Assembly (NCBI GenBank): GCA_021234155.1
Contig: JAJEKV010000025.1
Location: forward strand, 13,706,283 to 13,770,282
Source of the DNA: Isoetes taiwanensis
Taxonomy: Eukaryota; Streptophyta; Lycopodiopsida; Isoetales; Isoetaceae
DNA: 64,000 nucleotides
Direction: 5' to 3'
The position numbers and the translations under genes were made by a program. The stretch's first letter is position 1, and each line of letters begins with the position of its first letter. Below, piece by piece: positions 1 to 64,000 of the stretch. The notes under the pieces were generated by a model. That model was not told the DNA's origin, did not search any database, and saw nothing but the letters and a program-made list of their open reading frames with translations.

Positions 1-150
1 TCAGTTACGTATTGCTCGACACCAACAGCATTCACCCCGCACATGGTTGAAGTTAATGTGTTACCTTCTTCTTGTAAATGACAGATAGTGAACCCCAAAT
101 CCACACTGATATATATCTAAATCGCCGCTTTACTACTACAAATTGGTGTA
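1..150 (-). mobile_element. Module T remnant (5' end cut by window)
   Basis: This matches the last ~150 bp of the module found complete at 55736-56325, with many small indels. It leads directly into the exon 1 remnant of the first gene copy. The antisense coding frame is broken here. Confidence 0.6.
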
Positions 151-1475
151 ATTCAACGCCGCAGGATGGAACCGCTAAGTAAGTCTAAAAGTGTGGTTAG
201 ATAGAGCAAAAAGTTAAAGAATGTTATAAATATCAATTGGTTTTGTTTGTTGTAGAGGGAGAAGGTTGTATGCAGACTCCAAAAGCTCGCTTTTGGTTGA
301 TTTATTGTACAGGGATTTTGAGTGCACCTTTATTTGTGCCCGGACGTGGTTCGAAAAGGATGGGCGTATCTGTGATGTGTTTCAAATTTAATGTTAGTTA
401 CAAGGGAGTAGGAGATCTGCAAGGCTTTAAATACCCTCCCTTGGGATTTTCCACCAACGGAGATACGGCACCAAAATGTGTGGGCCAAAGGTCACGCTAA
501 ATCGATGCCGTAGAATGGCTGCCCCGACGGATCTAAAGACATTGGCTGTTTCTAAGCACAATCCATCCACACGCCATAACTATTCCTTGGCTCCCCATCA
601 GCCATGCATTCACCCGTGAGTGACAGGTAAAAGTCTATTATTCTACATTGCCGCTTTCTTCACAAATTTAGAATTGCTTATAGATTGCTAGATAGATGGT
701 ATTTATCGCCAATTGTCAATCGTCAATTGATTAATTTCTAAATCAATTTGTCACTATTTCCAAATTTCTGACTAAAGAAAGATCAATCAATTATTAGTTA
801 GTGGGTGGGTGCAACTACTCTTAGACTAAGAAAAATCAATCAATCACCTGCTAGTTAGTGATCGACTTCCACACCATACCACTTGGCCATCCTATTACTT
901 AGTAACTTTAATCCTTATCCCACATCCCTTTAGGACATATGATCTAATGCTTTTATCACATATGGCTACTTTAAAGATATAGACTCATCATGCTTTTTTG
1001 TCACAAATATTTGGATTCTCAGATGACCTGATTATGCTACCCTAATGCCCCAAGGGGTACATTGGAATGGGCCCAATGTGCTAGGAGAGATTCATGAACC
1101 ATGTATTCCAAGTGTGGTCCATTTTCATATCTACCTAAGGCCATCACATGTGCTAAATTTGGTGGAGGAACACCTCACCTTCAGAGAAAAATTAAAATTG
1201 GTCGTTTCACGCTTTTGTTGGGACTTACATCTACACGCGGTTTAATTATGGAGGAGGCGTAAGGCTTCAAGAATAATATGTTCAAGGTGCTAATGCCATC
1301 AATACCATTATAACCGACCACGCAAAATGTGCAAACCCCAATTGCTCTACAATGTGTTCTCATGCAAACTTCTAATATCGAAACATCGTAAGTATCACAT
1401 GAAGCATTATGGTAACCGAAGTTCAACCCAAACAATCATCGAAGTATTAGTGCTACCGAAAGTTCCACAGAGTAG
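151..1475 (+). pseudogene. Cysteine-rich secreted protein gene, damaged copy A
   Basis: Homologous to the intact gene at 46287-47626. An exon 1 tail (about 151-177) is followed by the GTAAGT donor; exon 2 runs about 256-626 after a TGTAG acceptor, and exon 3 about 1008-1475. The reading frame is broken repeatedly: the exon 2 motif CPDGFEKDG is out of frame and several cysteine codons are lost. The signal peptide and promoter are absent and replaced by module T. Most lesions fall where the intact gene has CTG, CAG or CCGG, so part of the damage may be sequencing error. Non-functional as written. Confidence 0.75.
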
Positions 1476-3110
1476 TGTATTTAACTGCTTCATGATAGTG
1501 TTAGCGCCACTGCCCTCTTAGGGATGTGAATTTGACTTATTAGCTCATGACGCATTTCATTCTGGGCTCTTATATGACTTTGGGATCTATAATAAACATC
1601 TACCAATATCTATGTTATTTAGTCATTTGGGACCTATAATAAACATCTACTCACATCATTTTACTTAGTCAATGCATCGCCATGCCTGCAAATGTTAAAT
1701 CAAATGGTGTATGTATGTCAAATATTTTTTGGAAAGACATGTTTTTAAACATACAAGAATTTATCGCGCTGCCAAGGCCGCCGCTAACATTTTCTTTCCG
1801 CTTCTAAAACCCGTGTTTGAACCCACTATTAACGCCCAACCTCGTGTCAGCAAACTTATGCAGTAACGCGTACGGTAGTTGTATACTAACATTCAATCTA
1901 GTGTCAGCAATTTATGTAGCAATTCAATGACTGTAGTTGTGAGTTGCGTATTTCACTTAAGAGACTAGAAATAGAAAAATGAAATAGTATTTTAACGCCC
2001 ACTTGAGAATTGTGTTGGTTACACAATTGGAGGCACACGTAGACAATTGAAATGACCTCGATGCCGACAATATCTTGTTCTAGCCCAATTAGCTACTCAA
2101 CCGCATTGGTAACTTAGGTAACGATATGTACTATCTCTCTCAAGTAACTTAAGTAACATTCCACGCGAATCTAAGCGTATTATCTCATCAAATGTGTTTA
2201 CGCTTTGCTTCATTATTGAAACCGATCAAATGGCAAATACATTATCTATATTTGAAAAATGACGATGAAGCTTCATAGACAAAGTTGTATCATTTACGAT
2301 ACATTTGCTTAGTAAGCAATGTCGATGGAATGCTCTCGCACTAACCTAGAGCATGCAAGCATCGGAGAAGACAAGTCACTTCCGCAACAAAAGAACTATC
2401 CATATTACTTGTCTTGGTAACACTATAATCGGTCCTAGCAAAAGGCCTTGTTAATTTTAAGACCACATTTCAATGATTTGATAAGATTTATATTGGCATT
2501 ACCTAACAGTTTAGCTTAAGAGTACCAATATTGACAATTCCAAGTTTTATGGTGAGAAGATGATTTGGCGGGGTTGTTTGATTTTGCAAGCCGTAATAAA
2601 TCGCTGTATTAACAATACATGGATTTGTATGACTAAAAACTTCTCTCTATAAAAGATTTAGGATATTGAAATAGGAGGTTAGCATCTTTGTCTTGCCCTA
2701 ATGGCTAGAACGCGAGTCCTGTGTGCGCGGCAAGTTCTATTCCATAATTATCAACTTCTCCTTTCTACCTCTTAGCTAAAAGTATCTGTATTTGATAAAT
2801 AAATGTGCATATTTCACAGTAAGGCCAATCAAGTTTCCGGTAGTTCTTAAATATTCCAAAGATGAATATGTGTCTATTATAAAAGAGGATCTACATGTTG
2901 CGTTCTAAAAATGTCCTTTGCGGTTTTACAAACGCTTTCTTTTGTTCAAACTTGCTTAGGAGTTCATATGATTGACACCTGAAAGGGATTTTCTTAGAGG
3001 TAATATTGCTACACTCGTAGGAAGAATGATAGAAAGAAATCCAGAGAGGAAAAAATAGTAGGAAGATGGGTGAAGAACGCCTGAATTAGTTGACCTATCA
3101 GGTGGGCAAT
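1476..3110 (+). repeat. 3' module of the tandem gene unit
   Basis: Downstream flank shared by the gene copies; a clean version is at 47627-49320. It opens with two AATAAA motifs about 50 bp apart and ends in short GTAGGAAGAA-like direct repeats. No convincing coding frame is seen; small ORFs are not conserved among copies. Confidence 0.75.
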
Positions 3111-3686
3111 TTCATTCTAATTTCTCCTATGAATTTTGCCTAGAATAGATAAACCATCATTCACCACTTGGGATTATGTCTTAATTTTGGGAATAAATTA
3201 GCATATTCAAATTCACACATTTCAATTCTCAAAATTATGAAAACGTATTATCATGTTATTTACAAAATAGTCAATATTTCACAATATAGCACCATATCAT
3301 AAAAAACGCGTGATAACAAAATTTACATAGTTATTCAACTTTCTTCTCAAGCACCCCAATGATATCATAGCCTTCTTCCGGACATCCTCGAGGTATTGTA
3401 ATTTCGTGTGATTTAGTCGAATAGTGTTTGGAGTCCATGAGTACAAAACACTTTCTATAGTCTAGCCAAAGATCAGATCATCGATTTCTCCTCCATCTCT
3501 TTGTCCAACAATCAGTACTTTATCCATAATGCTGGTCAACCTGATGGACCGACACCACCATTCCACCCGCATTACGGTTGAAGGTTAATGTTACCTTCTT
3601 TGCAAATATCGAGGTAGTGAACCCCAACCAATAATCGGGATATGTATCTAAATCTGTCGGGTTTACTACCAATACAAATTGGTGGC
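3111..3686 (-). mobile_element. Module T, antisense transposon-like fragment
   Basis: Copy of the module best seen at 55736-56325. It starts near the shared ATGGCAATTTATCTAATTTC sequence and ends in the exon 1 breakpoint. The antisense frame is broken by indels. Confidence 0.65.
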
Positions 3687-5018
3687 ATTCAACGTAATGA
3701 TCGGGAACCGCTAAGTAAGTCTAAAAGTGTGGTTAGATAGAGCAAAGTTAAAGAATGTTATAACATTTCAATTGGTTTGTTTGTTGCGTAGGGAGAAGGT
3801 TGTATGGTGGACTCAAAAGCCTGCTGCTTTGCTGATTTATCGTGACAGGATTTGGAGTGCACCCTTAGTTGTAGCCCTGGGACGGGTTCGAAAAGGATGG
3901 GCAGACGCTAGATGTGTGTTTCAGTCCGCCGCAATGTTAGTTACAAAGTGGAGTAGGATCCGTAAGGCTTTAACTGCCTCCGGATTTTCCACCACGGAGA
4001 TTTCGCACCAAAATGTGGGCCAAAGGTCACAAGGTAATCGATGTCGTAATGGCTGCCCCTAATTTTATCTAAAGACATTGGTTGTTTCTCAAGGCCAATC
4101 CATCCATATATCGCCATAACTATCTCCTCGTGGCTCCCTTATCAGCCATGGTCTGCCCCGAGGACACGTAAAAGCCTATTATTCTTCATTGCTGTTTTCT
4201 TCACAATGCATAGAATTATTATAGATTGCTAGATAGATGTAGAGCTTAATGCCAATTGTCAATCAAGCCACTGATTAATTTCTAAATCAATTTGTCAATT
4301 GTCAATTTCTAGACTAAGAAAGATCAATCAATTATTAGTTGAGTGGGTGGGTGCAACTACTCTAGACTAAGAAAAATCAATCAATCAATTATTAGTTAGT
4401 GACTACCCCCACCATACCACTTGGCTTCATCCGCTACTTCTTAGTAACTTATATCCTTATCCCACATCCTTAGACATATGACGACGCTACCACATATGGC
4501 TTAATTATGATATAGGACTCATCATGCTTTTTTGTCACGTGGATTTGACTGTGATGACGGATTATGCTACCCCTAATGCCCCAAGGGGCATTGAGGGGCC
4601 CACTGTGTCAGAGAGATTCACGAACCTTATGTATCTAAGTGTGGTCCATTTCTATATCTCACTTAAGGCCATCACATGTGCAATGGTGGAGGAACACCTC
4701 TGTCCCTTCAAGCAGAGAAAAAATTGGAAATTGGCTCAGCCGCCGTTGGGGATCTACGTGATACCAAAGTGTCGAATTATGGAGGAGGCCGCAAGGATTT
4801 GCAAGAATAATATGTCTAAGGTGCGAATGCCATCAATACGATTATAACCGAATTAATGCTAAAATGTGCAACCCAATTGTTCTACATAATGTCTCATGCA
4901 AACTTCTAATATTGGAAACATCGTAGAAGTATCAATAGAAGCATTATGGTAACCGGAAGTTCAACCCAAACAATCAATCGGAAGTATTAGTGCTACCGAA
5001 AGTTCCACGTAGTAGAGC
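3687..5018 (+). pseudogene. Cysteine-rich secreted protein gene, damaged copy B
   Basis: Exon 1 remnant about 3687-3713, exon 2 about 3790-4167, exon 3 about 4541-5018. Exon 2 keeps GFSTT-like text and exon 3 keeps MEEAARICKNNM-like text, but in shifted frames. The acceptor before exon 2 reads GCGTA instead of GCAG. The missing signal peptide and changed splice site make it non-functional as written. Changes cluster at CAG/CTG positions of the intact gene. Confidence 0.75.
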
Positions 5019-5345
5019 CATCCCTCGCTAAGGATAGTGTTAGCGCCAACGCCTATCCTTGACAGTGGATGAATTTGACTTATTATAGGCCTCATGACGA
5101 TTTTTAATCTTGGCCTTATATGACTTTGGGATCTATAATAAACATCTACTCAATATCATGTTATTTAGTCATTTGGGGACCTATAATAAAACATCTACTC
5201 ATATCGATTTTAATTAGTCAATGATCAGCTATGCCTTGCAAATGTTAAATCAAATGGTGTATGTATGTCGCATTTTTTAAAAGACATGTTTTAAACATAC
5301 AGAATTTATCAGCAAGGCCAAGGCCGCCGCTAACATTTTCTTCAC
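5019..5345 (+). repeat. Truncated 3' module
   Basis: Only the first ~300 bp of the 3' module, including both AATAAA motifs, remain. The sequence then jumps at about 5340 to the start of module T. The same truncation recurs at 13218-13560, so the two copies probably descend from one deletion and a later duplication. Confidence 0.7.
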
Positions 5346-5940
5346 CAATCACATGGCACTTATCTAATTTCCTATGAATTTTGCCTAGAATAGATAAACC
5401 ATCATTCAATTAAATTGGGATTATGTCTTAATTTTGGGACAAATTAGCATATTCAAATTCACACATTTCACCTCAAAAATTATGAAAACGCATTATCATG
5501 TTACATATTTACAAATAGTCAATATTTCCACAATATAGCACCATATCATAAAAAACGGATAAACAAAAATTTACATAGTTATTCAACTTTCTTCAAGCAC
5601 CCCCTAATGATATCATAGCCTTCTTCCCGACATATCCCGGAGGGTATTGTAATTCTCGCATTTCTACCGAATAGATCTGGGAGTCCATGAGTACAAAACA
5701 CTTTCATAGTCTAGCCAAAGATCGTGATCACTGATTTCTCCTCCATCTCTCTTTGTCCAACAACTGAAAGTACCTTCTTTATCCGATACGCTGGTCAACC
5801 GATGCAATCGACACCACCACCCACCCAAGACATGGTTGAAGTAGTTAATGTTACCTTCTTCTTGCAAATATCGATAGTGAACCCCAACCACACCGGATAT
5901 GTATCTAAATCTAGCCGCTTTACTACCACAAATTGGTGGC
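5346..5940 (-). mobile_element. Module T, antisense transposon-like fragment
   Basis: The minus strand keeps a 92-residue open frame (5664-5942) containing DLWLDYESVLYSWTP and CWTKR, as in the 55970-56314 copy. Probably the C-terminal part of a transposon-encoded protein; the family is not identified with confidence. Confidence 0.6.
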
Positions 5941-7042
5941 ATTCAACGTGTCGTAGATTGAACCGCTATAAGTCTAAAAGTGTGGTTAGATAGAGCAAAG
6001 TTAAAGAATGTTATAAATATTTCAATTGGTTTGTTTGTTGCGCAGGGAGAAGGTTGTATGGTGGACTCAAAAAAGCTCGCTTTGCCGATTTATTGTGTGG
6101 ATTTGGAGTGCAATCTCTTATTTTGTGCCCTGACGTGGTTCGAAAAGGATGGGCGCATCGCGAGATGTGTTTCAGCCGCCAGCCGCAATGTTAGTTAAGC
6201 AAAGTGGAGTAGGAGATCTCAGGCGTTTAACCGCCTCCCTGATTTTCCACCACCGGAGATTTCGCACTAAAATGGGCCAGCACGCTATTGCAACGGATGT
6301 CAGAATGGCTGTGGCTCCGACGATCTAAAGACATTGGTTGTTTCAAGGCCAATCCATCCATCGCCATAACTATTCTCGTGGCTCCCCATCACCTATGGTC
6401 TCAGCCTGGAGGACGTGTAAAAGTCTATTATTTCATTGCCGCTTTTCACAATGCATAGAATTATTATAGATTGCTAGATAGATGTAGATGACATTAATTG
6501 TCAATCGTCAATTGATTAATTTCTAAATCAATTTGTCAATTGTCAATTTCTAGACTAAGAAAGATCAATCAATTATTAGTTAGTGGGTGGGTGCAACTAC
6601 TCTAGACTAAGAAAGTTCCATTATTAGTTAGTGACTCACTTCCACACCATACCACTTGGCGCCATCCTATTACTTTAGTAACTTATATCCTTATCCCACA
6701 TCCCTTTAGGGACATATATGATCTATCGCTACTACATATGGCTTACTATGATATAGACTATCATGCTTTTTGTCATGTGATTTGATCAGATGACGGATTA
6801 TGCTACCTCGAATGCCCCAAGGGGTACATTGAATGGGGCCCAACAGGCCGGGAAGATTCACGGAACCCATGGGGTGTGTGGTCCTTCTATATCTCACTCT
6901 AAGGCCATCACATGTGCAATGGTGGAGGAACACCGTCCCTTCAGAGAGAAAAAATTGGAAATTGGCCGCCTTGCCGCTTGTTGGGATCTACAAGATACTG
7001 CTATTTTAATTATGGAGGAGGCTGCAAGGGATTTGCAAGAAT

Positions 7043-7413
7043 AAATATGTAGCATAATAACAGGGTTTTTTGTATTTTGCACGCTTTTCACAAAGGTTTT
7101 TCAAGATTTCATGCATGATTCAAATGGATGTACTCAATGCGCATATCTAGAGTGCACCATTTCTTAGTCGTTGATTTAGTTTTTTTTTGCAATGGTCCAA
7201 CATCCAAGGGCTCACAACAAAAGCTCTCTTTTTATTTTAGAGGCTAAACATGCAACCTCCCTATAGCATTTCGGCAACTTGTACCGCTTATCTTTCAATC
7301 ATGATCCGCTAGTCCATCGTTAGCAAATCTACAGACCTTTGTGTTCAAGTCTCTGGGGTCCGCCATATGTCCTCATGGACGCCGCCAATGTGGCATGACG
7401 TAAAAATACGTAC

Positions 7414-7445
<32 letters not shown>

Positions 7446-9463
7446 TTCCGCTGTTATCTTCTCCTCATCTTCCCTCCATTCAAATCGTTTTTCGTAGGAC
7501 AAGGGCCGTGTTACTCCAAAGGCAAGTGATTTCGACTTTCGCGCATCTAAAAATGCGATATGTCTTCAAGTCTTCCAGCTAGTAAATTCATGCCTTTGAT
7601 TGGGATAAGTTTTTCGAAAATTGGTGGTGCCTAATAAGAATGGGCTTTGAGTCGCAGGTTCAGGACTTCATTTGACAATAACGGTGATCGTTAGAGATTG
7701 GGAAACGAATTTGAAGTTACAGGTAGTTAAATGATTTATGGCGGATCTCAGATCTCCAAGATTGAGGCCTTCGTAAGCCATTGATGCGTCCTCTGCTCCG
7801 CCAAGCCATGTTCCGCTTGTTTAGAACCTAGGGTAGCAAAACAAGATTTGTTTTTGAAGTTGCACAGACGACATGCAGAACATTTAACTGCTTCACCGCA
7901 GCACTGAAAGCATGTTTTTGCCTTGCCGGGACGGAGTTGGGGCCCCCGCTTTTTGTGCGTATGCATGTACGCTAGTACAAAAGTTATTCCATGATTTCAT
8001 TGAGCCAAAGAAGACTCAAAATGCGCAGTGATGCGCAGGATTTATGCAAAGAGCCAAGCTATGGTTCAGAAATCTTGGGCACTTTTCTATAAGATCAATC
8101 CGTAGATATTTTGATTTCTTCCGCAGCTTATGCGTACCGCCAAGAGCCCCCTTATGCAGCCCTTCTGCAGCGTATTAACGTGGATCACATCTCACAAAGT
8201 AGTGCCGCCAAGCATGCAATGGAAAATGAGTCGCCACTTTTCAGCTATGCAAGAGATGAACTTGCCCCCGACTATGGCTACCATAATAACATGATGTTTT
8301 AACATGATCAATTCTCGATGACCCTGGGATGTTGACATGGTCGTATCTATTGAAGACATGGATTCTTCCTTAATCCTTTAAACAGTACTACAAGATCTCT
8401 GAACTCTCACTCTCTTTCTACCATGGCAAATGCTCAGCCTGAAAAAGCCTTTCATCTTAGAGTTGATCATGTTAGTTTTAAACCTAGGGTTCATCAAAAA
8501 TTTTGGAAATTTTGTAGTAATCGGATTGAAATGGCATGATTTTGGAGCATATGATTTGCCCCGCCAAATTCGCCGCTAATCGCATAAGCATCATCTAAGC
8601 CTTGTGGCCTCCTCTTTCCATTTCCATTGCCGCCTTTGTAATCATAGTGTTATATCAAGTTTGTAGCTTCTCAACATTCTTATTTTCATGTTGGAAGCAC
8701 ATGATTTTTCATGTCATTTCTTTCTATATAATTTCCATGTACCATCTTGCATTATTATATGTAAGGTAATCATATTTGTATTTCTTCTTCAAGACTTCTC
8801 TTTAATTGTTTATGATTTATACCTCTTTTGTCTTGCAAACATGTTCTAAATCCCTTGGCTAAATGGCATTTATGAGGATATTACTCTTTATTTTGACACT
8901 CCAAAATCCACTAAATCTAATCATCGCGGGATGCCTTCCTACTACTTTGAACTAATAATCATTTCCTAACATGTTTGTACTGAAAGTGGACACTTATAAG
9001 TGACGCGATATGATTTACGCTAATGTATCACATTCAGCCTTGATGTTATTAAAAGCTTTTAGTAATTAATATTTAGTCCCATAACATTTACCTATGTCAG
9101 TAGTTAGGTCCAAGGGCCCAAAAATTTAATATAACAATCAACACACAACTACCATTAACATTATTAACACAAACCATTGCATTTAACACATATTAGCCTG
9201 TAATCCCCCTTAAACCCCCTATTTGCATATTCACACCTGGGTTACGGCGGCAAATGAGAGCTCCAAAAATATATATTGTTTACAATACATGTACAAAATT
9301 AACACCATTAAGTATTATCTTTAAAACCTTATAGTATTTTGCAAACCTTAATATACAAAGATACAAAAACTTGTACATGCATGCCCCACAAACGAGGATC
9401 TATGTACGGTCCAGATCTTGGAATAAAGGGCAACATGCCCATCCCATGTGCTGCCCTGAGTAA
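7043..9463. mobile_element. Element X, 2.4 kb insertion in exon 3
   Basis: Present in copies C and E at the same exon 3 position and absent from the other copies. The left end reads TATGTAGCATAATAACAGGG; the right end is near CTGAGTAAG. A partial copy with the same left end sits in unrelated sequence at 35478. No terminal inverted repeats and no clear target duplication were found, so the superfamily is open; a Helitron-like or retroelement origin is possible. Short open frames (for example 8111-8302) are not preserved in the second copy. Confidence 0.65.
7414..7443. repeat. (TATC)n microsatellite
   Basis: About seven tandem copies of TATC inside element X. The other X copy (15256-17568) lacks it, so it expanded or was lost after duplication. 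Confidence 0.95.
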
Positions 9464-9651
9464 GTAATGCCATCAATACCATTATAACCGACCAATGCTA
9501 AATGTGCAACCCAATTGTCTTGGCTAATGTGTTCCTATGCAAACTTCTATTATTGGAAACACTTTAAGTATCACAGAAGCATTATGGTAACCTGGGTTCA
9601 ACCCAAACAATCAATCGGAAGTATTAGTGCTAAATGAAAGTTCCACTGTAG

Positions 9652-11290
9652 TAGTAGCTTCATCCCTCGTCAAGGATAGTGTTATTTAACGCTTATCCTG
9701 GATAGATGAATTTGACTTATTATAGGCTTGCATTTATTTCATCTTCTGGCCTTTTATATGACTTGGGATCTATAATAAACATCTATTCAATATCTATGTT
9801 ATTTAGTCATTTGGGACCTATAATAAACATCTACTCATATTTCCATTTTACTTAGTCAATGCATCGCCATGCCTTGCAAATGTTAAATCAAAATGGTGTA
9901 TGTATGTCGTATTTTGGAAAGACATGTTTAAACATACAAGAATTTATCGCGCCAAGGCCGCCGCTAACATTTCTTCGCCGCAAACCTCGTATTGAACCAA
10001 ACCACTATTAACGCCCAACCTCAGTAAGGTCGCTAATTTATGTAGCAATTCATGTATTTAGAAGTTGTGGGAGTTGTATTAATATTCAATCTAGTGTCAG
10101 CGAATTTATGTAGCAATTCACGCACCAGTATTGTGGAGCTGCGTGTATTTCACTAAGAGACTAGAATAGAAAAATGAAATAGTATTTTAACGCCCACTCT
10201 GAGAACTAGTTGGTTACACAATTGGAGGCAATACGAGACAATTGAAATGACCCATGCCGACAATATCTTGTTCTAGCTCTAATTAGCTACTCTCAATCGG
10301 GCCGACAGTAACTTAGGTAACGATATACTATCTCTCTCTCAAGTAACTTAAGTAAAATATCCCACGGAATCTAAGCGCATTATCTCATCAAATGTGTTTA
10401 CGTTTTGCTTCATTATTGAAACTGATCAAATGGGCAAATACATTATCTATATTGAAAAAAAAATGCATGAAGCTTCATAGACAAAGTTGTATCACACTTT
10501 AATGTATACATTGCTTAGTAAGTAAGCAATGTCGTATGGAATGCTCAAGACTCAAATTCTAGAGCATGCAAGTTAATGGAGTAGAAGACAAGTCACTTCC
10601 CGCAACAAAAGAACTATCCATATTACTTGTCTTGGTAACACTATGGCACTCGTCCCAGTGTATGCCTTGTTAATTTTAAGACCACATTTCGCAATGATTT
10701 GATAAGATTTATATTGGCATATCTAAGAAGCTTCTTAGCTTAAGAGTACTAATATTGACACCCAAGTTTTATGGTGAGAAGATGATTTGCTGTTGTTTGA
10801 TTTCCGCTAAAATGTAATAAACTGCTGTATATCAATATGGATTTGTATGACGTAAAACTTTCATAAAAGATTTAGAGATTGGAAATAGGAGGTTAGCATC
10901 TTTGTCTTGCCTCAATGGCTAGAACGCGGAGTCTGAAAAGTGGCAAGTTCTATCTCCATAATTACTAACTTCCTTTCTACCCCTTAGCTAAAAGAATTTT
11001 GTACTTGAAGTAACAAATGTGCATATTTGACAAAGGCCAATCAAGTTTCCTATAAAATTTAAATATTCAAAGATGAATATGTGTCTATTGGTAAAAGAGG
11101 ATCTACATGCTGCTCAAAATGTCCTTTATGGTTTTACAAACGCTTGCTCAAACTTCTGCTTAGGAGTCGCCATGATCGCATTAATCGAAAGATTTTCTTA
11201 GAGGTGAATATTGCTACACCTTGTGAAGAATGATAGAAAGAACTGTAGGAAAAATAGTAGGAAGTGATGGCAGGAAGAACGCCCTAATTA
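9652..11290 (+). repeat. 3' module of the tandem gene unit
   Basis: Full-length but indel-rich version of 47627-49320, starting with the paired AATAAA motifs (about 9773 and 9822) and ending in the GTAGGAAG-type repeats. Confidence 0.75.
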
Positions 11291-11883
11291 GTTGACCTTA
11301 TCACATGGCAATTTATCTAATTTCCTATGAATTTTGCCTAGAATAGATAAACCTATCATTCAATTAAATTGGGATTATGTCTAATTTTGGGACAAATTAG
11401 CATATTCAAATTCACACATTTCACCTCAAAATTATGAAAACGTATCATAAGTTATTATTTACAAAATAGTCAATATTTCACAATATAGCACCATATCATA
11501 AAAACGCGATAAATGTAAATTCTATAATAGTTATTCAACTTTCTTTCAGCACCCTCTAATGATATCATAGCCTTCTTCCCGACATCCCGAGGTATTGTAA
11601 TTCTCGTGATTTCTAGCTGAATAGTGTTTGGAGTCCATGAGTACAAAACACTTTCATAGTCTAGCCAAAGATCAGATCACTGGATTTCTCTCCATCTCTT
11701 TGTCCAACAATCAGTACCTTTCTTTTATCCATACGCTGGTCAATCGATGACCGACACCACCATTCCACCCGCCAAGACATGGTTGAAGTTAATGTTACCT
11801 TCTTCTTGCAAATATCGAGATAGTGAACCCCAACCACACCGATATGTATCTAAATCACGGGCTTTACTACCACAAATTGCGGC
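11291..11883 (-). mobile_element. Module T, antisense transposon-like fragment
   Basis: Copy of 55736-56325 ending at the shared exon 1 breakpoint. Antisense frame broken. Confidence 0.65.
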
Positions 11884-13217
11884 ATTCAACGGTCGAGATT
11901 GAACCGCTAAAGTAAGTCTAAAAGTGTGGTTAGATAGAGCAAAGTTAAAGAATGTTATAACATTTCAATTGGTTTGTTTGTTGCGAGGGAGTATACAGTA
12001 TGGTGGACTCAAAAGCCCGCCACATTTGCTGTACAGGATTTGGAGTGCACTTATTTGTGCCCTGATCGGTTCGAAGGATGTATGCGACGCATGTGTTTCA
12101 AATTGGGCCAAGTAATGTTAGTTACGCGGGAGGCAGGAGATCCGTATGTTTTAACCCGCCTCTCCCGGGATTTTCCACCACCGAGATTTCTCACCAAAAT
12201 GTGGCCAAAGGTCGGCCGCTGTAACGGAGCGTCGTGAATGGTCGCCTTAATGATCTAAAGACACATTGGTTGTTTCTCAAGGCTTCAATCCATCCATCGC
12301 CATAACTATTCCTCGTGGCTCCCCATCAGCCTGCCATGGTCCGCCCCGGAGGACAGTAAAAGTCTATTATTTCATTGCTGTTTTCTTCACAATGCATAGG
12401 AATTATTATAGATTAAGTATAGAGGTATTTTACGTCAATTGTCAATCGGCCAATTGATTAATTTCTAAATCACTGTCAATTGTCAATTTCGTAGGGACTA
12501 AGAAAGATCAATCAATTATTAGTTAGTGGGTGGGTGCAACTATCGGTATTCAAGAAAAATCAATCAATCAATTATTAGTTAGTGATCGACTTCCCCACCT
12601 CATACCACTTTGGCGCCATCCTATTACTTAGTAAATTTATATCCTTATCCCACATCCCTAGGACATATGACGACGCTTTTTACCACATATGGCGACTATG
12701 ATATAGCAGGACTCATCATGCTTTTTCACATGGGTGGATTTTGATTCAGAGGACGGATTATGCTACCCCAATGCTCCTAAGGGGTACATTGAATGGGCCC
12801 ACGTTGTGAGATTCACGGAACCCATGTATCTAAGTGTGGTCCATTTCCTATATCTCACTAAGGCCATCACATGTGCAATGGTGGAGGAACACTGGCCCCT
12901 TCAGAGAAAAAATTGAAAATTGGCCGCCTTGCCGCTTTGTTGGGATCTACAAAAGATACCAAATAGTTTTAATTACGGAGGAGGCCGCAAAGGATTGGTA
13001 AGAATAATATGCTCCAAGGTGCTAATGCCATCAATACATTATGCAACCGACTAATGCTAAAATGTGCAAACCCAATTGCTCCTATTAATGTAAGTCTCAT
13101 GCAAACTTCTAATATTGGAAACATCGTGGCGGATTACAGAAGCATGGTAAACTTGGAAGTTCAACCCCTAAACAACATCGGAAGTATGTTAGGTGCTAAC
13201 AAAGTTCCATTGCAGTA
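11884..13217 (+). pseudogene. Cysteine-rich secreted protein gene, damaged copy D
   Basis: Exon 1 remnant 11884-11910, exon 2 about 11985-12355, exon 3 about 12736-13217. The exon 2 acceptor is TTGCG instead of TTGCAG. The end of exon 3 keeps a 69-residue open frame (13009-13218) with MLQGANAIN and MQTSNIGNI, close to the intact protein. Non-functional as written because of frameshifts and the missing signal peptide. Confidence 0.75.
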
Positions 13218-13560
13218 GTAGTTTATCCCCGGCTGCTGATAGTGTTAGCGCCAACGCTTGTCTCCTTGACAGGATGAATTTGACTTATTATAGTAGGCCT
13301 ATGATTTATTCTCTATCTTGGCCTTATATGACTTGGGATTCATAATAAACATCACTCAATATCTATGTTATTATTTAGTCATTTGGGACCTATAATAAAC
13401 ATCTACTAAGTATCGATTTTACTTTAGTCACGCATCGCGCCTTGCAAAATGTTAAATCAAAATGGTGTATGTATGTCAGATTTTTTGAAAAGATATATAG
13501 CATATAGGTCTTTATTCGCGCCAAGCCGTCATGTACATTTTCGCTTCAATCATTACGGCA
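13218..13560 (+). repeat. Truncated 3' module
   Basis: Same ~300-bp truncated form as 5019-5345, with AATAAA motifs, then an abrupt change to module T. Confidence 0.7.
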
Positions 13561-14138
13561 ATTTATATCTAATTTCCTATGAATTTTGCCTAGAATAGAT
13601 AAACCATCATTCAATTAAATTAGATTATGTCTTAATTTTGGGACAAATTAGCATATCTAAATTCCCTACACATTTCACTCAAAATTATGAAAATTTAATA
13701 TCATGCCATTATTTACAAAATAGTCAACATTTCAATATAGCACCATATCATGCAAAAACGCATAACAAAAATTGCATAGTTATTCAACTTTTCTTCAAGC
13801 ACCCCCAATGATATCATAGCCTTCTTCCCCGAAAGAATTTTGAGTATTGTAATTTTTCGTGATTTAAATGAATAGTGTTTGGAGTCCATGAGTACAAAAC
13901 ACTTTCATAGTCTAGCCAAAGATCAGATCACTCTACTTTCCTCCATCTTTGTCCAACAATCTCGGTGCATCTTTCTTTATCCGATACGCTGGTCAACCGC
14001 ATGCACCGACACCACCCATTCCACCCATAAGCGGTTTAGTTAATGTTACCTTCTTCTTTGCAAATATCGAGATAGGTGAACCTAACCACACCGATATGTA
14101 TCTAAATCAGCCGGGCTTTACTACCACAAATTGGTGGC
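13561..14138 (-). mobile_element. Module T, antisense transposon-like fragment
   Basis: Copy of 55736-56325 with several indels; ends at the shared exon 1 breakpoint. Confidence 0.65.
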
Positions 14139-17100
14139 ATTCAACGTGTCGTAGATTGAACCGCTTAAGTAAGTCTTAAAAAGTGTGGTTAGATAGAGCA
14201 GTTAAAGAATGTTATAACATTTCAATTGGTTTGTTTTGTTGCAGAGGGAGTAGCTGGGTTGTATGGTGGACTCAAAAGCCCGCTTTGGTGGCCGATGTAT
14301 TGTACGTGGGATTTGGAGTGCACCTATTTGTGCCCTGACGGGTTCGAAAAGCATGGGCAGACGCAGTATGTTTCACCAACAGAATAAAGAAGTTACGGGA
14401 GTAGACTGTGGCGTTTCGAACTCCGCTTTCTCCTGGGATTTTCCACCACCGGAGATTTCTCGCGACCAAAATGTGGGCCAAAGGTCGCTATTGCACCGAT
14501 GCCGTGAATAAAATTTAATTCATCTAAAGACATTGGTTGTTTCGCGCTTCAATTCATCCACGCCATAACTATCTCGTGGCTCCCCATCACCATGGTCCGC
14601 CTGAGGACAAAAGTAAAAGTCATTATTTCCCATTGCCGCTTTCTTCCACAATGCATAGAATTATTATAGATTGCTGTATAGATGGTATTTTAATACACTT
14701 CACACCGTCAATTGATTAATTTCTAAATCAATTTGTCAATTGTCAATTTCTTATACTAAGAAAGATCAATCAATTATTAGTTAGTGGGTGGGTAACTACT
14801 CTAGACTAAGAAAATCAATCAATCAATTATTAGTTAGTGACTCCACTTCCACACCATGTACCACTTGGCGCCATCCTATTACTTAGTAATCCTTATACTC
14901 TTATCCTACATCCTTAGGACATATGATCTATCGCCTACCACATATGGCTTATAGGACTCACTGCGCTTTTTTTGTCACAGATTTGGATTCGTGAGTGACG
15001 GATTATGCTACTCTCAATCGCCCCAAGGGGTACATTGAATGGGCCCAATGTGTCAGGGGAGAGATCACTTCCAAATCTATGTATCTAAGTGGCGGTCCAT
15101 TTTCTATATCTCACGGCTGCCATCACATGTGCAATGTGAGGAACACCTCTGCCCTTCAGAGAAAAAAATTGAAATCGGGCTGCCTTGTCGCTTTGTTGGG
15201 ATCTACGATACCAAAGGTTTTAATTATGGAGGAGGTCGGTGATTTGCAAGAATAAATATGTAAAGATAATAACAGGGGTTTTTTGTATTTTTGTACGCTT
15301 TTCTACAAAGGCTAGTTTTTCTAGACCGCTACAGATTCAAATGGATGTACTCACGCGCATATCTAGAGTGCACCATTCTTAGTCATGCTGATTTAGTTTT
15401 TTTTTGGTAATGGTCCAACATCCAAGGGCTCACAACAAAAGCCTCTTTACTTTTTAGAGGCTAACATGCAACCCCTCCCCGACAGCATTTCAGTGGCAAC
15501 TTGCGTACCGCTTCATCTTCAATCATGATCTCCGGGCTTCCTTTCCCGGGCTTCTATCTTTTCCGCTAAGTTATCTTCCTCGACCTTCCCCTCCATCCAA
15601 ATCTCTGCTCAGAGGGACACAAGGGCCGTGTTACCCAAAGGTAAAGGGGATTTTGGATTCTTGCAAACACTCGTAAAAAAAATGCAAAGATATGGCCTTC
15701 AAGTCTTCCAGCTTAGTAACGCGCCTTGATCAGATAAGTTTTTCGGGAAAATCGTGGTGCCCACAAGAATGGGCTTTGAGTCGAGTCTTGCGGACTTCCA
15801 TTTGACAACAACGAGATCATGCAGACAAACGAATTTGAAGCTGTGGTAAGCAATGATTTATGGCGTGGATCTCAGATTCTCAAGGATTGCGCTCGTAGTT
15901 ACTGATGCTATCCTCTCGTTCCGCCATGTTCCGCTTGCTTAGAACCTAGGGTAGCAAAACAAAGATTTGTTTCCAGGGCTGCACGTGACTCCATGCAGTG
16001 AAATATTTAATCCGCTCACCGCGCGTAATTCAGCATGTTTTGCCTTGGCCGATCGGAGTTGGGGCCCCTGCTTTTTGTGCGATGTGCATGTACGCTAGTA
16101 CAGTTATTCCATGATTTCATTGAGCCAAAGAAGACCCAAAATGCGCAGTGATGCGCAGATTACGCAGAGTCAAGCCATGTCTACAAATCTTGGCACTTTT
16201 CTATAAGATCAATCCGTAGATATTTGATTTCTCCTCAAGAAATTTTATGCAAAATGCCTCGCAAGAGTCCCTTATGCAGCCCCAAGAAGTGCATTTAACG
16301 ATCACATCTCAGTCATAGTAGTGCTGCCAAGCATGCAAATGGAAAATGAGTCAGTACACTTTTCAAATATGCAGAGATGAACTGCCCTACAAGTGGCATA
16401 CTATAATAAATACATGATGCTTAACATGATCAATCTCCGACACCTTTTGATGTTGACATGGTCGATCTATTGAAGACATGGATTCTTCCTTAATCCTTGT
16501 CAAACAGTACTACGCATCTCCTCGAACTCTCACTCTCTTCTTTCTACCATGGCAAATGCTCAGCTCAAAAAGCCTTTCATCTTAGAGCGACGTTAGTTTT
16601 AAACCTAGGTTCATCAAAATTCTTTTTGGAAATTTCAGGTAATCGTGGATTGAAATGCAGTATGATTTTGGAGCATATGATTTGCCCGCCAAATTGCCGC
16701 TAATCGCATAAGCATCATCTGCTTCGTGCCTCCTTTCCATTTCCATTGCTGCCTTGAAATCTACAAGATAATAGTTTTGTAGCTTCTCACATTCTATTTT
16801 CATGTTGTACATGATTTCTTTCATGCCGCTTATAATTCCTATGTACCATCTTACTATTATATGTGTTGCATCATATTTGTATTTCTTCAAGACTTTTAAT
16901 TGTTTATGATTGGTACCTTTTGTCGGTAAACATAAGTTCTCCAAATCCCCTACAATGGCATTTATGAGGATATTACTCTTTATTTGACACTCCAAAATCC
17001 CATCAGTCTAATCATCGCGGATGTACTCTTCCCTACTACTTTGCCCAGAGTAATCATTTCTAACATGTTTGTACTCGAGGACACTTATATGACGCTGACA

Positions 17101-17755
17101 TGATTACGCTTAATGTATCGCTATCTGCTACCTTGATGTTATTGTGTTTTAGTAATTAATATTTAGTCCTGCAACATTTACCTATGTTTATAAAAAGAAG
17201 AAATTCAAGGGCCCAAAAAATTTTTTACTTATAACAATCAACACACAACTACCATTAAATATTATAATAATAAACCATTGCATTTAACACATATTAATTA
17301 AATCCTCTTTAAACCCCTTTTGGTTTGGGTATATTCACATCTAAGTCACGCAAGGTGTTTCTGAGCTCCGAAAATATATTTACAATAATATGTATAAAAT
17401 TACCACCATTATACATTCTTTAAAACCTTATAGTATTTTGCAAACCTTAATATACAAGATACAAAAACTCAGAGCATGCATACCCCACAAACGAGGATCA
17501 CATGTACTGTCCAGATCTTGAATAAAGGGCAACAATATGCCCATCCGATGTACTCGCGTCTCTGAGTAAGGTGCTAATGCCATCAATACTGACATAACCG
17601 ACCACTAAAATAAAAGTAACCCAATTGCTCCTACAATGTAAACCATGCAAACTTCTAATATTGGAAACACGTATATCACAGAAGCATTATGGTAACCTAA
17701 GTTCAACCCAAACAATCAATCGAAGTATTAGTATACCGAAGTTCCACGTGAAAGT
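14139..17755 (+). pseudogene. Cysteine-rich gene, damaged copy E, exon 3 interrupted
   Basis: Exon 1 remnant about 14139-14166, exon 2 about 14245-14611 with an intact GCAG acceptor, exon 3 first part 14981-15255 after an intact CACAG acceptor. Element X follows, then the exon 3 remainder about 17569-17755. The layout from the truncated 3' module through T, gene and X matches copy C, which shows a segmental duplication of at least 5 kb. Frameshifts throughout. Confidence 0.75.
15256..17568. mobile_element. Element X, second copy in exon 3
   Basis: Colinear with 7043-9463, sharing ends and exon 3 insertion point, but lacking the TATC microsatellite region. The minus strand has a 137-residue open frame (16582-16995), but it is not kept in the first copy, so no gene is called. 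Confidence 0.65.
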
Positions 17756-19440
17756 AAGTAAAGCTTTCATCCCCGCCAAGATAGTGTTAGCCAACGCTTA
17801 TCCTTGACAGGATGAATTTGACTTATTATAGGCCTATGACGATTTCATCTCTGGCCTTATATGACTTGGGATCTATAATAAACATCTACTCAATATCTAT
17901 GTTATTTAGTCATTTGGGACCTATAATAAACATCTACTCATATCATTTTACTTAGTCAATGACATCGGCCATGCCTTGCAAATGTTAAATCAAATGGTGT
18001 ATGTATGTCAGTATTTTTTTGAAAGACATGTTTTAAAACATAAGTTAAGAATTTATCATGCATGGCTAAGGCCGCTAACATTTTCTTCGGGCTTCTAAAA
18101 CTCCGCGGGGTTGAACCCACTATTAACGCCCAACCTCGCGGCCGCTGAATTTATGTAGCAATTCAAGTGTATTTGTAGTTGTGAGTTGTATTAACATTCA
18201 ATCTAAAGGTCGCAATTTATGTAGCACCACGATTCGTAGTTGTGGAGTTGCGTATTTCACTTAAGAGACTAGAATAGAAAATGAAATAGGTATTTTAACG
18301 CCCACTTGAGAACTAGTTGGTTACACAATTGGAGGCAATACGAGACAAATTGAAATGACCATGCTCTGACAATATCTTGTTCTAGCCTCTAATTTAGCTA
18401 CTCTCAACCGTCATTGGTAACTTAGGTAACGATATACTATCTCTCCTCAAGAACTTAAGTAACATTCCACGGAATCTGCTGCATATCTCATCAAATGTGC
18501 TTACGCTTGCTTCATTATTGAAACTCGATCAAATTTCGCAAAATACATTATCTATATTGAAAAATGACGATGAAGCTTCATGCATAAAGTTGTATCACAC
18601 TTTAGCTATAGTACATTTGCTTAGTAAGCACAAAATGATGGAATGCTCGCGACTTAACCTAGAGCATGTGCGTTTAATGTGGAGAAGACAAGTCACCTCC
18701 CGCACAAAGAACTATCCATATTACTTGTCTTGCAACACTATGGGCATCAATCCTTATATGCCTTGTTAATTTTTAAGACCACATTTCAAGAATGATTTGA
18801 TAAGATTTATATTAAGTATATCTTAAGAAGCTTCTTAGCTTAAGAGTACTAATATTGACACCCAAGTTTAGCAGAGAAGATGATTTACATGGGTTGTTTG
18901 ATTTCCGCTAAAGTCGTAATAAATCACAGATATCAATACATGGATTTGTATGACTAAAAAACTTTCTCATAAAAAAGATTTAGGAGGATTGGAAATAGGA
19001 AATAGCATCTTTGTCTTGCCCTCGAATGGCTAGAACGCGAGTCCTAAAAAGTGGCAAGTTCTATCTCCATAATTACTTCAACTTCTCCTTTCAATCTCTT
19101 AGCTAAAAAGAATTTTGCATTTGATAACGAATGTGCATATATTTTGATAAAGGCCAATCAAGTTTCCTATAAAATTCTAAAATATTCAAAGATGAATATG
19201 TGTCTATTATAAAAGAGGATCTACATGTTGCAAACTCGAAAATGTCCTTTTATGGTTTTACAAACGCTTTCACTCAAACTTGCTTAGGAGTCGCCATGAT
19301 TGACACCTGAGTGATTTTCTTTAGGAGGTGAATATTGCACACTCCGTAGGAAGAATGGTAGGAAGAACAGTAGGAAAAATAGTAGGAAGAAGGGTAGGAA
19401 GAATCAATTAGTTGACCTTATCACATGGCAATTTATCTAA
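17756..19440 (+). repeat. 3' module of the tandem gene unit
   Basis: Full-length, indel-rich version of 47627-49320, ending in GTAGGAAGAA-type direct repeats near 19345-19410 and the start of the T-module flank. Confidence 0.75.
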
Positions 19441-19470
19441 TTTCCTATGAATTTTTGCCTAGAATAGATA

Positions 19471-20624
19471 CCTCAAATAGCAAAAAGTCGGGTCCACTCA
19501 AAATGGTCGTAAGAAATTAAACGACAAAAAGATAAATGCAATGCACACACACCTGCATCTATTCCTTGCAAATTGAAAAATTAAAATAGATAGAAGGAAT
19601 TATGATGTCAAAGACAATGCAATTCCAGGAGTAAGGCCGGGAACTTTGATCTACATTGAGTTGGCCTTGAGCTTTCTCTTCTAATTCCATTTGAATTTTT
19701 TGCTTTAAAGAGAGATTGCTTGCATTTACATCTAGGGGTTTCATTTGTTCCCCAACACTTTCTATTTAGCTCATTCTATAACAGTATACATACCAAATTT
19801 TATTGAGGAGCATAGGCAATTTGACACGTATATTCATACCCAAGCTTTTGGAACTGAGCATAACTTTTGCTCCTAAATATTGTGGTGACTCAAGAGAAAA
19901 AGGAAAATGTGTTTCATGCTCCCTAATTCTACGTACCACTCAGGAATGATATTAATAAATCTTCAATTAGCAAGATGTCACGGTGAGCAAGTATATGTTC
20001 AAGTTCTTTCCTAAACTGATGCAAAGATCCATTGCAAATGGAGTATCTCGTGAGGGCAAACATAAGAAGATTTCTTTAATCCATAAGAAGAAGGAGAACA
20101 ATGCACCTTAAGAGAAAACTCCGCATCTCCATCTTTAAGATTTAGAATACATAGTTTCAAGTATAATCTATATTTCTTAAATATTTTCGACATAACAATC
20201 CAATCCACAAAATTATCATCCAAAGACAGTACCTTACTAAAAAGACTTATAATGCATGCAAAAGTCGAATCGATTCTTCTTCATTTGGACATGTACTAAT
20301 TTGCTCTGTGACATGGTCAAGTAATGATTCTCCACATCTATTCGTATTAACTCTTTTCTTAACATGCCAATGCTTTGACAATTCATCAAACTCTGGATGA
20401 AGAAGAATACCTTATGCAATCAGAGTTTGATGCTTTCCATAGATCCCATGAAGATCATCAAATAAAACAACAAAAACCATCTAAAACTATCTCGACTACT
20501 ATAGCTAAAGCTTTGATGAGCCTATCAGCAGCCTTTCAAGGGTTCCGCCGCCTAGTGGCGCAAAAGAAGTAGTGCGCTTTTTTACACGCAGGTTTGGACT
20601 TCATAATTGTAGCATTTTAATAGT
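19471..20624. repeat. Element Y, ~1.15 kb
   Basis: Begins right after GCCTAGAATAGATA of module T, where the T sequence stops, and ends at GCATTTTAATAGT. The same left junction recurs at 63921 and the right junction at about 50480. A plus-strand frame near its right end (about 20375-20572; also 50267-50479) shares EYLMQSEFDAFHRS and IKQQKPSKTISTT between copies. This may be the C-terminus of a captured or element-encoded protein of unknown function. Three minus-strand ORFs of 60-70 residues were not recognised. Confidence 0.55.
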
Positions 20625-21650
20625 CAGGGCTTAGTTGTGGCGATCATAGCATGTATTGTTATGAATGTTACTTAGTCAATGATCGCCAAGTGCCTTGCAA
20701 ATGTTAAATCAAATGGTGTATGTATGTCGGGGATTTTTTGAAAGACATACGAACATAAAGAAATTTATCGGCAAGAGCCAAGACCGTCATAACATTTCCT
20801 TCAGTTTAAACCCGCGGGGTTGAACTTACTTATTTAAATCGGCCTAAACCCTCTACACGTTATACTATGTAGCAATTCATGTATTTGTAGTTGTGGAGTT
20901 GTATTAATATTCAATCTAGTGTCATAATTTATGTAGCACCACGATTCAGAAGCGTGGAGTTGCGTATTTCACTTAAGAGACTAGAATAGAAAATGAAATA
21001 GTATTTTAACGCTCCACTTGAGAATTATTGGTTACACAATTGGAGGCACACAGACAATTGAACTCCATCATGCCGACTACTAGCTTTGTTCTAGCCTTCC
21101 CCAATTAGCTACTCTCAACTCCGGGCCGCATTGGTAACTTAGGTAACGCGATATACTATCTCTCCTTAACTTGCTACCATTCCACGACCCAAGGCATATC
21201 TCATCAAATGTAGTTTACGCTTTGCTTCATTATTGAAACCGGATCAACCGCAAATACATTCTCCAGTATTGGAAAAAATGACGCGACGAAGCCCTCATAG
21301 ACAAAAGTTGGCTAGGCTCACTTTACAATACATTTGCTAGTAAGCAATGTCGTATGGAATGCTCAGACTAACCTAGAGCACGCAAGCTAATGGAGAAAAC
21401 AAGTTACTCAAGACTCTCACATCTCCACTCTCCTCAACAAAAAGAACTATCCATATTACTGTCTTGCACAACTATGGGTAATCGGGTCCTTAGCAGTATG
21501 CCTTGTTAATTTTTAAGACCACATTTCTAATGATTTTACAAGATTTATATTGGCATATCTAAAGCTGCAACTTAACTTAAGAGTACTAATATTGACACCC
21601 GTGTTTTATGGTGAGAAGATGATTCTATGGGTTATGAGGTCACAGTTTAA
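20625..21650 (+). repeat. Partial 3' module
   Basis: Contains the central 1 kb of the 3' module, from the TTACTTAGTCAATGATCG region to about GCTGCATATC, where module U starts. The same partial module, with the same ends, lies at 50491-51515. Confidence 0.7.
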
Positions 21651-22465
21651 TAAACTCGCTGCATATCGCGTTTTTGTGATAAGCGTAAAGAGTTGCAAAT
21701 TGCGGCCCAAAATGAGGCATAAATGACCAACAATATGCTCAAGTAAATATTAAATGCCAACTATGTAACAGATCAGCCTGCAGAATGCACTAGGCGCATC
21801 TAGGCTCTCAAGAAATATTAAATGCCCACTTCTATGCAAATGCATCAGGCTCAAGTAAAATATTAAATGCCCACTTCTTTAGACATGGCCACCTCGTGAG
21901 GAAGAAGCGCCATATGATTTTTATTTGTGATACGCTGCGTAAAGACACGGAATTACAATGTTCTATTGACTACCTATTGACTTAAAAACAATGCTCTATT
22001 GACTTAGGAGGCCTCTAAGCCATGTATGAATGACATAGAAGGATGACAAATTTCGCTTAAGAGAGTGAACTCTGGTGCTATCGCCAGGCCCCTGCATAAC
22101 TGGCTAAATTTGTTCCCACATGGCCAATATTGCTCACAAGGCTCAAATCCAATAAATGAATTGCACGCTAATTAAGTGCAAAGATCCATTTCGCCCCTCC
22201 ATAAGCCATGTTCCGGTCTTATAACAAAGCCAAGTAAGAAAATGACTCTATGGAAGTTTCTTCAAGCCGCTAAAATACCGAGCTCTTAATGAGTGCGATC
22301 GTAGGGCCTTCTAATCTCGCCACGCGGGCTAAATGAATGTCGCATAAAGACCAAATATAGAAAAAGCTAGCGTGTCGACAAATTATCTACAGTGAAAAGA
22401 GATGCCCTCTAACATTATGCAAACTGGGTCCCACAAAGTAAGTTGGGGTGCATGATTTAATGTAG

Positions 22466-22825
22466 GCATGCTTGAGCCTAGATGGCATGTTGGAGCCTAG
22501 ATGGTATTTGAGCCACCTTGGCATGTTAGAGCCTAGGTGGCATGTTGGAAGTCGCATTTTGCATGCCTCGGAGCCACCTTTTGGTGCGTTGGAGCCTTGG
22601 TGGCATGTTGGAACCTAAGTGGCGTGTTTCGGCCACCTCAGGCACCGCTGTCATGTTTTGAGAGCTGCCTTGGCATGTTTGAACCTAGGTGGCATGTTGG
22701 GAACCCACGCGGGCATGTGAGCCATCTTGGCATGTTGGAACCCATGGGCAAGATGTTTGGAGCCACCTTGGCATGTTTGGGCCTAGTGGCATGTTGGTGG
22801 CATGTTTGAGCCATCTTCGAGGGCA
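22466..22825. repeat. 19-bp minisatellite, array 1
   Basis: About 17 degenerate copies of GCATGTTGGAGCCTAGGTG and GCATGTTTGAGCCACCTTG types in mixed order. Confidence 0.9.
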
Positions 22826-24176
22826 ACCTTGCGCACCCCCTTGGCCCCTTGGTCCCTAGTGCCATGTTGCCTCTCGTAGCTTCCGACCTTGCTATGTAGG
22901 CTTATCTCTGCTTTTGATATGCCGAATTTTTTCACATGTTGTCAGCTTCTCCATGTTTAACACCGCTAACTTTCTCAAAATGGCAATTAGTTACTAATTT
23001 ATAATCATTTATCTTCAAAGAATCGCTACGCAATTTATTATTATTTCACCAAGATTCAAAAAATCATAAGTAATGCATCTTTTGGCTTTAGTTCTTGATT
23101 TTTGCTATGTGTTTGCGTATTTGTTTCTTGGTCTAACTTCTTGCACCCTAGATTTTTATGTAATCGAGGCGCCCTTTCTTAACTGAATACTTTTTTACCA
23201 TGGCAACCCCTTAAGCATTAGGGAACCTTTGATTAGGTTTCCATTTGTTTCTAACGCCTCGCCTATTTCATCAAGGATTTTTACTTTTTTGGTTGAAAAA
23301 TCGTATATTGCATATGTAAGCTTTTTGGACCTGAATTCGCATGTTGGTCTCGCTTATATCAAGTAAAAGTTTCGTGGAATTTGGCTAAATCTACAAATGG
23401 CTAATGTTTTGCAATTAGTTGCATTCTAATGGGTTTTGGGTAATTTAGGTGGAATTTCGCTAATTGCACTTAATCAAGGCCAAGAACTCCCCGACCAGCC
23501 TTATTTATGCCAAAGAACCCCTATATGCATGAAAGAACAAATCGGCCATTCTTATAAACGTAAATGCCCGCCGTATTTTGGTTTGCCTATAAAAATTTTC
23601 AAAGAAGATTCAAAATGAATGCATAGTCTCCGCTTACCCAAGCGCCGGGAACCTCGAGCAATAGATGCATATGTGGAAGTCTTGGTGCCGAAATGCTATC
23701 GCAGTCTAAATCCAAACTTTTATCATGTACGTTGTTGTCTCAACACAAATTGCTTTGCCATTCTAATGGTATATGCCAACTATGCAACAGACTAGGGCTC
23801 GCAAATATTAAATGCCCAAGGAGGATTTCCTAGCTTGTGCAGAAGACTTATAATTGCGGCCCAAAATGAGGCATAAATGACCAACAATATGCTCGCGAAA
23901 TATTAAATGCCAACTATGCAATGCACTAGGCTCCGCGAATGCATTCAGGCGCATCTAGGCTCTCTAGTCATTAAATGCCCACTTCTATGCAAATGTATCA
24001 GGCTCGCAAATATTAAATGCCCACTTCTTTAGACATGGCCACCTCGTGAGGAAGAAGGCCAAGGAGGATTTTTAGCTTGTGATATGCGGCAAAAAGACAC
24101 GGAATTACAATCATGCTCTAAGTATTGACTCTATTGACTTAAAAACAATGCCTCTATTGACTTAGGAGTGCCTCTA

Positions 24177-24536
24177 TATACCCTTCAAAGTTGCCCAAAG
24201 ATGATCAAATCCGACGCCGCTTATGCCGAGTTGGTCGTGCCCCGCCACCGCTACATGTGACATTGAGCACGCAGATCCGCACGGGATGGTGGTGATCATA
24301 CCTTCGAGGTCATGGACATGCGATCGCCTGCGTCCTCGCACGCGACTTGACATGTACATACACATTTATTTCATGATGATGTATACTTGTACACACAAAG
24401 ATTCTTATTATTCCTCAAACCCTTTCTGGCTGGGTTTTAACCCTGACAAGAATAAGTTTGTCAAGGCCTTCGGGTCCCATAGGCCGCATTGGTCCAAAGT
24501 GGATCTATAAAAACTATTCTATTCTATTCTATTCTA
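24177..24536 (+). mobile_element. Short element with (CTATT)n tail, copy 1
   Basis: Present between GTGCCTCTA and GGTTACG of module U; units without it read straight from GTGCCTCTA into AGTTACAG (about 43505). It ends in a (CTATT)n run after GGATCTATAAAAA. The simple-repeat tail and lack of inverted termini suggest a short nonautonomous retroelement (SINE-like or a LINE 3' fragment). No clear tRNA A/B boxes were found. The flanking CTA could be a target duplication or part of the tail. Confidence 0.55.
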
Positions 24537-24963
24537 GGTTACGTATGAATGACATGGCGATGATACCGGCTTAAGAGAGTGAACTCTCGGGCGCTATCGC
24601 GAGGGCCCCGTGACAATCTCAAGCAAATTTGTTTCCAATATGGCCAATATTGCTCGCTGGCGTTCAAACTAATAAATGAATTGCGTGAATGCTAATTATG
24701 CAAAGATTCATTTCGTCTCCATATAAGCCATGTTCGATCCTCCAACAAAGCGAAGTAAGAAATGACTTCTATGGGAAGTTTCTTCGTCGGGTTAAAATAC
24801 TCGCCTCTTAATGAGTGAACGTAGGGCCTCTAATCTCTTCACATGGGCTATAGCCGAATGTCACAAAGACCAAATAATAAAAAAGAAGGTGTCGCATAAA
24901 GACTAGTCACAAAGTTTAACGCTATGCAACCGTCCTACAAAGTCTTAGGCGTGATTTACTGTA

Positions 24964-25292
24964 GGGGCATGTTGAGCCCAGTGGCATGTTGGAGCCTAGA
25001 TGGTATGTTTGCCACCTTGGCATGTTAGAGCCTAGGTGGCATGCTGGAGGTCGCATGAGATGTTTGAGCCACCTTGGCATGTTGGAGCCTTGCGGCATGT
25101 TGAACCTATGGCGTGTTTCACACCTTATACCAAGGCGTGTCATGTCGGAGCCGGCTTGGCATGTTGAACCCACGTGGCATGTGTGAGCCTTCTTGGCATG
25201 TTGGAACCCATGCGTAGATGTTTGAGCCAATTCTGGCATGTTTGGGCCTAGGGTGGCATGTTGGTGGCATTGCCTGAGCTTATCTTGAGGGC
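24964..25292. repeat. 19-bp minisatellite, array 2
   Basis: Same GCATGTTKGAGCC-based repeat as 22466-22825, with more indels. Confidence 0.9.
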
Positions 25293-25540
25293 AACTCCTG
25301 TTACCCCCTTGGCCCCTTGGTCCCTAGTGCCATAAGCTGTCTCCGTAGCTCGCCATCTTATATATGTAGGCTTATCTCAAGTATGATATTAAGGCCGGAA
25401 TTTTCACATGTTGCTGCCTCCATGGCTAAATTTCCATAACTGAACAGAAAGCAATTAGTTACTAATTTATAATCATTTATCTTCAAAGAATCGGGCCATT
25501 TAATTTATTATTATCATTCACATTCAAAAATCATAGTAAT

Positions 25541-26558
25541 CGATCGATCCGAGACATCGTGATCGCCATTCTAGATCGCGCACGAAAGCATGCATGTCAT
25601 GCATGCATGGCGGGCGATGCCTGCTTTTGGTTGGGAGTTCGCTTTTCAAAGGCTCGCGATCCACGCCTCATCGGGCGCTTCCTCTCTCAAGCAGCATTCT
25701 TATTCTCTTTGAATTGTTTCTGTGCAGTGGGAGGGGCTTCTTCCCCGCTCGTTTAGCCAATTTGGCGCCTTTCATGCTATCCTTATCGCCTTTTTGGCTC
25801 GCCCCGTGATCTTCGCCCCGATCCTAGTTTGTAAGGAAGTTCTCTCGGGTAGTTCTGGGCGTGTGTTTGTTGGTTATGAGTCCCATTCTAGACCGACGAA
25901 CCGGTGACATCTGGACGCCATTCTAGAGTCGTGGGGATCTAGCATGCATGTCATGCATGCATACGCGCATGCACACATGCTCGCTTTTGGGTTGGGAGTT
26001 CGCTGCTGTGATCCACGCCTCATCGGGCGCTTTCCTCTTCTCTCGCCAGCATCTTTTATTCTCTTTGAACCCACCTCCCCTCTCTCTCGCTCATTATATT
26101 TGTACAAGTTCTGCTTATCATGTTTTTCACCCGCCGCGATGTTTTTTTTCACCGGGTGATGCTTTTCCTGCATGTTTTCTCGCTTGTTGTGTTGGTGATG
26201 TGCAGTACAAAGCTGGCGAGCTGCATTCCGCTTCGACTTCTCCATGCGGGGTTTGAGCGATTCTATGCCTTTACGCTTGTTCTGTTCTTCGCCGGGCTTA
26301 TCACTAGGTTTTTCCTCTAAAACCCGAAGCGCTGGTTTTAATCCCTGATAAGCTTTCTCGGCAGTACATCACCTAATTAATCTATTAGCATTGTATTTTT
26401 TGGGGGTCCAAATTATATAATTGATTTTCCTTATTTTTCGTGGTAGTTCGGGTGATGCGCGCTTTTACCCATCGCCCGGCCATTGTAGAAAATTTGCCGA
26501 TGAATGAGAAGCCTATCTCGGGCGCTTGTTGGTTTCTTTACAGTCCCATTCTAGGAAT
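25541..26558. repeat. W insert, GC-richer segment, copy 1
   Basis: Interrupts module U between CATAGTAAT and GCATCTTTTGGC; other units (for example 42390-42420) are continuous there. It is built of two related parts (about 25541-25893 and 25894-26558). Each opens with a CGCCATTCTAGA box and CATGCATGTCATGCATGC, and each ends with TTGTTGGTT...AGTCCCATTCTAG. Overlapping open frames of 60-123 residues on both strands reflect higher GC, not a recognisable protein. Confidence 0.6.
26288..26352. other. Hairpin in W insert, copy 1
   Basis: GCTTATCACTAGG pairs imperfectly with the downstream TGATAAGC arm. The better-preserved version is at 31901-31953. Confidence 0.5.
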
Positions 26559-28036
26559 GCATCTTTTGGCTTGTTCTTTGATTTTGCTATGTGTTTGCAT
26601 GGCTGTTTCGTCTAACTTGCACCCTAGATTGGTTAACGCGTGAGGCATCTTTTCTAACCGGATTTTTACCATGGCAACCCCTTACATTAGTGAAATCCTC
26701 CGACAGGGGTTTCCATTTGTTTCTAACGCCTCGCCTATTTATCAGGATTTTTTATGCTTTTTGGTTGAAAATCGTAGCAGCTGTATATGTAAGCTTTTGA
26801 CCTGAATTTTTGCTTGTTGGTCCGCCATATCAAGTAAAAGTTTCCCGTGAAATTTGGCTAACGACAAGTGGCTACTGTTTTGCAATTCTAATGGTTTTTG
26901 TAATTTAGGTGGAATTTCATAATTGCACTTAATCATGGGCTAAGAAGTCCCGACGTTTTATTTATGCCAAAAACCCTATATGCAAGAAAAGAACAACCGC
27001 CATTCTTATAATGTCTCGACATGGATATACCACAAGAGTACTGTATATACATGACTCAAGATCCGGGATATATACAAGAGAATGCCATTCTATGCCAACT
27101 ATGCAATGCATCAGGGCTCTCGCAAATTAAATGCCAAGGAGGATATTCTATGACTAGGCTCAAGTAAAATATTAAATGCCAAGGAGTGATTTCCTAGCTT
27201 GTGATAAGTGTGCAAAAAGACTTCATGTAATTGTACCAAAATGAGGCATATAAATGACCAACAATATGCCTTAAATATTAAAATGCCAACTATGCAAATG
27301 TAATTAGGCTCCATTTCTATGCCAACTATGCAAATGTATCAGGCTCAGAATGTAATTAGCTCAAGTAAAATATTAAATGCCCACTTCTATGCAAAATGCG
27401 ACTAGCTCGCAAATATTAAATGCCCACTTTTAGACATGGCCACCCCGCAGGAAGAAGGCCAAGGAGGATTTTTTAGTTTGTGGATAATGCTGCAGTAAAG
27501 ACACGTGAATTACAATGCTCTATTGATCAGCCTATTGACTTAAAAACAATGCTCTATCGACTTAGGAGTGCCTTCTGGGTTACGTAAGAATGACATAGAA
27601 GGATGATACCGCTTAAGAGAGTGAACTCTGGTGTTATCAGCGAGGGCCCCTGCATAATCAAGCAAATTTGTTCCCAATATGGCCAATAATATTGCTCGGC
27701 CAAGGCTCAAACTAATAAAATGAATTCGCGTAATGCCAATTAGTAAAGATCCATTTTCATTCCTCCAGTGTTTTATGTGTTCTGGCCTCTTTATAAATAA
27801 AGCTGGGTGCAAGTGAAATGACTGGCAAGTTTCTTCGTTTCTCGCTAAAAAATACTGAAAGCTCTTAGCTGAGTGATCGAGGGCCTTCTTTAATTCCTTC
27901 TACGTGGGCGCAGCCGGAAATTGGCCGGCTAAAGACTCCAAATATAGAAAAGGTGCTCATTGTACACTATCTATTTAGGTGATGCCCCAAACATTATGCA
28001 AACCGGGTCCTACAAAGGTTAGGCATGACGAATGTA

Positions 28037-28394
28037 GGGGCATGTTTGGCTTCAGATGGCATGTTGCCTAGATGGCATATTTGAGCCACCTTGGCATGTT
28101 AGAGCTCTTAGGTGGCATGTTGGAAGCCGCATGGCATGTTCGAGCCACCTTGGTATGCGTTGGAGCCTCCAGGCATGTTGGAACCTAAGTGGCGCACAGC
28201 TACCTTGGCACCAAGGTGTCATGTTTGAGCCGCCTTGGCATGTTTGAACCTAGGTGGCATAAGTTGGAACCCACGTGGCATGTGTGTGGAGCCATCTTGG
28301 TATGTTGGAACCTATAAGTAAGATGTTTGGAGCCACCTTGGCATGTTTGGGTCTAGGTGGCATGTTGGTGGCATGTTTGAGCCATCTTGAGGGC
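28037..28394. repeat. 19-bp minisatellite, array 3
   Basis: Same repeat family as 22466-22825. Confidence 0.9.
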
Positions 28395-29755
28395 AACCTT
28401 GCTACCCCTTGGTCCCCTTGGTCCCTAGTGCCTATGTTATTTCCGGTGGTAGCTTCCGACCTTGCTATGTAGGCTTATCTCTCATGGATATGCCGGAATT
28501 TTTCACATGTTGCCGGCCTTCCATGTTTAAATTTCCATAACTTCTCAAAACAGAGCAATTAGTTACTAATTTATAATCATTTATCTTCAAAGAATCGCCA
28601 TTTAATTTATTATTATCATTCACATTCACAAAAATCATAAGTAATGCATCTTTTGGCTTTGTTCCTTTGATTTTTGCTATGTGTTTGCGTATTTGTTTCT
28701 TGGTCTAACTTGCACCCGAGATTTGTTGCAATGCGGAGGCGCCCTCTTTCTAACTGAATTTTTTACCATGGCAACCCCCTTTACATTAGGGGAACCTTTG
28801 ATTAGGTTTCCATTTGTTTCTAACGCCTCGCCTAATTTATCAGTGATTTTTATGCTTTTGGTTGAAAATCGTGTAAGTATTGCATATATATATGTGTTTT
28901 GGACCTGAATTTTTGCATGTTGGTCCGCCATATCATAAAAGTTTCGTGAATTTACAATCCATTAAATGGCTAATGTTTTGCAATTAGTTGCATCTGAATG
29001 GGTTTTTTGCAATTTAGTGAATTTCGCTAATTGCACTTAATCATGGCCAAGAACTCCCGAATCAGCTCTTTATTTATGCCAAAGAACCCCTATATGCAAT
29101 GAAAAGAACAAACTCCGCCATTCTTATAAAACAGAAATGCCCTGGGCTTGCTTTCATTGCCTTATAAAATTTTTCAAAGAAGATTCGTAAATGAAATGCA
29201 TAGTTCTCAAGCACCAAATAAACTCGAAAGCAATAGATGCATATGTGGTGTCTTGTGCCAAAGAAATGCTATTTGTGTCTAAATCCAAACTTTTATCATG
29301 TACGCTTGTTGTCTCAATTGCTTTGCCATTCTAATGGTATAGAATGCCAACTATGCAAATGCATCAGGGCTCAAGAACATAAAATGCCCAAGGAGGATTT
29401 CCTAGCTTTGTGCAGAAAAGACTTTAAGTAATTGCGCTCAAAATGAGGCATATAAATGACCTCAACAATATGCTCTCAGAAATATTAAATGCCAACTATG
29501 CAATGCATCAGGGTTCGCAATTGCACTAGGCAGACTAGGCTCTGCAAATATTAAATGCCTACTTCTATGCAAATGCACTAGGCTCGCAGTCATTAAATGC
29601 CCACTTTTAGACATGGCCACCCTGCAGGAAGAAGGCCAAGGAGGATTTTTAGCTTGTGATATGCGGCAAAAAAGACACGGAATTACAATCATGCTCTAAG
29701 TATCACTCCGCCTATTGACTTAAAATAATGCTCTATTGACTTAGGAGTGCCTCTA

Positions 29756-30114
29756 TACCCTTCAAAGTTGCCCAAAGATATGATCAACCGACGCTTATGT
29801 CAGCTGGTCAAAGCCTCGCTACCAAGCATGTGACATTGAGCACGCATCCAGACGGATGGTGGATCATACCTTCGTGAGGTCATGGACATGCGAGATCGTA
29901 CGCATGCCTTTCGCACGATTGGATACGCATATACACATTTATTTCATGATGATGTATACTTGTGCCAGCTTTGACAAAGACTTTATTACTCTAAACCCTT
30001 CGGGCGGGGGTTTTAACCCTGACAAGTATTAAGTTTGTTAAGTACCCTTCGGGTCCCATAGGCCGCATTGGTCTCAGTGATCTATAAAAAACTATTCTAT
30101 TCTATTCTATTCTA
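29756..30114 (+). mobile_element. Short element with (CTATT)n tail, copy 2
   Basis: Same element, ends and position within module U as 24177-24536, so the filled unit was probably duplicated rather than hit twice. Confidence 0.55.
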
Positions 30115-30557
30115 GGTTACGTAAGAATGACATAGAAGGATGACAAATGGGGTTTAAGAGAGTGAACTCATGCTATCACAGGGCCCCTGTGACACCGCTA
30201 AATTTGTTTCCAATATGGCCAATATTGCTCACCAAGGTTTCCAAACTAATAAAATGACCAAGTGTAATTTAATTATGCAAAGATCCATTTCTGTCCTCCA
30301 TAAGCCATGTTCATCCTCCAACAACAAAGCGCCGTAAGTAAGAAAATGACTCTATGGAAGTTTCTTCTGCCGGTTAAAATACTCTTAATGAGTGAACGAG
30401 GCCTCTAATCTCTTCACATGGGCGCAATGAAGGCTCTATTAAAGACCAAATATTGTAAAAGAAGGTGTCGACAAAGACTATCTACAAAGAAAAAGGATGC
30501 CCCAGGAACGCTATGCAAACCGGGGTCCTACAAAGTCTTAGGCAGTGGATTTAATGT

Positions 30558-30895
30558 AGGGGCATGTTGAGCCTAGGTGGCATGTCAAGTTTCAGATGGT
30601 GAAGGTTTGAGCCACCTTGCATGTTATTTCAGGTGGCATGTTGAGGCCTATGGTATGCTCTGAGCCACCTTGGCATGTTGGTTTTGGTGGCATGTTGAAC
30701 CTAAGTGGCGTGCTTGGGCCACCTTGGCGTTCTCGCTGTCATGTTTGAGTCAGCTTCTGGCATGTTGGAACCCACGCGGGTATGTGTGAGCCTTCTTGGC
30801 ATGTTGAACCCATGCGCATGTTTGGAGCTACCTTGGCATGTTTGGCCTAGGTGGCATGTTGGTGGCATGTTTGAGCTATCCTTGAGGGCAACCTT
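30558..30895. repeat. 19-bp minisatellite, array 4
   Basis: Same repeat family as 22466-22825. Confidence 0.9.
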
Positions 30896-31130
30896 TGCTA
30901 CCCCTGGCCTTGGTCCCTATAGTGCCATGTTGCCTCGTAGCTTCCCGACCATATGTAGGCTTATCTCAAGTATGATATACCGGAATTTTTTCATGTTGTC
31001 AGCCTCCATGGCTAAATTTCCATAATCTTTCGGAACAGAGTAATTAGTTAATAATTTATAATCATTTATCTTCAAAGAATCAAGCATTTAATTCTATTAT
31101 TATTATTCATATTCAAAAATCATAAGTAAT

Positions 31131-32167
31131 CGTGACGATCCGGTGACACATCAGACGCCATTCTCCTAGACGCGACGAGCATGCATGTCATGCACGCATG
31201 GCGCATGCTCGCTTTTGGTTGGGAGTTCGCCAGCGCCAAGCTTCAGATTCACGCCCCATCTGCCTTTCCTCTTCTCCTCGCCAGCATCTTATTCTTCTTT
31301 GAATTGTTTCCGTGCGCAGGAGTGGGCTTTTCCTCGCCGGGTTTAGCTAATTTGGCGCCTCTTTCATGCTATCCTTATCGGCCTTCGCCCCTCGCCCCCG
31401 GTGACCTTCGCCCCCTCGATCCTGGGGCCAGGCGAAGTTCTCTCGTAGTCGGGCGGTTTGTTGGTTAAGCAGTCCCATTCTAGACCCATCGTATCCGAAA
31501 GACATCTGACGCCATTCTAGAATGGACGCAGCATGCATGTCATGCATGCACGCGGCGCACATGCTCTGCTTTGGGTTGGGAGTTCGCTTTTTCAGCGCTG
31601 CTTTCTCAGATCCACGCCTCATCGGGCGCTTTCCTCTTCTCTCAAATAGACTTTTATTCTCTTTGTTCCACCTCTTCTCGCTCATTATATTTTGTACAAG
31701 TTCTCGCTTTTATCATGTTTTTCACCCGCTGGTGATGCTTTTTCCACCCGCTGGGTGATGCTTTTCCTCGCATGTTTTCTCGCTTGTTGTTGGTGATGTG
31801 CGTATTGTGTTGGCGAAGCAAGACTGCTTCACTTCTCCATGCGGGGTTTTTGGGAGCATTCTATGCCTTATTTTTCTGTTTAAGCCCCTCTTTGCCGAAG
31901 GCTTATCACTAGGGTTTTCCTCTAAAACCCGAAGGGCTGGGTTTTTAATCCCAAGTGATAAGCTTTCTAAGCAGTACATCACCCACTCATCTATTAGCAT
32001 TGTATTTTTGGGGTCCAAATTATATAATTGATTTTCTTTATTTTTCGTGGTAGTTCAGAGTAAAAGCGCTACCGCATCGTCCGGGCCATTGTGGTGAAAA
32101 ATTTGCTGAGATGAATGAGAAGCCTATCTCGGCGGTTTGTTGGTTTCATGAAGTCCCATTCTAGAAT
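31131..32167. repeat. W insert, copy 2
   Basis: Colinear with 25541-26558, including the two-part structure (second part from about 31486) and the CATGCATGTCATGCATGC palindromes. Interrupts module U at the same place. Confidence 0.6.
31901..31953. other. Hairpin in W insert, copy 2
   Basis: GCTTATCACTAGGG pairs with CCCAAGTGATAAGC (one mismatch). The loop contains a second AAAACCC/GGGTTTTT pairing. It could be a terminator-like or small-RNA-forming structure, but no transcript evidence is visible. Confidence 0.6.
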
Positions 32168-33616
32168 GCATCTTTTGGCTTTGTTCTTTGATTTCTGCTA
32201 TGTGTTTGCATATTTGTTTTGGTCTAACTTTGCACCTCGAGATTTGTTGCACGCGGAGGCATCTTTTCTAACTGATTTTTACTATAGCAACCTCTACATT
32301 AGTGGAACCTCTCATTAGGTTTCCATTTGTTTCTAACGCCTCGGGTTTACACGTGGATTTTTATGCTTTTTGTGTTGAAAAATCGTGAAGTATCAGATAT
32401 GTAAAGCTTTGGACCTGAATTTTGCTTGTTGGATTCAGCTTGGTATCAAGTAAAAGTTTCAGGAAATTTGGCTAACGACAAGTGGCTAATGTTTTGGTAA
32501 TTCTAATGGTTTTTGTAATTTAGGTAATTTCTTCTTAATTGCACTTCTAATCATGGCCAAGAAGTCCTCGATCAGCCTTATTTATGCCAAAACCCCTATA
32601 TGCAAGAAAGAACAAACCGCCATTCTTATAATGTCCGACATGGATATACCCACAAATATACTCTGGCTATAACATGACGGCATCCGATATATACAAGAGA
32701 AGCTATCTCTATGCCAACTATGCAAATGCACTAGGGCTCTCAAATATTAAATGCCAAGGAGGATATTCTATGACTAGGGCTCGCGAAATATTAAATGCCA
32801 AGGAGATTTCCTAAATTGTGATATGTGCAAAGATCATAATTGCAGCCCAAAATGAGGCATAAATGACCAACAATATGCTCTCAAGAAATATTAAATGCCA
32901 ACTATGCATCGCATCAGGCTCCATTTCTATGCCAACTATGCAAATGCATCAGGCTCACATCGCATCAGGCTCGCAAATATTAAATGCCTACTTCTATGCA
33001 AATGTAATTAGGCTCGCAAAATACAAATGCCCACTTCTTTGTGACATGGCCACCCTGCAGAAGAAGGCCATGAGGATTTTAGCTTGTGATACTGCGCGTA
33101 AAGACACGGAGAATTATAATGCTCTATTGACTCTATTATTCTAAAACAATGCTCTATTGACTTAGGAGTGCCTCAAGTTACGTATTGAATGACATAGAGG
33201 CTGATGATAAATTGCTTAAGAGAGGAACTCTGGCGCTATCGCCAGGGCCCCCAGAATCGCTAAATTTGTTCCCAATATGGCCAATATTGCTCGGGCCGTT
33301 TCAAACTACTAAATGAATTGTAGAAATGCTAATTATGCAAAGATTCATTTCGTCTTCCTCCATAAGCCATGCGTTCGACCCTCCAACAAAGCCAAGTAAG
33401 AAAATGACTCTATGGAAGTTTCTTCAAGCCGCTAAAATATTGAGCTCTTAATGAGTGAACGTGAGGCCTTCTAATCTCTTCACATGTATGAATGAATGTC
33501 GCATAAAGACTAAATACGTAAAAGAAGGTGTCGCATAAAGACTATTCCATAAGAAAAAAGAGAGTTCTCAACGTTATGCAACCGGGTCCTACAGTCTTTG
33601 TATGTGATTTAATGTA

Positions 33617-33962
33617 GGGGCACAAGCTGGAGCCTAGGGGTGGCATGTTGGAGCCTGTGATGGCATGTTTTGGAGCTACCTTGGCATGTTAGAGCCTAGG
33701 GTGGCATGTTGGAGGTCACATGGTATGTTTGGAGCCACCTTGGCATGTTGGAGCCTCGTGGCATGTTGGAACCTAAGTGGCGTGCTTGGGGCCACCTTGG
33801 CAACAAGCGTGTCATGTTTGGAGTCAGCTCTTGGCATGTTGGAACCCACTGGCATGTGTGAGCCTCTCTTGGCATGTTGGAACCCATGCGGTGATGTTTG
33901 AGCCACCTTGGCATGTTTGGGCTTATAGGTGCTGTTGGTGGCATGTTTACCACCTGAGGGCA
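33617..33962. repeat. 19-bp minisatellite, array 5
   Basis: Same repeat family as 22466-22825. Confidence 0.9.
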
Positions 33963-35477
33963 ACCCATACCCCTTGGCCCCTCGTCCCTAGCGCCATGTT
34001 GCCTCCCCGTAGCTTCGACCTTGCTATGTAGGCTTATCTCTCATATGATATGCTGGAATTTTTTCACATGTTGCTGCCTCCATGGCTAAATTTCCATAAC
34101 TTCTAAACAGAGCAATTAGTTACTAATTTATAATCATTTATCTTCGTAAAGCAATCGCCATTTACCTGTTGCTTATCATTCTATCTGTAAAAATCATAAG
34201 CAATGCATCTTTTTGGCTTTGTTCTTTTGATTTTTGCTATGTGTTTGCATATTTGTTTCTTGGTCTAACTTTGCACTCCGAGATTTGCTGCATCGCATGC
34301 CTTTTCTAACCGGATTTTTTACTACGGCAACCTCCTTACATTACTTGAACCTCCGGGATAGGTTTCCATTTGTAATTTAGGTGGAATTTCTCGCTTAATT
34401 ACCCTAATCATGGCCAAGAAGTCCTGATCAGCCTTTATTTATGCTAAAAACCCTATATGCAAGAAAAAGAATAACCTAATTCTTATAAATGTAAAATGTC
34501 CCGCTTGTTTTTGCTTGTCTTATAAAAATTTTTCAAAGGAGATCTCAGAATGAAATGCATAGTTTACGCAGCATCTCATACAAACTCGAGCAATAGATGC
34601 ATATGCGGAAGTCTTGGTGCGAAATGCTATCGCAGTCTAAATCCAAACTTTTATCATGTACCTGCTGTCGCTCCTCAACACGGCTTGCCATTCTCATGTA
34701 TAGAATGCCAACTATGCAAATGCAACTAGACTAGGGCTCGCAAATATTAAATGCCAAGGAGGATTTTCTAGCTTGTGATAAGCGTGCAGAAAGATTCTGC
34801 TAATTATGGCCCAAAATGAGGCATAAATGACCAACAATATGCTCAGAAATATTAAATGCCAACTATGCAATGCATCAGCTCTCATGAATGCATTGAAGTG
34901 CATTCTTTAGGGCTCAAGAATATTAAATGCCCACTTTATGCAGGTAATGTAATTAGGCTCTCGCAAATATTAAATGCCCACTTTTAGACATGGGCTACCT
35001 CAGAGAGGAAGAAGGCCAAAGAGGATTTTTTAGCTTTTGTGATACGCTGCGTAAAGACACGGAATTACAATGATCTATTGACTCACTATTGACTTAAAAA
35101 CAATGCCTATTGACTTAGGAGTGCATCTAAGCATGTAAGAATGACATAGAAGGATGACAAATGGGCTTAAGAGAGTGAACTTCATGCTATCGCGAGGCCT
35201 GCATAATCCGCTAAATTTGTTCCTAATATGGCCAATATTAATTACCGCTGCTCAAACTAATAAAATGAATCTCGCACGTTAATTATGCAAAGATCCATTT
35301 CTGTCCTCCAAGGCCATGCGTTCTACCTTATAACAAAGCGCCGTAAGTAAGAAAATGACTTATGGAAGCTTCTTTCAAGTCAAGCAAACACTGGAAGCTC
35401 TTAATTTCAGAGTGATCGTGAGGCCTCTAATCTCTTCAATGCGGGCTTAATGAATGCCCATTAAAGACCAAATATAG

Positions 35478-36995
35478 AATATGTAGCATAATAACAAAAG
35501 GGTTTTCTTTGTGTTTTTGTACGCTTTTCACTAAGGTTTTCCTATGATTTCGTGATGTATCTCAAATGGATGTACTTAATGCACATCTAGAGTGTGCACT
35601 TACTTTCCTCGAGCCATTGATTTTAGCCCTTTTTTCAATGGTCAACAACCAATGGCTCTACAAATAAAAGCTCCTTTTGTATGCGGTGGTATAATGGTCA
35701 ATAACCAATGGCTCACAACAAAGCCCTCTTTTTGTGTGTGTGGTATAATGGGCACATGAAGGGCTTGAAGGGCGATGTTGTGCAAGCTTCCCCACCTGCT
35801 AAATACACATTTCTTATCATAACAAGGATCCAGAGCTTGCTTTAGATGATTTTTATTATGTTTGGAAAGTTTCTTCCTAGATCGCTTTTGATAGTGTATG
35901 ATATGGATATGTTTGTTAAGTTATCTATGCTAAACAAATACAATTTCGCAAATACGGTTTGCAGGCTTTCACATCCTACCACCATTAATGTGATTGCACT
36001 ATTGGGCCGAATTTGTTGCCGTAAAAATTACTACGCATTTTAGATTTGAGGCGCTTTTATTAAGCAAATTCCAAGGCTTCTAGATCTTTGTGCTAACAAG
36101 GTAAAAGTTTCCTCTACTCTTGGCTTCTCACCACAAGAATCCAGAGGCCAAAGGTCACTGCTTAAATTCCGGGGCTTGAAAATGTTTGTGTATGGGCGCT
36201 GCAAACTCTTTACCACTTTCGCATAATGATCAATCCGCCTATCTTTATTGTAACTTTTACTTCTCTTATGTTCTATTTGTTTTATTGTGATGAAATCTCA
36301 AAAAGTTACAGTATTTAGAAAGCCTCAAATGAATTTCTAGTTTTTTTCTCGTTTGAATTCTAAAATTTTTGTCACAATCGGGATGTCCCTAAGGCCCCTG
36401 GCGGCCAAAAAATTTTTTTGCAACACAAACCATTAACATCCAAATATATAAAATTAAATCCCCTTAACATATCAATTAACATTATTAATTATTGATTATT
36501 AACAACCAACACATAACTACCATTGACATTAATTAATGCCAACCATTAGGTCCAACACATTTAAATTAAAATCCCTTAAACCCCTTTTGGTTTGGGTGCA
36601 TATTCACACGGGGTGACGTAGGGCGAAATGGTGAGCCCTCATAATTGTATTTGCACGCATAAAATCAAGACCATATAGTATTCCGCTTGAAATCTTATAG
36701 TATGGCGTAATCTTGTTATACAAGATAGCAAATTTTGTACTGCATACCCCACAAACGGTGAACTTTACGCATGGTAGATTAAGAAATAAGGTGTGAATAT
36801 GCCTATCCAATGTACTCGCTAGTTCTGTGAGTCACCCCCGCGTGAATATGCACCCAAACCAAAGGGGTTTAAGGGGATTTTAATTTAAATGCTTGGACCT
36901 AATGGTTGTGTTAATTAATGTCAATGGTAGTTATGTGTTGGTTGTTAATGTCCATGGTTGTTATGTGTTGGGGGATTTAATTTTATATGTTGGCT
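35478..36995. mobile_element. Partial element X with foldback end
   Basis: Starts with the X left end (TATGTAGCATAATAAC) inside module U, just after ACCAAATATAGAA, and returns to module U at about 36996. The first ~300 bp and the 36415-36830 part match X; the middle does not. The right side (about 36838-36995) is an inverted copy of 36421-36618. Confidence 0.55.
36421..36995. repeat. Large inverted repeat (foldback)
   Basis: Left arm about 36421-36618, right arm about 36838-36995, separated by about 220 bp. The arms share CCCAAACCAAAAGGGGTTTA-type and TAACTACCATTGACATTAAT-type text in opposite orientation with few mismatches. A transcript across it would fold into a long hairpin. Confidence 0.75.
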
Positions 36996-38689
36996 GCCCA
37001 TTAAAAAAAGAGATGCCCTCTAACTATGCAACCGGGTCCTACAAAGTGTTAGGGCAGATTTAATGTGGGGCATGCTTGAGCTCTAGATGGTACGTTGGAG
37101 CCTACACAAGGCACCCAAAACTTTTAACCACTATAATAAACCACTGATAAACCACTATAGATGGATTTTTTTATAATAAAAATTTCATTCTAATAAAAGC
37201 CACATAACATAGTGGTTTTTATAACTAGTAATGGTTATTGATGTTGATTTTTGTTATAGCTATTTTCAAAACCAAAAATTAGTTTATTTTGTGGTTTCTA
37301 ACATCAACTAAGGGTCATTCATGTTGGTTTTCTAATGTACCATGGTTATTAATTCGACATTGGTTTGTAGTATATGGTTTTTCAAACACCATTTTAAATA
37401 TGATAATGGTTGTTTATGTTGGTTTCTTCGCTGACACAAAAGTTAGAAGTACTTTATGGTGTGGTTTTTAAATCCAATATAAATGCCATGGTGAAGGTCT
37501 ATGCTAATTTTCTATTATCACAAAATTTTATTTTATAAAATGGTTGTGGTTTGTAGCATACTTTAATGCCGAAGCTAATGCCTGGTGATTGTTCATAACA
37601 TTTAAAAGATGTGGCTATCCGTAGTACAAAACCAACATAGAATTGAATTGAATGTTTTTTATCGTCCACGGAGACCAATCATATAGTAGTGCAGTTTTGC
37701 ATCTATATTAAGTAAGGTTTATATCATGGTTTTCATTTTTCAATACCAATTTATTATCCCATGGCCAAGTATGTATTGAGAAGTAAAATATCATGCTATA
37801 ACGATCTTTGAAAGATGGGAATTATTCCCGAGATTACTTTCTCATTAACTAAATTGATTTTTATCATCTATAATATCCAAATTATTTATGAGGTTTAATA
37901 CAAGCACTTCGTACAAGGACAATCATAAGCATGCAAACCAATAATATAGTTTCTTGAAATTTATTCAATTAAAATTAAAGGACATGTTTTATTATAATTC
38001 TTTCTTGAAGAAAGTAAAAAATATATATTACCACTCCAAGGGCCAATTTAGAGTGCAAGTGCCAAAAGGATGCCTGTCTTAGAGGTTACCATAATATAAC
38101 AAAAATAGCACAAAATATAGCTAAGAATCACACACATGGAGGGACTTACACCAAACTTACACCTCTGCGACGAAAAGATTACAAATGGGCACTAATTATA
38201 CTCAAATCGCTCCCCTATGCATGCATATTAGTCCATCCGATACATTGGGGACTCATACCTCCCAACATGCACTGTAAAAAACCATAGCGTTTGAACAATC
38301 ATGCGGGCTTGGTCCCTAGATAATGATGGGAAAAAAAAAACTACAAGCTAAGAAACCGTTGATTTGAGAACACGTGGGATTTGAACCTGTTGCATTATTG
38401 CCCCATGTTCTCTGCCCAAAGGAGAGATGGGTGCTGCGATCGTTGACCATGGGATTCCCACTTTTGAATTTCTCCCTTAATCAATAATCAAAATTTCCCA
38501 CTTTAAAAGACCAACCAAAGTCAACAAGATTATGGTTCTAGCTGTATGATTCAACATCAATATGGTTATTATATGACAAATCTGCATTGTCTGTGCTAAT
38601 CTACCCATGGTGGGGCCTTTGCATGTCTGATCCACCGTTTTGGCATGCCTACAAATATCATGTCTATTTCTTCAACCATGGATGCTTTT

Positions 38690-38870
38690 CAACGAAGATT
38701 GGTCTCCAAAATTGACGCATCCATCCACTGCTCTCCATCGATATGCACCTTTGATCTTATCTCTACAAGAGCTGCAATGATCGATGCAGCTCGTTTCCAC
38801 ACCTGTGCAACAAAAGGAGAAATTGCTACACATAGTGGTGGTTTATTACTGTCCAAAAACAAGATATAAG
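38690..38870 (-). pseudogene. Possible captured exon, unknown gene
   Basis: On the minus strand a short open frame after a TTGCACAG acceptor-like site contains VWKRAASIIAALVEI and IDGEQWMDAS and then stops. Its composition looks like real protein. It lies inside the CACTA-like element and may be a second captured fragment. No family recognised. Confidence 0.3.
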
Positions 38871-39660
38871 AGAAAATAAAAAAGGAAAAGAAAATCTAGT
38901 ATCAATTTATCAATTTTGATATATGAGGGTGCACCTTCCCAAAACAAAGAAAGAAAACATGAACGGATCGCAAAAAATACTTCCTGCAAGGTCTATACCT
39001 TCACCTAGAGGGCAAAATATAACTGGAAAGGGAATCCTTGGGGGTAATAAGCATGAGAATTCCCTTAAGAGAAATATGCCAGGTGGACTCGTATCTCCAC
39101 TTTACAAAACCATAGGCCGAGATAATGAAAAAAATTACCATGATAATGAAAAACATTACCATGTACCTAAAGCTTAAAAACAATTTATCCATCCTTTGTT
39201 TTCCTTGATTCATTAGGGAATTAAGGAGAGAGGAATCATTATAGAGAGCGGCAGTTAATGAGATTTGTGTGTAACAGCTGCCCTCTGGTAGAGACCCCCT
39301 ACACTTTTTTGTTTCTTGCTTGCATGGCGGCCGGCTAGCCTGGATACAAAGTTTTTTTTTCTTCTTAGAATGTATGGCGCATACCGCTTGCCGGAATGCA
39401 TGGTCGATGCTATGGCATGGCGCCTTGCTATTGTTCCTATAAAATATCTGTAGCTTGGTTTCTGATTTTTTGGTGTAGCTTGGTTTCTGATTTTTTGGCG
39501 TCAATGGAGCGCATAAGCTTGGTGATGGCATATTCAAAGGCGCTGGCCTTTAACTGGCAACCCATTTGAGAGCTGGAGTTGGGACCGGCAACCTCTATTA
39601 CGAAGGTAACTTAGCCTCTGCTACTCTATTCCTCTCTTCATTCTAGCTCTAAAACAATCC

Positions 39661-40335
39661 GTTACACAGGACCGTCTGCATTTTTGGCATCTATGGGGCT
39701 GGAAACGAAATCAATGGAGCGGATCCAGCAATGTTTTTTCTGCAAATGGCTATAAGAGCGACAAGTCTCACCTCTGGCAAATATGCCCTGCTCCAAAACT
39801 TGACCGCAAACCAACTTATTTGTGGGGTGCTTGAAGCTACTCCAAACTGTGCATTTTTTAGATCCAAGGCTCCGTAGTCTATCAGCCACAATTGCTGTAC
39901 TCCTTTACCTTTTGTCCCAGTTTCCCAAACCGGATTGCCAGACTCGTTTCTCAAATCTAAATTGCCAGACTTTTCTAGTTTTAGAGTAGCATTCATTCCT
40001 ACTGTATTGCTTTTCGCTTGCCAAACAATGTCTACAACGTCATCCCCACCTTCATCCCATGCCACCACTGACAATCTGAACTGTCTATTGCCCACATCGC
40101 TCAAGAACACCAGTCTGTACTTGATTGTGGCATTAGTGCTCACCTCATAACCCCGAAAACCAAGCCCTGTTGGAAAGTACGTCCTGCCCTTGCTCAGAAC
40201 ATAATCCAGCCTAGATATCTTTGATTAGAGTAAGACGTTCTAGCAAACGTAACATTGGAAAAGGAGAGAAAGATCAAGAAATTGGCAAAGGAGAGCAAAA
40301 CTATGTTGGGCTTGCTAATTGAGCTGCAATTCGGC
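39661..40335 (-). pseudogene. G-type lectin (S-domain) receptor gene fragment
   Basis: Corresponds to the N-terminal ~220 residues of a G-type lectin receptor-like protein, normally a plasma-membrane protein with an extracellular mannose-binding-lectin-like domain. A hydrophobic signal-like stretch (about 40316-40240, VLLSFANFLIFLSFS) leads into the B_lectin domain, with LSKGRTYFPTGLGF, VVDIVWQAKSNT, NATLKLEKSGNLDL and GNPVWETGT. After a shift come CTVWSSFKHPT and GQVLEQG. Two frameshifts are visible: one near 40211 and one at a six-T run (39854-39859), where a single-base change restores the VWSSF frame. No S-locus, PAN or kinase domains follow and no start ATG is seen. It is a captured fragment inside the CACTA-like element, not a complete gene. 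Confidence 0.8.
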
Positions 40336-41851
40336 CACCAGGTTCTCCTTACTACTGTTGCTATTTAGTTCTTCCCTTTTATTTTCTTTACAATTATAAC
40401 CTAACTCTTTTATACTACAGAAGCATACGAAGGAAATTTAGAGGCATACGAAGGAAATTTAGCCTTCCTGTGAAACTACACCTCTGGAAAATGGAAGCTC
40501 AGGCTGGTTATGGCAAGTACCTTCCAACTCTAGCTGTGTTTGCTATGCCATTCATGTAGCTACTGTTTTTATGCAGACTCCCTTTGCAGCAAATCTTGGT
40601 CCAGACTAGGAATGATGTTTTGCAGCTTGCGGTCAAAAAGTGCCATTAGAACATTCGTTTCTTGAAACTCAACCATCGAAAACAATCAGGTAGTATTAGA
40701 GGTTTTTTCTGAAAACTAAAGGAGATCCAACATAGCTTGAGAAGTATACCTCCAACATAGCTTGAGAAAAATAGCTTTGCAATCTTTCTGCTACAAGGTA
40801 TGTGAGTTTATATGCTTTTATGTGTCAGATCTTGGTACAATTTATAGGAGCCTTCATAGACATTAAAGTAAGAAGTTATATTTTCATACTTTATTGCATC
40901 ACCGGACGGTAGAGGTGATTGGTTTAAGCTGCATTAATGTTTCTGTTATTTATGTACTTAAATACAAGTGCAAAGTCAATGCTTTCTTTCTCTAAGATGT
41001 TTCTATCTGAATTTGTTTTGATATTTATGTACAAGTGCAAGGTTGGTCTTTATGTAAGATATCTGAATTTGTCTTGTATTTCTGAAAATAGATTTATCAC
41101 TGTTTATGAGTTCTCTGTTTATGAGTTCTGGAAATGGTTGGGGTTCAAATCCCCTTGCTCCCTGAAAGCATACATATTGACATAGGCCTAATAAGTACAG
41201 TGACACATAAAAGAAACCATCCACATTCTTTAATAGTTTTAATAGTTTGTTAAATACTCTTGAAATGCTTTAAACAACAAAACATTACTCCTTAATATAT
41301 TTTAGTTAAATAAAAATGAAATGGTTTAAACAACAAAGTGTTACTGGTTCTCATCATTGGTTTATAAATGGTAACCATGAGGATAATGCATAACAAAACC
41401 ATGCACATTTGGAATAAACTATTACTAATGATCATAGTAATTTGAATCTAACACATTGCGAACCATGTGCATTTACCATGACAATTAGCCATGCTAGTTC
41501 ACCACAATAACCAACCACACTATAGAAGCACATGAATAGAGCAGCATATTAAACCACATTCACACCATCATGTTATACCATAGGGACAAACCATACCCTT
41601 AAAACACTATAATATACCACATAAATTTACCAATATGCTATACCACTTTGACAAACTCTACAAGGAAGCCATAGCAATTACCATACCATAACACCACTCT
41701 AACAAACCTTACAAAAGAACCCACTAGTTTAGCCTCATATGGTTTTTAATGATATCAACCCACAAACATGTATTGGTTCTGTCGAATGGTTTTCTAGTCA
41801 CAACCATGGGAAAAACCATGTAGTGTTTTAATTTTGGGTGCCTTGTGCTAG

Positions 41852-42158
41852 ATGGCATGTTTGAGCCACCTTAGCATGTTAGAGCCTAGGTGGCATGTTG
41901 GAGGCCGCATGGCATGTTCGAGCCATCTTGGCATGTTGGAGCCTTGGTGGCATGTTGGAACCTAAGTGACGTGCTTGGGCCACCTCGGCAGCCTGCGTGT
42001 CATGTTTGAGCTGCCTTGGTATATTTGAACCTAGGTGGCATGTTGGAACCCACGTGGCATGTGTGAGCCATCTTGGCATGTTGGAACCCATGCGGCATGT
42101 TTGAGCCATCTTGGCATGTTTGGGCCTAGGTGGCATGTTTGAGCCACCTTGGAGGGCA
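41852..42158. repeat. 19-bp minisatellite, array 6
   Basis: Clean version of the repeat. Its first copies lie on the other side of the CACTA-like insertion at about 37070-37104. Confidence 0.95.
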
Positions 42159-43955
42159 ACCTTGCTACTCCCCTTGGCCCCCTTGGTCCCTAGTGCCATG
42201 TTGCCTCTGGTAGCTTCGACCTTGCTATGTAGGCTTATCTCTGTTATGATATGCTGGAATTTTTTTCACATGTTGCTGCCTCCATGTTTAAATTTCCATA
42301 ACTTTCTGAAACAGAGCAATTAGTTACTAATTTATAATCATTTATCTTCAAAGAATCAGTTACGAATTTATTATTATCATTCACATTCAAAAAATCATAA
42401 GTAATGCATCTTTTGGCTTTGTTCTTTGATTTTTGCTATGTGTTTGCATATTTGTTTCTTGGTCTAACTTGCACCTGAGATTTGTTGCACGTGAGGCGTC
42501 TTTTCTAACTGGATTTTTTACCATGGCAACCCCTACATTAATGGAACCTTTGATTAGGTTTCCATTTGTTCCTAACGCTCTGTCTATTTACTGTGATTTT
42601 TTATGCTTTTTTGGTTGAAAAATCATAAGTATTGCATATGTAAGCTTTTGGACCTGAATTTTTGCTTGTTGGTCTGCCATATCAAGTAAAAGTTTCAGGA
42701 AATTTGGCTAACGACAAGTGGCTAATGTTTTGCAATTAGTTGCATTCTAATGGTTTTTTGCAATTTAGGTGGAATTTCTGCTTAATTGCACTTAATCATG
42801 GCCAAGAAGTCCTGGATCAGCCTTATTTATGCCAAAAAACCCCTATATGCAAGAAAGAACAAACTGCCATTCTTCTAAACAGAAAATGTCCGGTTTGCTT
42901 TGCTGTCTTATACAATTTTTCAAAGAAGATTCAGAAATGAAATGCATAGTTTTGCTTACCCGAGGCGCTGAAACTCGAGCAATAGATGCATATGCGGAAG
43001 TCTTGGTGCCAGCAAATGCTATCGCAGGTCTAAATCCAAACTTTTTATCATGTACAGTTGCTGTCTCAACACAGCGTTTTGCCATTCTGATGGTATAAAA
43101 TGCCAACTATGCAACAGACTAGACTAGGGCTCTGCAAATATTAAATGCCAAGGAGGATTTCCTAGCTTGTGATAAGCGTGCAGAAAGACTTGCGAATTGC
43201 GGCCCAAAATGAGGCATAAATGACCAACAATATGCTCTGCAAATATTAAATGCCAATGCAAATGATTAGGGGCTCGCAATGCACTAGGGCGCACTAGGCT
43301 CTGCAAATATTAAATGCCCACTTCTATGCAACAGACTAGGCTTTGCAAATATTAAATGCCCACTTCTTTAGACATGGCCACCTCAGAGGAAGAAGGCCAA
43401 GGAGGATTTTTTAGCTTGTGATACGCGTGCAGAAAGACACGTGAATTACAATGCTCTATTGACTCAGTCTATTGACTTAAAACCAATGCTCTATTGACTT
43501 AGGAGTGCCTCTAAGTTACAGAAGAATGACATAGAAGGATGACAGCTGGCTTAAGAGAGTGAACTCTTGGCGTTATCGCGAGGGCCCTGTACAATCTGCT
43601 AAATTTGTTCCCAATATGGCCAATATTGCTCTGCTGCGTTCAAACTAATAAATGAATTGCAGAATGCTAATTATGCAAAGATCCATTTCGTCCTCCATAA
43701 GCCATGTTCGGTCTTATAACAAAGCGCGTAAGTAAGAAAATGACTCTATGGAAGTTTCTTCAAGCTGGCTAAAATACTGAGCTCTTAATGAGTGATCGTA
43801 GGCCTTCTGATCTCTTCACGTGGGCGCAATGAATGTCGACAATGACCACATACAGAAAAGAAGGTGTCGACAAAGACTATCTACAGGAAAAAGAGATGCC
43901 CTCTAATGTTATGCAAACTGGGGTCCTACAAAGTGTTAGGCATGATTTAATGTAG

Positions 43956-44290
43956 GGGCATGTTTGAGCCTAGATGGCATGTTGGAGCCTAGATGGCATG
44001 TTTGAGCCACCTTGTCATGTTAGAGCCTAGGTGGCATGTTCGAGCCACCTTGGCATGTTGGAGCCTTGGTGGCATGTTGGAACCTAAGTGGCGTGCTTGG
44101 GCCACCTTGGCAGCCTGCGTGTCATGTTTGAGCTGCCTTGGCATGTTTGAACCTAGGTGGCATGTTGGAACCCACGTGGCATGTGTGAGCCATCTTGGCA
44201 TGTTGGAACCCATGCGGCATGTTTGAGACACCTTGGCATGTTTGGGCCTAGGTGGCATGTTGGTGGCATGTTTGAGCCATCTTGGAGGGC
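43956..44290. repeat. 19-bp minisatellite, array 7
   Basis: Clean version; units alternate between GCCACCTTG and GCCTAGGTG/ACCCACGTG endings. Confidence 0.95.
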
Positions 44291-45608
44291 AACCTTGCTA
44301 CCCCCCTTGGCCCCCTTGGTCCCTAGTGCCATGTTGCCTCTGGTAGCTTCGACCTTGCTATGTAGGCTGGAATGTTTTTCACATGTTGCTGCCTCCATGT
44401 TTAAATTTCCATAACTTTCTGAAACAGAGCAATTAATTACTAATTTATAATCATTTATCTTCAAAGAATCAGTTACGAATTTATTACTATCATTCACATT
44501 CAAAAAATCATAAGTAATGCATCTTTTGGCTTTGTTCTTTGATTTTTGCTATGTGTTTGCATATTTGTTTCCGTGAGGCGTCTTTTCTAACTGGATTTTT
44601 TACCATGGCAACCCCTACATTAATGGAACCTTTGATTAGGTTTCCATTTGTTCCTAACGCTCTGTCTATTTACTGTGATTTTTTATGCTTTTTTGGTTGA
44701 AAAATCATAAGTATTGCATATGTAAGCTTTTGGACCTGAATTTTTGCTTGTTGGTCTGCCATATCAAGTAAAAGTTTCAGGAAATTTGGCTAACGACAAG
44801 TGGCTAATGTTTTGCAATTAGTTGCGTTCTAATGGTTTTTTGCACTTTAGGTGGAATTCCTGCTTAATTGCACTTAATCATGGCCAAGAAGTCCTGGATC
44901 AGCCTTATTTATGCCAAAAAACCCCTATATGCAAGAAAGAACAAACTGCCATTCTTCTAAACAGAAAATGTCCGGTTTGCTTTGCTGTCTTATAAAATTT
45001 TTCAAAGAAGATTCAGAAATGAAATGCATAGTTCTGCTTACCCGAGGCGCTGAAACTCGAGCAATAGATGCATATGCGGAAGTCTTGGTGCCAGCAAATG
45101 TTATCGCAGGTCTAAATCCAAACTTTTTATCATGTACAGTTGCTGTCTCAACACAGCGTTTTGCCATTCTGATGGTATAAAATGCCAACTATGCAACAGA
45201 CTAGACTAGGGCTCTGCAAATATTAAATGCCAAGGAGGATTTCCTAGCTTGTGATAAGCGTGCAGAAAGACTTGCGAATTGCGGCCCAAAATGAGGCATA
45301 AATGACCAACAATATGCTCTGCAAATATTAAATGCCAACTATGCAACAGACTAGGCAGACTAGGCTCTGCAAATATTAAATGCCCACTTCTATGCAACAG
45401 ACTAGGCTCTGCAAATATTAAATGCCCACTTCTTTAGACATGGCCACCTCAGAGGAAGAAGGCCTTGCAAGGAGGATTTTTTAGCTTGTGATATGCGTGC
45501 AAAAAGACATGTGAATTACAATGCTCTATTGACTCAGTCTATTGACTTAAAAACAATGCTCTATTGACTTAGGAGTGCCTCTACAGAAGAAGAAGAATGA
45601 CATAGCTT

Positions 45609-45669
45609 AGAAGGATGACAGCAAGTCATCCTTCTAAGAAGGATGACTTGCTGTCCTTCTTAGAAGGAT
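45609..45669. other. Nested hairpin in module U
   Basis: AGAAGGATGAC-AGCAA-GTCATCCTTCT is palindromic, and the following ~24 bp repeat it in opposite orientation with a 3-bp gap. Only this unit has it; other units have a single AGAAGGATGAC here. Confidence 0.7.
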
Positions 45670-46030
45670 AAGGATATAAGGATGAGAGTGAACTCTTGGC
45701 GTTATTGCGAGGGCCCTGTACAATCTGCTAAATTTGTTCCCAATATGGCCAATATTGCTCTGCTGCGTTCAAACTAATAAATGAGCTAATTATGCAAAGA
45801 GCCATTTCGTACTCCATAAGCCATGTTCGATCTTCCAACAAAGCGCGCAAGTAAGATAAAATACTGAGCTCTTAATGACTGATCGTAGGCCTTCTAATCT
45901 CTTAATGCTGGCTAAAATACTGAGCTCTTAATGAGTGATCGTAGGCCTTCTGGCGCAATGAATGTCAGACAAACAGAAAAGAAGGTGTCGACAAAGACTA
46001 TCTACAGGAAAAAGAGATGCCCTCTAACTT

Positions 46031-46286
46031 AACGTTATCCAGGGTCTTGATTCTGGAGAGAGAATGGGCCGGTCTTTCGGGACAATCCACACAAAATGCC
46101 ATAACCCAAGTCAAGCCAAAAAAGAGAGAGGAAGAAACATAACTTAGTTTTTTACTGCACATCATGGATGTTCATCTAAACGCAGGAAATTTCCACGTTA
46201 ACTTAGCAACCCTTCTCTGCTGTATATATTGCACCACCTTCTCTTCTACAAATGTACTCAGTTCTCCTATCCAATCACAGAGAAAA
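46031..46286 (+). promoter_or_regulatory. Unique promoter region of the intact gene
   Basis: The only 5' flank of this type in the window; the copies whose exon 1 side is visible carry module T instead. It runs from the end of module U to the ATG and holds a TATA box. An upstream in-frame ATG at 46164 lies before the TATA box and is therefore unlikely to be transcribed as the start. Confidence 0.7.
46223..46230 (+). promoter_or_regulatory. TATA box
   Basis: TATATATT, 57 bp upstream of the ATG at 46287. Transcription would be expected to start near 46255-46262, leaving a leader of about 30 bp. Confidence 0.65.
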
Positions 46287-47626
46287 ATGGCAAGCCCAGT
46301 GCTGGTATTTGCAGCCATAGCTAGCCTGCTGGCACTTGGGGTTACGGCATTCAACGTGTCAGAGATCAAACCGCTAGGTAAGTCTAAAAGTGTGGTTAGA
46401 TAGAGCAAAGTTGAAGAATGTTATAACATTTCAATTGGTTTGTTTGTTGCAGAGGGAGAAGGTTGTATGGTGGTCTCAAACGCCTGCTTTCCTGATTTAT
46501 TGTACAGGGGATTTGGAGTGCCCCCTTATTTGTGCCCGGACGGGTTCGAAAAGGATGGGCAGACGCAGAAGTGTTTCAGCCGCTGCAATGTTAGTTACAG
46601 TGGAGTGGGAGATCAGTGCGTTTCGAACTGCCCTCCCGGATTTTCCACCACCGGAGATTTCTGCACCAAAATGTGGGCCAAAGGCTGCTGTTGCACCGGA
46701 TGCTGTAATGGCTGCCCCGACGGATCTAAAGACGTTGGTTGTTTCTGCGCTCAATCCATCGATCGCCATAACTATTCTCGTGGCACCCCATCAGCCATGG
46801 TCTGCGCTGGAGGACAGGTAAAAGTCGTTTTCTTCACAATGCATAGAATTATTATAAGATTGCTAGGTAGATGGTATTTTTACGTCAATTGTCAATCGTC
46901 AATTGATTAATTTCTAGATCAATTTGTCAATTGTCAATTTCTAGACTAAGAAAGATCGATCAATTATTAGTTAGTGACTACTCTAGACTAAGAAAAATCA
47001 ATCAATCAATTATTAGTTAGTGACTGACTTCCACACCATACCACTTAGCGCCATCCTATTACTTAGTAGCTTATATCCTTATCCACTTCGCAGCATCCCT
47101 TAGGACATATGACGACGCTTACCACATATGGCGACTATGATATAGACTCATCATGCTTTTTTTTTTGTCACAGGATTTGGATTCGTATGACGAATTATGC
47201 TACCCCGAATGCCCCAGTGGGTACATTGGAATGGGCCCAATGTGCTGGAGAGAGATTCACAAAACCCATGTTAAGTGTAGTCCATTTCTATATGCCACGG
47301 AGGACATCACATGTGACACGGTGAAGAAACACCTCTCCATAAAGGAAGGATTGCAAAATGGCTGTCTTGCTGCTTTGTTTGGATCTACAGTATTACCAGT
47401 GCTGACCATGGAGGAGGCTGCAAGGATTTGCAAGAATAATATGCTCCAAGGTGCGAATGCCATCAATACGATTATGCAACTGACCAATGCTAAAACCTGC
47501 AACCCAAATGCTACTACAATATGTCTCATGCAAACTTCTAATATTGGAAACATCCGAAGTATCACTGGAAGCACCGGAAGTTCAACCCAACCAACCACTG
47601 AAAGTAGTAGTGCTACCGAAAAGTAG
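46287..47626 (+). CDS. Cysteine-rich secreted protein, intact three-exon gene
   Basis: Exons 46287-46377, 46453-46817 and 47174-47626, joined by GT-AG introns of 75 and 356 bp (phase 1 and phase 0), give 302 residues. Residues 1-21 are a signal peptide (hydrophobic VLVFAAIASLLALGV, likely cleavage after VTA). Exon 2 encodes four modules of C-x3-C-P-x-G type (CPDGFEKDG, CNVSYSGVGDQC, CPPGFSTTGDFC, CCNGCPDG) with a CCC/CC cluster. Exon 3 opens with a fifth (CYPECPSGYIGMGPMCW), followed by a part with spaced cysteines and a Ser/Thr-rich tail (SSTQPTTESSS). The start is chosen because it gives the signal peptide and lies 57 bp after a TATA box. It is probably an extracellular, disulfide-rich protein. 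I do not recognise the family by name and assign no function; defence or cell-wall roles would be guesses. Confidence 0.85.
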
Positions 47627-47731
47627 CAGTTTCACCTAAACCCAACAAGTCACTAGAGACTTTGACAGGAGTGTTAGCGCCAACACTATCCTTGACGTAT
47701 TTCATTCGGTCTCATATGACTTGGGATCTAT

Positions 47732-47737
47732 AATAAA
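47732..47737 (+). terminator. Polyadenylation signal 1
   Basis: AATAAA, 106 bp after the stop codon of the intact gene; conserved in nearly all copies. Confidence 0.6.
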
Positions 47738-47779
47738 CATCTACTCAATATCTATGTTATTTAGTCGTTTGGGACCTAT

Positions 47780-47785
47780 AATAAA
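47780..47785 (+). terminator. Polyadenylation signal 2
   Basis: Second AATAAA in a near-repeat of the first context (GGGAYCTATAATAAACATCT). Confidence 0.55.
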
Positions 47786-49320
47786 CATCTACTCATATCG
47801 ATTTTACTTAGTCACGATCGTCATGCCTTGCAAATGTTAAATCAAATGGTGTATGTATGCTGTATTTTTTGGAAAGACGTGTTTTAAACATACAAGAAAT
47901 TTATCGCGGCGGCCAGGCCGTCGCGAACATTTCTTCAGTTCTAAACCTGTGGGGTTGAACCCACTATTAACGTCCAACCTCGTGTCAGCAATTTATGTAG
48001 CAATTCATGTATTTGTAGTTGTGTCGAGTTGTATTAACATTCAATCTAGTGTCAGCAATTTATGTAGCAATTCACGTATCTGTAGTTGTGGAGTTGCAGG
48101 TATTTCGCTTAAGAGACTAGAATAGAAGATGAAATAGTATTTTAACGTCCACTTGAGAATTAGTTAGTTACACAATTGGAGGCAATACGAGACAATTGAA
48201 CTGACCTGATGCCGGGACAATATCTTGTTCTAGCTCTAATTAGCTACTCTCAACTGGCCGATTGGTAACTTAGGTAATGCATATACTGTCTCTCTGCAAC
48301 TTAAGTAATACTCCACGTGAATCTAAGCAGACATCTCATCAAATGTATTTACGTTTTGCTTCATTATTGAAACTGGATCAAATGGCAAATACATTCTCTA
48401 TATTGAAAAAAAATGACGCATGAAGCCTCATTCTCTACATTCTCTCACACAAAGTTGTATCACACTTTTACAATACATATGCTTAGTAAGCAATGTCAGA
48501 TGGAATGCTCTGCACTAACCTAGAGCATGCAAGCTAATGGAGAAGACAAGTCACTTCCACACTCACATCTCCACTCTCCTACAACAAAGGAACTATCCAT
48601 ATTACTTGTCTTGGTAACACTATGGCACTGGTCCTTAGCAGGGCGTCTCGTTAATTTTTAAGACCACATTTCGCAATGATTTGATAAGATTTATATTGGC
48701 ATATCTAAGAAGCTTCTTAGCTTAAGATTACTAATATTGACACCCAAGTTTTATGATGAGAAGATGATTTGCGGGGGTTGTTTGAGTTTCCGTTGCAAGC
48801 CAGAATAAACTGTTGCATATCAATATATGGATTTGTATGACTAAAACTTTCTCATAAAAGATTTAGAAGATTGGAAATAAAGAGGTTAGCATCTTTGTCT
48901 TGCCCTCGAATGGCTAGAACGTGAGTCTGAAAAGTGGCAAGTTCTATCTCCATAATTATCAACTTCTCCTTTCACCTCTTAGCTAAAAGAATTTTGCATT
49001 TGATAACAAATGTGCATATTTGACAAAGGCCAATCAAGTTTCCTATAAAATTTTAAATATTCAGCATGAATATGTGTCTATTATAAAAGAGGATCTACAT
49101 GTTGCAGCCTCGAAAAATGTCCTTTATGGTTTTACAAACGCTTTTTTTGTTCAAACTTGCTTAGGAGTCGCCATGATTGACACCGGAGTGATTTTCTTAG
49201 GAGGTGAATATTGCTACACTCAGGTAGGAAGAATGATAGAAAGAACGGTAGGAAAAATAGTAGGAAGATGGGTAGGAAGAACGCCTGAATTAGTTGACCT
49301 TATCACATGGCAATTTATCT

Positions 49321-50490
49321 AATTTTCTATGAATTTTTGCCTAGAATAGATAAACCATCATTCAATTAAATTGGGATTATGTCTTAATTTTGGGACAAAT
49401 TTCATATTGCATGTTTTTAGTAGCATATTCAAATTCACACATTGCATTCATTCAAAAATTGAAAAATTAAAAATAGATAGACAAAATTATGATGTCAAAG
49501 ACAATGCAAGCACCATATCATAAAAAATTTGGATAACAAAAATCTACATTGAGTTATTCAACTTTTTCTTCTAATTCCATTTGATTTTTTCTTTAAATAG
49601 CCTTCTTGCATTTACATCTTGAGGTTTCATTTGTTCCCCAACACTTTCTATTTAGCTGGAATTCTGTTTGGAGTCCATACATACAAAATTTTTTTAGTGG
49701 AGCCAAGGCAATTTGATCACTGGATATTCATACCCCATCTTTTGTCCAACAACTTTGCTCAGAAATATTTCTTGATCCGAAAAAGGAAAAATGTGTTTCA
49801 TGCACCACCATTCCACCACTAGAATGATTTAATAAATACCTTCAATTTGCAAATATCAGAGATAGTGAACCCCATGTTCACCGGTTATATATCTAAAATC
49901 TGATCACGGCATCCATTACAACAAATTGGTGGCATTCAAACATAAGAAGATTTCTTTAATCCATAAGAAGAAGGAGAACAATGCACCTTAAAAGCATCTC
50001 CATCTTTAACATTTAGAATTGGTTTGTTTGTTGCAGGGAGAAGGTAAATATTTTGGACATAAAATCCAACTAATAAAATTATCATTCATTTATTGACCTA
50101 CGGTGGATTTATAATGCACCCTTATTTGAATGATTCTTCTTCATTTGGACATGGCCAAAAGGATGGACATGGACGCTATGTGATTCTCCACATCTAATGT
50201 TATTAACTCTGGAACAGGAGACGTTTTGACAATTCATCAAAACCTTCGGATGAAGAAGAATACCTTATGCAATCAGAGTTTGATGCTTTCCATAGATCCG
50301 ATGAAGATCATCAAATAAAACAACAAAAACCATCTAAAACTATCTCGACTACTATAGCTAAAGCTTTGATGAGCGACGAGCAGCCTTTCAAGGGTTCCGA
50401 AGCCAGCTATGGCGGCAAAAGAAGAAGTAGTGCAGTTTTTTTACATCGGTGTTTGGACTTCATAATTGTAGCATTTTAATAGTTGTGGCT
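49321..50490. repeat. Blended T/Y segment, then clean end of Y
   Basis: About 49395-50235 alternates every 10-40 bp between text of module T and text of element Y. From about 50235 it is clean Y, including the 50267-50479 open frame (EEYLMQSEFDAFHRSDEDHQ). Best explained as a consensus artefact. Confidence 0.7.
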
Positions 50491-51515
50491 TAGTTGTATG
50501 ACTATAGCATGTATTGTTATGAATGTTACTTAGTCACGATCGTCATGCCTTGCAAATGTTAAATCAAATGGTGTATGTATGCTGTATTTTTTGGAAAGAC
50601 ATGTTTTAAACATAAAAGAAATTTATCGCGGCAGCCAAGACCGTCGCGAACATTTCTTCAGTTCTAAACCTGTGGGGTTGAACCCACTATTAACGTCCAA
50701 CCTCGTGTCAGCACATTATGTAGCAATTCATGTATTTGTAGTTGTGGAGTTGTATTAACATTCAATCTAGTGTCAGCAATTTATGTAGCAATTCACGTAT
50801 CTGTAGTTGTGGAGTTGCAGGTATTTCACTTAAGAGACTAGAATAGAAAATGAAATAGTATTTTAACGTCCACTTGAGAATTAGTTGGTTACACAATTGG
50901 AGGCAATACGAGACAATTGAACTGACCTGATGCCGGGACAATAGCTTGTTCTAGCTCTAATTAGCTACTCTCAACTGGCCGATTGGTAACTTAGGTAACG
51001 CATATACTATCTCTCTGCAACTTAAGTAACATTCCACGTGAATCTAAGCAGACATCTCATCAAATGTGTTTACGTTTTGCTTCATTATTGAAACTGGATC
51101 AACTGGCAAATACATTCTCTGTATTGAAAAAAAATGACGCACGAAGCCTCATAGACAAAGTTGTATCACACTTTTACAATACATTTGCTTAGTAAGCAAT
51201 GTCAGATGGAATGCTCTGCACTAACCTAGAGCACGCAAGCTAATGGAGAAAACAAGTCACTTCCGCACTCACATCTCCACTCTCCTGCAACAAAAGAACT
51301 ATCCATATTACTTGTCTTGGTAACACTATGGCACTGGTCCTTAGCAGGGCGTCTTGTTAATTTTTAAGACCACATTTCGCAATGATTTCATAAGATTTAT
51401 ATTGGCATATCTAAGAAGCAACTTAACTTAAGAGTACTAATATTGACACCCAGGTTTTATGGTGAGAAGATGATTTGCGGGGGTTGTTTGAGTTTCCGTT
51501 GCAAGCCAGAATAAA
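50491..51515 (+). repeat. Partial 3' module, clean
   Basis: Nearly identical to the centre of 47627-49320; ends at GTTGCATATC, where module U begins. Same ends as 20625-21650. Confidence 0.8.
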
Positions 51516-52476
51516 CTGTTGCATATCGTGCTTGTGATAAGCGTGCAGAAAGAGTTGCAAATTGCGGCCCAAAATGAGGCATAAATGACCAACAATATGC
51601 TCTGCAAATATTAAATGCCAACTATGCAACAGACTAGGCTCTGCAACAGACTAGGCAGACTAGGCTCTGCAAATATTAAATGCCCACTTCTATGCAACAG
51701 ACTAGGCTCTGCAAATATTAAATGCCCACTTCTTTAGACATGGCCACCTCAGAGGAAGAAGGCCAAGGAGGATTTTTTAGCTTGTGATACGCGTGCAGAA
51801 AGACACGTGAATTACAATGCTCTATTGACTCAGTCTATTGACTTAAAAACAATGCTCTATTGACTTAGGAGTGCCTCTAAGTTCTAAGAATGACAGAATG
51901 ACATAGAAGGATGAACACGAAAAGTGGCTTAAGAGAGTGAACTCTTCTCATTTTTCTTTTCATTAAAACTAGTAAAAAAGTCCAAAATAAAAGTCAAGGA
52001 CGTGTTAATATTTAAAGGTAAGATAAATATAATGCTATCTAAGCCCAAAATTTATATAAAAGTTCTAAATTTGTTCCCAATATGGCCAATATTTTAAGTA
52101 GGTAATTTTTTAGTCACTAAATAATAAGGTTCAAACTAATAAATGATTTGGCTTTGAGAGTGAATGCTAATTATGCAAAGATCCATTTCGTCCTCCATAA
52201 GCCATGTTATATTGGCCAAGGCTCAAAAAATAACAAAGCGTAAAGTGCAAAGAAAATGACTCTATGGAAGTTTCTTCAAAAGAAAATGACTCTAAAATGC
52301 TCTTAATGAGCTCTTAATGAGTGTAGGCCTTCTATGGAGAAGACAAGTCAATGAATGTCGACAAAGACCAAATATAGAAAAGAAGGTGTCGACAAAGACT
52401 ATCTACAGGAAAAAGAGATGCCCTCTAACATTATGCAAACTGGGGTCCTACAAAGTGTTAGGCATGATTTAATGTA

Positions 52477-52832
52477 GGGGCATGTTTGAGCCTAGATGGC
52501 ATGTTGGAGCCTAGATGGCATGTTTGAGCCACCTTGGCATGTTAGAGCCTAGGTGGCATGTTGGAAGCCGCATGGCATGTTCGAGCCACCTTGGTATGTT
52601 GGAGCCTTGGTGGCATGTTGGAACCTAAGTGGCGTGCTTGGGCCACCTTGGCAGCCTGCGTGTCATGTTTGAGCTGCCTTGGCATGTTTGAACCTAGGTG
52701 GCATGTTGGAACCCACGTGGCATGTGTGAGCCATCTTGGCATGTTGGAACCCATGCGGCATGTTTGAGCCACCTTGGCATGTTTGGGCCTAGGTGGCATG
52801 TTGGTGGCATGTTTGAGCCATCTTGGAGGGCA
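52477..52832. repeat. 19-bp minisatellite, array 8
   Basis: Best-preserved array: about 17 consecutive 19-bp units, with one longer unit (GCAGCCTGCGTGTCATG) in the middle. Confidence 0.95.
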
Positions 52833-54189
52833 ACCTTGCTACCCCCTTGGCCCCCTTGGTCCCTAGTGCCATGTTGCCTCTGGTAGCTTCGACCTTGCTA
52901 TGTAGGCTTATCTCTGTTTTGATATGCTGGAATTTTTTTCACATGTTGCTGCCTCCATGTTTAAATTTCCATAACTTTCTGAAACAGAGCAATTAGTTAC
53001 TAATTTATAATCATTTATCTTCAAAGAATCAGTTACGAATTTATTATTATCATTCACATTCAAAAAATCATAAGTAATGCATCTTTTGGCTTTGTTCTTT
53101 GATTTTTGCTATGTGTTTGCGTATTTGTTTCTTGGTCTAACTTGCACCCGAGATTTGTTGCACGTGAGGCGTCTTTTCTAACTGAATTTTTTACCATGGC
53201 AACCCCTACATTAGTGGAACCTTTGATTAGGTTTCCATTTGTTTCTAACGCTCTGTCTATTTACTGTGATTTTTTATGCTTTTTTGGTTGAAAAATCGTA
53301 AGTATTGCATATGTAAGCTTTTGGACCTGAATTTTTGCTTGTTGGTCTGCCATATCAAGTAAAAGTTTCAGGGAATTTGGCTAACGACAAATGGCTAATG
53401 TTTTGCAATTAGTTGCATTCTAATGGGTTTTTGCAATTTAGGTGGAATTTCTGCTTAATTGCACTTAATCATGGCCAAGAACTCCTGAATCAGCCTTATT
53501 TATGCCAAAGAACCCCTATATGCATGAAAGAACAAACTGCCATTCTTATAAACAGAAAATGCCCGGTTTGCTTTGCTGTCTTATAAAATTTTTCAAAGAA
53601 GATTCAGAAATGAAATGCATAGTTACGAGGTATTGTGGTTGAAACTCGAGCAATAGATGCATATGTGGAAGTCTTGGTGCCAGCAAATGCTATCGCAGGT
53701 CTAAATCCAAACTTTTTATCATGTACAGTTGTTGTCTCAACACAGCGTTTTGCCATTCTAATGGTATAGAATGCCAACTATGCAACAGACTAGGGCTCTG
53801 CAAATATTAAATGCCCAAGGAGGATTTCCTAGCTTGTGCAGAAACACTTGCGAATTGCGGCCCAAAATGAGGCATAAATGACCAACAATATGCTCTGCAA
53901 ATATTAAATGCCAACTATGCACAAATTAGGCTAGGCTCAAGAATTGAGACTAGTTAGGCTTGATAGACTAGGCTCGCAAATATTAAATGCCCACTTCTAT
54001 GCAAATGCACTAGGCTGCAAATATTAAATGCCCACTTCTTTAGACATGGCCACCTCAGAGGAAGAAGGCCAAGGAGGATTTTTTAGCTTGTGATATGCGT
54101 GCAAAAAGACACGTGAATTACAATCATGCTCTAAGTATTGACTCAGTCTATTGACTTAAAAACAATGCTCTATTGACTTAGGAGTGCCT

Positions 54190-54500
54190 CATACCCTTCA
54201 AAGTTGCCCAGCATATGATCAAATCCGGACGCTACTTAAAAACAATGCTGTTATTGACTTAGGAGATCGATGCGGATGGTAGGATCTAGGAGGTCATGGA
54301 CATGCGAGCTATGAATGACATAGAAGGACATGTACATACACATTTATTTCATGATGATGAGTGAACTGACATTCTTCTAAAGACATTGAATCCCTTGGAG
54401 GGCCAATTTTTCCATCGCCATAATAAGTTTCTTGGGCTAAATTTGTTCCCAATATTGGTGGATTGGACGATAAAAAAAACTACTATTCTATTCTATTTGC
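54190..54500 (+). mobile_element. Blended copy of the (CTATT)n-tailed element
   Basis: Fragments of 24177-24536 (CCCTTCAAAGTTGCCCA, CATTTATTTCATGATGATG, CTATTCTATTCTATT) are interleaved with module U text. Confidence 0.45.
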
Positions 54501-54871
54501 TGGAAAGAATGACTTTTGGCTTAAGCAATGAACAAACTAATAAATGAATGGCCAATATTGTCAATGCTCAAAATTATGCAGAATGCTAAGATCCAAAATT
54601 CATTTCGTCCTCCATAAGCCATGTTCGATCCTCCAACAAAGCGCGTAAGTAAGAAAATGACTCTATGGAAGTTTCTTCAAGCTGGTTAAAATACTCAGCT
54701 CTTAATGAGTGAACGTAGGCCTTCTAATCTCTTCACATGGGCGCAATGAATGTCGACAAAGACCAAATACAGAAAAGAAGGTGTCGACAAAGACTATCTA
54801 CAGCAAAAAGAGATGCCCTCTAACGTTATGCAAACTGGGGTCCTACAAAGTCTTAGGCAGGATTTAATGTA

Positions 54872-55205
54872 GGGGCATGTTGAGCCTAGGTGGCATGTTG
54901 GAGCCTAGATGGCATGTTTGAGCCACCTTGGCATGTTAGAGCCTAGGTGGCATGTTGGAGGCCGCATGGCATGTTTGAGCCACCTTGGCATGTTGGAGCC
55001 TTGGTGGCATGTTGGAACCTAAGTGGCGTGCTTGGGCCACCTTGGCAGCCTGCGTGTCATGTTTGAGCTGCCTTGGCATGTTGGAACCCACGTGGCATGT
55101 GTGAGCCTTCTTGGCATGTTGGAACCCATGCGGCATGTTTGAGCCACCTTGGCATGTTTGGGCCTAGGTGGCATGTTGGTGGCATGTTTGAGCCACCTTG
55201 GAGGG
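54872..55205. repeat. 19-bp minisatellite, array 9
   Basis: Clean repeat, about two units shorter than array 8. Confidence 0.95.
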
Positions 55206-55500
55206 CAACCTTGCTACCCCCCTTGGCCCCCTTGGTCCCTAGTGCCATGTTGCCTCTGGTAGCTTCGACCTTGCTATGTAGGCTTATCTCTGTTATGATA
55301 TGCTGGAATTTTTTTCACATGTTGCTGCCTCCATGGCTAAATTTCCATAACTTTCTGAAACAGAGCAATTAGTTACTAATTTATAATCATTTATCTTCAA
55401 AGAATCAGTTACGAATTTATTATTATCATTCACATTCAAAAATTCATAAGTAATTCATCTTTTGGCTTTGTTCTTTGATTTTTGCTATGTGTTATCTATG

Positions 55501-55735
55501 TTATTTTGTCATTTGTCTATTATAAAAGAGGATCTACATGTTGCGATTTTAAAATGTCTTTATGGTTTTACAAACGCTTTCTTTGTTCAAACTTGCTTAG
55601 GAGTCAAATTGACATGTATGATTTTCTTATTTTTGAATATTGCTACATGTTTTAAACATTGTAGGAAGAATGATAGAAAGAACGGTAGGAAAAATAGTAG
55701 GAAGTTGGGTAGGAAGAACGCCTGAATTAGTTGAC
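55501..55735 (+). repeat. 3' module tail
   Basis: Abrupt passage from module U into the last ~230 bp of the 3' module, with short blended stretches and the terminal GTAGGAAGAA repeats. Confidence 0.6.
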
Positions 55736-56325
55736 CTTATCACATGGCAATTTATCTAATTTCCTATGAATTTTTGCCTAGAATAGATAAACCATCATTC
55801 AATTAAATTGGGATTATGTCTTAATTTTGGGACAAATTAGCATATTCAAATTCACACATTTCACCTCAAAATTATGAAAACGTAATATCATGTTATTTAC
55901 AAAATAGTCAATATTTCACAATATAGCACCATATCATAAAAACGTGATAACAAAAATTTACATAGTTATTCAACTTTCTTCAAGCACCCCCAATGATATC
56001 ATAGCCTTCTTCCTGACATCCTGAGGTATTGTAATTCTCGCATTTCTAGCTGGAATAGTGTTTGGAGTCCATGAGTACAAAACACTTTCATAGTCTAGCC
56101 AAAGATCAGGATCACTCGGATTTCTCCTCCATCTCTTTGTCCAACAATCTGAGTACCTTTCTTTATCCGATACGTTGGTCAACTGATGCACTGGACACCA
56201 CCATTCCACCCGCACATGGTTGAAGTTAATGTTACCTTCTTCTTTGCAAATATCAGAGATAGTGAACCCCAACCACACTGGATATGTATCTAAATCTGCT
56301 GGCTTTACTACCACAAATTGGTGGC
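55736..56325 (-). mobile_element. Module T, best copy
   Basis: Runs from the ATGGCAATTTATCTAATTTC region to the breakpoint at GGCATTCAACG shared with exon 1. The minus strand carries the open frame at 55970-56314. Placed head-on to the gene copies, it replaces their promoter and signal peptide. Confidence 0.65.
55970..56314 (-). pseudogene. Transposon-like protein C-terminal fragment
   Basis: 114-residue open frame with VEWWCPVHQ, DCWTKRWRRNPSDPDLWLDY and VLYSWTPN, ending in a stop. The W/C-rich pattern and repeated occurrence resemble C-terminal regions of plant transposon-encoded proteins, but I cannot name the family. The N-terminal part is missing: the upstream side ends at the exon 1 breakpoint. 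Confidence 0.4.
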
Positions 56326-57355
56326 ATTCAACGTGTCAGAGATTGAACCGCTAAGTAAGTCTAAAAGTGTGGTTAGATAGAGCAAAGTTAAAGAATGTTA
56401 TAACATTTCAATTGGTTTGTTTGTTGCAGAGGGAGAAGGTTGTATGGTGGACTCAAAAGCCTGCTTTGCTGATTTATTGTACAGGGGATTTGGAGTGCAC
56501 CCTTATTTGTGCCCGGACGGGTTCGAAAAGGATGGGCAGACGCAGATGTGTTTCAGCCGCTGCAATGTTAGTTACAGTGGAGTAGGAGATCTGTGCGTTT
56601 CGAACTGCCCTCCCGGATTTTCCACCACCGGAGATTTCTGCACCAAAATGTGGGCCAAAAATGTGGGCAAAACGGATCTAAAGACATTGGAGTAAGGCCA
56701 ATCCATCCATGCCATAAATGGCTGTTTTTTTACAATGCACGGATCTAGATAGATGGTATTTTAAAGACATTGTCAATCGTCAATTGATTTAAATCAATTT
56801 GTCAATTGTCAATTTCTAGACTAAGAAAGATCAATCAATTATTAGTTAGTGAGTGGGTGCAACTACTCTAGACTAAGAAAAATCAATCAATCAATTATTA
56901 GTTAGTGATCGACTTCCACACCATACCACTTTGGCGCCATCCTATTACTTAGTAAGCTTATATCCTTATCCCCCACATCCCTTAGGACATATGACGACGC
57001 TTACCACATATGGCTTACTATGATATAGACTCATCATGCTTTTTTTTGTCGTGATTTGATTCGTGATGACGGATTATGCTACCCTAATGCCCCAAGGGGT
57101 ACATTGGAATGGGCCCAATGTCGGGGAGAGATTCACAAACCCATGTAAGTGGAGTCCATTTCTATATGCCACGGAGGACATCACATGTGCAATGGTGAAG
57201 GAACACCTGGCCCCTCCATAAAGGAAAAATTGGAAAAAATGGTCGTCTTGCTACTTTGTTGGGATCTACAAGATACCAAGTCTTTATTATGGATGGAGGC
57301 TGCAAGGATTTGCAAGAATAATATGTCCAAGGTAATAGAATGCCATCAATTTTGA
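56326..57355 (+). pseudogene. Cysteine-rich secreted protein gene, damaged copy G
   Basis: Exon 1 remnant 56326-56353 with donor; exon 2 from 56430 after an intact TTGCAG acceptor. Exon 2 is open for about 75 codons and very close to the intact protein (LLYRGFGVHPYLCPDGF, CFSRCNVSYSGVG, CPPGFSTTGDFC). At about 56655 it skips the CCC-CC cluster and loses the rest. Exon 3 (about 57055-57355) is blended with other repeat text. No signal peptide. Confidence 0.75.
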
Positions 57356-59339
57356 TTTTGCAACTTTTCACATTGCTAAAACCTAAGATTTCAACCCAAA
57401 TGCTACTATTCAAATGGATGTCTCACATCAAACTTCTAATATTGGAAACATGATTTAGTTTTTTGGAAATGGTCCAGTTCAACCCAACCAATCACTGAAA
57501 GTAGTAGTCTTTTTATTTTAGAAAAGTATGCAACCCTCCTAAACCCAACAAGTCACTAGAGACTTTCTTCAATCATGAGCGCCAACACTAAAGAAGACGT
57601 ATTTCATTGGTCTCATATGACTTGGGATCTATAATAAACATCTACTCAATATCTATGTTATTTAGTCGTTTGGGACCTATAATAAACATCTACTCATATC
57701 GATTTTACTTAAAAATGCAAAAATTCATGCCTTTGCAAATGTTAAATCAAATGGTGTGTGTATGATGGATAATTTTGGAAAGACATGTTTTAAACATAGA
57801 AAGAAATTTATCGAGGTTCAGAGTCTTCCATTTGACAATAACGCCAAGGTTGAACCCACTATTAACGCCCAACCTCGTGTCATCAATTTTATGTAGCAAT
57901 TCATGTATTTGTAGTTGTGTAGTTGTATTAACTTTCAATCTAGTGTCAACAATTTATGCTTAGAACAATTCAAAACTCAGAAGTTTTGGGGTTGCGGTGT
58001 ATTTAAAGGGTTGCAGAACATTTAAGAGACTAGAATAGAAAATGAAATAGTATTTTAACTTTCCACTTGAGAATTAGTTGGTTACACAATTGGAGGTTAT
58101 TCCATGAGACAATTGAGCCAAGAAGACCCAAAAAATTAGGGACAATACCTTGTTCTAGCTCTAATTAGCTACTCAACAAATCTTGGATTGGTAACTATAA
58201 GGTAATGCATATAGATATTTGAGCTCTCTACAACTTAAGTAACATTCCACGTGAATCTTTATGCACATCTCATCAAATGCATTTTACGCTTTTACTTCAT
58301 TATTGAAACTAGATCAAATGGCAAATACATTCTCTATATTGAAAAAAAATGACGCATGAAGCCTCATAGACAAAGTTGTATCACACGTTTACCATAATAC
58401 ATTTGCTTAGTAAGCAATGTCTGGGATGGAATGCTTTGCACTAACCTAGAGCATGCAAGCTAATGGAGAAGACAAGTCACTTCCACTCTCACATCTCCAC
58501 TTCTACCATGGCGCAACTCTGAAAAAGAACTATCCATCTTTGTCTTGGTAACACTATGGCACTAGTCCTTAGGGTTCATCAAATGTCTTGTTAATTTTAA
58601 GACCACATTTGGAGCAATGATTTGATAAGATTTATATTGGCATATCTAATAAGCTTCATTAGCTTAAGAGTACTAATATTGACACCCAAGTTTTATGGTG
58701 AGAAGATGATTTTGGGGTTGTTTAACATTCTTATTTAATAAATGTTGTATATCAATACATGGATTTGTATGACTATAAACTTTCTCATAAAAGATTTAGG
58801 AGATTGGAAATAGGAGGTTAGCATATTTATATTTGCCTTCGAATGGCTAGAACTTAAGTTGTTTATGATTTATAAGTTCTTTGTCCATGCAAATTATCAA
58901 ATCTCCTTTCACCTCTTTAATGAAAGAATTTTTGCATTTGATAACAAAATCCCATATTTGACAAAGGCCAATCAAGTTTCCTATAAACTTTTAAAATATT
59001 CAGCATGAATATGTGTCTATTCGAAAAAGAGGATCTACATATGATTGCGCTAATGCTCCGAAAATGTCGTTTGATGTTATGGTTTTACAAACGCTTAATT
59101 TTGTTCAAACATTTTGCTTAGGAGTCGCCATGATTTTTTAATATAACAATGACACTTAGGAGGTACCATTAGGGATTATGCTACCACAAACCAACATTTA
59201 ACACATATTAATTAAAATCGCCCTTAAATTGGTTTGGGAAGAGAATCACAAATATGGATTTCCAAAAGTCCATTTCCATTTCTAAATTGCCACGGACTAT
59301 ATCACATTCTTTAAAATTAGTATAGTATTTTGCAATCCA
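57356..59339. repeat. Blended 3' module and element X
   Basis: The backbone follows the 3' module, but fragments of element X (for example CCATTTGACAATAACG, AAATTCATGCCTTTG, TTTAACACATATTA) are inserted at colinear positions. No gene is supportable. Confidence 0.65.
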
Positions 59340-59655
59340 TAAAAGGATTGCAAAATATACCGTCTTCTTGCTTTTTGGGATCTACAAAGAGGATCGCTAT
59401 GTTTTACCATCTTGGAATAAAGGGCAAGGATTGCCCAGAATAATATGCTCCAAGGTGCGAATGCCATCAATATGATTATGCAACTGACCAATGCTAAAAT
59501 GTGCAACCCAAATGCTCCTCCAATGTGTCTCATGCAAACTTCTAATATTGGAAACATCAGAAGTATCCAGAAGCATTATGGAAACCAAGTTCAACCCAAA
59601 CAATCACTGAAAGTAATAGTGCTACCGAAACTTCCACAGAAACCCAACAAGTGTG
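59340..59655 (+). pseudogene. Cysteine-rich gene exon 3 fragment, copy H
   Basis: Starts in the GLQNG-equivalent region, then is clean from about 59425. An open frame (59445-59711) holds MLQGANAIN, CNPNAPPMCLMQTSNIGNI, then shifts frame. The 5' half of exon 3 is missing or blended with X. Confidence 0.7.
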
Positions 59656-60898
59656 ACAGGAGTGTTAGCGCCAACACTATCCTTGACAGGGATGAATTTG
59701 ACTTATTATAGGCCTATGATGTATTTCATTCGGTCTCATATGACTTGGGATCTATAATAAACATCTACTCAATATCTATGTTATTTAGTCGTTTGGGACC
59801 CCTTAAATGTTAAATCAAATGGTGTATGTATCTTGATTTTTGGAAAGAAAGACATACAAAACATACAAGAAATTTATCACCTTCTAAACCTCGTGGGGTT
59901 GAACCCAAGGACGCCCAACCTCGTCAAGGTCGCAATTTATGTAGCAATTCATGTATTTGTAGTTGTGGAGTTGTATTAACATTCAATCTAGTGTCAAGAA
60001 TTTATGTAGCAATTCAATGATTCAGAAGTTGTGGAGTTGCGGTGTATTTCACTTAAGAGACTAGAATAGAAAATGAAATAGTATTTTAACGTCCACTTGA
60101 GAATTAGTTGGTTACACAATTGGAGGCAATACGAGACAATTGAACTGACCTGATGCCGGGACAATATCTTGTTCTAGCTCTAATTAGCTACTCTCAACTG
60201 GCCGATTGGTAACTTAGGTAATGCATATACTATCTCTCTGCAACTTAAATATTCCACGTGAATCTAAGCAGATATCTCATCAAATGTGTTTACGTTTTGC
60301 TTCATTATTGAAACTGGATCAAATGGCAAATACATTCTCTATATTGAAAAAAAATGACGCATGAACCCTCATAGACAAAGTTGTACAATACATTTGCTTA
60401 GTAAGCAATGTCAGATGGAATGCTCTGCACTAACCTAGAGCATGCAAGCTAATGGAGAAGACAAGTCACTTCCGCACTCACATCTCCACTCTCCTGCAAC
60501 AAAAGAAGTATCCATATTACTTGTCTTGGTAACACTATGGCACTGGTCCTTAGCAGGACGTCTTGTTAATTTTTAAGACCACATTTCGCAATGATTTGAT
60601 AAGATTTATGTTGGCATATCTAAGAAGCTTCTTAACTTAAGAGTACTAATATTGACACCCAAGTTTTCTGGTGAGAAGATGATTTGTGGGGGTTGTTTGA
60701 GTTTCCGTTGCAAGCCAGAATAAACTGTTGCATATCAATACATGGATTTGTATGACTAAAACTTTCTCATAAAAGATTTAGGAGATTGGAAATAGGAGGT
60801 TTAGCATCTTTGTCTTGCCCTTGAATGGCTAGAACATGAGTCTGAAAAGTGGCAAGTTCTATCTCCATAATTATCAACTTCTTCTTTCACCTCTTAGC
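59656..60898 (+). repeat. 3' module, shortened
   Basis: Starts with AATAAA (about 59755) and runs to CACCTCTTAGCTA at 60898, where it is fused to exon 3 of copy I. Confidence 0.75.
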
Positions 60899-61302
60899 TA
60901 CCCCGAATGCCCCACTGGGTACATTGGAAAGGGCCCAATGTGCTGGGAAGAGAATCACAACTATGGATTTCAGTGTAGTCCATTTCTATATGCCATGGAG
61001 AAAAGCACATGTGAAATGGTGAAGCAACACCTCCCTTCCATAAAGGAAGGATTGCAAAATGGCTGTCTTGCTGCTTTGTTGGGATCTACAGTATTACCAG
61101 TGCTGACCATGGAGGAGGCTGCAAGGATTTGCGAGGATAATATGCTCCAAGGTGTGAATGCCATCAATACGATTATGCAACTGACCAATGCTAAAATCTG
61201 CAACCCAAATGCTCCTACAATGTGTCTCATGCAAACTTCTAATATTGGAAACATCCGAAGTATCACTGAAAGCACCGGAAGTTCAACCCAAACAATCACT
61301 TA
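60899..61302 (+). pseudogene. Exon 3 fused to a 3' module, copy I
   Basis: Clean exon 3 from YPECPTGYIGKGPMCW to SSTQTIT and a stop; no exon 1 or 2. The preceding 3' module and exon 3 share GCTA at the joint, which suggests a microhomology-mediated deletion. The frame is open upstream to an ATG at 60836, but no signal peptide or promoter is evident. It differs from the intact gene mainly around EENHNYGFQ and AMEKSTCEM. Confidence 0.8.
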
Positions 61303-63243
61303 AAGTATTAGTGCTACCGACAGAAAGTAGCAGTTTCACCTAAACCCAACAAGTCACTAGAGACTTTGACAGGAGTGTTAGCGCCAACACTATCCTTGAC
61401 AGGGATGAATTTGACTTATTATAGGCCCTATGACGTATTTCATTCGGTCTCATATGACTTGGGATCTATAATAAACATCTACTCAATATCTATGTTATGT
61501 AGTCGTTTGGGACCTATAATAAACATCTACTCATATCGATTTTACTTAGTCACGATCGTCATGTCTTGCAAATGTTAAATCAAATGGTGTATGTATGCTG
61601 TATTTTTTGGAAAGACATGTTTTAAACATACAAGAAATTTATCGCGGCGGCCAAGGCCGTCGCGAACATTTCTTCAGTTCTAAACCTGTGGGGTTGAAAC
61701 CCACTATTAACGTCCAACCTCGTGTCGGCAATTTATGTAGCAATTCATGTATTTGTAGGTGTGGAGTTGTATTAACATTCAATCTAGTGTCAGCAATTTA
61801 TGTAGCAATTCACGTATCTGTAATTGTGGAGTTGCAGGTATTTCACTTAAGAGACTAGAATAGAAAATGAAATAGGGCAAAAGTATGCTGGTGGGGTGCA
61901 AAAGCACGCGTCCGGACGCATGCTTTTAGCACCCTATTGGAAAGTGCAAACCGCTGAAAGTGCCGGGTGCAAAGTCGGAAAGTCTTTGGGTGCCGGAAAG
62001 TACCGGAAAGTCTTTGAGTCTTTGGGTCCGCGCCGTCGCGTTTATTTGTAACCCACCAGCATACTTTTGCCCAATAGTATTTTAACGTCCACTTGAGAAT
62101 TAGTTGGTTACACAATTGGAGGCAATACGAGACAATTGAACTGACCTGATGCCGGGACAATAGCTTGTTCTAGCTCTAATTCGCTACTCTCAACTGGCCG
62201 ATTGGTAACTTAGGTAATGCATATACTATCTCTCTGCAACTTAAGTAACATTCCACGTGAATCTAAGCAGACATCTCATCAAATGTGTTTACGTTTTGCT
62301 TCATTATTGAAACTGGATCAAATGGCAAATACATTCTCTATATTGAAAAAAATGACGCATGAAGCCTCATAGACAAAGTTGTATCACACTTTTACAATAC
62401 ATTTGCTTAGTAAACAATGTCAGATGGAATGCGCTGCACTAACCTAGAGCATGCAAGCTAATGGAGAAGACAAGTCACTTCCACACTCACATCTCCACTC
62501 TCCTGCAACAAAAGAACTATCCATATTACTTGTCTTGGTAACACTATGGCACTGGTCCTTAGCAGGGCATCTTGTTAATTTTTAAGACCACATTTCGCAA
62601 TAATTTGATAAGATTTATATTGCATATCTAAGAAGCTTCTTAGCTTAAGAGTACTAATATTGACACCCAAGTTTTATGGTGAGAAGATGATTTGCGGGGC
62701 TTGTTTGAGTTTCCGTTGCAAGCCAGAATAAACTGTTGCATATCAATACATGGATTTATATGACTAAAACTTTCTCATAAAAGATTTAGGAGATTGGAAA
62801 TAGGAGGTTAGCATCTTTGTCTTGCCCTCGAATGGCTAGAACATGAGTCTGAAAAGTGGCAAGTTCTATCTCCATAATTATCAACTTCTCCTTTCACCTC
62901 TTAGCTAAAAGAATTTTGCATTTGATAACAAATGTGCATATTTGACAAAGGCCAATCAAGTTTCCTATAAAATTTAAAATATTCAGCATGAATATGTGTC
63001 TATTATAAAAGAGGATCTACATGTTGCAACCCCGGAAAATGTCCTTTATGGTTTTACAAATGCTTTCTTTTGTTCAAACTTGCTTAGGAGTCGCCATGAT
63101 TGACACCGGAGTGATTTTTTTCGGAGGTGAATATTGGTACACTCAGGTAGGAAGAATGATAGAATGGTAGGAAAAATAGTAGGAAGAAGGGTAGGAAGAA
63201 CGCCTGAATTAGTTGACCTTATCACATGGCAATTTATCTAATT
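61303..63243 (+). repeat. 3' module, clean, with MITE
   Basis: Full-length clean copy interrupted by the 198-bp MITE and ended by the LINE insertion. AATAAA motifs at about 61470 and 61519. Confidence 0.8.
61875..62072. mobile_element. 198-bp MITE
   Basis: Perfect 21-bp terminal inverted repeats starting GGGCAAAAGTATGCTGGTGG, flanked by AATA duplications (61871-61874, 62073-62076). The empty site GAAATAGTATTTT is seen in sister 3' modules (about 48131, 50845, 60075). The interior has a near-perfect 28-bp palindrome (about 61900-61927) and repeated GGAAAGT motifs. No coding capacity. A 4-bp non-TTAA duplication does not fit the common plant MITE groups; Sola-type elements are one family with 4-bp duplications. 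Confidence 0.9.
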
Positions 63244-63251
63244 TCCTATGA

Positions 63252-63892
63252 TTTTTTTTTTTGAAGAACTGTGTCATCAATATATTAAAAGAATGGTAAT
63301 GTTACAAAGCAAGTGAGGAGGAAGGAGAACTGCCCCAAAGAGACAGCGATACCTCGACACTCCACAACAAACTCACAGAAAAACTGCAACTCTACATCTT
63401 TTGCACAAAACCGACCATCACCATCTACAACACCCAAGAAGTCCCGCCAAATGGCAAACTTCCGCTCTACTACGATTTGAATACCAAAAGCTTTGAAATA
63501 GCTTGTACCGAAGTCGAGGAATCGAGAGGCCGCAGTATTCAATCCCTCGAAGATCCACAACCGCCGCCGCTTCCAAATCAGCCACACCAACCAAGCCACG
63601 ACAGATGCAATTGGTTTGCCGCCGCAAGAGCTGGCCAAGCACCAGATACACATGAAGCGGCAAATCACGGCTAGTCAATCTCACCTCAAACATAGCCCTA
63701 ACCCAATCCCGTGCAAACTGCAGTGAGGGCATAAAACCGCATAATGCTCCACGGGCCTCAACGATGAAGGCCACAACAAGGGCGAGAGGGCTCACACCCG
63801 CCTAAACCGACTCACAAGGGCATTCACCTCGAGCAATGGTGCACCACCCGCCACGTGAAGCACCCTAAGACCTTGGGGAAGTGGGCTCCATG
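63252..63892 (-). mobile_element. 5'-truncated LINE
   Basis: Minus-strand insertion with an A tail (T run at 63252-63262) and an 8-bp TCCTATGA duplication (63244-63251, 63893-63900). The uninterrupted site, TTTCCTATGAATTTTTGCC, occurs elsewhere (about 19441). Two overlapping minus-strand frames resemble the C-terminal zf-RVT region of plant LINE reverse transcriptases: RDLPLHVYLVLGQLL in one and WLVWLIWKRRRLWIFEGL in the other, so there is at least one frameshift. Dead by truncation. Confidence 0.8.
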
Positions 63893-63920
63893 TCCTATGA
63901 ATTTTTGCCTAGAATAGATA

Positions 63921-64000
63921 CCTCAAATAGAAAAAAGCTGGTCCACTCATAATGGTCGAAGAAATTAAACGACAAAAGATAATGCAATGCACACACACTG
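63921..64000. repeat. Element Y start, cut by window
   Basis: Matches 19471-19555 from CCTCAAATAG onward with the same T/Y junction, so the same junction was duplicated. Confidence 0.75.

Follow-up and report, generated by a model that had tools for sequence, protein, structure and literature searches.

Within the 64-kb stretch of Isoetes taiwanensis DNA analysed here, the whole of which we call the window, a non-autonomous CACTA-like transposon has probably inserted into a tandem array, had its middle filled from a B_lectin receptor kinase gene, and left the acquired piece to decay. The strongest evidence for the capture is the pre-capture sequence inside sister elements of the same genome: relative to these, about 35 bp of element has given way to about 515 bp of gene, and the joints are nearly blunt. 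The element and its host site comprise the following features.

36990..37104: left host flank, a unit of the 19-bp array
37102..37104 and 41848..41850: left and right copy of the target site duplication, CTA
37105..41847, no strand assigned, 4743 bp: the whole CACTA-like element
37105..37120, plus strand, 16 bp: left terminal inverted repeat, CACAAGGCACCCAAAA
37121..37600: left subterminal region, with many AACCAC / TGGTT repeats
41355..41831: right subterminal region, with AACCAC / TGGTT repeats as on the left
41832..41847, minus strand, 16 bp: right terminal inverted repeat, a perfect copy of the left one
41851..42160: right host flank, 19-bp array

When the two flanks are joined with a single CTA, they match eight sister units of the array in the window across the insertion point, the best at 52410-52834 (92%), followed by 54805-55209 (88%), 43888-44293 and 22395-22827 (84% each), 27981-28397 (81%), 24922-25262 (80%), 33554-33964 (79%) and 30511-30860 (78%), and the element was therefore inserted into one unit of a pre-existing array. 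Junction alignments were inspected for three of the eight units: those at 52410 and 54805 run ungapped through the junction, and at 43888 a gap of 20 bp adjoins it, as is expected where the number of 19-bp repeats varies. The host unit differs from the neighbouring unit at 24 of 1285 positions (1.9%), and from the unit at 52.8-54.2 kb at 55 of 1316 (4.2%). The inverted ends at 37105-37120 and 41832-41847 show no mismatch between them, and a search of the 64-kb window for the end pattern at up to three mismatches gave two matches, which are the two outer ends themselves, each without mismatch; the number of matches at this tolerance is not in itself significant, two being reached in 14 of 100 shuffles. 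The two 350-bp ends of the element together hold 35 ACCA/TGGT words, compared to a mean of 5.3 and a maximum of 13 in single-base shuffles (n=2000), and the interior holds 7.5 per 700 bp. No transposase domain was found in the eight ORF stretches scanned inside the element. The interval 37105-41847 is confirmed as a single transposon-like unit that has both its ends, is flanked by a target duplication and has a visible empty site, all of which had been read from the letters alone in a preliminary description of this DNA.

The interior of the element contains the captured piece and its two joints, as well as a stretch proposed as a possible second exon of the same gene.

38640..38900: stretch around the proposed "second exon", a component common to lectin-free sisters
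39784..39785: capture joint 1, sister sequence to 39784, lectin homology from 39785, no shared bases
39785..40300, minus strand: captured piece of a lectin receptor kinase gene, reaching from the leader to shortly after B_lectin, with two frameshifting deletions; its last 2 bp are possibly filler
40298..40301: capture joint 2, lectin homology to about 40298, sister sequence again from 40301

At the protein level, B_lectin is matched in 39691-40224 of the minus strand with E = 5e-4, which is below Pfam's own cut-off, and a structure database search with the lectin ORF gave weak lectin matches (best E 0.007). At the DNA level we searched the Isoetes taiwanensis assembly (1,658,258,908 bases in 1110 contigs). 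With 39640-40400 as the query there were at least 60 matches (from the best 40 of 63 candidates scored), consisting of one in the window, 11 to lectin genes and 48 to pieces of sister elements, and the 11 lectin-gene matches all lie inside window positions 39785-40208. With 39785-40300 as the query, for which 15 of 15 candidates were scored, the search returned the window, the 11 lectin places (at 72-89%), a match to the leader at C1041:3231490 and two hits of about 60 bp, and among these candidates the window copy is the only one to cover the whole piece. The best gene copy (L046, at C1041:3505239) is 89% alike and has unrelated sequence in its 5' part, without the leader, while a leader relic (L075) extends the gene homology up to about 40298; the leader of the fragment would, judged by eye, be a putative signal peptide. 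Two further copies, C966:1313195 (L047, 84%) and C1090:2082414 (L049, 77%), have an open frame extending from the leader across B_lectin and into the kinase domain, as far as read, so that the two domains looked for in a donor, B_lectin and kinase, occur together in homologues of the fragment; S_locus_glycop and PAN domains were not seen in either of the two at E <= 0.001. Since 11 places match at 72-89% and two of them read on into a kinase domain, the lectin origin is settled. The minus-strand fragment of a B_lectin receptor gene seen in the preliminary description is thus real, although the borders given for it, 39661-40335, were too wide.

As regards an intact donor, the genome contains lectin genes that are related to the fragment and possess a kinase domain, but the exact source was not among them: no assembled gene is more than 89% alike, and the direct donor is missing or unassembled. 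Around 10 of the 11 lectin places, each taken with 1.5 kb per side, sequence of the window element is absent and only the lectin part is matched. Because the genes are without intron in the part read, DNA and RNA are not distinguishable as the copied template. The proposal of a second exon at 38690-38870 must be given up. Querying the assembly with 38640-38900 yields 31 matches, all 23 candidates having been scored. Outside the window, most of the stretch is present at 19 places; 18 of these lie, by eye, within about 9 kb of listed family ends or flanks, and the 19th (C1110:6000) has a listed right end about 15 kb away. Of these places L035, L036 and L076 were read, the short matches at C966:10327, C743 and C257 standing outside the comparison, and L076 (C907:18765500-18769500), considered as a host gene of the stretch, proved to be another family element. 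The stretch is thus not lectin, and is a family component present in lectin-free sisters.

The sister elements show what occupied the spot in the absence of the lectin piece. Each of the 48 sister pieces listed either stops no later than 39784 or begins at 40298-40318. The pieces come from 28 places, 19 of which are matched on both sides (among the matches listed), and any overlap of the 48 with the lectin piece is limited to about 3 bp. Thirteen of the 19 two-sided sisters were read across the spot, and all 13 have 35-37 bp, alike among themselves, where the window element has 516 bp. At the left joint, sister sequence ending in ...GGCAAATAT passes directly into lectin GCCCTGC with zero shared bases, and at the right joint, lectin sequence ending in ...GAGAGCAA is followed by AA and then by sister CTATGTTGGG. 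No duplication flanking the lectin piece was seen.

We read the capture as a single event that resembles break repair with filler DNA more than a fusion of tandem elements, which is a reading and not a proof. A non-autonomous CACTA-like element with CACAAGGCACCC ends inserted into a unit of the tandem array with a 3-bp duplication, presumably moved by a CACTA-type transposase from another element. At some point on the element's own lineage, the middle would have been broken with the loss of about 35 bp, and about 515 bp of a B_lectin receptor kinase gene or pseudogene would have been copied into the gap, probably through end-joining or synthesis-based repair in which the gene served as filler. 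After capture, the fragment would have decayed as a passenger, in all likelihood devoid of function.

The main alternative is that two elements on either side of a lectin gene moved together as a single unit and lost their inner ends, a fusion mechanism that has been proposed for Pack-CACTA in Arabidopsis and for other Pack-TYPE elements (available parts of PMC8903248 and PMC13317346). Such a fusion would agree with the finding that the closest sister changes from one part of the window element to another, from which it follows that the history of the element is not that of one simple copy. However, the element is collinear with single sisters up to and right after the lectin piece in all 13 cases, with only the 35-37 bp missing, and even at three mismatches the window contains no inner end pattern besides the two outer ends, which makes fusion an unlikely origin for this particular element. 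A small loss made good with copied DNA agrees with the repair of a break, whereas fusion would be expected to leave different traces.

By its ends, the window element is a member of a family that is present in many copies in the same genome. When up to one mismatch is tolerated, the end pattern has 1517 + 1501 = 3,018 matches genome-wide, compared to 15 + 11 = 26 for the reversed-pattern control, so that the further copies with the same ends that one would look for do exist in large number; we estimate the complete elements at no more than about 1,500. Most of the 30 end loci that were read resemble either AATTTAACCACTATAAT (left type) or TTAAAACACTACATGG (right type); L002, L018 and L029 are among the variable ones, and L008 fits both types poorly. 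From 100 listed exact end sites we selected 11 pairs in which the ends face each other across 5 to 13 kb, leaving out a wider pair (C362). The 3-bp flanks are identical in nine of the 11 paired elements, the other two having no matching 3-bp flank, and the duplications of these nine and of the window element are ten different triplets (TTC, TGA, GAG, TTA, ACA, TAT, AAT, AAG, AGT and CTA). Pairing by coordinates the 40 left-end and 40 right-end matches listed gives, in addition to the window element, at least 25 others with lengths of 3.8-11.9 kb.

In the CACTA (EnSpm/CMC) superfamily, the terminal inverted repeats begin with CACTA or CACTG, the motif from which the name derives, the target site duplication is 3 bp without fixed sequence, and Transposase_21 (TNP2) is the transposase of the autonomous members. 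The ends of the present family begin with CACAA and not, as the label in the preliminary description would suggest, with CACTA: the CACAAGG-form matches at up to one mismatch include just 3 + 4 = 7 exact CACTAGG ends in the entire genome. The element resembles CACTA in its CAC ends, in its 3-bp duplication, which is without fixed sequence in the window element and the nine pairs, and in its subterminal repeats (35 ACCA/TGGT words, where shuffling gives 5.3 on average). For the superfamily, such repeats extending across several hundred bp are described in the available part of PMC8978399, and the available part of PMC8903248 gives the CACTA target site duplication as 5 nt. Transposase_21 is common in this genome, with at least 167 matches (from the best 150 of 2310 candidates scored), and each of the 150 listed places is more than 25 kb from all of the 182 listed family ends, the nearest among the matches listed being 25.7 kb away (C908:10951829) and not counted. 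It was likewise unmatched in 30 ORFs selected from L031-L044 and from the inner sides of L001-L030. Some of these ORFs pointed to other mobile elements instead, with Copia gag and integrase (L039), reverse transcriptase, endonuclease and zf-RVT (L041/L042), or a hAT dimerisation domain (L035). Since the terminal CACTA motif is absent and no transposase could be linked to the family, we describe the element as CACTA-like and refrain from placing it in the CACTA superfamily. In a literature search, no paper on lycophyte CACTA elements was found by title, and "CACTA" occurs 0 times in the main text, as available, of the Isoetes taiwanensis paper (PMC8566536).

The CACAA ends and the lack of a transposase linked to the family ends could also be explained if the element came from a different superfamily that likewise makes 3-bp duplications, PIF/Harbinger for example; the one duplication reading TTA would speak for this. 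PIF elements, however, have TTA/TAA as their target duplication (available part of PMC8903248), whereas the ten duplications here are ten different triplets and not mainly TTA/TAA, and the ends begin with CAC and are followed by dense subterminal repeats. We consider a different superfamily unlikely, and keep the name CACTA-like.

As to the fate of the fragment, its frame is broken by two deletions, of 19 and 10 nt, and the changes on the window lineage are spread evenly over codon positions 1, 2 and 3 (7, 7 and 9 of 132, 132 and 133 sites), although these numbers are small. The corresponding changes in the gene copies are 11, 9 and 8 for L046 and 11, 9 and 16 for L047, and their patterns do not differ sharply. 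The two frameshifts and the flat distribution over codon positions mark the fragment as a decaying passenger, as would be expected in the absence of constraint. A function as antisense or small RNA acting on lectin receptor kinase genes, or as part of a chimeric protein, could in principle draw on the 72-89% likeness to 11 lectin-gene places, which might allow some small-RNA pairing, but the single copy, the frameshifts and the flat codon-position pattern make it very improbable.

The lectin lineage has 23 changes in 397 sites, part of which may predate the capture. Changes found only in the window element number 5/198, 16/598 and 7/448 near and to the right of the capture (28/1244 together), and 23/378 at the left end and 7/188 in the "second exon" stretch, where fewer sisters were compared. 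Judged from these substitutions, insertion and capture both look fairly recent relative to the family. The figures, about 1-6%, overlap, and gene conversion among the tandem units is possible, and we therefore claim no order of capture and insertion; the suggestion that the case is datable is accordingly sound in a loose sense, and fails for the order of the two events. Least credible of all, with nothing found in its favour, is that the lectin piece is ancestral and was deleted in the sisters, given that all 13 share the same mutually alike stretch of 35-37 bp, that the homology stops exactly where sister sequence resumes, and that no deeper-branching element bearing lectin was seen among the 15 of 15 candidates scored.

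How cut-and-paste transposons gain pieces of genes is not settled, and a review allows for an undiscovered capture route besides the fusion of tandem copies (available part of PMC13317346). Here, the same spot can be read both before and after the capture, with 13 pre-capture sisters, the empty host site and relatives of the gene all offered by one assembly. While one case is not decisive, a lycophyte family with about 3,000 end matches could decide the capture route. One could tentatively imagine that the CACAAGG family is a separate lycophyte branch of CACTA-like transposons, with ends that have shifted from CACTA and with host DNA acquired by internal break repair and not by the fusion of copies. 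Should this possibility prove true, the many sisters with readable pre-capture sequence would make the mechanism testable at scale.

Host gene pieces in CACTA elements are known from Bot1 of Brassica, which carries an S-locus-associated gene, and from Tgm of soybean, both of which differ from the window element in their ends, hosts and captured genes. Of the features of Pack-TYPE elements, the window element has the host fragment and shows no transposase domain in the ORFs scanned, and strict CACTA-type ends are absent. It is like the Pack-CACTA elements of Arabidopsis, rice and maize, as described in the available part of PMC8903248, in being non-autonomous, apparently without transposase, with short repeats starting with CAC and with a fragment of a host gene. 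It differs from them in its ends, which are CACTACAA there and CACAAGG here, in its host, a lycophyte, and in the gene piece, which here lies in mid-element, swapped for about 35 bp in an otherwise collinear sequence without signs of fused elements. The CACTA-like elements of Chenopodium (available part of PMC8978399) likewise have short, apparently nonfunctional gene fragments and subterminal repeats; there, however, the fragments lie upstream of a conserved "TAD" domain that is taken as transposase-associated, whereas the window element showed no TAD domain and can be compared with its pre-capture sequence. The gene capture described here is thus a known kind of event, ordinary and well resolved, in a family with unusual ends and with an unusually clear record of before and after.

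In the closest lectin copy of the genome, L046 (region of C1041:3505239), the sequence upstream of the B_lectin part is unrelated, and a stop lies 3' of this part, ahead of any kinase. This copy is possibly a pseudogene that has been truncated or rearranged.

Around the CACTA-like element, the window holds the following further features.
1-21600 and 46300-63260: two regions with large diverged repeats
22465-55179: nine minisatellite arrays of a 19-bp repeat, TGGCATGTTGGAGCC...
36500-36971: foldback sequence with long inverted arms, directly left of the element
46404-46907, 47141-47623 and 60833-61300: ORFs for cysteine-rich proteins

The minisatellite arrays, which are spaced by about 2 to 8.5 kb, are nested in larger repeat units, and the large diverged repeats in 1-21600 follow one another at a step of about 8.1 kb. 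By an inverted-repeat search of the window, we found that the arms of the foldback match over 37 bp at 100% and 56 bp at 91%; it is perhaps a small inverted-repeat transposon. The second and third cysteine-rich ORFs resemble each other, and none of the three matched a Pfam domain at E ≤ 0.1.

Domain scans of ORFs in related members of the transposon family revealed other mobile elements within them, represented by a hAT dimerisation domain (L035), Copia gag and integrase (L039), and a reverse transcriptase with endonuclease (L041/L042). The same type of scan gave a match to domain 5 of the RNA polymerase protein Rpb1 (E 2e-7) at 60-707 on the minus strand of L010 (C30:226734-229749), within another end of the family. 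Since this stretch resembles the plastid rpoC2 motif, it is perhaps captured plastid DNA.
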